From Bacteroidales bacterium (lineage in GTDB: Bacteria; Bacteroidota; Bacteroidia; Bacteroidales; Dysgonomonadaceae): a stretch of DNA of 51,519 nucleotides. Position 1 is the stretch's first letter. Each line of letters starts with the position of its first letter. Made by a program: the position numbers and the translations under genes. Shown here one piece after another: positions 1 to 51,519 of the stretch. The stretch is taken from contig DUPB01000211.1 of NCBI GenBank assembly GCA_012838585.1, forward strand, positions 1 through 51,519, given 5' to 3'. The notes under the pieces were generated by a model. The model made no database searches. It was not told the DNA's origin and saw only the letters and a program-made list of their open reading frames with translations.

Positions 1-2086
1 GCCGGGAGATGTTATACCGTTGCAGGTACGCGTAATCGCCTACTCCCGACTGGTTTCCCGTCTGTCCCCATCCCCCGCGTAGCTTGAGGTCATCAAGCCA
101 ATTGAAGTCCTGCATGAAGCTTTCCGAGGATAGGCGCCACGCGGCGGAAAGGGAGGGGAAGTAGCCCCAGCGGTAGTCGGGGTGTAGCTTCGAGGAGCCG
201 TCAGCGCGGATATTGAATGTCAAGAGGTACTTGCCATCGTAGTTGTAAGCTATTCGTCCGAATCCCGACATGATGCCCCAGGCTGAGGCGTTGGAACCGG
301 TATTGTTCCACGCTATTTTGTTGGCCGCGTTCAGCGTTTGGATGCTCGCGTCTTTGTAGTGTGAACCATTGATATAGTTCTGCGACCACCGCGAGTCGGT
401 CCACGATGTGCCTGCCATGCCCTCCACGTGGTGAAGGTTAGCGAAGGTTGTTTTGTAGGTCAGCACGTTATCAAAGATCAGCAACTGGTTCGTGCTGCGG
501 TTATCCCATGCCGATCCCCAGTCGTCGCGATCTGCCCCGTGGACTGGCGGTGTAAAGCCGGTATTCTTCCCGTTCCTTCGGTCTAAGGTGAAGGACGTTT
601 TCAGTGTCAGGTCCGGATGGAAGGTTATGGTTGAGTTGACCGAAGCGATCAGCCGGTTCTCGTTGTTCTTGTTGTTCTTTCCATTTTCTAACGACTCGAT
701 CGGGTTGGTGATGTTTTGCCCGAAGAAGAGACGGTTGTACAATCCGGTCTCCGGGTCCTTGATGGTGGCTGCCGTGGGAAGGTTCACCACGGATAGCACC
801 ACGCCGCCCCGGTTGGAGCCTAAGCCGGTGGTGACCCCGTTCCGCGTGTTGTCGGAGTAGGAGAGGTTCAACCCGAAGCGCAGCCAGTCACGCACCTGGC
901 TCTCCACGTTGCTTCGCAGGTTGAATCTACGAAAGAAGGCGGCGTTAAGTACCCCTTTCTCGTCCAGGTATCCCCCCGACACGAAGTAGCGTAGCCGCTC
1001 GTTGCCATCAGAAACCTGCAGCTGATAGTTTTGGGTGATTCCGGTGCCGTACACCTCATTGAACCAGTCGGTACGATCGGTTGTCCCCTCGGGGATAGCG
1101 CCAGGGCGTATCTCATCGATTAGCTCCTTGTACTGCGCGGCGTTGAGCGATTTGATCTGGTTGGCCACTTGGCTTGCCCCGTACTGGATATGCGCGGTTA
1201 CCTTGGCACCCGCCGTGGCCTGCTTGGTCGTGACCAGCACGACACCGTTCGCCGCGCGTGACCCGTAAATCGCGGCCGAAGAGGCATCCTTTAGTATCTG
1301 GATGTCGGCAATATCGTTGGGAGACAGGAAATTCATGTTGTCCACCGGCACCCCGTCCACGACGTATAGCGGGCTGTTGCTCCCGTTAAACGAGGTGGTT
1401 CCCCTTACCCGGATGACCATATCCCCGCCAGGGGTTCCGCTGGGTTGATAGACGTTCACCCCCGCCGCCTTCCCCTGGATGGCTTGGACGGCAGAAACGA
1501 TGGGTCGCTCATCCAGATCGTCGGTGGAGATAGAGGATACCGCCGTGGTCACGTCCCGCCTTCTCACGCTGCCGTAACCAATCACCACCACCTCGTCCAA
1601 TGCTTTCAAGTCCTCCTTCAGTGCAATATTGAACGTATTTCTACCGGCGGTATAAACCTCTTGTGGCAGGTAACCCATGTAGGAGACCTGCAGCACTGCA
1701 TTTTCGCTCACGTTGAGGGCAAAATGACCATCTATATCCGTAACGGTTCCGTTGGTGGTTCCCTTTTCAACCAGGTTAGCCCCGATAATCGGTTCACCCT
1801 TCTCATCGAGCACGAGACCGCTAATCCTTCTTTTGTCGGTATCTTGCCCGGTTGTGCTCTCGCTGATTGTTCTTCTCGTGTCGTTTTGCTCAGTAGCATA
1901 CTCGCCGATTGCCCTTCCCGCACCATCTAGTACGGCAGCGTTTTCACGTGTCATTTTCCACGTGCCATCTCTCAGGGTAGTGACCCCAGAAATCTCCTTC
2001 GGCTGAGGGTAGGGTGTCACCGCATTTCGGGCGAGCAACGATGCTCCAATAAAAAACATCATGACGAATGCTGTTGTTTTTTTCAT
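1..2086 (-). CDS. SusC/RagA-type TonB-dependent outer-membrane receptor, N-terminal part (3' end outside window)
   Basis: The reading frame is open from an ATG at 2086 to the left edge, about 695 residues of a family that usually has around 1000. It would form the outer-membrane barrel that takes up oligosaccharides together with a SusD lipoprotein, powered by TonB. Visible parts in order are a signal peptide, an unusual linker of about 60 residues, a carboxypeptidase-regulatory-like domain (from ISGLVLDEKGEPIIGANLVE, about residue 86), the plug domain with DEVVVIGYGSVRRRDVT and LYVVDGVPVDNMNF, and the start of the barrel (YGSRAANGVVLVTTK). It is divergent from the BlaI gene and shares AACTA/TAGTT palindromes with it. 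The matching SusD should lie to the left of the window. Family assignment is secure; substrate is unknown. Confidence 0.96.
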   Translation of the reverse strand, partial: MKKTTAFVMMFFIGASLLARNAVTPYPQPKEISGVTTLRDGTWKMTRENAAVLDGAGRAIGEYATEQNDTRRTISESTTGQDTDKRRISGLVLDEKGEPIIGANLVEKGTTNGTVTDIDGHFALNVSENAVLQVSYMGYLPQEVYTAGRNTFNIALKEDLKALDEVVVIGYGSVRRRDVTTAVSSISTDDLDERPIVSAVQAIQGKAAGVNVYQPSGTPGGDMVIRVRGTTSFNGSNSPLYVVDGVPVDNMNFLSPNDIADIQILKDASSAAIYGSRAANGVVLVTTKQATAGAKVTAHIQYGASQVANQIKSLNAAQYKELIDEIRPGAIPEGTTDRTDWFNEVYGTGITQNYQLQVSDGNERLRYFVSGGYLDEKGVLNAAFFRRFNLRSNVESQVRDWLRFGLNLSYSDNTRNGVTTGLGSNRGGVVLSVVNLPTAATIKDPETGLYNRLFFGQNITNPIESLENGKNNKNNENRLIASVNSTITFHPDLTLKTSFTLDRRNGKNTGFTPPVHGADRDDWGSAWDNRSTNQLLIFDNVLTYKTTFANLHHVEGMAGTSWTDSRWSQNYINGSHYKDASIQTLNAANKIAWNNTGSNASAWGIMSGFGRIAYNYDGKYLLTFNIRADGSSKLHPDYRWGYFPSLSAAWRLSSESFMQDFNWLDDLKLRGGWGQTGNQSGVGDYAYLQRYNISR

Positions 2087-2114
2087 GATCTATCTATTTA
2101 AAAAATGCTGAGTC

Positions 2115-2124
2115 AACTATAGTT
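2115..2124. promoter_or_regulatory. AACTATAGTT palindrome in the susC leader
   Basis: This is a perfect 10-bp palindrome about 30 bp upstream of the receptor start codon and downstream of its predicted -7 box. The same AACTA/TAGTT half sites recur upstream of the BlaI gene, so it may be an additional repressor site that couples the receptor to the BlaI regulator. The sequence is certain; binding is inference. Confidence 0.4.
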
Positions 2125-2159
2125 ACTTAGGCTGACCCCGTGTTTTCGGTATGATGAAA

Positions 2160-2167
2160 CAAATATA
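2160..2167 (-). promoter_or_regulatory. Bacteroidota -7 box of the susC promoter
   Basis: On the minus strand the octamer reads TATATTTG, an exact match to the Bacteroidota -7 consensus TAnnTTTG, 74 bp upstream of the receptor start codon. A -33 element is less clear (CTTTC about 20 bp further upstream). The match and position are seen directly; promoter activity is inferred. Confidence 0.55.
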
Positions 2168-2240
2168 GGCAATTTTCCCTAAGAAAGTATCTTCTTGACC
2201 ATGTTTTCTTTACATCGGCCGATTTCGTTTTTTAATTATT

Positions 2241-2300
2241 AACTAAAAAATATAGTTCATTTAACTAATAAAATTAGTTTAAAAACGAAAAAGTTTAGTT
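2241..2300. promoter_or_regulatory. Probable BlaI operator cluster
   Basis: AACTA/TAGTT half sites are repeated here: AACTA(7 nt)TAGTT at 2241-2257, a perfect AACTAAT-AAA-ATTAGTT inverted repeat at 2263-2279, and a further TTTAGTT at 2294-2300 that abuts the -7 box of the BlaI gene. BlaI/MecI repressors bind dyads overlapping their own promoter as dimers, so autoregulation is the natural reading. The half sites are visible; the binding protein is inferred. Confidence 0.5.
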
Positions 2301-2307
2301 ATATTTG
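2300..2307 (+). promoter_or_regulatory. -7 box of the BlaI-M56 operon promoter
   Basis: TATATTTG matches the Bacteroidota -7 consensus TAnnTTTG, 41 bp upstream of the ATG at 2349. It is directly preceded by a TTTAGTT half site of the operator cluster, so a bound repressor would occlude it. Promoter activity is inferred from the motif and position. Confidence 0.55.
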
Positions 2308-2348
2308 TGGCGTGATAATATATCGATGATTTAAAACAGTGGGTTAAC

Positions 2349-2726
2349 ATGAAAAATTTATCGCCGAAAGAGGAGGAAGTGATGCGTTACTTTTGGGATC
2401 ACGATGCGTTGTTCGTGAAACAACTGGTGGAGATGTATCCCGAGCCCAAACCGCATTTCAACACGCTTTCCACCTATGTGCGATCGTTGGAAGAGAAAGG
2501 CTTTTTGTCGCACGAAACGTTGGGAACCACTTACCGCTATTTTACCGTTATCACGGAAGAGGAGTACCGGAACCGAACGTTGAAAAACGTGGTGAAAAAA
2601 TATTTCGACAACTCCTATCTGAGCGTGGTTTCATCGCTTATCAAAGAAGAAAATATTTCGGTGGATGAAGTGCGCCAGTTGTTGGATGAAGTGGAGAAAC
2701 TGCACGATAAAGACTCCATGAAATAA
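2349..2726 (+). CDS. BlaI/MecI-family winged-helix transcriptional repressor
   Basis: A 125-residue protein of typical BlaI/MecI length. Residues 3-75 form the winged helix (LSPKEEEVMRYFWDHDALFV, then LSTYVRSLEEKGFLSHE with the recognition helix), followed by a helical dimerisation tail. Such repressors bind dyads in their own promoter and are inactivated when the partner M56 membrane peptidase senses a signal and triggers cleavage. The partner follows 17 bp downstream, so this is a two-gene signalling operon. The promoter region holds AACTA/TAGTT dyads that also appear before the divergent susC gene. The inducing signal is unknown; in Bacteroidota many such pairs are unrelated to beta-lactams. 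Confidence 0.93.
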   Translation: MKNLSPKEEEVMRYFWDHDALFVKQLVEMYPEPKPHFNTLSTYVRSLEEKGFLSHETLGTTYRYFTVITEEEYRNRTLKNVVKKYFDNSYLSVVSSLIKEENISVDEVRQLLDEVEKLHDKDSMK

Positions 2727-2743
2727 TAGACTCATTAGGAAAA

Positions 2744-4225
2744 GTGATAGATATGGAATCATTTCTCTTTTACCTGCTCCGGGCATCGGTCGTGATGGCG
2801 CTGTTTTACGGGTTTTACAAGCTGTTTTTCGGGAAAAACACGTTTCACCGGATGAACAGGATCTTGCTTGTTCTACTCTCGATAGCCGTGTGCATGCTTC
2901 CGCTTTTCAGGTTTTCCCTTTTGCCCGAAAAAAAGCAGGAACCGATTGTGACAGAAAGTTTCACGTTCGATTTTTCGGGAATACCTGTTATGGAATACAT
3001 AGGGCCCAACGTGGAACTGCAAATGTCAATTCCCTGGCAATACATCCTGTTCGCGCTGTTTGTCACTGGCTTAGCGTTTGCCGTAACTCGCTATCTTATC
3101 GGGCTGCTCCAACTTACATGGATTATCCGAAAATCGGAAAGGCAGACCTTGGCGGACAATTCAGTTTTATGCGTCACTGAACAAGAGGTGTCGCCATTTA
3201 GTTGGTTCAACTATATAGTATTGTCACGCAACGATATGAATGCTGATAATCGCACGATTATTAATCATGAACGGGCGCATATTCATCTGTTGCACTCCGT
3301 GGATATGGTATTCTTCGACCTGTTCACTTGCCTTTTCTGGTTCAATCCCTTTTCGTGGTTGTTACGGCGTGAAATGCAATCGGTTCACGAGTATCAAGCC
3401 GATGACAGGGTTATTCAAAACGGCATCGATGTCAAACAATATCAACTTTTATTAATCCGCAAAAGCGTGGGCGAGCACAAGTTTAGCCTGGCAAATAATT
3501 TTCGTCAACGCGATTTGCACAAACGAATTCAAATGATGACGAAAAGTAAAACAGACAAACGGATGAGATGGGGTTACAGCGTGGCGCTTCCCATGTTGTT
3601 CCTGGCTATGGTGGCACTTTCGGTTCCCAAGCTGAACGCGAAAGCAGTGGAAAAGGAGGCTGACAATATGGAATTAACAGCCGAAAAGATGACTATTTCC
3701 GGACAAGTGCTGGACGAAGCAGGAAAAGCCATCGCTGGTGTAGCCGTGGTTATTAAAGGTTCAACTGCCGGTACCGTTACGGATACCGAAGGAAAATTCG
3801 CCATAAACGCCGATAAAGGAGATGTGCTGCAATTCATGATGGTGGGTTACAAACTGTTTGAATATAAGGTGGAAAAAGCCGAAAATAATTTAGTGATTTC
3901 ATTGCAGCCGGAAGAAGTGTTGGTGGTCGGTTCGGCAAAAAGGGAAGATGTTGAAATCGATAAAGATAAAGAACTGGGAGGCAAAACTGTAGTACGTGGT
4001 ACTGATGCGTTGAAAGGAGAACCGTTATTTTTTGTAGATGGGGAGGAGGTAGAGTCGCTAAATGATGTCGACCCTGATGATATCGAATCCATTTCAGTCT
4101 TAAAAAGCAAATCGGCTATAGAGCTGTACGGCGAAAAAGGAAAAGATGGGGTGATTATTATTGCTACTAAAAAAGGAAAGGATGCGGAAGAAAAAGTGAA
4201 GGTAGCAACTTCGATCAATGAGTAG
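2744..4225 (+). CDS. BlaR1/MecR1-like M56 membrane metallopeptidase with carboxypeptidase-regulatory and TonB-plug-like C-terminus
   Basis: The N-terminal half has several membrane segments (about residues 5-30, 38-58, 98-120) and the zinc-peptidase motif HERAH at 175-179, with a further transmembrane segment near 280-297. These are features of M56 sensor peptidases that inactivate BlaI repressors. The outer part differs from classical BlaR1: in place of a penicillin-binding sensor it carries a carboxypeptidase-regulatory-like domain (from TISGQVLDEAGKAIAGV) and a TonB-plug-like segment (PLFFVDGEEV...SAIELYGEKGKDGVIIIATK). The tail probably senses or contacts an outer-membrane system. The start is either GTG 2744 or ATG 2753; ATG 2753 is the more usual codon. 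Confidence 0.9.
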   Translation: MIDMESFLFYLLRASVVMALFYGFYKLFFGKNTFHRMNRILLVLLSIAVCMLPLFRFSLLPEKKQEPIVTESFTFDFSGIPVMEYIGPNVELQMSIPWQYILFALFVTGLAFAVTRYLIGLLQLTWIIRKSERQTLADNSVLCVTEQEVSPFSWFNYIVLSRNDMNADNRTIINHERAHIHLLHSVDMVFFDLFTCLFWFNPFSWLLRREMQSVHEYQADDRVIQNGIDVKQYQLLLIRKSVGEHKFSLANNFRQRDLHKRIQMMTKSKTDKRMRWGYSVALPMLFLAMVALSVPKLNAKAVEKEADNMELTAEKMTISGQVLDEAGKAIAGVAVVIKGSTAGTVTDTEGKFAINADKGDVLQFMMVGYKLFEYKVEKAENNLVISLQPEEVLVVGSAKREDVEIDKDKELGGKTVVRGTDALKGEPLFFVDGEEVESLNDVDPDDIESISVLKSKSAIELYGEKGKDGVIIIATKKGKDAEEKVKVATSINE

Positions 4226-4239
4226 CCCCCCAAATAAAG

Positions 4240-4281
4240 CCAGCATCGTCGGCTTTATAAAGGAAGCCTCGGCGATGCTGG
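4240..4281. terminator. Bidirectional terminator hairpin between convergent genes
   Basis: CCAGCATCG at 4240-4248 pairs perfectly with CGATGCTGG at 4273-4281, and an inner GGCTT/AAGCC extends the stem. It lies between the convergent M56 peptidase and GH20 genes, where it could end transcription from both sides. Termination is inferred from structure and position; neither side has a long T tract. Confidence 0.6.
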
Positions 4282-4354
4282 TAAATTATGCTCTAACGCT
4301 TAGTGAGCGATAGTGGACGGTTAACCCGTGAATCAGGTGGATAGAGCCAACTCG

Positions 4355-5908
4355 TTATTCCACGGGCTCAACGAACTCTTCGGGTGAGAAGGGGTTGAAG
4401 TAGTAGATGCCATGCTCCCGGTATAGCGTCAGGTGGTCACCGAGCCTCTCTTGGTAGTCGGAGAAGTCGGTGTTGGTACCCCAGGCCGCTTCCGCGAGGG
4501 CGCTTATTCTCGGGAAGGTCATGAAGTCGAGGCGTTCCAGCGTTTTAATGTGTTCCGTCCACAGGTTCGCTTGGACTCCCAACACTTGCTGGGTCCGGTC
4601 GCCAGCGTATTGCTCCGCGTTGAATTGGTATACTCCTTCCAGTTCACAATAAGCTCCGGCCCATCTTCTTCCCACCTGGTGTGATTCATGCTGCACGAAA
4701 TCGAAGTACAACGGGATCCTCGGGCAGAGCACTATCGGGTAGTTCCTGTCCAGCGCTTTGGTAAGGTAATCCGGTTTTTCGTGCCGCCACCAGAAGATGA
4801 TGGTCTTGTCCACGGGCAGCGAGATGTCTGCCATCTCGTCCCACGCGAGGAACTTGTTGCCCATCGCGTAAAGCGAGTCGGCCATCCGTACCATGAAGTA
4901 TTTCTCCACTTCAGTGAGGTCGGTATAGTTATTTTCCGCCATCAATCGTTGTACCCCCTCGATGTCGTTCCATTGCTGGTTCCCGAAATGGACTTCGTCG
5001 CCTCCCAAGTGGATCATTTGCGAGGGGAACAGCATGTCGACCTCCTTCAGTATATCTGTCAAGTAGCTGTAGGTGCCTTCAAGTCCCGGGTTGAATGTGA
5101 AGTTGGGGTACCGCTTCGATCCGCCCCCGCTGAATTCAGGGTAGGCCCTGTTCGCGGCGCGCGCGTGCCCCGGCATGTCCACCTCGGGGATTACCGTGAT
5201 TTTACGTTCCGCCGCGTATTTCACGATCTCGCGAATATCTTCCTGGGTGTAGTAGGTGGGTGCCGCATCGTGATCGGTATCATTCCCGATTCCCCCGATG
5301 TAGGTGAGCAAGGGGTATTTTTTAATTTCCACCCGCCAGCCAGGCTCATCGGTCAAGTGCCAGTGAAACTTGTTTAGCTTGTAGAAAGCCATCCAGTCGA
5401 GCAGCGACTTCACTTTCTCCTTGCCGAAGAAGTGGCGGGACTCATCGAGCATAACCCCCCGCCAACCATGCTTGGGGGCATCCTCGATATCCCAGCACGG
5501 GATGGCATCCGAGGAGGAGAATTGGTTCAATTGCATTAGGGAGACGATGCCATTGAATAGACCTTCTTCGGAGCCGGATTCAATTTGAATGGATTGGCTG
5601 CTCATTGTCAAGCGATAGGCTCCCGGCGGGTTGTTGTCTTTTTTGAGGATCAGCGCGATGCTCTTCTCTTTAAGATCTTTTCCCATGGGGAGGACAAATC
5701 CTTTGTCATCAAAAACTTTCCCCTGTAAAAAGTGAGCCTCATCGGCCAATAGCGGGTCGTTAAAATGGATGGCCACGTTTGCATCCAGGACAAACGAATC
5801 GCTCTTTGCTTGAAACGTTTTCGGTAACGGGATAATCGATGGCGTACTTTGGGCGAAGAGCCAGGAAGTGCAGGCCAAAAGCAGGAAAAAGGAGATTGTT
5901 TTCTTCAT
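4355..5908 (-). CDS. Exported GH20 beta-N-acetylhexosaminidase
   Basis: A 517-residue protein with a signal peptide (ending near LFAQ) and typical GH20 layout: an N-terminal GH20b-like domain (IIPLPKTFQAKSDSFVLDAN) followed by a TIM barrel. Diagnostic motifs are FHWHLTDEPGWRVEIK and HLGGDEVHFG, whose Asp-Glu pair (about 304-305) orients the substrate acetamido group and acts as acid/base. It would release terminal GlcNAc or GalNAc from glycans in the periplasm or at the surface. It is the last gene of the long minus-strand array. Its product would feed the NagA/NagB-type genes at 29.5-31.6 kb. Which hexosamine and linkage it prefers cannot be read from sequence. Confidence 0.95.
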   Translation of the reverse strand: MKKTISFFLLLACTSWLFAQSTPSIIPLPKTFQAKSDSFVLDANVAIHFNDPLLADEAHFLQGKVFDDKGFVLPMGKDLKEKSIALILKKDNNPPGAYRLTMSSQSIQIESGSEEGLFNGIVSLMQLNQFSSSDAIPCWDIEDAPKHGWRGVMLDESRHFFGKEKVKSLLDWMAFYKLNKFHWHLTDEPGWRVEIKKYPLLTYIGGIGNDTDHDAAPTYYTQEDIREIVKYAAERKITVIPEVDMPGHARAANRAYPEFSGGGSKRYPNFTFNPGLEGTYSYLTDILKEVDMLFPSQMIHLGGDEVHFGNQQWNDIEGVQRLMAENNYTDLTEVEKYFMVRMADSLYAMGNKFLAWDEMADISLPVDKTIIFWWRHEKPDYLTKALDRNYPIVLCPRIPLYFDFVQHESHQVGRRWAGAYCELEGVYQFNAEQYAGDRTQQVLGVQANLWTEHIKTLERLDFMTFPRISALAEAAWGTNTDFSDYQERLGDHLTLYREHGIYYFNPFSPEEFVEPVE

Positions 5909-5948
5909 TTTACACGGTTATTTTAAATTGATTGAATTCTCTTTGCGG

Positions 5949-5956
5949 CGAAGATA
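5949..5956 (-). promoter_or_regulatory. Possible -7 box for the GH20 gene
   Basis: The minus strand reads TATCTTCG, one mismatch from TAnnTTTG, 41 bp upstream of the GH20 start and with a CTTGCACC element about 22 bp further upstream. The GH20 gene may therefore be transcribed separately from the upstream GH106-like gene. The match is weak. Confidence 0.3.
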
Positions 5957-5994
5957 CGCATTTTTCGTGAAGATGGTGCAAGGGGTGTGCTTAT

Positions 5995-8900
5995 TTACGG
6001 CTGCTCCATGTCATAGGTTAGGATAGCAACTGGTCCGATTAACCCGGCCTTGGGGTTTCCCCGGTAGGGGGTGGGTAGGGTTTGGTAATGGTTCGAGAGG
6101 GTGCTGTATACCAGTACCTCGATCTCGATCTCCTGCCCGTCGCCCACGAAAGGGGTGATATCCAGTCGATAGGGTGGAGCAATCAGGATACCTGCCGACT
6201 CCCCGTTCACCTTGACCTCGCACGTGGCAATTACCTCTCCCAAATCCAGCATTACCTTGCCCCGACCACTCGTTTCATCCACAATGGGTAGTGTAACCTT
6301 TTTCTTGTAGCGCATGCCCCCCGAGTAGTAGCGGAGAGCTCCTTGTTCCGACCAGTCCCCGGTCTCCATGATACCCGAGGAGGTTTTGAGGCGGATCGGT
6401 TCCGGGAAGACGCTCGCTCCTTGGTAGCCTATCTCGGGGCGGACGGTAAGGGCCACCTGTCCAACCCTCTCCTCTTTTTTATCAAGGCGGACAAGATATT
6501 CTCTTTGGTTGTCCTTTTCAGGTACAAGCCGTAGCTCTTCGGGCTGGATCCTCTTGCCGTTAAACCACAGGGCCACCACTTCGCCGTGTACCGCAAAGGT
6601 CATCTCTTCAAGCCCCGGCGCGGTTTTAAAACGGAAGTTCCAGTTGCCTTGTTGTCCAGCACTGTACTTTGTCTCATTGTGATCTTGTACATCACTTAGC
6701 TTTTGTGCCTGCTCGCTTGCCTGTTCCCCACGGGAATCCTTCCCCCCTTCATAGGGGTTAAACATCAGTTGGCCGCTCCGGTTCCACCGGGAGGCGACCT
6801 CGTTGGCGTAGGGGGATAACTTTTCCGGCGTTGGCGTCTCTATCGGGTAGATGACCACGATGCTTCGTTTTCGGTTGTCCGGCATGGAGCCGGTACGCGC
6901 TTGAAAGTCCACCTTCTCCGAACCGGAGTAATCAACTTCCAGTTGGTGCCATCCTTTTGTCATGGTTACCCGCTTTTCCACCTCTTCGCCATCTATTCGC
7001 ACGCGGTCGGGTTTCACCCCATCTGTCTCAATCCGGTAGCCCCCGTTCTCGGGCGCGTAGACGTGTGTACGGAACTGCTGGTTCTTTCCCTTGTCCAAGA
7101 TAAAGAAGCGGTCGTCTACCTTCCCTTTCAGGCCGTGGTACCCCTGTCCCCCGGGATTGTCCCATACGCCGTATTGCCAGGAGAAGGAGACCGTCTCCCA
7201 GTCAGACATGCCCTCCGCTTTGGTTTCGACTTGTGGTCCATACCCGTAGATCTCTTCCTTCCAATTGCTGTCGTCAAACTCCGGCTTCGTCCAGTCCAAA
7301 TCCGAGGGTAAGTTCGGCTCAGGGTTGGAAGTTGATTGCGTGTTTCGTTCCGGGTCAGATTTCGAGGATGGTATGAGTGATGTCGGGGGGAGTGATACGG
7401 GTATGCACTTGAAGGAGCGCGCTTCTGCCCCGATCATCCCATCGAAGGCGGGGAACCGGTAGTCTCCCCATTTGTTGTTCAGGGTGGGTACCAGCTCCGC
7501 CTCCCATTCGCCATCCAGCGATACCCGCATGGTGGGATCTGCCTCTGCGATTACTTCCTTCGCCCTTTTGGGTTCGCCCGGTGAGAAGACGATCAAGTAG
7601 GAGTTGCCCGTCTCTTTTTGTAGGCGCACCCATGTTCCCTCGTCCGTTACTTTTTGAACGGGGTAGGGTTCCGTGGTACCCGCGTGGGCATCCCACAGTT
7701 CCACCTTCCCCTTGGCACGGAAGAAACAGTCGGTATCCTTTTCTACGTCGGTTACCATGTAGAGATCCCGTTGGCCGATCCTCCGATGCAGCACCTTCCC
7801 CGTTCCATTTCCTGGCAGGAAGTCCGGCGTGATGAGCCCGGGAATCTGTTTTTCCAGCGATTCGGTGATGTACCAGCCAATGCCTCCCGCTTGGTTGGTT
7901 TGCTTATCGACGTTTTTCTCCTCGTCCCGTTCCTTGGCCGTGATGCCGAACAGCTCCTTCACGAGACGGTCCACCTCCGGGTCATTCTCCCCTTGTCGAT
8001 CGCTGGCACGCGGGAGCTCACCAGTGGCCAGTACGATGCCGCCCGAGCGGTAAAAATCGACGATCTTTTGAAGCGAAGCGAAGTGGATCGCCTTCATATC
8101 TGCCAGCAGGATGATCTGGTAACGCTCGTCCGCCATCTTTAGCGTGTTGCCCGAGATAACAGCGTCCCTCAAGGAACGGAAGTCCACGAAGTCGTAGTCA
8201 AGGCCCGAGTCGCTCAGCTTCCTGGCCGTGGCGAACACGCTGTCGGGCTTTGTTCCCGGGTAGGCCTGCATCGGCTCCGTAGGGTAGAGTAGGGCGATGT
8301 CGCACACGTGGCTTCCCTGACTCAGCAGGTAGCTCATCCGCTCCGTGTACTCGAGCCACTGCTTCATGTGGGGCCAGTAGGGCATCCTGAAGTGAAAATC
8401 GGGCGGCGCCCACTCCCACCATCCCCCGTGCGTTGAATAGTAGAGGCCGTGCATGCAGACCAGGTTTCCCCCTGCCACGAAGTGGTGGTCGATTTGCTGG
8501 GTGAGCCACGCTCCCGAGCTGCCCCATCCCATGCTGTGGAAGGCCTCCAGCCAGGTGCGCGGCCGCTGGTACAGGTGGGTGATGGAGCTGGATACCTTCG
8601 TCTCGATGAAGCTGGAACCCCTTGCCGGCGCATCGTTCCCGGGTGCCGTGTACCAGGAGTTCGCCCTGAAGTAATCGATGTAGGCGGTCGGGTTCTTCCC
8701 GCGACTAAGGTTGTCGGCCCCGTACATCAACCCCCTCTCCGCGTGCCAGTCGTAAATCGGTTTGTAGTATCTCTCTTCCGAAAGGTCCATCAGCACTTCG
8801 CAATAGTCGAGTCTCACCTTAGGCATTTCCGGTCCGATCTCTTCCACCAGAGCGGGCAGGTAGGGGACGATGTCGTAGCCCTTTCTATTAAGAAACTCCT

Positions 8901-9897
8901 CCCTGAAATCGTCCGACCAGGAGCGCGTGGTAATCGGGTAGGCCAGCTCGTCTTGAAAGAAGTAGTTCATCCCTTTCCGCCCCGCTTCGTCCATGCGCTG
9001 TTCGAAGCGGTCGAAGTAGACCTCCACCAACCTTTGCCCGTGCTCGGGATGGAGCACGTACCCGGGTTGGGTCGTGATGGTGTAGACACGGCTCTCCTCT
9101 CCCTTTGGCGCTCTCCACCGGATAGAGCCTTTGTCTCCCTCGCCGGCGAGCACTACCTGTCCTGGCCAGGCCACCACCGCTAGCAGGTTCTCGGGGAGGT
9201 CGGCACTGTATCGCTCGCCTCCCGGCACCGTGTCTACCGTGATTGCCAGCTTTCCCTGGTACCCTTGAAAGGCGGGCAGGCTGTCCAACTCGTCAGGGTA
9301 GAAGCCGTTCCCGGGCCAGCCTACCGTGTAGTCATCCAGGCCGACCCCCATACCCCTTTTGCCGCACTCCCCGGAAAACCAGTTCCATATCTCCCACCAC
9401 TCGTCGGAGAACACGTTGGGTGCGCCCGGCTCCGTCATCCCGTACAGGCCGTAGCCCCCTTTGTTCTCCAGCGTGTCGATCCGCGGGTGCGTGTGGATGT
9501 AGCTGACTGCGAAGCCATCGGTTGCCGAGGCCGCCAGTATATCCAGCTGTTCCCGTAGGCGCTCTTTTTTCAGCGTGTCCCCATTCCACCAGTAGAACGG
9601 CACGTTCCCGTACCCTTCAGGAGGGTTGATGAACCCCTGCAGCAAATCCAGGTGGGCATCCCTGGCGGGATATCCCTTGTTTTTTTGGGGGTGGCTTTGG
9701 TTTTGGCTTTCGTATTGACTTTGGAATTGTCCCTGCCCTTGGGGTTGCTTTTGAGCTTGTTCAAGGGTTTGCCTGTGCAATGGTTCTTGGGCTTGTCTGT
9801 TTGTTTGTTCATGGGTTTGCCCGTTCAATGGCCCGCAAACCGCAACGCAGGTGAGCATTGTTATCCCCATCAAGTGTAGTTTTCCTTTTATCCTCAT
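5995..9897 (-). CDS. Very large exported GH106-like glycosidase (candidate alpha-L-rhamnosidase family)
   Basis: A 1300-residue protein with a signal peptide followed by an odd Gln-rich stretch (about residues 27-75). The core starts with FINPPEGYGNVPFYWWNGDT and continues with a barrel, including GWWEWAPPDFHFRMPYW, which resemble GH106-type enzymes; the rest holds beta-sandwich domains and a C-terminal galactose-binding-like region (GKVMLDLGEVIATCEVKVNG). GH106 enzymes remove alpha-L-rhamnose from plant glycans. I could not place the two catalytic Glu residues, so the activity is tentative. A second low-complexity linker rich in Ser, Pro and Asn lies near residue 845. An orphan 15-codon C-terminus lies just upstream. 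Confidence 0.7.
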   Translation of the reverse strand: MRIKGKLHLMGITMLTCVAVCGPLNGQTHEQTNRQAQEPLHRQTLEQAQKQPQGQGQFQSQYESQNQSHPQKNKGYPARDAHLDLLQGFINPPEGYGNVPFYWWNGDTLKKERLREQLDILAASATDGFAVSYIHTHPRIDTLENKGGYGLYGMTEPGAPNVFSDEWWEIWNWFSGECGKRGMGVGLDDYTVGWPGNGFYPDELDSLPAFQGYQGKLAITVDTVPGGERYSADLPENLLAVVAWPGQVVLAGEGDKGSIRWRAPKGEESRVYTITTQPGYVLHPEHGQRLVEVYFDRFEQRMDEAGRKGMNYFFQDELAYPITTRSWSDDFREEFLNRKGYDIVPYLPALVEEIGPEMPKVRLDYCEVLMDLSEERYYKPIYDWHAERGLMYGADNLSRGKNPTAYIDYFRANSWYTAPGNDAPARGSSFIETKVSSSITHLYQRPRTWLEAFHSMGWGSSGAWLTQQIDHHFVAGGNLVCMHGLYYSTHGGWWEWAPPDFHFRMPYWPHMKQWLEYTERMSYLLSQGSHVCDIALLYPTEPMQAYPGTKPDSVFATARKLSDSGLDYDFVDFRSLRDAVISGNTLKMADERYQIILLADMKAIHFASLQKIVDFYRSGGIVLATGELPRASDRQGENDPEVDRLVKELFGITAKERDEEKNVDKQTNQAGGIGWYITESLEKQIPGLITPDFLPGNGTGKVLHRRIGQRDLYMVTDVEKDTDCFFRAKGKVELWDAHAGTTEPYPVQKVTDEGTWVRLQKETGNSYLIVFSPGEPKRAKEVIAEADPTMRVSLDGEWEAELVPTLNNKWGDYRFPAFDGMIGAEARSFKCIPVSLPPTSLIPSSKSDPERNTQSTSNPEPNLPSDLDWTKPEFDDSNWKEEIYGYGPQVETKAEGMSDWETVSFSWQYGVWDNPGGQGYHGLKGKVDDRFFILDKGKNQQFRTHVYAPENGGYRIETDGVKPDRVRIDGEEVEKRVTMTKGWHQLEVDYSGSEKVDFQARTGSMPDNRKRSIVVIYPIETPTPEKLSPYANEVASRWNRSGQLMFNPYEGGKDSRGEQASEQAQKLSDVQDHNETKYSAGQQGNWNFRFKTAPGLEEMTFAVHGEVVALWFNGKRIQPEELRLVPEKDNQREYLVRLDKKEERVGQVALTVRPEIGYQGASVFPEPIRLKTSSGIMETGDWSEQGALRYYSGGMRYKKKVTLPIVDETSGRGKVMLDLGEVIATCEVKVNGESAGILIAPPYRLDITPFVGDGQEIEIEVLVYSTLSNHYQTLPTPYRGNPKAGLIGPVAILTYDMEQP

Positions 9898-9898
9898 C

Positions 9899-9946
9899 TT
9901 ATTTCACGGTTACGTTGTAGACAAATTCGTTCACGGCGATGCCTTT
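9899..9946 (-). pseudogene. Orphan C-terminal end of a lost gene
   Basis: On the minus strand 15 sense codons end in a stop (KGIAVNEFVYNVTVK), preceded by an in-frame stop and squeezed between the GH127 and GH106-like genes. The phrase looks like the last strand of a secreted beta-sandwich protein, not random intergenic DNA. I read it as the 3' end left after a deletion. The fragment is too short to assign a family. Confidence 0.35.
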
Positions 9947-9960
9947 TTAATGTTGAATCC

Positions 9961-12042
9961 TTAGTTTCTGACTGGAAACTCGGTGATTCGCAGGGTGGTA
10001 CATCCAAAGGGGATGAGTTCTATCTCCACCTCCTCCGAGGTGTCGGGTCCTTGCTGCGTGAAGAAGGAGATGGGCCCGGCAGAACCCCGGTATGCTTGCC
10101 ACGTGGGAACGATGCGCCCTTTCCCTTTAATGGTGATGGGCGCATTCTCAAGGCTCCACGGGTAGCGTGTCACGGTTTCCACTTTCTCTACCGTGAAGAA
10201 TTGGTTGATGTTTTCCGGGCGTAGTTGGTGCCTGTTTAACGCGAAATTCCACGGCGAATCGGATGTCACCTCGTAATACCATTCGCCGTATTGTTGAACC
10301 TTTTCGGGTTCCATCTTTTTCTTCGTCCACTGTTCGTTCATCTTCAGGGCGAAGACAAGTGGCCCCCGCTCGATCACGGCGGCACCATCGAACCAGTAGG
10401 TCGCCTCGAGCTCCATGGGCAGTTCCAGGGTGAGCCTATCCCCTTCGTGCCATTCTCGGTTCACCCGTGCGATCTCCCCTTGATAGGCATATATGGGGAT
10501 CTCCTCCCCGTTGAGCCGGACGACCGGGTGTTTACACCATGCCGGTATCCGCAGGTGAAAAGGGAAAAAGGCTCTCTTCACCTTCTTGTCACTGAAAGAG
10601 AGGGTAAAGTGAATCGTTTCCTGGAACGGGTAGGCGGTCTCCTCGGTCACGTGTATCTCGATTCCGTTCGCCACTTTCGCCTTCACCGTCGATGGCGCGT
10701 ACACCAGTGCCGCGATGCCATTATCGGCCGTCGCGTACCACAGGTTCTGTACCAGTTTGGGCCATCCCTGATGCATATTCGATGTGCAACAGGGGTATCC
10801 GGTTAAGGTGCCGTACAGGTTGTCCGTGTCGTCGTGTGGGGTGACGAAATCGCGCACTACCCGGGTGACGGCCACCTGATTGACTTGCTGATAATATTGT
10901 CGTGCGGAGAAGTCGTCGGCGATTTGGGTGGGTAGAGCGTTGTACGCGATACGTTCCAGGTGGTCGGCCCATTGGACATCACCGGTGATTTCCAAAATTT
11001 TCTCCAGCGAGAACATCATCTCTACAGCGGTGCATAGTTCGGATCCATAGTTGGGGTTGCCAAAACGGAGCAGCTCGTCGCCCGCCCACAGGCCGGTGGG
11101 GAAGGCGATGGTGCTACGCATATCCTTCACGGCCTTTTTTACCGCTTGCAGCTGCTTGACCTCTTTGCTTTGCTGGTAGTAGATGACCGGCTCTTTAAAG
11201 CCCTGCGCCAGGTTCACGCAGTGCAGGCTATGCTGGCGCTTCAGGTGATCTTGGTGCAGGAAGATGTCTGTCCAGTTCAGGGTTTGCCTGTGGATCAGCT
11301 CTCCCAGTTCGAGCAGGAACGGGTCTCCCGTGATGTTGTAGAGCCAGTAAACGATCATCAGGTTGTCTCCTCCCCGCTGTTCTCCCCAGAAGGTCCAGTG
11401 ACCCAGCGGCGTTTTCGGCAACTCCTCCAGCTGGTACTTGAAGTAGTTGGTCATGAACGGGATTACCCGTTCATCGCCAGTTGCCGAGTAGTATTGCTGC
11501 ATCACTTTCAGCATCACCATCTTAGGCCACCAGTCGTGTGCGTTGCCCCTTTGCAGCCCCGGTTCATAGGGTCGGTCGGTATCGGGACCGAAGTAGCCGT
11601 TAGGTTGTTGCGATGCCAGTGTCCACTCGATCCAGGGTTGCACCTTGTCGATCAGCTGTTTGTTCTCGGTGATGTAGGCCAGTGGGAGCAGGCCGTCCAG
11701 CCAGTAGGGGCCTCGTTCCCACACGTCACCATCTCCCCCTAACCACCCGTTGCGGGTTCCCATTACCTGTTCGTAGATGGTGTCCAGGTGTCCCGTCATT
11801 CCCGTTGCCATCCGATCGAGTTGCTCTTCCAGCCATCCCGCGGGTTTTATGTTACCGATGGGCAGCGCCACGTAGGGTTTCGTGACCAGCGGTGGCCGGT
11901 TGTTGGCGTAGTTCCCACTCAGGTTTTGCCCCGTTATGTGGGTTGTTGCGGCAATCATCACCACGGCCAGCAAGAAAAAACAGCTATCCCGTTGTTTTAG
12001 TCGCCCCTGTTGTTTTGTTCGATTTTGTCCTTGTTGTTTCAT
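9961..12042 (-). CDS. Exported GH127-family (DUF1680) beta-L-arabinofuranosidase-like enzyme
   Basis: About 693 residues from the ATG at 12042. An in-frame ATG at 12099 would overlap the upstream gene by 43 bp and place a charged extension before the signal peptide, so 12042 is preferred. After the signal peptide (ending THITGQ) comes an (alpha/alpha)6 barrel with YWLDGLLPLAYI, GNAHDWWPKMV, HCVNLAQGFKEP and GYPCCTSNMHQGWPKLV. The adjacent Cys418-Cys419 match the zinc-bound cysteine pair of GH127, in which one Cys is the catalytic nucleophile. A beta-sandwich follows. GH127 enzymes act on beta-L-arabinofuranose; other DUF1680 members differ. The N-terminus is rich in AAACAA repeats. Confidence 0.85.
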   Translation of the reverse strand: MKQQGQNRTKQQGRLKQRDSCFFLLAVVMIAATTHITGQNLSGNYANNRPPLVTKPYVALPIGNIKPAGWLEEQLDRMATGMTGHLDTIYEQVMGTRNGWLGGDGDVWERGPYWLDGLLPLAYITENKQLIDKVQPWIEWTLASQQPNGYFGPDTDRPYEPGLQRGNAHDWWPKMVMLKVMQQYYSATGDERVIPFMTNYFKYQLEELPKTPLGHWTFWGEQRGGDNLMIVYWLYNITGDPFLLELGELIHRQTLNWTDIFLHQDHLKRQHSLHCVNLAQGFKEPVIYYQQSKEVKQLQAVKKAVKDMRSTIAFPTGLWAGDELLRFGNPNYGSELCTAVEMMFSLEKILEITGDVQWADHLERIAYNALPTQIADDFSARQYYQQVNQVAVTRVVRDFVTPHDDTDNLYGTLTGYPCCTSNMHQGWPKLVQNLWYATADNGIAALVYAPSTVKAKVANGIEIHVTEETAYPFQETIHFTLSFSDKKVKRAFFPFHLRIPAWCKHPVVRLNGEEIPIYAYQGEIARVNREWHEGDRLTLELPMELEATYWFDGAAVIERGPLVFALKMNEQWTKKKMEPEKVQQYGEWYYEVTSDSPWNFALNRHQLRPENINQFFTVEKVETVTRYPWSLENAPITIKGKGRIVPTWQAYRGSAGPISFFTQQGPDTSEEVEIELIPFGCTTLRITEFPVRN

Positions 12043-12056
12043 TTGATTTCGTTGTT

Positions 12057-13346
12057 TTATTCGATCGTTAGCAAAACACCGCATCCCGGTGCGAGCCATT
12101 TCTGTTCTCCCTGAAAGGGAACCCGCCCTTGATTAAACTGGCTGACGATCATGATTCGTCCCTTTTCCTTAAACTCGATGTCAAACACGATGGAGGAGTG
12201 CATATCCTTGTTGACGACCATGGCATACGGCTTCCCATCGGGGTGGACGAATTCACCCACCAAAAGCGACTCGTTGCTGATCGATTCCACCAGCTTGGCC
12301 GTTTCGATGCCCCGCCCGTTTCTGACGATGTGGCCGGTATGAAACACGTTGACGCTCTTTAACTGGCAATAGGTGGGGGCGAGAGAGTGCACCTGCAGGT
12401 TGATGTTCCGCATCATCTCCCACGTTTTCGTGCGGTAGCCGAAACGGTCTATTGGCGCGAGCCGGTAATTGCCAACCTGGGGCGTGTAGTAGGTGAAGTA
12501 ACCGATTCCTCTTCCCCCGTATGCCAGGGTGGAGTATACCTGTATGGCGAATGTGGCATCCGACGGTTCGGCATACTTGAAGTGCGCATTCGCGAGGATC
12601 ACGTTCCAGAAGGGGATACCGGCTTGCAGCGATTTTAGGCGGATAGATTCGATATTCCCGTAGAACCGGTCTTCATCCAGTTGTCCCCCTTCAAACAGGG
12701 AGTAGTTGTCGTACGAGATGTAGGGTGGGTCACAAATCTCTACGTATTGATCGAGGTGCTCCTGGTAATCTTTTGTTCCCAATCCCTCGGGGCCGGCGTA
12801 ATCGGGGAACAGGTTGATGTAGGGTAGGATCCCTTGCTTTTTTACCGCCTCTGACCAGATGGCTAGTCTTGGAAAGAGGGAGGCGTTTGGCTCATCGCGG
12901 ATGTAGATCGCGTGTACCGCTTTTCGGTCTTCAGGGTCGGTAATCGACTCCATGACCTTCCGGATGGTGTTGTCGGCCTCCTCCTGCGTGATCTCTTGGT
13001 TCGTGTTGATCCCGACCGATAGGATACCTGCCAGTTGGTTGTTCCTGATGTGGCGAATGTTTTGCGTGCGGGTGAAGCCGCTCGTGTTGAATCCGCAATC
13101 GAAGAGGTCCTTCATCATATGATCGATGTCGACCAGGTCGCCCCATGGCCCGTTAGCAGGAGCTCCAGGCATACCGCCCCAGGGAAAGATGATAAACTCC
13201 GAGGGCTTCACTCGCCGGGAGCTCTCCATGGTTGAGGATGCATGGTTCGTTCCCGGTTGATTCGCGGCCAATGCCATTGGTGTAACCGCGGTGGCGGCCA
13301 CCCCCGATGCCGCTGTGGCGATAAATTTTCTTCTTGAGTAGTGCAT
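12057..13346 (-). CDS. Tat-exported (beta/alpha)8-type hydrolase of unassigned family
   Basis: A 429-residue protein with a clear twin-arginine signal (SRRKFIATAASGVAATAV), so it is exported folded. The remainder looks like a TIM barrel. IYIRDEPNASLFPRLAIW resembles the strand-4 region of clan-A-like glycosidases, where an acidic residue follows Asp; YISYDNYSLFEGG and AYGGRGIGYFTYYTPQ are further barrel elements, and a short C-terminal beta domain follows (PYAMVVNKDMHSSIVFD). I do not recognise a named family. It sits between a DUF4838 lipoprotein and a GH127 enzyme with short gaps, suggesting a role in the same glycan degradation. Confidence 0.75.
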   Translation of the reverse strand: MHYSRRKFIATAASGVAATAVTPMALAANQPGTNHASSTMESSRRVKPSEFIIFPWGGMPGAPANGPWGDLVDIDHMMKDLFDCGFNTSGFTRTQNIRHIRNNQLAGILSVGINTNQEITQEEADNTIRKVMESITDPEDRKAVHAIYIRDEPNASLFPRLAIWSEAVKKQGILPYINLFPDYAGPEGLGTKDYQEHLDQYVEICDPPYISYDNYSLFEGGQLDEDRFYGNIESIRLKSLQAGIPFWNVILANAHFKYAEPSDATFAIQVYSTLAYGGRGIGYFTYYTPQVGNYRLAPIDRFGYRTKTWEMMRNINLQVHSLAPTYCQLKSVNVFHTGHIVRNGRGIETAKLVESISNESLLVGEFVHPDGKPYAMVVNKDMHSSIVFDIEFKEKGRIMIVSQFNQGRVPFQGEQKWLAPGCGVLLTIE

Positions 13347-13399
13347 ATGATTTGATTTTTTTATTGATTATCATGTTCCTTTTGGGAAGAACCCTGTTT

Positions 13400-14485
13400 T
13401 TACAAGGAGCCCTGTTTTAGCAAGGAGCCATATTCGTTTACTGCTTTCACCGCCTCGTCTTGGCCGTGCAGTTCAAAGTAGCGTTGGTGCAACATCCACG
13501 TGGCAAAGGTGGTGAACGATTCGATTCCCAACTCCCGGTACAGTTCGATATCGCGTTGGCACTCATCGGGATTCCACGGGACTTGGGTCCAGTTGTTTCT
13601 ATCCCACCTGGAGAACATGGAAGCGTCCAGCCAGTACTCCAGCACGTGTGCTGTCTCTTTTGGGAAAACCTCTAAGTTCTTTTTCAGGGCGTTATGCTCT
13701 TCCAGCGGCAGGGGATTGGCGTAGTTGCGTCCAATGGGGGCAAACTCCAGAAAGATTCCTTCCAGCGGTTTCACCGTTCCCGGTGCTTCCAGGGTGCTGG
13801 CATAGGCTAGGTGGGCCAATGTAGCCTCGGGGTTCACCTTGCGAATAATTTGCAACATCCTGTTCTCGTACAATAGCGCTTGGTCGCTGGGTGAATAGGG
13901 AGCGCATTTGTCGCAGTGGCAAAACCCATCGCGGGAATCATCAATCCAGAAGAAATAGCGGTTGGTCGTCGGTTGCAACCACCGAAGCAATTCCATCACG
14001 TTTTTTTCGATAACCGCCCATGCCTCGTCAGAGGAGAAACAGATGTTGAGGTCGTTTGTACGTGTTCCCTTAGCATCTAACCTGAAATATTCGGGATGCG
14101 TGTCGAACAGGGAGCGGGGCAGCATCTCTTTTAAGACGTGGCATTCATACTCCACGTCGATGCCGTTCTTTTGACATAACCCCATCAACAGTTGGCCGTC
14201 GGCGCCCTCCAGGTATATCCTCAAGCTGTCCAAGTCTTCCGTGATGGTGTTGGAGTGAATCCCCAGCAGGTTGATGCCTGCCCCCTTCAAAATGTCGACC
14301 AGCTTTTCCGCGCCCAAAGAGCGTATATCGCTTGGGTAGAGGACGATGCCCCGAAACGCCTCTTTGGTTGACGCACCCTCTGTTCCGCTTTTCGTCGTCC
14401 GTAGCTTATGACAGGCCACCCAGACTACAGACAACGCGATAGCCATGCCAAGCACCGTGATTACACGCACTGTTCCCTTTTTCAT
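13400..14485 (-). CDS. DUF4838-family exported lipoprotein, glycosidase-like
   Basis: A 361-residue protein with a lipobox near residue 25 (VVWVAC), so probably lipid-anchored. The barrel-like body contains NRYFFWIDDSRDGFCHCDKC followed by APYSPSDQ, the Cys-rich metal-site-like motif typical of DUF4838 proteins found in polysaccharide loci next to GH20/GH67-like enzymes. The family has no firmly known activity that I can name. It lies upstream of the Tat-exported barrel gene with a 53-bp gap. The last codons are tandemly duplicated downstream: two copies of a 17-bp unit beginning AAAACAGGG flank the stop. Confidence 0.75.
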   Translation of the reverse strand: MKKGTVRVITVLGMAIALSVVWVACHKLRTTKSGTEGASTKEAFRGIVLYPSDIRSLGAEKLVDILKGAGINLLGIHSNTITEDLDSLRIYLEGADGQLLMGLCQKNGIDVEYECHVLKEMLPRSLFDTHPEYFRLDAKGTRTNDLNICFSSDEAWAVIEKNVMELLRWLQPTTNRYFFWIDDSRDGFCHCDKCAPYSPSDQALLYENRMLQIIRKVNPEATLAHLAYASTLEAPGTVKPLEGIFLEFAPIGRNYANPLPLEEHNALKKNLEVFPKETAHVLEYWLDASMFSRWDRNNWTQVPWNPDECQRDIELYRELGIESFTTFATWMLHQRYFELHGQDEAVKAVNEYGSLLKQGSL

Positions 14486-14501
14486 GATAAGTAGTTTTTC
14501 T

Positions 14502-14509
14502 CAAATCTA
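14502..14509 (-). promoter_or_regulatory. Possible -7 box upstream of the DUF4838 gene
   Basis: TAGATTTG on the minus strand matches TAnnTTTG, 17 bp upstream of the start codon, which would give a very short leader. A 9-bp inverted repeat (GATAAGTAG at 14486-14494, CTACTTATC at 14590-14598) flanks the 100-bp spacer. The motif is seen; function is inferred. Confidence 0.3.
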
Positions 14510-14593
14510 CACAAAAAAATCCAATACCATGCGAATATCCTGCTTTTTAAGATTTTGCGGGCAGGGTTGGCTGTTTGGTGCTTAAAAAGCTAC

Positions 14594-17539
14594 TTATCTT
14601 ATATCAAGCGGTTTGCCGTGGGCGATCACCGTGACCTGTACCCGCGTGTTTACATCTTCAGGGCCGGTACATGAAAATGAGATTTCGTTCTCCCCGGGGA
14701 TTAAAGAGGGGATTTTGCCTTCTAACGTGACCTCCTGTAGCAATTCACCTTTAGACCTGTATAGCTTGCAATCTGTCGGAGAGAGGAGCTCGAGATACAT
14801 TCCCGATTCCATCTTTACCGGGATTACCAACCTCTCCCCGTTCAGCGTGATTACCGGGTTCTCAATCGTTAACGGCACCGTGGGCAATGCTTTGACGGGA
14901 CCTAGTAAACAGCTGACCTCTTTCTTGCCGGGAAGGTTATTATACCATAGCTGGAGTTTGTCGATGTTTTTAAACCGTATCGTGTGCCTGTATGAATCGT
15001 AAACGTAGAAACGGGAATCATCGGGCCAAATATAGTTGCTGATTTCCGACGATTCAATTTCGACCAGCTCGAAATACTGCCACCCGGTAAAGTCAACCTT
15101 TATAAAACGATCGCCGTGCGCCCCGTGAGAAACATGGATGGGGCTTCTTAAGCTAAGGTTGAGCAATTGCCCGCTGCCATCCCCTTTCACCCATACTCCC
15201 AACGCCTGGTTATTCGCGAGGTTGATCCCGGGAGCGAAAGTCTTCTCCATGTTCACGTAAGCGCCCTCGCGGGGTATCGCCCTCGCGTTGGTCGCCGAGA
15301 ATTGACCGCTTGGTTCCCCGCTTGGCGTTTTTTCCGGGGAGGGCTTGATTACCCCGGAGACTCCATCGGCAGATGCTTCCTGGTTGAAATTACCGGGTGA
15401 AGAAAAATCGGCGAGGAGAATGGCGGAAGGGTCGTCATACGATTTCACGGCTAGCAGGGGTTCTATTCTCAACTTCACGGGTTGGGAGTCAAAAGGATTG
15501 TTTACCACCCAGCTGGCGGAAGGATGATTCAATCCCGAGATCTTCTGTTTCTCGTAAATGGCCGGTTTAAAGTTCCAGTTTCCCGCCTCGTCCCGGAATA
15601 ACGTGTACTCTTTTCCCGCTTGACGCAAAAGCGATCGGACGGAATCGTTAAAGTAATTGGCACGGCGCAGCTCTTCATATTGCTTGAGAAGTTCCGCGCT
15701 CCTCTTGAATAGCGGGATATCCTGGAGCGTTTCTTCATCAACGCCCCCTAATTGAGAGAACCCGGCGTTGTTACCGATCATTTTACAACCCAGGTACTCG
15801 ATGTCGTCAAAGAAGGTAGGCTCTACTTGCGGGGGCGCCCAGGTTTGATTGCCCCACCACCCCAGGTGCAACGGCAACATGGTCTGGCTCGACTCTGCCG
15901 AGGCGTATTTGTCAATCAAGGGGGTGTGCCCGCGCCACAAGCCATGCTCCCACTCGTTGGATTTTATCTGTTCAGGGAGAAAGTAACTCGGGTTTTTTAT
16001 CGAGGCCAGGTGGATGTCCAGGAATCGTTTATAGCCACGGACGGGGCGATCCCACGCCTGGTACCTTGACCGGTAATGCCACCAGTGGTGTGCCATGGAG
16101 CTCATCTCCATCCCCACGGGACGTTTCAAGTGCTTGGCTATCTCGAAAATGAACTTCGTCCCGTAATACCAGAAGTTCTCTTCGCCGCCAAGCACGGCGC
16201 TCCCATCGATAGCGTCCAGGTAGATCCCGTCGAACCCGCAATCGTTCACGATTTCAGCGTGGCGGCGTGCCATCTCTTTAAAGAGTTCGGTATCGGGGCC
16301 GGGAACGAACCTACCGAAACGTTCGCTTAAATGAAAAGCCGTCTCGTTGGCATCGTGTGCCGATGGTCTCGTGCCATTTGCCCCGCGCCGGAGACCCGTG
16401 AATGTATAAGGCGGCTCCCGTGTTACTCCACTGAAAGTCATCAATTCGTCGCCAACCCGGAGGGTAACGCTATTTTCCGTGTGAAAACCGGTCACGATCG
16501 AGATATTCGCCGTGGACTCCCTGACCACCATCTCTGTGGCTGTCTCATCCAACGATTGCGCCAGGGTAAAAGTGGTGGCGTACCCCAGGTCTTTACTGGG
16601 AACGGGGGAGACGTAAATGGAGCTTTTATCGATGAAAAAGGCGTAGGTGTGGAATATGGAGGAGATACCGGCATCGTGTAGCCGTCGGTTGATTCGCTTG
16701 AATGACTCCCAACCGTCCGGCCATTTTTGCTTGTTCAACTCGAAGGTGCCGAATTCAAAGAAACCACCGCCACCGTGATTGTCAACCTGCGTGAAACCCA
16801 ACCTTTTGCAGGTCTCGATCCACTCGTCTACCGTCTCTTCGGTCAACGTGCCGAAATTCATCAGGTAGGAGCCGTAACCCTCCTTCCCCGTTCGTGCCCA
16901 TGCCCCCCCTTGATCGGAAAAGGGGATCTCCTTGGCTCCCTTGATCACTTTCCGAATGGTGGGCAGTACCTCTTGTTGAGGCACCCCCAGCAGGGCCACT
17001 TCCGCGTTTTTCATGCCGAAACGTTGGTAACATGTCGCCCATAAGTTGTTCTGCAAGGCGGGCAGTTGACGCACGTGGGTGAATAGATTCAATGAAAGGG
17101 CGCAGGTGGCGAACGGTTCCTCGGGCATCGCTTCTAATTCCAGGGGAATATTCAGGAAAGTCAATGATTCTACACTCCCGGTTACATCGATTACCCTTAA
17201 GATAACATGGTCATTAACCGGTTCGACCTGAACTTTGGCAGTTACCCCGCTATCCCCGAAATCGAGGCTCAGCACGTTATCGCTTAAAGATACTGATTGA
17301 ACATGCTCTCTTTTCCCATCCCGAACCACGTAAGCGCAATAGGATACCGTATCGGAGTAGAGGTAATCGACCCCGCTGGTTTTATCGACAAAGCCAAGGT
17401 TCTTTCCCTTGGGAGATATCTCGTATGTAAAGTACGCGTTCTCTATGCCAATTTTTTGACATGATATGAAGGAAACAACGGCCAATAAAGAGCAAAACAG
17501 CGAGACGCTTACATCCGAGAACCATTTTTTAATCATCAT
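14594..17539 (-). CDS. Large exported lipoprotein with glycosidase-like barrel and C-terminal carbohydrate-binding-like domains; family unknown
   Basis: A 981-residue lipoprotein (lipobox ending VVSFISC, about Cys27). After an N-terminal beta-sandwich (residues about 30-210), a TIM-barrel-like region has GFTQVDNHGGGGFFEFGTF, then HDAGISSIFHTYAFF and NDCGFDGIYLDAIDGSAVLG; the latter Asp cluster looks like the nucleophile region of clan-D-type glycosidases. The barrel appears interrupted by a small beta domain (about 350-410, VTLRVGDELMTFSGV). A C-terminal jelly-roll (about 750-880, ALGVWVKGDGSGQLLNLSLR) resembles carbohydrate-binding modules. I do not recognise a named family. It sits in the exported hydrolase array 52 bp from the next large protein. 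Confidence 0.7.
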   Translation of the reverse strand: MMIKKWFSDVSVSLFCSLLAVVSFISCQKIGIENAYFTYEISPKGKNLGFVDKTSGVDYLYSDTVSYCAYVVRDGKREHVQSVSLSDNVLSLDFGDSGVTAKVQVEPVNDHVILRVIDVTGSVESLTFLNIPLELEAMPEEPFATCALSLNLFTHVRQLPALQNNLWATCYQRFGMKNAEVALLGVPQQEVLPTIRKVIKGAKEIPFSDQGGAWARTGKEGYGSYLMNFGTLTEETVDEWIETCKRLGFTQVDNHGGGGFFEFGTFELNKQKWPDGWESFKRINRRLHDAGISSIFHTYAFFIDKSSIYVSPVPSKDLGYATTFTLAQSLDETATEMVVRESTANISIVTGFHTENSVTLRVGDELMTFSGVTREPPYTFTGLRRGANGTRPSAHDANETAFHLSERFGRFVPGPDTELFKEMARRHAEIVNDCGFDGIYLDAIDGSAVLGGEENFWYYGTKFIFEIAKHLKRPVGMEMSSMAHHWWHYRSRYQAWDRPVRGYKRFLDIHLASIKNPSYFLPEQIKSNEWEHGLWRGHTPLIDKYASAESSQTMLPLHLGWWGNQTWAPPQVEPTFFDDIEYLGCKMIGNNAGFSQLGGVDEETLQDIPLFKRSAELLKQYEELRRANYFNDSVRSLLRQAGKEYTLFRDEAGNWNFKPAIYEKQKISGLNHPSASWVVNNPFDSQPVKLRIEPLLAVKSYDDPSAILLADFSSPGNFNQEASADGVSGVIKPSPEKTPSGEPSGQFSATNARAIPREGAYVNMEKTFAPGINLANNQALGVWVKGDGSGQLLNLSLRSPIHVSHGAHGDRFIKVDFTGWQYFELVEIESSEISNYIWPDDSRFYVYDSYRHTIRFKNIDKLQLWYNNLPGKKEVSCLLGPVKALPTVPLTIENPVITLNGERLVIPVKMESGMYLELLSPTDCKLYRSKGELLQEVTLEGKIPSLIPGENEISFSCTGPEDVNTRVQVTVIAHGKPLDIR

Positions 17540-17591
17540 GTTTTTCTATTTAGTTCACAAATCATATTTCGTTTCAAATATGTTCTGGTAT

Positions 17592-20420
17592 TTAATATCG
17601 AACAGATAAACGGATTAATCCCGTTTTCCCTGTAAGATCGATTGTTTCACTTTTCACATCAAAAGCCTTATATCCTTTTCCGTTGATAGTTACTTTTTTG
17701 ATTGTCTTGTTTCCCGGGGTTCTTAATCTCAACAAGATTTGGGAAGCTGAGTCCGCTTGCTTTGGCATCGACAGGGTGACATGAACATTCCCGTTGTCGA
17801 TATCGGAAGAAATCCGGTAATCAATTTCACCGAAGAAAGTGGGAGCCTTCGATACACGGATCTGTTTCCCCTGCTCCAACCATCCCCTCGGGGTGGAAAA
17901 AGCGAGTTGCAATTTTTCCGGTGTGCCGTTTTCCCCTTCCGTCTCAGCGATCAACATTAACCTGAGCATCATCAAGAACCAGCCGTTGTTCGCATTGGCA
18001 GGACCCAGGTAAAAAGTCCTGTAATATTCGTCGGGAAAAGGTCCTACCGTGTCACCCTCGCCGGAAATAAACGTGTCACGGGTCATCCCGTGGGCCAATT
18101 TCGCGTAAAAGGAAAGTACCATCCTATCGGGGTCATCCATTATGGCCATAACCCTGCTCAGGCACGGCCCGTACACGTTATCCAGCCCGGGTGTTTTATA
18201 TCCCGGGAGGCCGTCTATTTTATAGCTTCCCGTGGGTAACGGGTAATAGTTGAAGCGCACCATTCCCAGCAAAAAAGCACCGTGATTTTTGAGGTACCGG
18301 TAATATCCCGACAACATCTCCCTGTCCAGTAAACCGGAAGCCGCGGCGTAGGGGAAAACGAGATTCCAGTAAGAGCCGTACCTCGTTTCGGTAATATTCT
18401 CGTATGGCTCGGGCTTTTCCTCCGTGAAAAGCTCCGTGGGAATAAAGAGACTGCCATCGGGCAAGAGGGTCTTACAGTTGTGGATCTCATTGGTAAGGCG
18501 AGCTTGAAGCTGTTGGGCAAGGGATAAATACCTGTCGCCATTTCCCGTGTCGCCCAACGATTTCAGAATAAAAGCCATATCCCGCATCCCTCGCCATGCT
18601 ACCGCCTGGTGATGGAGGTAAAGGCCCTTATTGGGGATATCTCCATCGTAAATTTGAGCGGCCAAAACACCCTTGTCTGAATCTATCATATGCTGCTCGA
18701 ATTGGCGTAGATATTCCAGGATCTCGGGTTGGTAATCCCTGATGAAAGTGGTATCCCGGGAGATGTAAAAATATTGCGCGAAATGTGAAAGCAGTTCACC
18801 CATCTCCCATGTCCTGTATGGTTTGGGTGGACGGGAAAACAGGACCTCGTGAATAGCCCTTTGCCTTTTTAAAAAGCCAAACTCGCCCAGTACCTGTGCC
18901 GCGTCATTGCACTCCGGCTGATACCAGTTTTGGTAAGCATTACCGATACTGTAAAGGTATCCATGGAAAAAGTTTTGGATGAGCAGGTTCTTGCAGGCGT
19001 TATTGACCCGTTCTTCCGGGACGTCGAACGTTGCTCCCTTCGCCAGTTCCCCGTCCCAGTAATCTTTCAACTCTCTCTTTTCCGCTTGGTACAAATCCGC
19101 CGTTATGGTCATTTTATGATCGCATCTCGCGGGATGTAACAACCTGGCAAGGTATAATTCACGGTCTCCTTTACTGATGTCCAGGTCATATACAAGCCGG
19201 TTACCCTCGCTGAGTATCCCGCCGGGAGATACAAAGGCCCTTGTCTTGTTACCGGACTTGATGGTGTTGTCTTCCAGAACCAGTTTTTCCTTGTCTGAAA
19301 AAAGGAAAGCTACCTTCACCGAGTCGATACCGGATGCTCCTTTAGATACTTTCAACTTCACGAAACTGACCAACTCGGTTGTCGCGAACAGGTAATCGGA
19401 AAAGGATTCCTGAAAGTAGGTCACCCCGTCCACGTCCGTGTATTGATTTTGCAGTACCGGGTAATATCCCCCTTCAAGGCGTTCCTGCTCCAGGGATGCC
19501 TCGAAATAACCGTATCGCTCGTTCCCCGAGGCTCCCGTGAAAACGGTGACTTTATCGCCTGAAAGCTCTTGCGAGATAATTTGGCTCCCGTCTCCCACGT
19601 GCAAGGCCGCGGGACCAAATCCCGCGAGATTGACCGGCCTGCCGAACGGGATGTAATAGATTCCCGATTCAGTGTACGCCGTTCCCAGGATTTTCAACGG
19701 GGTCAAGTAATCTTTGATGTTTTCGAAAGTGGGTCCCTCGGGTAATGCCAGTACCTGCTCTCCCCATACGTCCGTTGCTGCATCAAGTGCCGCGTTCACC
19801 TTTTGTTCATACCCTTCAACGAGCTTTTTCTTTCCTTCAAGTATCTTTTTTAGCGCGGGAACGCCCTCCCATTCATCGAACAGGAGCTCGTGGGCAAGAT
19901 CATACGCGACGGGGCCGGAAGAGTTATAGCCTTGGATCTCGTCGGAGTTTTCTGCCGCCCTGGCCACGGAGCCTTGTACCGTCGCGGGTTCCCCCTTGAA
20001 CAACTTGAGACAGTAGGTTTCTCCTTTTTCAAGGTAGATGTCGTTTGAAAAGAGGACTTCCTGTTTTCCCTTATCCTTCCCCGACACGATCCCGGTTGCA
20101 ATTACCGGCCCTGAAAATCCCCCGTGCAATACCTGCGCTCCAACAGACCCGCTCAATGGTTCGTGGACCCATATGTAAACCTCCTTTAACCTTGAACCTC
20201 GTGCTACAAAGCTTGTAGCGGGCGTGTTTTCATCCTCCTCAAAGCTGGCGAACTCCTGACTGGGTTCTGAAGGCGTGTGAATCACCCTGATATCCTTACA
20301 CGGTGGATTTTCTTTCCCTGCATTTTCGGCGCACAGGCAATTCACGCCATGCATCAACGCCAAAAGCAATAATATTTTAGTTACTTGTCTCATAACCTTT
20401 GAAAAAGTTTTCCTTGACAT
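17592..20420 (-). CDS. Large exported six-hairpin (alpha/alpha)6 glycosidase-like protein; family unknown
   Basis: A 942-residue protein with a signal peptide. Residues about 40-190 form beta-sandwich sequence, a coiled helical segment follows (LKKILEGKKKLVEGYEQKVN), and residues about 480-830 look like an (alpha/alpha)6 toroid, with WYQPECNDAAQVLGEFGFLK, YRTWEMGELLSHFAQYFY and HQAVAWRGMRDMAFILK. This resembles six-hairpin glycosidases such as GH78 or GH95 relatives in architecture only. Conserved acidic residues are plentiful but I cannot assign catalytic ones. Start 20420 is supported by an AGAGG seven bases upstream; ATG 20393 is an alternative. It lies 34 bp downstream of the truncated Kelch gene. 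Confidence 0.7.
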   Translation of the reverse strand: MSRKTFSKVMRQVTKILLLLALMHGVNCLCAENAGKENPPCKDIRVIHTPSEPSQEFASFEEDENTPATSFVARGSRLKEVYIWVHEPLSGSVGAQVLHGGFSGPVIATGIVSGKDKGKQEVLFSNDIYLEKGETYCLKLFKGEPATVQGSVARAAENSDEIQGYNSSGPVAYDLAHELLFDEWEGVPALKKILEGKKKLVEGYEQKVNAALDAATDVWGEQVLALPEGPTFENIKDYLTPLKILGTAYTESGIYYIPFGRPVNLAGFGPAALHVGDGSQIISQELSGDKVTVFTGASGNERYGYFEASLEQERLEGGYYPVLQNQYTDVDGVTYFQESFSDYLFATTELVSFVKLKVSKGASGIDSVKVAFLFSDKEKLVLEDNTIKSGNKTRAFVSPGGILSEGNRLVYDLDISKGDRELYLARLLHPARCDHKMTITADLYQAEKRELKDYWDGELAKGATFDVPEERVNNACKNLLIQNFFHGYLYSIGNAYQNWYQPECNDAAQVLGEFGFLKRQRAIHEVLFSRPPKPYRTWEMGELLSHFAQYFYISRDTTFIRDYQPEILEYLRQFEQHMIDSDKGVLAAQIYDGDIPNKGLYLHHQAVAWRGMRDMAFILKSLGDTGNGDRYLSLAQQLQARLTNEIHNCKTLLPDGSLFIPTELFTEEKPEPYENITETRYGSYWNLVFPYAAASGLLDREMLSGYYRYLKNHGAFLLGMVRFNYYPLPTGSYKIDGLPGYKTPGLDNVYGPCLSRVMAIMDDPDRMVLSFYAKLAHGMTRDTFISGEGDTVGPFPDEYYRTFYLGPANANNGWFLMMLRLMLIAETEGENGTPEKLQLAFSTPRGWLEQGKQIRVSKAPTFFGEIDYRISSDIDNGNVHVTLSMPKQADSASQILLRLRTPGNKTIKKVTINGKGYKAFDVKSETIDLTGKTGLIRLSVRY

Positions 20421-20454
20421 TACCTCTTCTTTGCTATGATTGGGGCTTCATCAA

Positions 20455-21123
20455 TTATTCCCATTCCCTTTCCTTTTCTGGCAACTTCAACGACCATACA
20501 TCGTTGACAAGCGGGGGGGTCATACCACCCGCGATCCATATCTTGTCTTGGAACACGAAGGCGGAATGCTCGTGTCGCTCTTTCCATTTCACGCCTTCGG
20601 TTTTCAATTTCGTCCAGTTCTTCCCGTCGGTCGAGTACCAGACGTCGTCCCAATTCTTACCTGCGTTTCCCGTTACCAGTTCCCAATCTTTGCCGTTCTT
20701 GGAAGACCAGACGCTGTTGCTTGCCGAACGGCCTTCCAAGCGGCCGTTGTACCAGCCCCCCATCATCCACATCCGGTTTTTAAAAACGGCGCTCATGGGT
20801 AAGTCGCTGTGCAGCCAAGGAGCGTTGTCCAGCACCTTTTCCCAACTCTTGCCATCGTTCGAACGCCACACGTCGCGGGGAGGTGCCTGGTATGAATCGT
20901 GCCACCCACCCAGTATCCACATGTACCCCTTGTACACGAGTTCCCCCTGGGAATCCCGTGCTTCCCACCCGGCACTACTGCTTTCCTGTACCCACTTGAT
21001 GGAGGGGTACTGCAGGAAAGGATTATCTTTCTCTATATGAATCTGCCCCTGTCCCAGGAGAAAGCAGGATATACCTGTAATGAGCAGTAAAAGTATACTC
21101 TTGAATAAACACCGATTTTTCAT
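20455..21123 (-). CDS. Kelch-propeller protein, internally deleted copy
   Basis: A 222-residue exported Kelch protein with the leader MKNRCLFKSILLLLITGISC. It is almost identical to the 359-residue copy at 22938-24017 but lacks 132 internal residues: ELVTGNAG of blade 2 is joined directly to KNWDDVWYST of blade 5. Blades 3, 4 and half of 5 are missing, so a closed six-bladed propeller cannot form. At the DNA level the gap is exactly 396 bp and the joint is GTTTCCCG (20665-20672), an 8-bp sequence present at both ends of the deleted segment in the intact copy. Probably non-functional despite its open frame. Confidence 0.85.
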   Translation of the reverse strand: MKNRCLFKSILLLLITGISCFLLGQGQIHIEKDNPFLQYPSIKWVQESSSAGWEARDSQGELVYKGYMWILGGWHDSYQAPPRDVWRSNDGKSWEKVLDNAPWLHSDLPMSAVFKNRMWMMGGWYNGRLEGRSASNSVWSSKNGKDWELVTGNAGKNWDDVWYSTDGKNWTKLKTEGVKWKERHEHSAFVFQDKIWIAGGMTPPLVNDVWSLKLPEKEREWE

Positions 21124-21300
21124 TTCTTCTTTTTGTTATGAAACGTGTAATCGGTATCCCGTGGGGACTGTACCGAACAAGCGTTAACCCGCTTGTTATT
21201 TCTTGATTTCCTAAGCATGTTTGCATGCTTCTTTGATTACACTGCCAAAGTACTGAGATTTATTAATGGGAGCAAGTAAAACCGGATGTTTTTAAATACA
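21124..21300 (-). promoter_or_regulatory. Kelch leader/promoter region, copy 1
   Basis: This upstream region is homologous to 24018-24180 before the intact Kelch gene. Shared elements include, on the minus strand, CAGTACTTTGGCAGTGTAAT, a promoter-like TACTTTG with a TTG about 20 bp upstream. A perfect 7-bp dyad ACAAGCG/CGCTTGT (21178-21197) lies in the leader here but is degenerate in copy 2. It probably carries the start site and a regulator or structural element. Confidence 0.45.
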
Positions 21301-21320
21301 TATTCATGATCGTGAACTTA

Positions 21321-22736
21321 CTAATATGCCACGTCTGTTTTCACCGAAAAGCCACTTTTCGTTGTTTGCATACTCGTTTGATTTACAAGATTAACGACTT
21401 CGTCTATGATCTTCTTCTCCAATCCTGGTTTCCATTTGGCAGGGAGGTCGAATTCAAAATGGGAAGATTCGATCTCTTCCCCCCATTTCGTGGCTAACTC
21501 CGCGTCTGAGGGGATATAACCGGTAACATCGTTTGAATACCCCATCACGAAAATATCTTCGCCCAGTAGTTCCTTTAACCGGAGGGCGTAACTGATCATC
21601 AGTTCTCCCCCCAGTGCAACGATGGTCTGATCCCCCAGCTGCCATACCTGTACCGGGTAGGGGTAGGCGGAAGGGAGTTTCTCTCCCCTTCTTAATTTCA
21701 CCAGCATGCTTTCCGCCCATCGTATGTAGTAATCAATCGTGTACTCCTTCTTTAATCTCTCTAACTCGGCTTCTCCCGGGGGATTTTCCATCTCCAGGGG
21801 GATTTCTGAATAGGCCGTTTCAAGTCGTGGTTGTAACTCCCGCATCGGTTCGCTGATGATCTGCTCCACGGCAGCGGCCAGCTCTTTGCCATACTGTTTG
21901 GCCAAGGGAATGCTCCGCCTGGGCAGGGGGTTCTGGTCGGCACCGGCACCTTGGAAGAACAGTGCCGTCGCACCGGGGTACAGTTTTTCCAGTTCTACTT
22001 GCGCGAATCCGGGGTAATCGCCGCACCACTCGTAACCGTTCAGAACGGTGGGATGGCAGGCGTAACCGAAAACTATAGCTTTGATATTCCCTTGCTTATC
22101 TTCCACCTTCAACACCGGCACCGAGTAATCGTTGGGCCCTTTTAACTCGGTAAGGTTGGTAAGCTCTGATTCCATGTTCTTTCGCCTGTTCACCTGGAAA
22201 CGGACGGTGCCATTTTGAGAGAAAACTTTTGCCGGTTCGGCGTTTTGTTTGGCTTTCACGGCTAACGCGACAAGTTGTTTGCACAACTGTTCGGTATACT
22301 GGTCGACCACCGCCAAGTTTTCACTGTCGATCGGGTAGATATTGATCAGGTTCCCGCTCGTGACGGGCCCGGAATGGGTGTGAGAACAGTTCAGGATGAT
22401 TTGTGCCTTTGACAGCCCCGTCTTCTTGAACAGCTCATCCTTGATACGGTTGGATACGGTCTTCGAAAGGCCGACCAAGTCGCAAGTGATGATGAGTGAA
22501 CCCCTCTTCCTCGCGTCTTCGAGGTAAAGTGCCTTGGCCCACAGGTCGTGAACCTTCCTTTCGGTAGGAGTCGTGCGGGATGAATACCCTCCCATCCACA
22601 TGGGTTCTCGGGGGGTGATGACCGTTGCGGCTACCCCCGCTTTCCAGGTTGGAACATCAGCATGGCTTTTGCCATATATGCCCTGGAGAAGAGAGGAAAG
22701 AAGAATAAAAAACGAGAGTAATATTTTTTTTTTCAT
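21321..22736 (-). CDS. Exported neutral ceramidase-like protein with a sialidase-leader-derived C-terminal tail
   Basis: About 471 residues from ATG 22736, just before the signal peptide (MKKKILLSFFILLSSLLQGI); an in-frame ATG at 22790 would add 18 residues. The body is a neutral/alkaline ceramidase-type amidohydrolase: LNCSHTHSGP (zinc ligands about H119, H121), YACHPTVL (H228), LGGELMIS and GYSNDVTGYIPSD. Known ceramidases use a Ser where this protein has Asn269 (GADQNP), so the reaction may differ. The last 25 residues (NQTSMQTTKSGFSVKTDVAY) do not belong to the family; they match the N-terminus of the sialidase-like lipoprotein at 35404-36678. The gene is a fusion or deletion product. Confidence 0.87.
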   Translation of the reverse strand: MKKKILLSFFILLSSLLQGIYGKSHADVPTWKAGVAATVITPREPMWMGGYSSRTTPTERKVHDLWAKALYLEDARKRGSLIITCDLVGLSKTVSNRIKDELFKKTGLSKAQIILNCSHTHSGPVTSGNLINIYPIDSENLAVVDQYTEQLCKQLVALAVKAKQNAEPAKVFSQNGTVRFQVNRRKNMESELTNLTELKGPNDYSVPVLKVEDKQGNIKAIVFGYACHPTVLNGYEWCGDYPGFAQVELEKLYPGATALFFQGAGADQNPLPRRSIPLAKQYGKELAAAVEQIISEPMRELQPRLETAYSEIPLEMENPPGEAELERLKKEYTIDYYIRWAESMLVKLRRGEKLPSAYPYPVQVWQLGDQTIVALGGELMISYALRLKELLGEDIFVMGYSNDVTGYIPSDAELATKWGEEIESSHFEFDLPAKWKPGLEKKIIDEVVNLVNQTSMQTTKSGFSVKTDVAY

Positions 22737-22777
22737 TGTCTCATTTTGCTGTTTTAAAATGACTACACGCGTAATTT

Positions 22778-22977
22778 TTATTGCAACCATGCTTCATCGA
22801 AGATTGCCATGTCGAGGTCGCTAGTCATCGGTCGAACATCGCGGTAGTGGCTAATCCCCAGTAGAATCCGCCCATCATCGAGCTGGATAATCCCGTGATT
22901 GCTGAGTTGATTGGAACCGGTTTCATCGGCGATGACTTTAGGGTTGCCCCAGCTTCGGCCGCCGTCCTCTCTCTCTT
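22778..22977 (-). pseudogene. C-terminal remnant of an Asp-box (sialidase-like) gene fused out of frame to a Kelch gene
   Basis: On the minus strand a frame without its own start reads an Asp-box (EDGGRSWGNP), then LSNHGIIQLDDGRILLGISH and MTSDLDMAIFDEAWLQ before TAA at 22778. This is the last blade of a BNR/sialidase-like propeller. The upstream end merges with the 3' end of the Kelch gene, whose reading frame runs into the remnant out of phase and stops at 22938. A shorter paralogous end, MTSDLDLAIFNEMWLQ, follows the chimeric gene at 40496. A deletion removed most of a sialidase-like gene that once followed a Kelch gene. Confidence 0.75.
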
Positions 22978-24017
22978 GGCAACTTCAACGACCATACATC
23001 GTTGACAAGCGGGGGGGTCATACCACCGGCAATCCATATCTTGTCTTGGAACACGAAGGCGGAATGCTCGTGTCGCTCTTTCCATTTCACGCCATCGGTT
23101 TTCAATTCCGTCCAGTTCTTCCCGTCGGTCGAGTACCAGACGTCATCCCAGTTCTTACCCGGGTTTCCCGACCATCCACCCATGACCCACATGCAATTCC
23201 TGTAAGCCACCGAGGAGAACCATATCCTCTCGTGCCAGCCAGCCCGGGGGGTTTCCTGTCGCCAGTGTATCCCGTCGGCGCTGCTCCACACGTCGTTATA
23301 CCCCCAGTACTCGGGGTCATAGTTCCCCCCACCCATGATATACACGCGATCGTTCAGTACCACTGCCTGGTGGTATGCCCGGGGGGGCCAACCTGCATCT
23401 GCCGTTGCCAGCTTCCAGTTTTTCCCGTCGTCGGAATACCACACGTCGTTCAGCAAGGACTCTTTGTCCCCGTAATAATAGGCGGTGGTCCCTCCCAATA
23501 TCCACATCTTGTTTTTAAAAATCACGATTGCCGCCGCGCAGCGGGGAGCCCAACCCGCGTTTCCCGTTACCAGCTCCCAATCTTTGCCGTTCTTGGAAGA
23601 CCAGACGCTGTTGCTTGCCGAGCGGCCTTCCAAGCGGCCGTTGTACCAGCCCCCCATCATCCACATCCGGTTTTTAAAAACAGTGCTCATGGGTAAGTCG
23701 CTGTGTAGCCAGGGAGCGTCATCCAGCACCTTTTCCCAACTCTTGCCATCGTTCGAACGCCATACATCGCGGGGAGGAGCCTGGTATGAATCGTGCCATC
23801 CACCCAGTATCCACATGTACCCCTTGTACACGACTTCCCCTTGGGAATCCCGTGCTTCCCACCCGGCATTACTGCTTTCTTGCACCCACCTGATGGAGGG
23901 TTGTCGCGAGGAGGAGCTGTCGTTCTCTTTATGGATCTGCTCCTGTCCCCGGGCAAAGCAGGATACACCTGTAAAGAGCAGTAAAAGTATACTTTTGATT
24001 AAACATTTATTTTTCAT
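22938..24017 (-). CDS. Exported six-bladed Kelch beta-propeller protein
   Basis: A 359-residue protein with the leader MKNKCLIKSILLLLFTGVSC. Six Kelch units of about 50 residues follow, each with a hydrophobic strand, MWILGG-type Gly pair and DVWYSDDGKNW-type end (units near 50, 100, 155, 210, 260, 310). Exported Kelch propellers act as carbohydrate-binding or enzymatic modules; sialic acid mutarotase is one known case, but nothing here proves that role. The final residues (RERGRRPKLGQP) are out-of-frame translation of the sialidase remnant, replacing the usual LPKEKEEW-type end seen in the other copies. It is the best-preserved Kelch copy in the window. Confidence 0.87.
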   Translation of the reverse strand: MKNKCLIKSILLLLFTGVSCFARGQEQIHKENDSSSSRQPSIRWVQESSNAGWEARDSQGEVVYKGYMWILGGWHDSYQAPPRDVWRSNDGKSWEKVLDDAPWLHSDLPMSTVFKNRMWMMGGWYNGRLEGRSASNSVWSSKNGKDWELVTGNAGWAPRCAAAIVIFKNKMWILGGTTAYYYGDKESLLNDVWYSDDGKNWKLATADAGWPPRAYHQAVVLNDRVYIMGGGNYDPEYWGYNDVWSSADGIHWRQETPRAGWHERIWFSSVAYRNCMWVMGGWSGNPGKNWDDVWYSTDGKNWTELKTDGVKWKERHEHSAFVFQDKIWIAGGMTPPLVNDVWSLKLPRERGRRPKLGQP

Positions 24018-24180
24018 TTTTCCCCCTTTGTTACGAAATGTGCAATCGGTAACGCGTAGAGACTGTACCGAACAGGCATTTACCCGCTTGTTTTATTTTG
24101 TTTCCGTAAGCATATTTGCATGCATCTTTGATTACACTGCCAAAGTACTGAAATTTAATAATAGGAGTAAGTAAAAGTGG
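24018..24180 (-). promoter_or_regulatory. Kelch leader/promoter region, copy 2
   Basis: Homologous to 21124-21300 upstream of the truncated Kelch copy, including CAGTACTTTGGCAGTGTAAT on the minus strand and the GCATGCAAA stretch downstream of it. The retained sequence suggests a shared promoter that duplicated with the gene. Confidence 0.45.
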
Positions 24181-24221
24181 GTTCAATTTTTTATGCCCTT
24201 AAACAGGATCATTTGATGGTT

Positions 24222-24238
24222 GGAGTAGGGACTACTCC
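24222..24238. terminator. Short hairpin at the yjbQ stop codon
   Basis: GGAGTAG (24222-24228) and CTACTCC (24232-24238) form a perfect 7-bp stem with a 3-nt loop across the stop codon of the YjbQ gene, where the 24-35 kb operon ends. There is no following T tract, so termination is only possible. Confidence 0.3.
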
Positions 24239-24732
24239 CCGATGATGTGTACCTCGCAAACCCTTTTCCTCTCGCGGATCTGGTCCCAGTCCACGAAGTA
24301 GATGAACCCGAAATCGCCCAGCGAGAGCTTCCCGTCGATCAGGGGTATGGTCTCGGAACGCCCGAAGAACACCGAGCGCAAGTGAGCGTCCGTGTTGAGG
24401 CTCCCTTTCGGCTCCTCGTCCGGGAAGGTGAGCGCGAATTTAATGTGCTCCGGGCCCGGGTGCAAGTATTGACCTTCCGTCCTGCAAGTAGGAACGAGTT
24501 TTTCCATGATGTTGTTCAAATCCTGTTGCAGGTACTCCCTGCCGAAGAAGTTGAGGTCGTGCGAGCACTCCTGCGTCATCACCGAGCAGGTGGTGTGGTG
24601 CGAGTAAACGACGCAAATACCGTTCTGAATACCGGATTCGCTCACGATTCTCTTTACCTCGCCCGTCACGTTGTGAAAATCGGGCCTGTGATCTTTCGAC
24701 TGCAAGTCAATGCTTCCCCTGTAAAGTTTCAT
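24232..24732 (-). CDS. yjbQ: YjbQ/UPF0047 family protein
   Basis: A 166-residue protein with the family signatures VYSHHTTCSVMTQE and NTDAHLRSVFFGRSETIPLI, followed by GDFGFIYFVDWDQIRERKR. The His/Cys cluster binds metal in solved members. The family is often annotated as secondary thiamine-phosphate synthase, an activity seen only weakly; its physiological reaction is uncertain. It has no signal peptide and is the last gene of the catabolic operon, 108 bp after the TIM-like gene. That spacer contains three imperfect TGAATTTCA repeats. A role in processing a phosphorylated sugar intermediate is possible from context only. Confidence 0.93.
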   Translation of the reverse strand: MKLYRGSIDLQSKDHRPDFHNVTGEVKRIVSESGIQNGICVVYSHHTTCSVMTQECSHDLNFFGREYLQQDLNNIMEKLVPTCRTEGQYLHPGPEHIKFALTFPDEEPKGSLNTDAHLRSVFFGRSETIPLIDGKLSLGDFGFIYFVDWDQIRERKRVCEVHIIGE

Positions 24733-24840
24733 TTTCTTCTTTTTTTAATTGATGAATAGTATAGTTATGTTGTTTCCATATTTTTTAATTTGCTCCTGAA
24801 ATTCATCCTGAAATTAGTTTTGAAATTCACCTTGCAATTA

Positions 24841-25551
24841 TCACCTTCCCGGGTGATGTACCTCATCCCACGCTTTCCTGACGGCGGCGACCATCTCGTG
24901 CAGCATCGCCTCCGGGTCCCCAGCCTTCATGACCCCGCTGGTGGTACCCGTCGCGTCGGCCCCCGCCCTGATCGTCCTGTAAACGTCCCGGCCATCCTTG
25001 ATCCCGGCCGCTTGTAGTACCTGGATCTCCGGGTTAACCCTCTTGATAGCCGAGGTGGTCGCGATCACGTACTCCTCGTCGCTGGTTCGTCCCGTGCCGA
25101 TCAACTCAGTGGGTTCTGCCACGATGATGTTCGGGGCAAGGTGGGCGATGGCCTCCGCCTCCCGGATGGAGTCGGCGCACACCATCGAAAGCAAGCCCAC
25201 CTCGTCCGCCCGCTTGATCGCCCGGGCCAAGTCGGCCAAGGTCATCGGTTTCTCGGCGTGGTTAAGGATGACGCCCACGGCGCCGGCCTCTTTCAGCGCC
25301 TCGGGCAGGATGGAGCCGTTTCCCCTGCCTACCGGGATCGGGTCCATGTGTTGCGCGAAAACAAGCACCCGTTTCGTCTCTTTCGCCAACCGGTAGATAT
25401 CCGACGGCTGCACGGTCAAGATTACTCTCACGTCATGTTTCTCGGAAGCTTCATCGGCCGCTTTCGCCAGCCTGAGCACCCTTTCCCCGTACATGTAGGC
25501 CTTGGGGCCCACTTCAAAAAACGGGGGTTTCACGGTCATTCCCTTGTACAT
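24841..25551 (-). CDS. Triosephosphate isomerase-like sugar-phosphate isomerase
   Basis: A 236-residue protein close to the short archaeal type of triosephosphate isomerase. Catalytic His98 (ILNHAEKP) and Glu146 (VAEPTELIGTG) are present, the phosphate loop is visible (AGADATGTTSG), and Lys8 is kept, but the Asn of the usual N-x-K motif is Thr6. In erythritol-type pathways divergent TIM homologues isomerise tetrulose phosphates, and an FGGY kinase and SIS isomerase lie directly upstream here. I infer a specialised isomerase and not the housekeeping glycolytic enzyme. The exact substrate is not readable from sequence. Confidence 0.85.
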   Translation of the reverse strand: MYKGMTVKPPFFEVGPKAYMYGERVLRLAKAADEASEKHDVRVILTVQPSDIYRLAKETKRVLVFAQHMDPIPVGRGNGSILPEALKEAGAVGVILNHAEKPMTLADLARAIKRADEVGLLSMVCADSIREAEAIAHLAPNIIVAEPTELIGTGRTSDEEYVIATTSAIKRVNPEIQVLQAAGIKDGRDVYRTIRAGADATGTTSGVMKAGDPEAMLHEMVAAVRKAWDEVHHPGR

Positions 25552-25695
25552 CTTTAGCGATTATTTTTTTGACTTTAATTACCTTACTTACTGAACTTTC
25601 GCATTATGTTTGCTGTTTCAATGTATTGCCTTTTCTGTCGTCACTCGGCAAAGCTTGAGCGAGCTCAGCTCTGCTCTCGTTCCTAAGAAAATTCA

Positions 25696-25851
25696 GCTTT
25701 CAGAGCGAAGACCTCGTAAATTCCTGCGGGTACACATCCTGCGAAGATCGCGTTAAAAAAGAAAAGCTGTTTGAAGCGTTAGCAAGTTCTTTTCTTTTAG
25801 CAAACGAGCAGAAGATGGGTCGCAGGATTTATGCCTGTCGAGCCTGAAAGC
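25696..25851. repeat. Nested long inverted repeat in the 328-bp TIM-SIS spacer
   Basis: The largest gene-free stretch (25552-25879) holds three nested pairs of arms: GCTTTCAG (25696-25703) with CTGAAAGC (25844-25851), ATCCTGCGA (25736-25744) with TCGCAGGAT (25820-25828), and AAAAGAAAAG (25757-25766) with CTTTTCTTTT (25789-25798). The result is an imperfect hairpin of about 156 bp. Between it and the TIM gene is a GAGCGAGCTC-rich stretch. It could be a structured RNA element, a miniature mobile element or a processing site inside the operon. No open frame or known RNA family is recognised. Confidence 0.55.
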
Positions 25852-25879
25852 GAAAAAACAGTTACATGTGAAAGTTAAG

Positions 25880-26488
25880 TTACTCCTTGTTCAACCGGCT
25901 TCCCACGGCGCCGCCCGGGTGAATCAGGGCGAACTGCTCCAGCGAGTAACCGGTAATCGCCATGATGGAAGCGAGCATGGCATCGAAGATGGCAATCGTG
26001 ACCACGAAGCTAGAGGTGGCCATGATATTCAACCCGTCGCTCTCCCTTTTGATTTTCATGGGAACGACGATTTGCGAACTTTTAGCCAAGGGAGACACCA
26101 GGTTCTCGGTAACTCCGATGAGGATCACCTCTTTTTTATTGCACACCTCGATGATGGGCAACAGCTCGGCGGTTTTGCCGCCCCGGGAAACCATCACCAC
26201 GGCATCCCCCTTTTTCATGCATCCCATCCCCCCGTGTATGGCCTCCGCGGGGGATAGGAACTGCGCGTTCCGTTCGATGCAACAGAGCGAGTGCGCGAAC
26301 TTCTTGGCCGCGATGCCGGATGAGCCGCTGGCGCAGGTAATAATTTTCGGGCAGCTGCTCAACGCTTCAACAGCCTCGTGAAATCGTTCCTCGTCGAGGT
26401 AATCGAGAATATCGGCAATGGCATCCCGCTCGATCGCGAGAGATGCTCTTGCCCAACTGATGACGGTCTCTTTACTTACTTTGTTCAT
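25880..26488 (-). CDS. SIS-domain sugar-phosphate isomerase, KpsF/GutQ-like without CBS domains
   Basis: A 202-residue single SIS domain with the phosphosugar-binding signatures CASGSSGIAAKKFAHSL and MVSRGGKTAELLPIIEVC and the family end HPGGAVGSRL. KpsF/GutQ enzymes interconvert ketose and aldose pentose phosphates such as ribulose 5-phosphate and arabinose 5-phosphate; they usually carry two C-terminal CBS domains, which are absent here. No signal peptide, so cytoplasmic. It follows the FGGY kinase by about 90 bp of low-complexity and repeated sequence. It probably isomerises the phosphorylated product of the kinase; this is inference from gene order. Confidence 0.88.
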   Translation of the reverse strand: MNKVSKETVISWARASLAIERDAIADILDYLDEERFHEAVEALSSCPKIITCASGSSGIAAKKFAHSLCCIERNAQFLSPAEAIHGGMGCMKKGDAVVMVSRGGKTAELLPIIEVCNKKEVILIGVTENLVSPLAKSSQIVVPMKIKRESDGLNIMATSSFVVTIAIFDAMLASIMAITGYSLEQFALIHPGGAVGSRLNKE

Positions 26489-26554
26489 ATTCTACTTGTA
26501 AAATTAAGAATTGGATTTAAAATTGGAGTTGGAATTTGAATTGAAATTGGAATT

Positions 26555-26618
26555 AGCATGGCCTTCGCGAGGGGTTGAATTAATTATAATCAGCATGGCC
26601 TTCGCGAAGGGTTGAATT
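26555..26618. repeat. Two 27-bp direct repeats at the end of the FGGY kinase gene
   Basis: AGCATGGCCTTCGCGA begins both copies, at 26555-26581 and 26592-26618, with a 37-bp offset and one mismatch in 27. Copy 2 encodes the last kinase residues (STLREGHA) and contains the palindrome CTTCGCGAAG. Copy 1 lies just downstream of the stop. It looks like a small tandem duplication. Confidence 0.75.
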
Positions 26619-28082
26619 TGTTTTGGCCCGGTAGGACAGGTACCATTCCTTGTACTTTTCCACTTCTACCGGGCGGGGGAAAACCCGTTTACAAAAGGAG
26701 GTTTGCTTTTCCATTGCTTCATCGAAGCTCCCGTAAAGCGACAACCCCACGGTACACGACAATGCCGCGCCTTTACAGGCAAGCTCTCCCGAGGCGGGAA
26801 CCCAAAACGGCCTGTTCAGCAGGTTGGCCTTGATTTGCAGCCACAAGCTGCTTTTGGCCCCCCCGCCGGAAGGGACGATCGTTCCCGCCTGACGCTCCTT
26901 GTCCAGGGTTGTTACCAGTTCCAGCAGGCTCGCCGCGGTAGATTCGAGGATGGCACGAACGAAGTGACCCTCTCGATGCCCCTTTTGAACGGGGTCGAAC
27001 CCCTGCAGTGCTTTGAACCTGTTTGCCCGCGGTCGGGCAAACAACCCGTCACAGCCGATGGGCACGGTTCTCGCTTCTTGCAACAACTCCTCGAACGTTT
27101 TCCCCCGGGCATGGTTCTCCCGGTACCATTCGAGGGCAACGGCCCCGTTGTCATCAAAGGCCATCTCGAAGAAATAATTTTCTTCCAATCCCGGTGCCGT
27201 GTTGACCCCGGTTCGAGGGGCGTAACCTTGCCGGTAGCGGACACATGCCAAAACCGTCCCGGTAGATTCGCTCAGGCCGTTCATCTTTGGAATGCCCGCG
27301 CCAATGGCTACCATGTGGTGGTCCAACCCGCCGGAAAACAAGAGGGTACCCGCCGAAAGCCCGATTAGCTTCGCCCCTTTGGCCGTCAGGTTGCCCACCC
27401 TGCTCCCGGTTCTCAACGGCGTGGATAGCTGTTCCCTTTGAACACGGTAACACTCGGTGGCGTCCGGCCACCATCGATTCGCGGGAACATCCAACAGGCC
27501 GGTCATGGAAGCCGTGCTCACGTCGCTCACGCGCTCACCGGTAAGGATGAATGCCAGGTAATCCGAAATGGTCATGATGCTTTTCACCTTCTCCCAGAGG
27601 GATGGTTTTTTTTCCTGGAACCATTCGATTTTAGCGATCATCGATTGTCTATCGGGGGGGACTCCCAAGCCTGTTTTCTCCAAAAAACCGGCTCGCGAGG
27701 AGAAAGCCCCGAGGGTATCCGAATCTTCCACGGCCCTTTCATCAGGCCACAAGATGAACGGGGTCAGGGGATGATCGGCCTCGTCCAACAAGATGAAACT
27801 ATTGGCCTGGGAAGAGTAGGAGAGGGCGCTTACTTCGCGGGGAGAGATACCGGCATGCCGGACGGCACCCGAGACACAGCATTGCAGGGTATCCCAAAAA
27901 ACGGCGACCGGCAATTCGCATCCAACGGCATCTCGCGTCGCGGGAGATGCCTTCTCCTCCCTGAAAACGGGAAACCTCTTTCCCACGGCGTGCCGTCCCA
28001 ATCCCAAGAGGGAACCGTTCTCATCGAATATTCCCGCTTTGAAATAACTGGTACCCAAATCTATCCCGAGGAAACAGTTCAT
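26580..28082 (-). CDS. FGGY-family carbohydrate kinase
   Basis: About 500 residues. The start is taken at ATG 28082, which overlaps the stop of the upstream gene as ATGA and follows GGGAGG, one of the few clear ribosome-binding sites in the window. FGGY features are the N-terminal phosphate loop (FLGIDLGTSYFKAGIFDENG), FILWPDERAVED, the second domain GGLDHHMVAIGAG and SGGGAKSSLWLQIKANLL. Members phosphorylate xylulose, ribulose, rhamnulose, fuculose, glycerol or erythritol. The closest type cannot be decided by eye; xylulokinase-like is plausible. Translational coupling to the cytoplasmic ceramidase-like protein suggests that the kinase acts on a product of that enzyme. Confidence 0.9.
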   Translation of the reverse strand: MNCFLGIDLGTSYFKAGIFDENGSLLGLGRHAVGKRFPVFREEKASPATRDAVGCELPVAVFWDTLQCCVSGAVRHAGISPREVSALSYSSQANSFILLDEADHPLTPFILWPDERAVEDSDTLGAFSSRAGFLEKTGLGVPPDRQSMIAKIEWFQEKKPSLWEKVKSIMTISDYLAFILTGERVSDVSTASMTGLLDVPANRWWPDATECYRVQREQLSTPLRTGSRVGNLTAKGAKLIGLSAGTLLFSGGLDHHMVAIGAGIPKMNGLSESTGTVLACVRYRQGYAPRTGVNTAPGLEENYFFEMAFDDNGAVALEWYRENHARGKTFEELLQEARTVPIGCDGLFARPRANRFKALQGFDPVQKGHREGHFVRAILESTAASLLELVTTLDKERQAGTIVPSGGGAKSSLWLQIKANLLNRPFWVPASGELACKGAALSCTVGLSLYGSFDEAMEKQTSFCKRVFPRPVEVEKYKEWYLSYRAKTNSTLREGHADYN

Positions 28083-29401
28083 ACCTCCCACTCGTTAAGT
28101 AGTTCAACGGTTTCCCGCGACATGATTTCTCCCGCGGTGTAATGAAACAAGCTGTTTCCCGCTTCGTAAGATCGCCTTTCATCCGCCTCCCGGGTGACAA
28201 TGTACCCTTGCAATTCACCGTTGGCGCAAGTGATGAGGAAACTGTTTTCAACCCGTTGCTTCAGGGCGAGGCCATACTCCACGAAGATCTCTCCCGGCCA
28301 TGCCACGAAGGTCCATTCGCCTATTTTAATCGCCTGTATCTCGGCGGGCAGGCACTTCTCGTAGTAATCGCCAATAGAACCCGAGGCCGCCAAGGTAGAG
28401 AAGAACAGTAGTTCTTCGGCCCCGAACCAGTCCACTTCCGCGGTACGGGTTTCCCGGGGGTCTCTCCCCTCTTTTCGCGATATTTCAAACCGTTCCCTTG
28501 CCCGGTCGCGGTTTCGCGTTGCCCACGCCTCGCCCGGGAACGAGCGCTTGGGAAGGTCTATCGACGTTTGGGCCGATAGGAGCGTCGCCTCGGGAACGTA
28601 AGTCGCGGCACCGGGGATTTTTGAAAGGAGCGAACCGGCCACGATTTCCCCGAGGCGCTTTGCCTCGGCAAAGGTGTTGCCTCTTGTCACGTGCCTCGGG
28701 CTTTGGTTTCCTGCCGCCCCGGTACAATACACGAACGTGCACTGGCTTCCCAAGTGCCCCTGTAGCGATTCCCTGACGTAATGGGGGAAATCGCCGCTGA
28801 AGAGCGTGGAGTCTTCATGCAAAACCGTGGGATGCATACTGCAGACCAACAGGCCGGCAATGAATTCACCGTCCCGGTTTCGAACCAGCATCATGGGTAC
28901 CTCCATGTCGCTTGCCCCTCCCGGGTCATGGCGATTGGTGCCCACGCCCGTGGCATCCCCTTTCACCAAGCCGATTTCGACCGGCTCGGCTTTCAGGTAA
29001 GCCTGGTAAGCGGCCTCCACGCTCCTTTCTTCCATGTAATCCAGGTAACCCTCGTCTACCAACGGCACGACGGGATCGTTCGCGCTATCGGCGCAGTTTA
29101 CCGTCACGGGGCCCGAATGGGTATGGGTGGCCGCGATCATGATGCCCTTCCCCGGGATCCCGGTTTTTCGAGAAATGGCTTCCCGGATACGGGAAACCGA
29201 ATCCTTAGCGATATAGATAATATCGTTGGAGATGAAGAGCACCTGTTCTTTACCATCGGTTACATATAACGCGGAGCTTAATAACCGGTCATTCACGCCG
29301 GTACTGGTTCTCTCCACGAATGGATACCCGAATAGAAAACAGGGCGTTTCAGGGGTTATATTCACGCTTGACGCGCCCGCTTTTAACCTGTTTGATCCCA
29401 T
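28079..29401 (-). CDS. Cytoplasmic neutral ceramidase-like amidohydrolase
   Basis: A 440-residue ceramidase-type domain without any signal peptide. It keeps ATHTHSGP (about H93 and H95), SMHPTVLH (H190), WPGEIFVEYG and, unlike the three exported paralogues in the window, a Ser at the nucleophile position (AAGNQSPRH, Ser234). Classical neutral ceramidases hydrolyse the amide of ceramide outside the cell; a cytoplasmic member in an operon with NagA, NagB and a sugar kinase more likely deacylates a soluble N-acyl compound. Its start codon lies in one copy of a 33-bp direct repeat. Family is fairly sure; substrate is unknown. Confidence 0.83.
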   Translation of the reverse strand: MGSNRLKAGASSVNITPETPCFLFGYPFVERTSTGVNDRLLSSALYVTDGKEQVLFISNDIIYIAKDSVSRIREAISRKTGIPGKGIMIAATHTHSGPVTVNCADSANDPVVPLVDEGYLDYMEERSVEAAYQAYLKAEPVEIGLVKGDATGVGTNRHDPGGASDMEVPMMLVRNRDGEFIAGLLVCSMHPTVLHEDSTLFSGDFPHYVRESLQGHLGSQCTFVYCTGAAGNQSPRHVTRGNTFAEAKRLGEIVAGSLLSKIPGAATYVPEATLLSAQTSIDLPKRSFPGEAWATRNRDRARERFEISRKEGRDPRETRTAEVDWFGAEELLFFSTLAASGSIGDYYEKCLPAEIQAIKIGEWTFVAWPGEIFVEYGLALKQRVENSFLITCANGELQGYIVTREADERRSYEAGNSLFHYTAGEIMSRETVELLNEWEV

Positions 29402-29494
29402 ATGACACGCTTGTTATTTTAATATCCCGACATCAAGGGGGTGGGGTGGATACGGCTTCATTCCCACATGACACGCCTGTTATTTCAATATCCC
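29396..29494. repeat. 33-bp direct repeats spanning the NagB-like stop and ceramidase-like start
   Basis: Copies at 29396-29428 and 29462-29494 differ at 3 of 33 positions and are offset by 66 bp. The downstream copy on the minus strand contains the ATG of the ceramidase-like gene; in the other copy that codon is GTG, in frame but followed by a stop. The pattern suggests a tandem duplication that built the present 83-bp spacer. Confidence 0.8.
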
Positions 29495-30417
29495 TTGTCC
29501 CAGTCGGGTTCGATGTTTTGAGCGATGGTTTCCGACACGTAAACATCCGTCGGGAGTGTTTGTAAAACCGATTCGGGGACTAACGGCGTTACCGGTCCAT
29601 GGAGGACAAGACGGCAAATGAACCTTTGCCACGACGTGCTTGTCCCGTGAACGGTAATGGCGTGTACGTCAATCCGATGTTTGGCCTTGATCACCTCCGC
29701 GGGACCTATCGTCGCGGCCTTGGGAGGTATTGCCGCCAGGTTGCCGCTCTTCCCGAAGAAGCCGTGTAACGAGTTTTGCGCGATGGTGAAAGGGCTCAAC
29801 GTGCAGATCCTGGCCCCCATCTCCCTCCACTCTTCATATGTTCCCTTGAATTCGGGGGCATCGGGTTCTATGAATGCCAGGTGTCCGGTCCACCCGGGCC
29901 CACAATAACAGATATCGGCACCTCCCAGGTCGTCAATCATCTTCCCGTAATCCTTCAGGTTTTTATTGGTAAATCCCACGATCTGCTTTTTGGGAGGTCT
30001 TAGTTTTTCATCGATTTCATAATAGAAATATTTCATCATGGAATGGGTGAAACCGAACTCCCACTCTTCGGGAGCTATGTTCCCGTGCTCGTCGGCGTAC
30101 TCGTCCATCGCGAAGGCGTGAATATTCCTGCAATCGAGATTACAAGCATTGATGAGCCTGGCCACGTGGCGGTATCCCGGGTCCGGGTTGGGGAGGATCA
30201 TCACCAGCTTTTCTCCCGTGTCTGAAGAGTGCTTTATCCGGCAAAACATGTCGGTAATCCATATGGGATCCACGTCCACGTCCGGTACCACTTTAATCTT
30301 GAAATCGGGATTGGGATGTTTTTCAATATCTTCTCTACTGATATTCAAAACCCGGTTAATCTCTTGCTTGTCCTTAAAAGGCACCCATGGCGATGGGCTA
30401 AAATCAAATGTTTTCAT
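29485..30417 (-). CDS. NagB-like glucosamine-6-phosphate deaminase homologue with altered active-site motif
   Basis: A 310-residue NagB/RpiA/SugarP-isomerase fold protein. It has FAMDEYAD (Asp105-Glu106, matching the NagB general-base Asp72 region), LGGADICYCGPG and WTGHLAFIEP. In E. coli NagB the last motif is GNDGHIAFNEP; His179 and Glu184 are kept but Asp is Thr177 and Asn is Ile183. It is longer than E. coli NagB (266). It lies 19 bp downstream of the NagA gene, so an amino-sugar phosphate route is likely, but the substitutions suggest a different substrate or weaker deamination. Cytoplasmic. Confidence 0.83.
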   Translation of the reverse strand: MKTFDFSPSPWVPFKDKQEINRVLNISREDIEKHPNPDFKIKVVPDVDVDPIWITDMFCRIKHSSDTGEKLVMILPNPDPGYRHVARLINACNLDCRNIHAFAMDEYADEHGNIAPEEWEFGFTHSMMKYFYYEIDEKLRPPKKQIVGFTNKNLKDYGKMIDDLGGADICYCGPGWTGHLAFIEPDAPEFKGTYEEWREMGARICTLSPFTIAQNSLHGFFGKSGNLAAIPPKAATIGPAEVIKAKHRIDVHAITVHGTSTSWQRFICRLVLHGPVTPLVPESVLQTLPTDVYVSETIAQNIEPDWDKGY

Positions 30418-30436
30418 TTTCTCCTATTTTTTTAAA

Positions 30437-31615
30437 TTATAACTCGAAAAAGCATTCCCCGCCTATCCAGGTCTGCACCACGTTCAGGTCTTTGTCCAAG
30501 ATCACGAGATCAGCGTCATAGCCGGGGAGCAGAAGACCCTTGTGGTCGTCGATGCCCAAAACTTTCGCGGGGTTGGTGCTGACCAGCTTAATCGCTTCGC
30601 GCACGTCCAAGTTCAGCCACTTGACAGCGTTCCTCAATGCCTGGTCCATGGTAAGCCCGCTACCTGCTAGCCCGCCATCTCGAACACTCCTGGCAGGAGC
30701 CCCTTTACACGCGAACTCTATCACCCCGCTATCGGCGAAAGTGAACTGACCGGCACCCAGCCCGGTACCAATATTGGAGTCGGTGATAAAACAGACACGA
30801 CCCGGTCCTTTTGATTTACAGGCAAGGGCCAATTGAACGGCAACGGGATCCACGTGCACACCGTCGAAAATAAAATCAACGCTTACCCTTTCATCGGCCA
30901 GGATAGCTTCCACCGCCCCGCAAGGCCTCACGCCCGAATCGGTTTCTCCCGGGCAAGGGAACACGTTGTAGAAGTGGGTAGCATGCTTGGCTCCCAACCT
31001 TATGGCACGTTGTGTTTGCTCCACGGTCGCCGCGGTGTGCGTCATGAAGACCGGCGTGCCGTTCCAGGCCATAAGGGGTATCAGGGTCTCGATACCCTCT
31101 ACATCCGGGGAGATGCTGAAAATCGCTTTATAGGGCTTAGCAGCTTCTATTAAAGAGAGTACCCTCGATGCATCGATATCCGACGTGGCATCTTTCGTCA
31201 GAGCCCCCGCGAGTTTAAGAAATGGGCCTTCCAAGTGAAAACCCAGGATTTTCGCCCCCTCTGCCCGTGTTGTAGCGAGTGCATGAAGAAACGCGGCATC
31301 TTCACCGGCGCGACGCGGGGTCAAGGTAGGCAAAAAACCGGTAACACCATACCGGGGAAGGTTGTGGCAGATATCGATTAAATCCCCCGGCCCGTTGTCG
31401 ATCAATGAATAGAGCAAACCATGTATATGCATATCGATAAACCCGGGAACGATGAGGCAATCGCCGACATCGATGATCCCTCCCGTTGGCTTGGAATGAC
31501 CGATCTCCTTGATCTTACCGTTTTTCACGGTAAGGTAACCGGCGATCACTTGATCACCCGTAACGATCTTGCCCGACAAGGCGTATTGGGCCTTGTTCCT
31601 TTTTTCTCCTTCCAT
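30437..31615 (-). CDS. nagA: N-acetylglucosamine-6-phosphate deacetylase (NagA)
   Basis: A 392-residue amidohydrolase with all NagA landmarks: GFIDMHIHGLL near residue 60 (metal His pair region), FHLEGPFL (metal Glu), THTAATVEQTQRAIRLGAKH, ATHFYNVF, DGVHVDP and the catalytic Asp in CFITDSNIGTGLGAGQFTF. It removes acetyl from GlcNAc-6-phosphate in the cytoplasm to give glucosamine-6-phosphate for a NagB-type enzyme, which is the next gene. Upstream, between this gene and the MFS transporter, an orphan C-terminus of a short-chain dehydrogenase remains. Function is well supported, although the exact N-acyl sugar could differ in this operon. Confidence 0.93.
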   Translation of the reverse strand: MEGEKRNKAQYALSGKIVTGDQVIAGYLTVKNGKIKEIGHSKPTGGIIDVGDCLIVPGFIDMHIHGLLYSLIDNGPGDLIDICHNLPRYGVTGFLPTLTPRRAGEDAAFLHALATTRAEGAKILGFHLEGPFLKLAGALTKDATSDIDASRVLSLIEAAKPYKAIFSISPDVEGIETLIPLMAWNGTPVFMTHTAATVEQTQRAIRLGAKHATHFYNVFPCPGETDSGVRPCGAVEAILADERVSVDFIFDGVHVDPVAVQLALACKSKGPGRVCFITDSNIGTGLGAGQFTFADSGVIEFACKGAPARSVRDGGLAGSGLTMDQALRNAVKWLNLDVREAIKLVSTNPAKVLGIDDHKGLLLPGYDADLVILDKDLNVVQTWIGGECFFEL

Positions 31616-31630
31616 ATCGAACCTGTTTTC

Positions 31631-31713
31631 TCAGGCGTGCATACCACCATCCATTAAAATATTCTCACCATTGATATACGCGCCGGCATCGGGAGCCGGC
31701 AACACCATCCCTG
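31631..31713 (-). pseudogene. C-terminal remnant of a short-chain dehydrogenase
   Basis: Between the MFS and NagA genes the minus strand reads APDAGAYINGENILMDGGMH then Ala and a stop. This is the unmistakable end of an SDR family oxidoreductase (the conserved G-x-x-x-x-x-DGG tail). It begins directly at the stop codon of the transporter, so a deletion joined the transporter 3' end to the last about 28 codons of an SDR gene. Not functional. Confidence 0.75.
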
Positions 31714-32997
31714 TTAACGCGGTTCTTTTCGTTTCGTGGCGCTCCTTAGAACCAAAAACAAAATTCCCAAGCAAACAATCAATGCAATTGCAGAGATTTG
31801 ATAAACGGATGAAAGTTCAACTTGGGCATCTCTCATCGCGCCGGCCACGTACACACCTAACCCTCCCGTGATCGTCGATAGCATGTTCAGTATCCCGTAC
31901 CCGGTTGCCCTATACCTGTGATCGATGGTTAAGCATAGCATGGGCATCATGTTGGTGTCGGAAAACTTGCTTGTCAACGCGTAAACGGCAAACGCGGCCA
32001 CGGTTATGGCAAGCACGGTCGTTGTGCTCCCCAGGAGAATGGCCGGGATGGCAAATATCAAGCCGATGATAGGAACGATAATCCTGGCACGCGGGTTTTT
32101 CTTGCTCCACCTGTCAGAGAGGTATCCTCCCGCCAGTAGGCCAACGATGGAGACAGGCCATAGATAAGCCGTGGCATATACCCCGGCCATGCTTTGGGAC
32201 AAGTTAAACGTTTCCTTGTAATAGGTCGGCAGCCAGGCCGCTATAATCCAGTTAACCAGCCCCAGGAGGCTCCAAAAAAAGAGGAGGTAGATGTAAGCAG
32301 GTTTACCGAACAGGTTTTTTATGGCGTCGGTGAAAGATATTTTCTTTTCACCCGTTTTCACCCTATCGTCGGGAACCGATGATATTACCGTCTCCTCTTT
32401 CGGGGCATCCTTTAGGAACAAGCAAAGTATCACACCGTAGACAACCCCGATCACTCCAAGACTTGTAAAAGCCAAGTTCCAGGTGTGCTTTTCGGCTATC
32501 CACCCGCCAATGAATCCCAGGCTTGACCCCAGCATGACACCGGTGAGGTTTATCCCGGTGGCCAATGATTGCGTGGGCCCTTTGTGATAATCGGTGATTA
32601 AAGCCAGTGCCGCCGGCATGTAAAAAGCCTCGCTGATGCCCATCAAGGCACGGGTAACCAACAGTTGATTAAACGTGGTCGCGTGACCTGTCAGCCACGT
32701 GACCAGCGACCAGACGATCAAGCTGAATATGATGATATGACTGCGTTTAAACTTGTCCGCCATGTAACCGGCGAGGGGGCTCATCAACCCGTACACCCAT
32801 AAAAATGCGGACGTGAGCAGCCCGAATTGCGCGTCGCTCATCGGAATGGAATCGATGATGGAAAACCTCATCGTGGTCAGCATGTTCCGATCAATGTAGT
32901 TTAAAGCGCCCACGAGGAAAAGGAACATCACCACCAACCAGGCACCGCGTGGCAGGCTGTTTCCCGGGGAAGTCGCGACCTCGTTGTTAGATTTCAT
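31714..32997 (-). CDS. Major facilitator superfamily sugar/sugar-acid transporter
   Basis: A 427-residue inner-membrane protein with about 12 hydrophobic segments in two halves separated by a hydrophilic loop (about 200-235). NYIDRNMLTT in segment 1 and AGYMADKFKRSHIIIF between segments 2 and 3 (the G-x-x-x-D-x-x-x-R-type loop) place it near the anion:cation symporter group, which includes hexuronate and sialic acid porters. It overlaps the aldolase gene by 11 bp, so the two are translated together; a keto-acid sugar that the aldolase splits is a sensible substrate. Exact specificity is not determinable. Confidence 0.93.
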   Translation of the reverse strand: MKSNNEVATSPGNSLPRGAWLVVMFLFLVGALNYIDRNMLTTMRFSIIDSIPMSDAQFGLLTSAFLWVYGLMSPLAGYMADKFKRSHIIIFSLIVWSLVTWLTGHATTFNQLLVTRALMGISEAFYMPAALALITDYHKGPTQSLATGINLTGVMLGSSLGFIGGWIAEKHTWNLAFTSLGVIGVVYGVILCLFLKDAPKEETVISSVPDDRVKTGEKKISFTDAIKNLFGKPAYIYLLFFWSLLGLVNWIIAAWLPTYYKETFNLSQSMAGVYATAYLWPVSIVGLLAGGYLSDRWSKKNPRARIIVPIIGLIFAIPAILLGSTTTVLAITVAAFAVYALTSKFSDTNMMPMLCLTIDHRYRATGYGILNMLSTITGGLGVYVAGAMRDAQVELSSVYQISAIALIVCLGILFLVLRSATKRKEPR

Positions 32998-33862
32998 GGA
33001 TCTCTTTCATCAAATGGGTTATCTCCTCTTTCAACTCGTCGGGTATGGGCAACGCGTAGTCGGGGTGGTAATTGCCGGGGCAATTCAACAATTCCATCGC
33101 GTGGGAATAGGCCGAGAGCACGTTCCCCTTGAGGAACAAGTTCCTTAATTTCAAGATATTGGAAAGCGAGCGAGCGATTGACACGTCATCCCTGCCCGTT
33201 TCATACATTTTTTTCGAGTTCCAAGGCGTGCAGGTGAACATCCCGTCAAGGTTCCTGTCAACCCCGGACTTGATAGCCACGTCAAAGAGGTCTAAATTGC
33301 TATAGAAAATTGAAAAATCATCCCTTAACCGTTCACCCCGGCACAACTCGAGGATTAACTTCAGGTTCCCCGTTTTTATACCCCGTATATTCGTCTCCTT
33401 GACGAGTTCTTTAAGGACACGTATCGTGATTGGGGTTTGGGTCACGGAAGGTAAATCGTAGATGTAAACCGGGTAGCGGGAATTTTTTGAAAGTGTTTTG
33501 AAAAAATTAACAATATCCCTGGTATCCAACGGGTCGTAAAAAGGAACCGTGGTGACGACACCGTCCAATTTAATCGACTCAAGGGCATCCATTCTATCCA
33601 AAACCCGGTCGATGGAGCAATCCATGACCCCGACCAAAACCGGTATCCTGTTGTTTACAACATCACGACACTGTTTTGCTACCAGGGGATACTCCTTGTT
33701 TCTTATTGTTTCCATTTTCCCCATCGATCCCATGCACAAAACCCCTTGCGCTCCCGCCTCGATCATGAGCTCCACTTGACGATTGAAACTATCCTTCACG
33801 AGAGTACCTCCCACGCCGGTAGGAGTACCCAATGCCGGGTAAAAACCACTATTCATCTTCAT
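32987..33862 (-). CDS. DapA/NanA-family Schiff-base aldolase
   Basis: A 291-residue (beta/alpha)8 aldolase. The Schiff-base Lys163 (RGIKTGN) and Tyr135 (YIYDLPS) of the dihydrodipicolinate synthase/N-acetylneuraminate lyase family are present. The usual G-[ST]-T-G-E loop reads GSMGKMET, which is atypical and argues against true DapA. It has no signal peptide. It overlaps the upstream small gene by 14 bp and the MFS gene by 11 bp. With NagA and NagB nearby, lyase action on sialic acid or another 2-keto-3-deoxy sugar acid giving pyruvate is plausible, but no epimerase or ManNAc kinase is present in the window. Confidence 0.88.
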   Translation of the reverse strand: MKMNSGFYPALGTPTGVGGTLVKDSFNRQVELMIEAGAQGVLCMGSMGKMETIRNKEYPLVAKQCRDVVNNRIPVLVGVMDCSIDRVLDRMDALESIKLDGVVTTVPFYDPLDTRDIVNFFKTLSKNSRYPVYIYDLPSVTQTPITIRVLKELVKETNIRGIKTGNLKLILELCRGERLRDDFSIFYSNLDLFDVAIKSGVDRNLDGMFTCTPWNSKKMYETGRDDVSIARSLSNILKLRNLFLKGNVLSAYSHAMELLNCPGNYHPDYALPIPDELKEEITHLMKEIHEI

Positions 33863-34292
33863 TTTTCTTTTTAATTATTGTTAAACAACTGGCGTTATCA
33901 CTATCAACGGTCTCTTTATACACGTATCCAACCTTCTCGACAATCGGCTTGTATAAAGCCTCGCAATGATCACAATAAGAGTGGTAAGGAATCATGTGTT
34001 TTAACTCCAGTAACATGCCCATTGAAGGACACTTATGCATATCGATGATAAATTCACCCCTTTCCTTATCCAGTATCATCGTGAAATCTGCCGCTTCTTC
34101 ATTCAACGAATGCGACCAGTACTCGTAGCAGCCTTCCAGTCCCTTTTCTGCCACCAACTTCGTCAACGAGTCTTTCAAGTACCGGTCAGACAGCTCGCTC
34201 CAAAATTTCTCGACCTCTTCCCTTCCGCCTATCGATTCAAGGAACTTGAACCCCTCGCTGTAAGCCGGGATAAATTCCGTACATGAAATCAT
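33849..34292 (-). CDS. Small Cys/His-rich cytoplasmic protein, possibly distantly related to the ATC-hydrolase-like protein upstream
   Basis: A 147-residue protein with no signal peptide. Notable motifs are HKCPSMGMLLE, YHSYCDHCEALYKP and the final strand ASCLTIIKKK. The C-P and C-x-x-C/H arrangement parallels the CPA and CAHY motifs of the upstream neighbour, suggesting two related subunits. The genes overlap by 4 bp (ATGA) and this one overlaps the aldolase gene by 14 bp, which implies tight co-translation. I cannot name its reaction; a metal or thiolate active site is possible. Confidence 0.7.
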   Translation of the reverse strand: MISCTEFIPAYSEGFKFLESIGGREEVEKFWSELSDRYLKDSLTKLVAEKGLEGCYEYWSHSLNEEAADFTMILDKERGEFIIDMHKCPSMGMLLELKHMIPYHSYCDHCEALYKPIVEKVGYVYKETVDSDNASCLTIIKKKNEDE

Positions 34293-34786
34293 TTTGCAAC
34301 CTCCTTTCTTCTAAATAGTTGCGTGCAAGCGCCCGTTTCTTCGTCAAATTGTTCGAGGGTATATTCAAAAGGAGTACCTTCGCAAAGCGTCGTGTAAATC
34401 GTGTGATACGACTCCTTGTAGTGGGCACAAGGTTCTCCCCCCGTTTTTTTTATGCGCGTGATGGCCGGACAGGCGGTTTGAACCATTTTAATACCACCGG
34501 TATCGGCAAAAAAGGTCACCTCCCATTTCTCTTTTTCATATTTGTCCTTCATGTATGCCAACAATGCATCCATGTTGCCTTTTTTCAATTCTTCACGGAG
34601 CGGTTTATAGTATGCCTCGGCGTATTGTTGCAAGTATCGCACGAGTTGCTCTTTGCCGAAACGGTGGTAAATGTAGTCCATTAAAATGTTCATGGAGAGG
34701 TGGAAATCCTTGTGAAGATACTCGTTGTCAGAAGCTTTCCGTACCATTACCTTTTTATTCTCATCGATGTCAGCCATGTTGTACAC
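34289..34786 (-). CDS. L-2-amino-thiazoline-4-carboxylic acid hydrolase-like protein
   Basis: A 165-residue protein with DNEYLHKDFHLSMNILMDYI, QYAEAYYKPLREELKKG and the paired CPAITRIKK and EPCAHYKESYHTI segments near the C-terminus. These are the recurring features of proteins annotated as ATC-hydrolase-like, a family in which the real reaction is mostly untested. It has no signal peptide. It is the first cytoplasmic enzyme of the run that ends with YjbQ and is coupled (ATGA) to the small Cys/His protein. A role in C-N or C-S bond hydrolysis of a pathway intermediate is only a suggestion. Confidence 0.7.
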   Translation of the reverse strand: MYNMADIDENKKVMVRKASDNEYLHKDFHLSMNILMDYIYHRFGKEQLVRYLQQYAEAYYKPLREELKKGNMDALLAYMKDKYEKEKWEVTFFADTGGIKMVQTACPAITRIKKTGGEPCAHYKESYHTIYTTLCEGTPFEYTLEQFDEETGACTQLFRRKEVAK

Positions 34787-34802
34787 CCTTTAAAATTGTA
34801 AT

Positions 34803-35402
34803 TTACCGTCTGTTTTTTTTGTTTATTACTTGGGAATATGTTAGCCAAGTCATGAAACCAAGCAGAAAGACAATGCAGATGATAGCGCGCCACACGTATA
34901 TTTGGGCGAGTAGACCTTTTGTCGAGATCAGCGCGACCAGCGAGGCCGTTAACATGCTTATCCATACTGTGAACGACTCGCTGTTTTTACGCGTGACAAT
35001 GAGCCTGTTATAGGTGGGGAAATAAGCGATTACCATGATAAGCTGCATCAGGATATTGGAAATAAAATGATTTCGCGTGATGATCCAGAAAAAAAGTATC
35101 ACCATGACAAAAGAGAGACAGAATGTATCAAAACGGTTGAAACGGGTACTTTTCTCGCCAAAAAGCAATATGCAGATAACGATGGAGCCCGCCATGAAAA
35201 GGTCGGCAACGTTAAGGATGTTGTCTTGAAAACGAAAATCCCCATCTTTTAAATAGGTGAACAGGCTCACGCTAATGGCGATGAGAAAAAACAACCACAT
35301 GGCAAGCGACGGCTGTACGCGCTTCTTGTAGATCAATACCCATGATCGCGCGGCCACGAAAAGATTGATTAATGAAACGGCATAAATAGATACAGAGTCC
35401 AT
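34803..35402 (-). CDS. Small integral membrane protein, unknown function
   Basis: A 199-residue protein with about six or seven hydrophobic segments (starting at residues about 5, 32, 65, 95, 115, 150 and 170) and a basic C-terminus (VINKKNRR). The repeated paired-helix pattern with short loops vaguely recalls PQ-loop/SWEET-type transporters, but no diagnostic motif is visible. It is separated by 1 bp from the sialidase-like gene upstream and by 16 bp from the ATC-hydrolase-like gene downstream, so it bridges the exported and cytoplasmic parts of the locus. A transport role is possible, not shown. Confidence 0.75.
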   Translation of the reverse strand: MDSVSIYAVSLINLFVAARSWVLIYKKRVQPSLAMWLFFLIAISVSLFTYLKDGDFRFQDNILNVADLFMAGSIVICILLFGEKSTRFNRFDTFCLSFVMVILFFWIITRNHFISNILMQLIMVIAYFPTYNRLIVTRKNSESFTVWISMLTASLVALISTKGLLAQIYVWRAIICIVFLLGFMTWLTYSQVINKKNRR

Positions 35403-35403
35403 G

Positions 35404-36678
35404 TTATTTCACCAGTCTATTCTTTTTTTCCCATATTACCCTCGCGACCCAAACCGTTCCATCCGCTCCTCGCGGATTACTTTTTCCTCCTACTATATAC
35501 TCGGCATCGGTTACCCAAGACTCGTTTCGGGTTATGGCCGAAGCCCCAAAGTTCCCCAGCATCACGCCTCTTTCCGGGATCAAGATTTGTTCAGTCGATT
35601 TCATTACCCTCAGTTTTACCGTATCAACCTGCGCGATGAACAACGGGGCACGATGACGGGGGATATGATCGTTATTGGCCCCTCTCCTTGTATAGGTGAG
35701 AAACAGCGCGTCACTATGAACCAACCAATGGGTTTGCGTGTTGTAGCTGCCAAGTCCTTTCCCGTTATCAAACACCCACGGTTTAACCGGTTCCCAGTGG
35801 AGACAGTCTTTACTGGTGGTCACGTAACCCCTTGCATCGTTTCTTAAAGTGAGGTAGTAAGTCCCCTTGAAAAATGCAAGTGAAGGCTCCCCGAGCCCGC
35901 GTCCTCCCTCCACGGTCAATTCTTCACCATGTTGGATGTACGATAACGTGTTACCATCAAAAGAACATTCGAATACCGTGACAAAAGAGTCACTGGTTTC
36001 CGGTTTGTTAATATAAAGCGGGAGCAGAATAGTCCCGTCTGGCTTCACGACCCATTGCACACACCCGGGGTTCAGGAAGAAAAAATCTTCGGACTCGGGT
36101 GCATTTGAAATTCTTTTCCAAGGCGTCCATGAGCTTGTTTTCGGATCAAATACCGTGTATACTGCATCGTGAGAACGCCTATCTTCTTTCTGCCATCCTT
36201 CAGGTGCATACCTCACCCTGATTCCCACGGCTAACACTTTACCCGTTTTCGCGTGCCACGAGGGTGTAACATCTGCAACGCTTATGATGGTCCCGTCCGG
36301 TTCATATTGCCATTTTAATTCGGGAATTTCAATCGGTCCTGTCCACGTTTCACCCAAGTCATCCGTTCGCATGTAGTATAAACCCGAGTAGAAATCCGAT
36401 TTGCCCTGCAACTCTTTTTGAATGGTCATGATAACCGCGGGCTTACCATCTTTTCCTATACCGGGTACGGCCGTAGCCCTCGGGTGAAACCAGCAATACT
36501 CTTCGTTAAGTTCCTGGTGCGCCACGTCTGTTTTCACAGAAAAGCCAGTTGCCGTCGTTTGCTCACTCGTTTGGTTTTCAGGATCAACGACTTTGTCAGT
36601 GGAACAAGACCCCGGTAAGCATATCAAACACAAGCTGTAAAACGCGATGAAACGTTTCATTTTTGTCTTCATTTTCAT
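35404..36678 (-). CDS. Exported BNR/sialidase-like propeller lipoprotein
   Basis: A 424-residue protein with a lipobox at about Cys25 (LICLPGSC). The leader (MKMKTKMKRFIAF) is shared with the ceramidase-sialidase fusion at 36791. The body has an Asp-box-like TDDLGETW, CFHPRA-type start (EYCWFHPRATAVPG), GLGEPSLAFFKGTYYLTLRN and GSYNTQTHWLVHSDALFLTY, typical of sialidase-superfamily propellers. Residues near the N-terminus (NQTSEQTTATGFSVKTDVAH) also appear as the tail of the ceramidase-like protein at 21321. Glycosidase activity is possible; the Arg triad and Tyr/Glu pair of true sialidases cannot be assigned confidently by eye. Confidence 0.8.
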   Translation of the reverse strand: MKMKTKMKRFIAFYSLCLICLPGSCSTDKVVDPENQTSEQTTATGFSVKTDVAHQELNEEYCWFHPRATAVPGIGKDGKPAVIMTIQKELQGKSDFYSGLYYMRTDDLGETWTGPIEIPELKWQYEPDGTIISVADVTPSWHAKTGKVLAVGIRVRYAPEGWQKEDRRSHDAVYTVFDPKTSSWTPWKRISNAPESEDFFFLNPGCVQWVVKPDGTILLPLYINKPETSDSFVTVFECSFDGNTLSYIQHGEELTVEGGRGLGEPSLAFFKGTYYLTLRNDARGYVTTSKDCLHWEPVKPWVFDNGKGLGSYNTQTHWLVHSDALFLTYTRRGANNDHIPRHRAPLFIAQVDTVKLRVMKSTEQILIPERGVMLGNFGASAITRNESWVTDAEYIVGGKSNPRGADGTVWVARVIWEKKNRLVK

Positions 36679-36770
36679 TTTGTCTTTTTTTATTGCTTTC
36701 GCATTATTATACTTTTTTCAGTTTTTTTGTTTTTAAATTTTAGTGAGTTGACTCGTTAGTTTCTACACCT

Positions 36771-36789
36771 TGATTCGTGAATCATTCAC
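36771..36789. terminator. Overlapping dyads just after the ceramidase-sialidase fusion gene
   Basis: TGATTCGTGAATCA (36771-36784) and GTGAATCATTCAC (36777-36789) are overlapping palindromes that begin right after the stop codon at 36791. They could form a small transcript-end hairpin or bind a dimeric protein. No T tract follows. Confidence 0.3.
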
Positions 36790-36790
36790 G

Positions 36791-39502
36791 CTAGTGCAGG
36801 TAAAGCGTGTACTTGTACGCGCTTGCAGTGAAAACATCCTGTCCCTTGACTTCCTCGACCCCGTTTTCCCCGTACCGGGTGAGGTATATCTCTATGTTTT
36901 TTGTTTCCCTGTCTTCCAAAACCGAGAAGTTAGAGAGTTGAACTTGTTCCGGTTCACCCGGGGCACGGGTGTCGATGACGGTCACCGTGTGCTTTTTCAG
37001 GGCCACTTTCTCCTCGTCTATTTCAACGATCTGCAGTGGGTAACGGGGAAAATTCCCGTTCGCGGGAGTTAGGGTGATATTCCCGATCCAGTATAGTTTT
37101 CCCGTTTTGGAACTGCGGATGGTTTTATGGAATGTTGCTGACGAGTAAAATGTCTCTCCCGTGTCGTACCGTAAATCCTTTATCGGCTCCCAGGTTAAAC
37201 CGCCATCTTTCGACACGGAGTACCATTTTCTACCGGGGGCTTCGTTAATATCCAGCCCGGCATTCGACCCGCGCATGATCATGAGCAAGTTTCCGTTTTC
37301 CAGTTCACTGATGTCCAGTTCATTCAACCCCCTGGATGATACGCTCCGCGGGAGGAAAACGGTGTTGGATTTCTCCCATCGGTAATTATTCTCCGTTTTA
37401 TTCCAGCGTCCCACGAAACAGATGACCCCGGCTACACATCCCTCCCTGTAGTTGTTGGGGAAAATGGAGGGGTACTTCTCATCCTCGGGATCGCGATAAG
37501 GTACGGGAATCGTCGCGCAGATTGCCACCGAACCGTTCTTTAAGGCGATCGAGTTCCCGATATACATTTCGTTCTTATGCAGGAATTCGGGATTCCCCCA
37601 GTTCCCCGGGTTAAAATCGGCCCCCTGCTCGTAGTTGAGTTGATAACTCTTGTCCCACGTCATGCCGTCATCATCGGACAGCTCGTAAAAACCGTGATCC
37701 CAAAAATTCCTGCTCGAGAGGGCTTCTCCCGGGTCATTCAACACGATGCGCTGGAACACGGACCTGATAAGTTTGCCTGAAACCGGGTCATACGGCGGGT
37801 TCGAGGTGCTTTGAAACATGATAATGTGTCTCGCCTCCGTGAATATGGAGTCACCGGATTGTTGCGTCCGCTTTACCAGAGGCTCCCAATCCGACCAGGT
37901 TTTCCCGTTGTCTTTTGAAACACGCCTTTTAGTGTCTTCAACCCAATCGCTAATCTGCTCGTAACCACGAGTCTCTTCCCGGGCCATTCCAAGTCCCAGG
38001 TATGCCATCGCGGTAGCGGGGGCTACCCCCGGTCTCGGGTATTTCAAGTACAACTCTCTCTTTACCTCGCAAATGGGTCGATAATCCCGTTTTTCAATTC
38101 TATCCTTTACCGCGTGGTAAGTGTCGTGGCCTACCTGCTTTGATAAAGTCATCACCTCGTCCAGGATTACTTTTTCCAATCCCGCTTTCCACGGGGTCGG
38201 TAACCCGTAAGCCCGTTGGGAAGAGATGATTTCATATCCCCCTTTTAACAATTCCTCATCGGATGGTATGTAAGCCATCACGTCGTTGGAATAACCCATC
38301 ACGAAAATATCTTCCCCCAGCAGCTCTTTCAATCGGGTGGCGTAACTGATTAATACTTCACCCCCTAGGCTCACGATGGCCTGGTCCCCCAAGCGCCACA
38401 CCTGCACGGGATAAGGATAAGCCGTTGGCAAACTTCCTCCCCCCTCTACTGTTGCAAGCGCGCTTTCCGCCCATCTCTTTTCATAGCCGGTCAGTTCTTT
38501 CGCGTATTCTCTCAACTCCTTCTCGGTGGGAACAGGAGCGAGCTCCAGCTCTATCTCGGAATAGGCCACCGCGAGCCGCGGCTGTAACTCCCGCATCGGT
38601 TCATCGATAACCCGTTCCACGGCGGCGGCCAACTCTTTCCCGTACTGTTTGGCTAGGGGTACGCTCCGGCGCGGTAAGGGGTTTTGGTCGGCGCCGGCGC
38701 CCTGGAAGAACAGTGCCGTTGCACCGGGGTACAGTTTCTCCAGTTCTACTTGCGCGAATCCCGGGTAATCGCCGCACCACTCGTAACCGCTCAGAACGGT
38801 GGGATGACAGGCGTAACCGAAAACAACGGCTTTCATGTTGCCTTTTTCATCCTCCACCTTCAATACCGGTACGGAATAGTCGTTGGGTCCTTGCAGCGGG
38901 GTGAGGTTGGTAAGTTCCGACTCCTTGTTGTTCCTCCGGTTCACCTGGAAACGGGCGGTACCGTTTCGGGAAAAGAGTTTTACCGGTTCCGCCCTTTGGG
39001 TGGCTTCTTTTCCCAGTTGCACGATCCTCTCCTCAAACCACCCGGTATAGTTGTCAGTCAGCACCGTTTGCCGGTCATCCATCAGGTAAACGTACGTGTA
39101 ATCGTTTTTCAGGAGAGGCCCCGAATGGGTGTGGGAACAGTTCAGGACGACCTGTTCCTTCTCCAAGCCCGTTTCGGCTTTCAACCGTTCTTTGATACGG
39201 CCGGAAATTTCCCGGGGAATGCTTTCCAGGTCCATGGTGATTAGTAGCACTTGGTTGCCTTGCGCGTCTTCCAGGTGCAGGGCCTTGGCCCACAGGTCGT
39301 GGATCTTGCCTTCCGCGGGTTTATCCCGGTCGGCATAACCGGCCATCCAGATAGCTTCCCCGGGGGTTATCACGGTTTTGGCTACCCCCGCTTTCCATCT
39401 TGGCGCTGCATCTTGACCGTGAATGAAACAAGAAACCGGTAAGCATATCAAACAATAGCAGCAAAATGCGATGAAACGTTTCATTTTTATCTTCATTTTC
39501 AT
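36791..39502 (-). CDS. Exported fusion of a neutral ceramidase-like domain and a BNR/sialidase-like propeller
   Basis: A 903-residue continuous frame. After a leader ending near Cys25, residues about 35-470 are a ceramidase-type domain: LNCSHTHSGP (H124, H126), YACHPTVL (H233), GGEVLIS (E382), GYSNDVMAYIPSDEE (Y404); the Ser nucleophile position is Asn274. Residues about 515-890 are a BNR propeller with three Asp-boxes, SKDNGKTW (529-536), SDDDGMTW (609-616) and SKDGGLTW (764-771), plus RGLNELD and MIMRGSNAG. The ceramidase part is nearly identical in DNA to the gene at 21321. A two-enzyme protein acting on an N-acylated, sialylated-type substrate is an attractive reading, not proven. Confidence 0.88.
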   Translation of the reverse strand: MKMKIKMKRFIAFCCYCLICLPVSCFIHGQDAAPRWKAGVAKTVITPGEAIWMAGYADRDKPAEGKIHDLWAKALHLEDAQGNQVLLITMDLESIPREISGRIKERLKAETGLEKEQVVLNCSHTHSGPLLKNDYTYVYLMDDRQTVLTDNYTGWFEERIVQLGKEATQRAEPVKLFSRNGTARFQVNRRNNKESELTNLTPLQGPNDYSVPVLKVEDEKGNMKAVVFGYACHPTVLSGYEWCGDYPGFAQVELEKLYPGATALFFQGAGADQNPLPRRSVPLAKQYGKELAAAVERVIDEPMRELQPRLAVAYSEIELELAPVPTEKELREYAKELTGYEKRWAESALATVEGGGSLPTAYPYPVQVWRLGDQAIVSLGGEVLISYATRLKELLGEDIFVMGYSNDVMAYIPSDEELLKGGYEIISSQRAYGLPTPWKAGLEKVILDEVMTLSKQVGHDTYHAVKDRIEKRDYRPICEVKRELYLKYPRPGVAPATAMAYLGLGMAREETRGYEQISDWVEDTKRRVSKDNGKTWSDWEPLVKRTQQSGDSIFTEARHIIMFQSTSNPPYDPVSGKLIRSVFQRIVLNDPGEALSSRNFWDHGFYELSDDDGMTWDKSYQLNYEQGADFNPGNWGNPEFLHKNEMYIGNSIALKNGSVAICATIPVPYRDPEDEKYPSIFPNNYREGCVAGVICFVGRWNKTENNYRWEKSNTVFLPRSVSSRGLNELDISELENGNLLMIMRGSNAGLDINEAPGRKWYSVSKDGGLTWEPIKDLRYDTGETFYSSATFHKTIRSSKTGKLYWIGNITLTPANGNFPRYPLQIVEIDEEKVALKKHTVTVIDTRAPGEPEQVQLSNFSVLEDRETKNIEIYLTRYGENGVEEVKGQDVFTASAYKYTLYLH

Positions 39503-39518
39503 TTTGTCCTGTTTTTTA

Positions 39519-40304
39519 TTACCTGGGAAAATATCTATCTCGTTTCAGAATATTCATAATCTCATTCATTATATGTTTTGCTATTAATTTATGCCCTTCG
39601 TCATTGGGATGCATGCCATCTAGCATTAAAGCTTCATAACTAATCCCGGCTTCTAATTGATATTGGTTAAATAATTGACAATTATTTACTAACCCTGTTT
39701 TATATTCGCGTGCCAAGCCACAAACGACATCCACATATTGTATCAATCTTTTGTTTTGTATGTCTCCGTAATGATTACCAAGGATATTAGGTGCCATTAG
39801 GATAACATTTATATTTTTTGCCAAAAGTTCTCTTATCATAAACTCCAGATTATCCCTGTATCTCGTCAATGGAATCCTTGATGGTCCATAGGAGTAATTA
39901 TTATCAATATAGGCATCGTTTGTTCCGAATCCAATAATTACTATGTCAGGATTGTAATCTAGTACGTCTGTTTTAAAACGATCCAAAGCATGACGTATTT
40001 TAAATACATCGTTGTCCTCCTGATGCCCCGTATGGCTTCCCGGTACACCTGAATTGATGATTTTTGCTTTAATTCCTTTTTCTGCTAGTAAATCATCAAT
40101 ACGCTGAGTAAAAACTTTATTGATAGTTTCTCTAGTAGCCGTGATAGAATTCCCAAAAGCGACAATAACAATAGAATCTTGTTCTTGTGCACGTGTGATT
40201 TTGTTTCTTTGCTGGCTATCAAAGTAACTTTTAATTTCTGATTTTAGGAAAACAGAAAAAGAGACTCCAAAAACAAAAAATACAATTATTAAAAAAAATC
40301 GCAT
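39519..40304 (-). CDS. SGNH/GDSL-family hydrolase, membrane-anchored or exported
   Basis: A 261-residue protein with an N-terminal hydrophobic segment. Family blocks are visible: block I VAFGNSITATRE (Ser in GNS), block II SGVPGSHTG, block III IIGFGTNDAYI, and block V DGMHPNDEGH with the catalytic Asp-His. These enzymes usually remove acetyl or other esters from glycans or lipids. Base composition is clearly more AT-rich than flanking genes, and the upstream spacer is AT-rich as well, which suggests a separate origin. It lies 16 bp upstream of the ceramidase-sialidase fusion gene. Deacetylation of the locus substrate would fit. Confidence 0.9.
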   Translation of the reverse strand: MRFFLIIVFFVFGVSFSVFLKSEIKSYFDSQQRNKITRAQEQDSIVIVAFGNSITATRETINKVFTQRIDDLLAEKGIKAKIINSGVPGSHTGHQEDNDVFKIRHALDRFKTDVLDYNPDIVIIGFGTNDAYIDNNYSYGPSRIPLTRYRDNLEFMIRELLAKNINVILMAPNILGNHYGDIQNKRLIQYVDVVCGLAREYKTGLVNNCQLFNQYQLEAGISYEALMLDGMHPNDEGHKLIAKHIMNEIMNILKRDRYFPR

Positions 40305-40441
40305 AATAAAAGGAATATCACGTTTTGAACATGCGTCTTTTCAATATCTAAATAAAATCTCCCGAATTGTCTGAATTTGTGTGGCGAATTTAGTGATTTT
40401 TACTCGTAATTCACTGATTTATAGTGATTATATGCATGCTT

Positions 40442-40495
40442 TTACTGTAACCACATTTCATTGAAGATTGCCAGATCGAGGTCGCTTGTCATCGA
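40442..40495 (-). pseudogene. 18-codon C-terminal remnant of a sialidase-like gene
   Basis: Directly after the stop of the chimeric gene at 40496 and in the same frame, the minus strand reads SMTSDLDLAIFNEMWLQ and a stop. This closely matches the end of the sialidase remnant at 22778 (MTSDLDMAIFDEAWLQ). Both Kelch-type 3' ends are therefore followed by the same lost neighbour. Not translated by itself. Confidence 0.7.
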
Positions 40496-42028
40496 TTAAT
40501 CCCATTCCTCTTTCTTTTTGGGCAACTTCAATGACGACATATCATTGACAAGCGGGGGCGTCATGCCACCGGCGCACCCCGCGCTACTGCTTTCCCGTAC
40601 CCACTCGATGGAGGGTTGTCGCGAGGCAGTGGTATCGTTTTCTCTTTTGTCAAACAGGAGCTCCCTTATGGCCCCCATGATGATCGCTTCCGCTTCTCCC
40701 GTGGTGGCGCTGGATCCGGTTTCATACCCCCCCTGCGCGTACGATGCTCCCGTGCCGATGTATTCTGTTCCGCTATCCCCGTAAGCGGCCATGGCAACGA
40801 ACAGGTCCGGGCGCATCGCTTTTGCCGCCAGTTGATATTCAACGAACAGTTCCCCGGGGGTGAAAAGTATTCGGGCATCCCCGACGGATAGACACCCTAT
40901 CTCGTTCTTTTTCCCCTCCTGTCGACGTTTCAACCAGCCCAACATCCCCATGTTATTGGGCAGGTAATAATTGCCGATCTCCTCGTCCTTCATCCTTTCC
41001 TCGATCTCCTCCTCCAGACCATTGGCCGGTGGGAGCGCGATGTGGCGGGTATCCCAGTTGACTTGATTCCCGGTAACGCCCGTTTTCCGGGTGTTTTCCC
41101 ACGCCCTTTTCATGCCGTCGGCCAACCTTTCCGCCAGTACCAGGCGGTTTTCATGGCTCCCGTCGTTGTACTTGCCGGCGGCAACGTTACCCCCGGCACC
41201 GTTGAAATGGATGTGCAGGGCATCGGGCACGGCCAGTTGTCGTATGAAACGGGCAATGCCGGGGAAGTCGGGGTTGGCGATTCCCGTCAGGTAATAACTT
41301 TGCGGGTGGGTAGCGTAGAAGCTCAGCACGGCCACCGGTTGCTCATCGTTCCAGAAACTGACCAGCGATACCTCCGGGTCGATCACCCCCTCGGGCAGGG
41401 CACGCAAAAGCGAATCCTTGCAGGAGGAAGAACGGGAAGCGCGCACCTTCCCATCGGGGCCTAAAATCCTGCGGTTCGAGGCTACCCGGTAAACCTCCGC
41501 TTTACCCAACCCGACGTGGGTGACGGGTTGTGCCTCGTTTGCCGCCGCCCGTATCGATCGTTGGATCTCCCGGATCACCCCCCGGGCGAATGTCCCGTCA
41601 AAGCATCCCGGGGGCATGCCATGGGCCTTCAGGATTTTCTCCGCCGTGAAGTCACATGTCGGGGCATCGTGCTGGTGCAGGGTATGGACGGCCACCCGTT
41701 CAGGCACGGTCCCGGCGGCCTCGGCCAGCGCCTGCTTGAAGACATCCTGGCTTTCATTGTAAATGCCGATCCAGTCAATGGCGCACAAGACGATCGGCTG
41801 TCCCGCTCCCGTCAGTACCATCCCCTTTGCGCGCAGCCCCAGGTCGCACGAGTTTTTCATGCGCTGGTAGGTAAGGTCGCTCCCCACGGGAGGTGTGGCA
41901 TCCACGTCGAAGACGGCTATCCCCAGCGTTTCGCTTCCCGCGTGAACCTGCTCTTGTCCCCGGGCAAAGCAGGATATGCCTGCAAGGAGCAGTAAAAGGA
42001 TACTCTTGATCAAATACCGATTTTTCAT
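40496..42028 (-). CDS. Chimeric exported protein: Kelch leader, ceramidase-like domain, Kelch stub
   Basis: A 510-residue frame built from three pieces. Residues 1-29 are the Kelch-family leader (MKNRYLIKSILLLLLAGISC then ARGQEQVH). Residues about 34-462 are a divergent ceramidase-type domain with TLHQHDAP (H118, H120 in place of SHTHSGP), YATHPQSYY and TPGELFVEYQ; the nucleophile region reads NGAGGNVAAG with no Ser. Residues 466-510 match the Kelch protein start (SRQPSIEWVRESSSAG) joined straight to its last blade (AGGMTPPLVNDMSSLKLPK), the whole propeller being absent. The gene probably arose by insertion into and deletion of a Kelch gene. Confidence 0.85.
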   Translation of the reverse strand: MKNRYLIKSILLLLLAGISCFARGQEQVHAGSETLGIAVFDVDATPPVGSDLTYQRMKNSCDLGLRAKGMVLTGAGQPIVLCAIDWIGIYNESQDVFKQALAEAAGTVPERVAVHTLHQHDAPTCDFTAEKILKAHGMPPGCFDGTFARGVIREIQRSIRAAANEAQPVTHVGLGKAEVYRVASNRRILGPDGKVRASRSSSCKDSLLRALPEGVIDPEVSLVSFWNDEQPVAVLSFYATHPQSYYLTGIANPDFPGIARFIRQLAVPDALHIHFNGAGGNVAAGKYNDGSHENRLVLAERLADGMKRAWENTRKTGVTGNQVNWDTRHIALPPANGLEEEIEERMKDEEIGNYYLPNNMGMLGWLKRRQEGKKNEIGCLSVGDARILFTPGELFVEYQLAAKAMRPDLFVAMAAYGDSGTEYIGTGASYAQGGYETGSSATTGEAEAIIMGAIRELLFDKRENDTTASRQPSIEWVRESSSAGCAGGMTPPLVNDMSSLKLPKKKEEWD

Positions 42029-42082
42029 CTTTCTCTACTTGTCACGAAACGCGGTCATCATTTTTTCGCCCGAAATCGGGGA

Positions 42083-42883
42083 TTATTCCTCGAACCGGTA
42101 AAAACGAACCCAGTCGATATACATTTCCGCGGGCAATGTTCCCGGGTCCACTTCCCCTACCCAGTTTCCGCCCAGCTGCATGTCGAGCAGGAGGTAAAAC
42201 TCGCGTTCGCTGAAAGGGAACTGCCCTTCTTTATCGGTTTCGATGCGCGGGTAGGTAAGAGAATGCTTCCCGTTGATAAAAAAGACCAGGCTGTCCCGGT
42301 GTTTCTCGACCGCGTACACGTTATACCCGTCCGGGTCGATGGCGGCGGTTGTGCCATGCTTGGGATCGTCTATCCCGAGCTTCCAGGTATAATTCGAGTG
42401 AACGGTTTGATAGGCGACGCTGTCGTAATTCAGCCGCTCCATGATGTCTATTTCCCCGCCTTTCGGCCACCCGGGACTGTTATCCGGCAGCATCCAAAAG
42501 GCGGGCCACGCCCCGGTCGCCCCCTTTAACCTGGCGTTTATCTCCAGCCTTCCTTCCCCGAATGATTTTTTCCCTTTGGTGTACACGCCCCCGGTAAGGA
42601 ACGGGGAGGGGTCATCGGGCAGGACCGTGTTGGAGATACCCCTTAGGATAAGGTTTCCCTCGCGTACTTCGTACAGCGCGTCGTGATCGCTCATGGTGTT
42701 ATTCCAATCGCTCTTGCCGCGCGGGATTTTGGACCACACGGCTTCATCGATGGTGGAACCGTCGAAGTTCTCTTCCCACACCAACTGTAACCGGGGTGAT
42801 TGATTCTCCTTTTTCTCGGAGCAGGAGGCAATGCCGCACAAGAGGGCGAACGCGATAAACAAAAACGTTACTTTTTTCATCAT
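42083..42883 (-). CDS. GH16-family endo-beta-glycanase lipoprotein
   Basis: A 266-residue protein with a lipobox at Cys21 (LLCGIASC) and a jelly-roll fold. The GH16 signature is GGEIDIMER, giving nucleophile Glu144, Asp146 and acid/base Glu149; WPAFWMLPDNSPGWPKG precedes it and LLLDMQLGGNWVG closes the fold. GH16 enzymes cut beta-1,3 or beta-1,4 bonds in laminarin, lichenan, agar or galactan. The absence of obvious agarase or carrageenase insertions favours a laminarinase-like specificity. It is likely surface anchored. It lies 54 bp upstream of the chimeric ceramidase gene. Confidence 0.93.
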   Translation of the reverse strand: MMKKVTFLFIAFALLCGIASCSEKKENQSPRLQLVWEENFDGSTIDEAVWSKIPRGKSDWNNTMSDHDALYEVREGNLILRGISNTVLPDDPSPFLTGGVYTKGKKSFGEGRLEINARLKGATGAWPAFWMLPDNSPGWPKGGEIDIMERLNYDSVAYQTVHSNYTWKLGIDDPKHGTTAAIDPDGYNVYAVEKHRDSLVFFINGKHSLTYPRIETDKEGQFPFSEREFYLLLDMQLGGNWVGEVDPGTLPAEMYIDWVRFYRFEE

Positions 42884-42954
42884 ACGAATATTTTAAACAG
42901 TTTTCCCAGTTGTCATCGGGTACCTGTTGCCTGGTACAAAAGAAAAAGATATCA

Positions 42955-43680
42955 TTACAATTCTCGGATAAAAATGTTTCTAAAATGCATACCGTCACCA
43001 TGATCCTGCAACAGGATACGTCCTTTTTTTATTTTGCCGAAACCGTCGTAATTCTTGAACTTGGTCTCTTCCACCCGTTCAAAAAACTCCCTTGAACCGG
43101 TATCCGCTTCCATTACTTTCTTCCCGTTCAGCCAATGTTCTACCTTCGCGCCTTTCACCCTTATACGCAAGGAGTTCCATTCACCCGAGGGGTGCAGTTC
43201 CTTTTTCTTGTCCGGTGCATACAAGAGGTACAGCGATGCCGTGGAAATCTTTTCGCTCGTGCAGCCGCTCTTCTCGGGGTTGAAATCATCGATAATCTGG
43301 CATTCAAACCCGATCCATTCTTCCGCGCCGGTCTCTTTGTGGGTCATCTTGTTGACGAAATACTTCACCCCGGAGTTGGCAAAAGGGGCAAAGTTGAATT
43401 CCAGTTTCAACTCGAAGTTGGAATACTCCTGGCGGGTGATGATATCCCCGCCTTTCCCGTTCGCCAAAAGGATAAGTTCCCCGTTATCTGCTTGCCAGCC
43501 CCGGGAAGGGAACGATTCTCCCCGGGCGCTCATCCAGTTCGCGGTATCCGCGCTGTTCTGGTAAAGGGGTGTCCACGATTTTCCCGGCACGCGGGACTGG
43601 TGCGCCCGGCAGCCGCAGAGGGTTCCCATCACGATAAGGGAACATGCGGCAAAACTTATAAGTAAAAATTTTAAATTCAT
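42955..43680 (-). CDS. DUF1080 (3-keto-disaccharide hydrolase-like) lipoprotein
   Basis: About 241 residues from ATG 43680, chosen because the signal peptide starts there (MNLKFLLISFAACSLIVMG) and the lipobox follows (GTLCGC); an in-frame ATG at 43692 overlaps the intergenic gap. The concanavalin-like fold carries the family pattern: GELILLANGKGGDIITRQEY, NFELKLEFNF, NSGVKYFV, WNSLRIRVKGAKVEHWLNGK and GRILLQDHGDGMHFRNIFI. DUF1080 proteins are common in Bacteroidota polysaccharide loci and some hydrolyse 3-keto-glycosides. It follows the exported DegT gene by 12 bp. Confidence 0.88.
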   Translation of the reverse strand: MNLKFLLISFAACSLIVMGTLCGCRAHQSRVPGKSWTPLYQNSADTANWMSARGESFPSRGWQADNGELILLANGKGGDIITRQEYSNFELKLEFNFAPFANSGVKYFVNKMTHKETGAEEWIGFECQIIDDFNPEKSGCTSEKISTASLYLLYAPDKKKELHPSGEWNSLRIRVKGAKVEHWLNGKKVMEADTGSREFFERVEETKFKNYDGFGKIKKGRILLQDHGDGMHFRNIFIREL

Positions 43681-43692
43681 ATCACTAGCCAA

Positions 43693-45063
43693 TCAGATAT
43701 TCTTCAGTTGATCCCTGTTGTCATATACTTTCATGACGGCTTCAAGGAAGAGATCCATCTCTTTCTGCCCGGCCAGTAGCGGTCCTCCCGCCCAAAGCAT
43801 TACCATCAACTCATCACAGACCTTGTCACAGTTGGGCAAGTACAGCTCTTTTTTGAATTTTTTCAACCGTTCGGCCGCGTACATCTTCTTGTACACGTCA
43901 AGAGTTAGGATGTGTTCCGTCCAGGGTTCCCGGTGTAACCCGTTGCCAATGTACGGGCTGAGCGAAATACCCTCTGCCGCCATTGCCTTTAAAAATTTCT
44001 CGCGGGGGGCACCGTTGAAATGCTCCTTGTGGTACGACATGGTATATAAGTACCAGGACCCCGATTCGGTACCGTCGTACAGCTTTTGCGGGCGCAGTCC
44101 TTTGAATCCTTCCAGCTTGGAAGTGAGGTACTTCGCGTTCCGGTTCCTCGTTTCAAATCGTTCCACTACCCCGTCGAGCTGTCCCAGCAATAAAGCACCC
44201 TCCAACTCGTTCATCCGGTATTTCGACCCGATGGTGACGGAGCGTCCCTCGCGGTTCGTGCCGTGGTTCTGCACGGTGTAACACTTGTCCAGCAGTTTTT
44301 CGTCATTGCTAATCACGGCTCCTCCCTCGCCGCAGGCGATGGTCTTGCTCGACTGGAAACTGAAACACCCGGCATCACCGATTGTCCCCAGCATTTGACC
44401 CTTGTACACGGAAAGATGTGCCTGGCAAGCATCCTCGATCACGTGTAGATCGTGTTTCTTGGCAATGGCCATGATCCGTTCCATGTTACAGGGTTGTCCC
44501 ATGATGTGTATGGGCATGATGGCTTTCGTCCGGGGAGTGATTTTCCGTTCCACATCGTCCGGGTCTATCTGGAACGATTCGGGATCGATGTCGGCCATTA
44601 CCGGCAGTGCACGGCTCACGAGGATAGAGGCGATGGTGCCCATATCGGTATAGGGAGAGGTGATGACCTCATCGCCCGGCCCGATGCCGAGTGCTTCCAC
44701 GGTGGTGTTCAGCGCTTGTGTCCCGGAACCGGTAGCCACCACGCCCTTGCAGCCCATCAGCTTGGCGTATTCCCGTTCGAAAGTGGCGACGGTCCCGTTT
44801 CTCGGGTTGTCGATGCGGCACCATATCCTGCTTTTGGCCGTTTCCACCAGTTTGTCCACCATCTTCTCGTCCACGTAAGGCCATGCTGGCCAGGACAAGT
44901 TCTTTGCCACGGGTGTTCCCCCGAGGGCGGCCAGCTTGCCGCTGTCGTTCGTATGTGTCATGAATGGACTTATTTTAGGTAAAATGTTGGCTGAGGAAGC
45001 CGCCACGGCTCCCGCGGACACGGTTGTTAAGAAAGACCGGCGGGTTACTTTTTTTGATTTCAT
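43693..45063 (-). CDS. Tat-exported DegT/DnrJ/EryC1/StrS-family aminotransferase homologue
   Basis: A 456-residue protein starting with a twin-arginine signal (TRRSFLTTVSAGAVAASS). The rest is a complete fold-type I sugar aminotransferase: VATGSGTQALNTTVEALGIG, VIEDACQAHLSVY and CFSFQSSKTIACGEGG, with the PLP Lys in SSK. DegT enzymes normally work in the cytoplasm on nucleotide-activated keto sugars, so export with the cofactor bound, as Tat allows, is unusual. It may act on free amino or keto sugars in the periplasm or serve a non-transaminase role. It is 12 bp upstream of the DUF1080 lipoprotein. Confidence 0.9.
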   Translation of the reverse strand: MKSKKVTRRSFLTTVSAGAVAASSANILPKISPFMTHTNDSGKLAALGGTPVAKNLSWPAWPYVDEKMVDKLVETAKSRIWCRIDNPRNGTVATFEREYAKLMGCKGVVATGSGTQALNTTVEALGIGPGDEVITSPYTDMGTIASILVSRALPVMADIDPESFQIDPDDVERKITPRTKAIMPIHIMGQPCNMERIMAIAKKHDLHVIEDACQAHLSVYKGQMLGTIGDAGCFSFQSSKTIACGEGGAVISNDEKLLDKCYTVQNHGTNREGRSVTIGSKYRMNELEGALLLGQLDGVVERFETRNRNAKYLTSKLEGFKGLRPQKLYDGTESGSWYLYTMSYHKEHFNGAPREKFLKAMAAEGISLSPYIGNGLHREPWTEHILTLDVYKKMYAAERLKKFKKELYLPNCDKVCDELMVMLWAGGPLLAGQKEMDLFLEAVMKVYDNRDQLKNI

Positions 45064-45133
45064 TTTTTTTCTTGATTAAATTGGTTTTTCGCGTTGTTCT
45101 ATAAATTTACTTCTTCTGAAAAAGAGCGTTCTA

Positions 45134-45190
45134 TCAAGTATTCAACATCGCGTGGGCGATATCATCCATATCATTTTTTGAACATCTTTT
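45134..45190 (-). pseudogene. Possible C-terminal remnant in the 135-bp spacer
   Basis: The minus strand reads KDVQKNDMDDIAHAMLNT and a stop. The DMDDI-A-A pattern resembles the last helix of DegT-type aminotransferases or oxidoreductases. No start or longer frame is present. It is short enough to be chance, but it repeats the pattern of orphan 3' ends seen elsewhere in the window. Confidence 0.3.
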
Positions 45191-45198
45191 TTTTTTAT

Positions 45199-47808
45199 TT
45201 AGTTTACAAGTTCTTCCTTTTCACTGTAATTCAATAATAACTCAATCCACGTGATAGATAGGGGATTGTCTCTCTTGTCCGATTTGGCAGAATAGACGAT
45301 CCGGATTTCATTGTTTTCAAGTCTCCACCAGTCCTCGTTGATGGCAATTTGACGTTTCCCCCTTTGCCACCAATCTTTTTCAAACAAAAACGAGGAGTGA
45401 TCATCTATACTTGGGTCAATAAGCGCCTCATGGTTTTCTTGGCCTTCACCTTTGCTACTGGGTATCACCACCGGACCGTTGCCATTAACATACACTTCCA
45501 TTTCCTCATCAGGACCTAAATTCCGCGTGTAAAGTACCAGGTGCGAGGTGATTTCATATCCCTTTTTACGGGCCTCAGGAATATTATCCCCGATTCGCAG
45601 GGGAAAGACCTTTTCCCCACTGTACCTGTCACCTTTTTTTGAAAGTTGAAAAGTTCCGGGGTTCATCTTTATAGGATCAACCATATAATGCTTATCGGCG
45701 TATTCCACTTTTTCAGGATCCGCTAACTCGTTCAACCATGTTCTTTCATTCCATTCATCGGCCGAAAAGGCCAATTGCAGCCCATCCGAACCGGATCTGT
45801 GAAAAAGTAATGCCTGGGCGTAAAACATTTCCGGGGTTTTGGGTTTGTCGTAGCGTTTTTGTCCCGTCTCGTCATCACCCGGTTGAGGATCGTCATCAAC
45901 AAAACCCAAGCCGAGCCAAGTGGAAGGATAAACCAACACGCCCGATTCTTTGGCAACCTGTACAAATTCTTCCACCGGTATATGAAAGTTAGCGGATGGA
46001 GCATAGTGGGTAGGCACGATAATGTCCACCAGTTTCTCTTTAGCCCAAGTTTTCCAGTCTAGGCCTATCCCCTGGTAATGTTCGAAGGGAACCCTCACCA
46101 TTAGTCGGACGCGTCGGTTTTGACGTTGTCCAACCTCATCAAGCATTTCCCGGATATCCCGAACAAACCGGGTCATGATACGGGAATCCGGTTTTTCAAA
46201 AAAAGGCGGGTAAACGGCAAAATCCATCGATATACCATCAACGCCTAACTCGGCGGCTTCCCTGAGAATGGCTTTCTTGAAATCGCGAACCTCCTCGTGT
46301 TTAAAATCAAGCATTACGGTACCGGGTATGCGATACTCCGGGTGTGCTTTATTGAACTTCCCAACGAATCCCACCCAGTCCCAATTGTTCGGGTCGGCAG
46401 GGCCGTACTCGTGGTTCATCTCGAGCCGGGCGAATATCTCCAGGCCGAGTTGATGGGCCCGCTCCACCGCGATACGCAAGGGACCTCCCTGGGCGATTAA
46501 ATGATTCACGTTTTTATTTGCCCATCGATCGCCCTCCCTGAGCATCGAGAGCTGGGCATGGGTTAGCCCGTTCCCGAAAATCTGTCCCACTTTTGTTTCA
46601 AAGCAAAACACGCTTCCCGGCCCCAAGCCCCATTCGATGATTTCAACGTTGCTGTTTTCAAAACAATCCACGTAATTCTTCTCCAGGTAATCACGGTCCA
46701 TTAAGAAATCGGTGAAATAGGTTGTAAAACCGTCATGCCTGTACACCAGCGGGATTTTTTTAAGCGGGCGATTTCCCCAGTGGCTCTCTTCCCAATCACC
46801 GGCTAACCCGAAAATCTTAAAGCAGGCATCACTGTACTTTTCATTAATGGTAAACAAGCCGGCATCTCTTACCTCTTTCGCAGTAAGTTGCGAGTAATTG
46901 TATTTCCCGGCATCCATAAGGCTGTAATTCTGGAACCCGGTGATTTCCCTGGGGTTAAAAAACATTTTCTCGCATTTCGAAGCGCGGTATTCCCACGTCC
47001 ACATGTCGCTGACATCGGCTTTTACCTCGTTACTTTGAAGGTTTATAATCGAAGGGTCTCGTAGTAGATCCCGAACGGAAGCAAAGGAGCCGTCTTTTTT
47101 CAGGAAATAGATACCGGTACGGGGGTCAATGTAAGCCCAGTGGTTGTCCACGTGTACCTCTGAACATATGTGACCGCCAATATCATGCATGACAACGCGC
47201 CCGGGGATGGAGCAGATTTCACAAAGGGCAACCATAAGTCTCCCCAGTGTCTCGCACAGGATTTCGGGTTTATCAATCAGTTGTTCTTCCGTTCCCCCGT
47301 ACACGTAGTCCGTGAACAGGTAATCGGCGGAATACACCTCCGGGTTTTTCTTGTAAAGGTCCCTGCAAAAACGGGTTATCGCGAGCACCTTTTCGCGATC
47401 GGTTTTACATTGACCCGTGATATCGCGGACAATTTTTTCCAGTCTTGGGCGTGTTCCCTTTTTATACCTGGTACGAAGAGGCGTGAACTTGGAATAGAGG
47501 TAATCCTCGGTTTCAGGGCAAAGAATAACCTGCTCTTTCCTGAGCTGAAAATCGACATTGTTCCCGTAATTGATCTCCAGCTGTTTGTAGTTTAACAGGT
47601 AGGCTTCACGTTGCTCTTCATCCTCTATTTTATTGGCGGCCGCCGCCCCCGTGAATGCTTGTATGTCCTTGCTTGTCAGGGCTTTTTTCACGGCGTTATT
47701 CTTCGTGCCGGTATCGGCATTCAAAGAGTACCCCTTCACGATCATAAGGAACGCCAGTAAAAACACGATTGAAAACTTTCCAACCGTGGCTGCACGAGAA
47801 TCTTTCAT
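45199..47808 (-). CDS. Exported fusion of a transglutaminase-like domain and a glycosidase-like TIM barrel
   Basis: An 869-residue protein with an N-terminal signal or anchor (about residues 11-28). Residues about 90-235 are a transglutaminase-like core: Cys185 (EILCETLGR), IPGRVVMHDIGGH with His213, and WAYIDP with Asp228, the expected Cys-His-Asp order. Residues about 360-720 look like a (beta/alpha)8 barrel related to family-10-type hydrolases (LEIFARLEMNHEYGP, LGVDGISMDFAVYPPF, LVDIIVPTHYAP), and a C-terminal beta-sandwich follows. The combination could cut both peptide and glycan parts of a glycopeptide. The family is not one I can name. Confidence 0.8.
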   Translation of the reverse strand: MKDSRAATVGKFSIVFLLAFLMIVKGYSLNADTGTKNNAVKKALTSKDIQAFTGAAAANKIEDEEQREAYLLNYKQLEINYGNNVDFQLRKEQVILCPETEDYLYSKFTPLRTRYKKGTRPRLEKIVRDITGQCKTDREKVLAITRFCRDLYKKNPEVYSADYLFTDYVYGGTEEQLIDKPEILCETLGRLMVALCEICSIPGRVVMHDIGGHICSEVHVDNHWAYIDPRTGIYFLKKDGSFASVRDLLRDPSIINLQSNEVKADVSDMWTWEYRASKCEKMFFNPREITGFQNYSLMDAGKYNYSQLTAKEVRDAGLFTINEKYSDACFKIFGLAGDWEESHWGNRPLKKIPLVYRHDGFTTYFTDFLMDRDYLEKNYVDCFENSNVEIIEWGLGPGSVFCFETKVGQIFGNGLTHAQLSMLREGDRWANKNVNHLIAQGGPLRIAVERAHQLGLEIFARLEMNHEYGPADPNNWDWVGFVGKFNKAHPEYRIPGTVMLDFKHEEVRDFKKAILREAAELGVDGISMDFAVYPPFFEKPDSRIMTRFVRDIREMLDEVGQRQNRRVRLMVRVPFEHYQGIGLDWKTWAKEKLVDIIVPTHYAPSANFHIPVEEFVQVAKESGVLVYPSTWLGLGFVDDDPQPGDDETGQKRYDKPKTPEMFYAQALLFHRSGSDGLQLAFSADEWNERTWLNELADPEKVEYADKHYMVDPIKMNPGTFQLSKKGDRYSGEKVFPLRIGDNIPEARKKGYEITSHLVLYTRNLGPDEEMEVYVNGNGPVVIPSSKGEGQENHEALIDPSIDDHSSFLFEKDWWQRGKRQIAINEDWWRLENNEIRIVYSAKSDKRDNPLSITWIELLLNYSEKEELVN

Positions 47809-47846
47809 ATACCTAACTCACACGTAATAACTGTATTTAATCACGC

Positions 47847-48011
47847 TCACTTCTCCCACGCGTAGATAATCATACCCCCCGGCTCGATGCTTATTTCTTC
47901 GCTATTGTTTGCGAGGGAAACAAGTTTCCCGTCTTTCTGCACCCCCGGAAAAGTTACTTCGCTCATGAACGGGGCTACTCCCGATAGAAAGTAGCCCCGT
48001 ATGAGATACTT
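47847..48011 (-). pseudogene. C-terminal remnant of a secreted hydrolase gene
   Basis: The minus strand is open for 54 codons without a usable upstream start, reading KYLIRGYFLSGVAPFMSEVT, GVQKDGKLVSLANNSEE and SIEPGGMIIYAWEK before TGA. The ending is typical of the last beta-strands of a secreted enzyme. An internal ATG at 47966 would give only 39 residues. It follows the DUF4998 lipoprotein gene by about 20 bp and is probably left from a deletion. Confidence 0.5.
47971..47998. terminator. Strong stem-loop after the SusD-DUF4998 operon
   Basis: GGGGCTACT (47971-47979) pairs perfectly with AGTAGCCCC (47990-47998) across a 10-nt loop, 33 bp downstream of the DUF4998 gene. It overlaps the coding remnant, and no T tract follows on the minus strand, so it may be an attenuating or mRNA-stabilising structure and not a strict terminator. 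Confidence 0.45.
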
Positions 48012-48030
48012 TTATTTCATTCGTTATGTA

Positions 48031-49221
48031 TCAGAAATCGGTGGTAAAGAAACTCATTTCACCAATAGTAAACCATCCTCCGCCGTCTTTCCACAATTCG
48101 AGTATCTGGTACCGGATGTAACGAACCGGTGTGTCGGAATGTATCAAGAAAACATCTCCCTCAAGTACATGGGCCATGTCCTCGTCAGTGTCTTCATTAG
48201 GCTTCCCCGATGGCTTTATACATTGGAATGAACCCAGGAATGTCCACTCGGACAAATCGGCCCCAACATCGGGTGAAGCGCTTCCAAAGAGGGTAAATCT
48301 TTTTATCTGTTGAGCGCCATACAGGTGCCCCGGGTTCCAGCTTTTCCATTGCCTTACCCGGTTGATTTTTTTCGTTTGCCCCAAGTCGAACGTGAATTCA
48401 TTGGCATCTCTTGCCAGGAAATAGGGCTCGGCTTGTACAACACCATCCCACATGTATTCGATTCCATAATGGTGATACTGGGTGGGATAGGGAACATAGG
48501 GCGGGTTCCATCTTTTGAAAAGGCTTTTGTCAAGCTCAACATCCAATTTCGTGAAACGTTCCGGAACGGAATACAGCGTGTCTAACGCGTTATCTGCCGG
48601 TATAAAAGCGGTGTAATAGTTTAAATCTCCCTTGAAATGTTCGAGAACCGTGCTGGTAGCGTCCGTGGGAACCGTTTTTTTTACCGTCTTCCCGGACAGG
48701 TCCGTGTAGGTGATAACCGAAGCAACACACTTTTCCGTGGGTTTACCCCATCCCACGTGGACGGATCCTGACGTGAGGTATTGGGCATATCGTATTTGAC
48801 GAGGGAATAACCTTGCCAAGTAACTGTCGCCGTATACTTCAACCAAAGTGTCGAGCGGTATGGATGAGTCTTCCCAATGCTTGTCGTAAACCACCAACCT
48901 GAAGACCTGATTTTTCGCCTCAAGGTTTTCAATTTGAAACACGGCACCCTCGTCGGTTGCGGAAGAAATATTCCCCGTGATGGAATCCGCCCCGTTATTC
49001 CAGTAGATTTTCATTTTCCCGGCCTTTGGGTCGGATGTCCAACATTTTATTTCAACCCGGTTCAACCCGGGACGGATGGCTATTGAATCGGGTTGTCCTA
49101 AATAGACTTTCTCTCCCCGCAACAGGTAGATTTCGTGCAGGTCGTTCATTTTTGAACAGGAGATAACCAGCGTGCATAAAAGCAGCCCTGTTATCCAAAA
49201 AGGATATGTAGTTTTCATCAT
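48031..49221 (-). CDS. DUF4998-type surface lipoprotein with C-terminal F5/8-C-like (DUF5000) carbohydrate-binding domain
   Basis: A 396-residue lipoprotein (lipobox CTLVISC, about Cys22). Residues about 25-220 contain two fibronectin/Ig-like domains (VEIKCWTSDPKAGKMKIYW, FRLVVYDKHWEDSS), typical of DUF4998. Residues about 235-395 are a discoidin-like jelly roll (FKRWNPPYVPYPTQ, FTFDLGQTKKINRVRQWK, VRYIRYQILELWKDGG). It is the third gene after SusD in the order SusD-DUF4959-DUF4998, which is a recurrent Bacteroidota arrangement, so it is likely a surface glycan-binding protein. It is 26 bp from its upstream neighbour. The start could also be the second Met at 49218. Confidence 0.85.
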   Translation of the reverse strand: MMKTTYPFWITGLLLCTLVISCSKMNDLHEIYLLRGEKVYLGQPDSIAIRPGLNRVEIKCWTSDPKAGKMKIYWNNGADSITGNISSATDEGAVFQIENLEAKNQVFRLVVYDKHWEDSSIPLDTLVEVYGDSYLARLFPRQIRYAQYLTSGSVHVGWGKPTEKCVASVITYTDLSGKTVKKTVPTDATSTVLEHFKGDLNYYTAFIPADNALDTLYSVPERFTKLDVELDKSLFKRWNPPYVPYPTQYHHYGIEYMWDGVVQAEPYFLARDANEFTFDLGQTKKINRVRQWKSWNPGHLYGAQQIKRFTLFGSASPDVGADLSEWTFLGSFQCIKPSGKPNEDTDEDMAHVLEGDVFLIHSDTPVRYIRYQILELWKDGGGWFTIGEMSFFTTDF

Positions 49222-49247
49222 CTGATCTTTTTTTCGTTTAACCTATT

Positions 49248-50426
49248 TTATTCCTCCACCGGAACACCGAAAAGCTCCAGTTCACAGAAGTCTAAATAAT
49301 TGACGCCTCCCCACGTTCTAAGAAATTTAAAACGGAGATAACGCACGGGAGGTAAGGATATATCGACCATAAAATCCTCTCCATTTCTTGCCAACTCAAT
49401 GTCCTCTGCCGTGTTTTGCCCTACAGGTAACCCGGAGGGCTTATTGGATTCGTACGCGCCCATGAAAATCCAGGTATCTTCGTTCTGGTCAACGTTTGGG
49501 TGCGGTGACGCGTAAAATTCAAAGGAACGCATGTTACCATAACCAAAAGCCCACTCCCCATTGCCGGTAAACTGGATTACTTTAACACGGCTCAATTTCG
49601 CCAATTGCCCCATATCAAACGTGAAACTATCTCCCAGTTTCCCGGAAGTAGAAGTCAAAAATTCCGATAGATAATTGCCATCCCATAAGTTTTCTATATG
49701 ATAAATGGTATAGCATCCATACGGTATCCCGGGCGGGTTCCATCTTCTAAACCGTTCTGGGTCAATCTGTTCTTCGCGGTAGGGTTGATACAAACCGCTC
49801 ACGGTATCGGTGGTATTGCCCCACCGGTCGCGAATGGATACCGCGTAGAGTTGCTCGATGGGAGAACATCCCCGCAGCCAGTTTTTACCGATGGCGGTTT
49901 TTGTATAAAAGGTTCCTGCCGTCGTGTACTGGTTCTCTTGATCCAATGTATCGATATCGATAATGATTTCCATTTCTAACGGGTTCTCCCAGGTTACCCG
50001 TATCCCCCCGAAATCATTTTGTATCTCCATGGATCTAAGGACATCGTAAATGGGCGAATCTTGAGGATGGATCTCCACCTCCAAGGGTTTGGATTCATTT
50101 TTGCTCCTGTCGCCGGTAATGATCTGTACCATCTGCTTGGCCGATTTACCGATGCCTACTATCTCCAGCTCGTTGGAATAGGCCGATGCCTTTTGTTCCA
50201 TCACGGTGCCGTTATCCAATTTATAAACCGCTTTCACGTATAAAAGGTCTTTATCGTCAGGTATCGTGTAGGAGATGATGGCACCCCCCGGCACATTTTT
50301 TACCGATACCGAGGTTACCTGTCCCGGAGGGATGTTATCCAACGGTATCTGTCCCCTCTCTTCCTCCTGGCATCCCCACGAACAAGCGATAAGTAACAGT
50401 GATACAAGTAGTGTATATTTTTTCAT
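49248..50426 (-). CDS. DUF4959/DUF5126/DUF5000 surface glycan-binding-type lipoprotein
   Basis: About 392 residues from ATG 50426, where a lipoprotein signal begins (MKKYTLLVSLLLIACSWGC). An Ig-like DUF4959 region (PPGQVTSVSVKNVPGGAIIS) comes first, then a second beta domain (DUF5126-like, about 120-215), then a discoidin-like jelly roll (FRRWNPPGIPYGCYTIYHIE, FTFDMGQLAKLSRVKVIQF, VRYLRFKFLRTWGG). It directly follows SusD with a 26-bp gap, as usual in these loci. The protein likely binds the polysaccharide at the cell surface and hands it to SusD/SusC. It and the next gene share RRWNPP-like linkers and are old paralogues. Confidence 0.88.
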   Translation of the reverse strand: MKKYTLLVSLLLIACSWGCQEEERGQIPLDNIPPGQVTSVSVKNVPGGAIISYTIPDDKDLLYVKAVYKLDNGTVMEQKASAYSNELEIVGIGKSAKQMVQIITGDRSKNESKPLEVEIHPQDSPIYDVLRSMEIQNDFGGIRVTWENPLEMEIIIDIDTLDQENQYTTAGTFYTKTAIGKNWLRGCSPIEQLYAVSIRDRWGNTTDTVSGLYQPYREEQIDPERFRRWNPPGIPYGCYTIYHIENLWDGNYLSEFLTSTSGKLGDSFTFDMGQLAKLSRVKVIQFTGNGEWAFGYGNMRSFEFYASPHPNVDQNEDTWIFMGAYESNKPSGLPVGQNTAEDIELARNGEDFMVDISLPPVRYLRFKFLRTWGGVNYLDFCELELFGVPVEE

Positions 50427-50452
50427 TTTGTTCTGTTTTTTAGTTGTTAATC

Positions 50453-51519
50453 TCACCATCCCAAGTTTTGAATTAAATTATGGTTTACCCTCAGTTCCGA
50501 TTTAGGAATAGGCCAGAAAATATCGTAAGTGCTATACTTGATATTATGATAATTGGAGACTTTGTAAAACTCGGCATCGGTCTCCCCTAAGAAATACCAT
50601 CCCCGTACATAGCCGTTAAACTCTTGAGGGGCCAGTCCCCATCTTCGCAGGTCCCAGAAACGTTGCTCCTCGAATGCCAGTTCGATACCCCTTTCCTGTT
50701 GGATAATTGCCCGCATTCCCTCTTTGGAACGATACTTGTCGCTGATTTTCGAGTAGTTGGACCACGACTCCACGACCCCTTTCAACCCGGCTCGCTCCCT
50801 TACCAGATCAACATACTCGTACACCTCGTTGTCCGGCGTGTCTTTCGTCTCGTTGAGCGCTTCGGCGTAGAGCAGGTATAAATCGGCCAATCGTATCACG
50901 GGAAAATCAAACGGCTTGTCAATATAAGTTGTTTGGTTATAGACGGCATGAAAATTTGACCGTTTTTTTATAAAGAAACCCGTCATCGAAAAAATATAGG
51001 TTCCTTTAGGGCCGGAGATCTCCCCGTTCTTTGCATTGATGGGCCACTGGTCGTTTTCGTTGTAACGCCCAAGCCCGTACCACCATCCCTTGTCGAACCC
51101 GACGCTCCCGTAAAACCGGGGTTCCCGGTTCAGGTGAAGTTTCGCCGTTGTCACGTAGGGTTGCACGTAAGGAGATTCTTCAGGCAGGGTGTTCGTGATA
51201 TCGAACCGGGTGTCGTAGTCGTAATAGATATCCTCGTTAATAGGTACCCCGTTCTTGGAATAAAAATATTCCACCGCTTTCATGGTGGGAGCCACGAACC
51301 CACCTGATAAAACGTGATCATAGTGAAATCTGGGCAAAACATCATAATCGAAACAATTGTCAGTTGTGGGGTCATCGCGACACATTCCCCAGATATGTTC
51401 GGGATTCCATTTGTCAGCGACTATTTGGCTTACCTGACAAATTTGCCGGGTGGCCTCGGACATGTTTTTACTAGAGATGAAATGATATAAATCGTGTCCT
51501 GCCAAAAGGCAGGTATCAA
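50453..51519 (-). CDS. SusD/RagB-family lipoprotein, C-terminal part (5' end outside window)
   Basis: About 355 residues are visible and the frame is open to the right edge (…DTCLLAGHDLYHF); an internal TTG is not a real start. SusD landmarks are FPVIRLADLYLLYAEALNET in the third TPR-like helix pair, the ELAFEEQRFWDLRRWGLAP block and the closing PIPKSELRVNHNLIQNLGW. It would be the surface lid of a SusC receptor that should lie just to the right of the window. It is the first visible gene of the operon with the two DUF lipoproteins. Confidence 0.95.
   Translation of the reverse strand, partial: DTCLLAGHDLYHFISSKNMSEATRQICQVSQIVADKWNPEHIWGMCRDDPTTDNCFDYDVLPRFHYDHVLSGGFVAPTMKAVEYFYSKNGVPINEDIYYDYDTRFDITNTLPEESPYVQPYVTTAKLHLNREPRFYGSVGFDKGWWYGLGRYNENDQWPINAKNGEISGPKGTYIFSMTGFFIKKRSNFHAVYNQTTYIDKPFDFPVIRLADLYLLYAEALNETKDTPDNEVYEYVDLVRERAGLKGVVESWSNYSKISDKYRSKEGMRAIIQQERGIELAFEEQRFWDLRRWGLAPQEFNGYVRGWYFLGETDAEFYKVSNYHNIKYSTYDIFWPIPKSELRVNHNLIQNLGW

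Follow-up and report, generated by a model that had tools for sequence, protein, structure and literature searches.

How could a single bacterial gene come to carry a ceramidase-like domain between the two ends of a Kelch protein whose propeller has gone? The question is raised by a minus-strand reading frame at 40496-42028 of a 51,519-nt stretch of DNA (contig DUPB01000211.1, from a Bacteroidales genome of the Dysgonomonadaceae), the whole of which we call the window. A preliminary description gave these coordinates and an order of Kelch leader, ceramidase-like domain and Kelch tail, and both are borne out by DNA-level matches at the leader, the linker and the end. The frame begins with an ATG, encodes 510 amino acids and runs from a 29-residue leader through a 431-residue ceramidase-like domain to a Kelch linker (KREND..SSSAG) and the last ~18 residues of a propeller. 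The leader is a signal peptide (MKNRYLIKSILLLLLAGISCFARGQEQVH; 41942-42028, minus strand) common to both standalone Kelch genes of the window and to a fusion gene in a related genome, and the match to the window genes (blastn, 82% over 102-109 nt) takes in ~23 nt upstream of the start codon (41943-42051 against 21038-21145 and 41948-42049 against 23937-24038, each 82%, E 1e-22). The linker (KRENDTTASRQPSIEWVRESSSAG; 40577-40648, minus strand), which stands in front of the propeller in the Kelch genes and has a counterpart in the related fusion, matches them at 80% (40575-40643 against 23860-23928, E 4e-10) and 90% (40575-40615 against 20966-21006, E 2e-8). The final piece (40496-40576, minus strand) comprises a junction codon (C485), the last ~18 conserved propeller residues, the C-terminal residues and the stop, and matches at 83% (40489-40574 against 20448-20533, E 1e-17) and 84% (40506-40573 against 22965-23030, E 7e-13). 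These E-values at the level of DNA rule out a chance origin of the Kelch pieces. Two details of the preliminary description needed adjustment. Re-entry had been placed at TTASRQ, but the Kelch similarity already begins again a little earlier, at KREND (40643). The propeller is indeed missing, 276 residues of it relative to the copy at 22938-24017, but what follows the junction is AGGMTPPLVND..SLKLP, ~18 conserved residues and less than the whole last blade that had been claimed.

The central domain (residues 30-460; 40649-41941, minus strand) scores 22.6 bits (E 5e-05) against Pfam PF04734, under the gathering cut-off of 32.1, and 19.8 against the NCBIfam neutral ceramidase model NF041649, far below its cut-off of 1200; we accordingly name it ceramidase-like rather than ceramidase and leave its substrate open. 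Its fold is much clearer. An AlphaFold2 model built on an alignment of 10 rows is mostly confident over residues 33-462, with weak stretches at 182-217, 280-292 and 432-438, and superimposes on the neutral ceramidase 2zws with Z 26.3 and an rmsd of 3.4 over 370 aligned residues, and on 4wgk with Z 25.2. Neutral ceramidases were the only good matches among solved structures, the next unrelated entry standing at Z 4.1, below the VIA-align score of 5 under which matches were excluded from evidence. The zinc ligands of 2zws, which we take to be His97, His204, Glu411 and Tyr448, fall on H118, H241, E393 and Y423 of the chimera in a profile alignment, all four invariant across the 12 aligned rows. 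At the GNxS/GDVSPN motif, which we presume to hold the nucleophilic serine of ceramidases, the chimera reads GGNVAAG, with an apparent alanine for serine; the alignment with 2zws ends just before this motif. The classical serine appears to be absent, and since it is apparently missing, the substrate may be other than ceramide. The Kelch tail behaves quite differently in the model. Residues 461-510 are predicted to be unfolded, with block means of pLDDT between 26 and 41, and no Kelch family of Pfam matches the chimera, so a closed propeller is absent. The gene is confirmed as a real chimera, most likely a secreted ceramidase-like enzyme with a functionless Kelch remnant.

Could the tail instead be native to ceramidases of this kind? 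The preliminary description had allowed for homologues that naturally end in the same residues. We read 26 distinct ceramidase-like frames for their tails, of which 25 were readable (L024 stops at a contig end, at the domain's end), and none of the 25 carries the Kelch tail; a native tail is ruled out among these relatives, and the claim of a chimera stands. The relatives, 51-70% identical to the chimera, end near LL.. or run into an extension, which in one locus (L054) matches alpha/beta-hydrolase families and in three others (L057, L058, L009) is similar by length. A donor lineage was also sought, in a tree of 33 rows from which alignments under 350 columns and identical segments had been dropped, and the chimera's ceramidase formed an isolated lineage there, not nested among Kelch-adjacent ceramidases. 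The nearest relative in its own genome is 62% identical. This lack of a recent sister would suit domain capture, the reading put forward in the preliminary description, in which a Kelch gene took up a ceramidase-like domain right behind its signal peptide and afterwards shed its propeller. The window contains a third ceramidase-like gene (28079-29401), leaderless by eye, with GNQSPR where the chimera reads GGNVAAG.

The preliminary description had proposed a search for a relative with leader, ceramidase and complete propeller, and a same-genus genome (G080; JAMNYO010000038.1, MAG Bin_28) holds most of such a gene. One frame of 445 codons (L048:4331-5668) begins with the same leader and continues with 13-14 residues of the ceramidase start, ~76 residues of the ceramidase end, the corresponding linker and a complete propeller. 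Both domains are therefore in one frame, leader and propeller entire, but the ceramidase has an internal deletion of 341 codons relative to the window copy. The window gene contains GGATGCC just twice, at a spacing of 1023 nt, and these two sites correspond to the ends of the deletion; G080 reads GAATGCC there. Its structure model is the opposite of the chimera's, with pLDDT of 26-58 over the ceramidase remnant and 59-95 over the propeller, where 26 of the 32 ten-residue blocks reach at least 70. Together the two genes hold every part of a leader-ceramidase-Kelch protein, and both junctions are seen twice. Because G080 holds this complementary gene, a leader-ceramidase-Kelch fusion very probably once existed. 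The same gene bears on the possibility that the chimera arose by misassembly of unrelated reads. The window's genome is a draft of 278 contigs, which leaves room for such an error, but the 510-codon frame is intact, the leader, linker and tail pieces are identical to the other three copies at just 69-87% of sites and so are not misassembled near-copies, and a second, independently assembled genome contains the two ceramidase junctions as well. We reject an assembly artefact, which would be extremely improbable on these grounds. The uncut gene with leader, ceramidase and propeller was found in none of 52 Kelch loci from GTDB r220 (by a pattern-based scan) and in none of 101 genomes of the family, and in an order-wide sample the single match among 393 genomes at E 1e-60 was the window's own. 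Viral contigs yielded one distant Kelch relative.

The place of the fusion in G080 is informative. The gene that follows it is a ceramidase of a second subfamily, 94% identical to the window gene at 21321-22790, which in turn follows the standalone Kelch gene at 22938-24017, and dS between G080 and the window is 0.31 for the propeller and 0.31 for the next gene. With the same next gene and equal divergence, the G080 fusion is orthologous by position to Kelch gene 22938. In the simplest history, the ancestor at this place would have had the fusion and the window copy would have lost its ceramidase completely. Capture would here require a separate gain with the same junctions. Directly after the stop of the chimera, and in frame, lies a 17-codon BNR/sialidase-like stub (MTSDLDLAIFNEMWLQ and stop; 40440-40494, minus strand; blastn 84% against 22776-22830), and an out-of-frame C-terminal end of a BNR/sialidase-like protein, recognized by translation, overlaps the 3' end of the Kelch gene (22781-22969, minus strand). 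We apply the label 'BNR/sialidase-like' to that protein end from our own reading of its translation, and among the 101 family genomes the longer piece has no match at E 1e-6 besides itself. With the end of one protein following both genes, as a stub after the chimera and at greater length after Kelch gene 22938, the two look like copies of one segment.

Behind the leader, both standalone Kelch genes carry an over-long linker. The gene at 22938-24017 (minus strand) has the same leader and a complete propeller by Pfam Kelch families, and 28 residues separate its signal-peptide core from the first conserved propeller tryptophan; the linker is a candidate excision scar. The second gene (20455-21123, minus strand) has 25 residues there, and has also lost inner blades through an in-frame deletion of 396 nt bounded by GGAAACGCGGGT and GGAAACCCGGGT, a repeat identical at 11 of 12 nt. 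To place these lengths we surveyed 53 Kelch loci, 52 from GTDB genomes and one viral. The linker was measurable in 51 (L091 and L100 being the exceptions), and we set aside the fusion (L053), two loci with other domains in front (L060, L064) and four in which the signal-peptide core is not clear (L098, L099, L102, L105), leaving 44. In 42 of these the distance is 6-15 residues; the remaining two have 19 (L082) and 27 (L083). The extra residues of the window genes correspond to the linker of the fusion, and their length is readable as a scar of ceramidase loss, one that capture leaves unexplained in both genes. It should be considered that L082 and L083, the latter a Verrucomicrobium Kelch gene, are unfused, so a long linker can arise without fusion, and this speaks for capture to that extent.

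How the two domains could have come together is suggested by the gene neighborhoods of relatives. One of the 53 loci is a fusion, and in the other 52, counted on stop-to-stop frames with some loci cut by contig ends, a ceramidase-type gene adjoins the Kelch gene on the same strand and within 200 nt in 11 cases, nine upstream and two downstream. Three of the nine (L054, L057, L058) are near-identical Prolixibacteraceae. Such neighbors occur in Bacteroidota, Planctomycetota and Verrucomicrobiota, and in a Dysgonamonadaceae genome (G098, MAG STF2_177) the ceramidase and Kelch genes are separate and directly successive, each with its own leader. Given these adjacent genes, fusion of neighbors is the simplest origin, as it takes one event where an insertion trimmed at both ends takes more. 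In two loci (L066 1021-5017 and L083 899-4966) the Kelch gene is immediately preceded by a pair of consecutive ceramidase-like genes, an arrangement that suggests a conserved gene set. The same Kelch family is also fused in other bacteria to GDSL-type hydrolases, on either side of the propeller (L060 and L064; GDSL-like in L062 and L067). Literature searches on ceramidase-like hydrolases paired with secreted Kelch proteins, the broader of them judged by titles among those listed, turned up nothing.

Taking these observations together, we put the probability at roughly 70% that the chimera goes back to a fusion, after which individual copies lost either half. This reading is favored because of the reciprocal gene in G080, the 11 of 52 neighbor loci and the long linkers of the window genes. 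A ceramidase-like gene and an adjacent Kelch gene would have become one reading frame in an ancestor, yielding a secreted two-domain protein of signal peptide, ceramidase-like hydrolase and Kelch propeller. The fused segment would then have been duplicated and the copies would have lost different parts by in-frame deletion: 276 propeller residues in the window chimera, 341 ceramidase residues in the G080 copy, and the whole ceramidase, with a linker scar left behind, in the two standalone Kelch genes. The order and direction of these events, like the function of the product, are what we infer; the survivor in the window is most likely a ceramidase-like hydrolase that is secreted and depends on zinc, with a tail of 50 residues that has no function. 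By eye, no clear microhomology was seen at the propeller deletion or the presumed excisions, and the origin of the leader was not traceable among ceramidase and Kelch leaders. The preliminary description was right that the chimera and its Kelch remnant are real, as the DNA matches attest, but in view of G080, the neighbors and the linkers, capture at KEND is not the best reading and the story was probably told backwards.

One observation sits poorly with fusion and loss. Between the chimera and G080, the ceramidase part differs by 11 synonymous changes in 70.5 sites and the leader, linker and tail together by 17.5 in 41.2 (summed, and small numbers), so the ceramidase is less diverged than the Kelch-derived parts that flank it, which would be unexpected under one shared history. 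Such a difference could be expected from gene conversion or from a ceramidase inserted more recently, and the uneven divergence is possibly compatible with either. As evidence for a later gain it favors capture, which we nevertheless consider unlikely, since each end of the inserted piece would have to coincide with a limit of the domain while the reading frame was preserved. Conversion among tandem copies, in which neighboring paralogues exchanged copies of leader and ends and no single simple ancestor lies behind the chimera, the Kelch genes and the fused genes, gains from the same unevenness along the gene and from the presence of three leader-sharing genes inside 21.6 kb of the window. The recurrence of the same two ceramidase junctions in another genome indicates that local conversion did not create the fusion, and as a full account we regard conversion as distinctly less probable even than capture.

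Fusion with reciprocal loss also finds a possible parallel in the same window, one for which capture has no explanation. A two-domain gene at 36791-39502 (minus strand) is a living example of ceramidase fusion, joining a leader to a second-subfamily ceramidase-like domain and a BNR domain (Pfam PF04734 and BNR above cut-off, BNR_2 just below). A sialidase-like (BNR) gene at 35404-36678 (minus strand) shares this leader (36600-36694 against 39424-39520, 88%) and continues with DKVVDPENQTS, a candidate scar that pairs with the ceramidase-end DEVVNLVNQTS; the leader match abuts, within 3 nt, a match to the ceramidase end of the gene at 21321-22790 (blastn, 36503-36597 against 21310-21404, 80%, E 3e-17). 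That latter gene (minus strand), 63% identical to the two-domain gene, ends in TTKSGFSVKTDVAY, which is the start of the sialidase's mature part. Here too, the ceramidase survives in one copy, with a stub attached, and the partner survives in another, with a possible scar. By eye, the leader-proximal part is shorter in two sialidase relatives (L107, L108). A more general process can be imagined, with a ceramidase-like module behind a shared secretion leader repeatedly gained or removed in frame before partners that are unrelated, namely the Kelch propeller and the sialidase; short scars would remain, and leaders and mature parts would recombine as modules. We hold this to be doubtful. The region at 29485-33862 includes an amidohydrolase, an MFS transporter and a DHDPS-type aldolase/lyase by Pfam (29485-30417 has no Pfam match) and is possibly an amino-sugar/sialic-acid catabolic cluster.

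In our judgement the trail of domain gain and loss in bacteria is seldom so readable. One half of a former protein survives in one genome and the opposite half in another, the DNA of both junctions can still be aligned, and inside the same 51.5 kb the ceramidase and sialidase genes form a second pair with a similar pattern. The case is also a warning that loss can leave behind what looks like a captured domain with its stub, and that Kelch or sialidase genes of seemingly simple make-up can descend from fusions. It further points to ceramidase-like hydrolases being paired with secreted Kelch proteins across several phyla.

Comparison with known systems places the chimera as follows. It resembles the N-terminal domain of neutral/alkaline ceramidases (PF04734; 2zws, 4wgk) in fold over residues 31-465 (Z 25-26 at 15-16% identity) and at all four presumed zinc ligands, and differs in scoring below the family cut-offs, in the alanine where the motif serine is expected and in having no counterpart of the C-terminal Ig-like domain that we take 2zws to carry. 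The G098 gene pair matches the fusion in its two domains and in their succession, but as two genes, each with a leader. With the G080 fusion the chimera shares leader, ceramidase ends, linker and Kelch end, whereas in G080 the propeller is entire and the central part of the ceramidase is gone. Fusion of genes followed by fission or domain loss is a known general process (e.g., PMC4224340). The likeness is that genes fuse and parts later separate; the present case differs in that the half retained is not the same in different copies and species, and in that none of the four leader-sharing genes has lost the signal peptide. The event is of a known kind, and the example is unusually legible.
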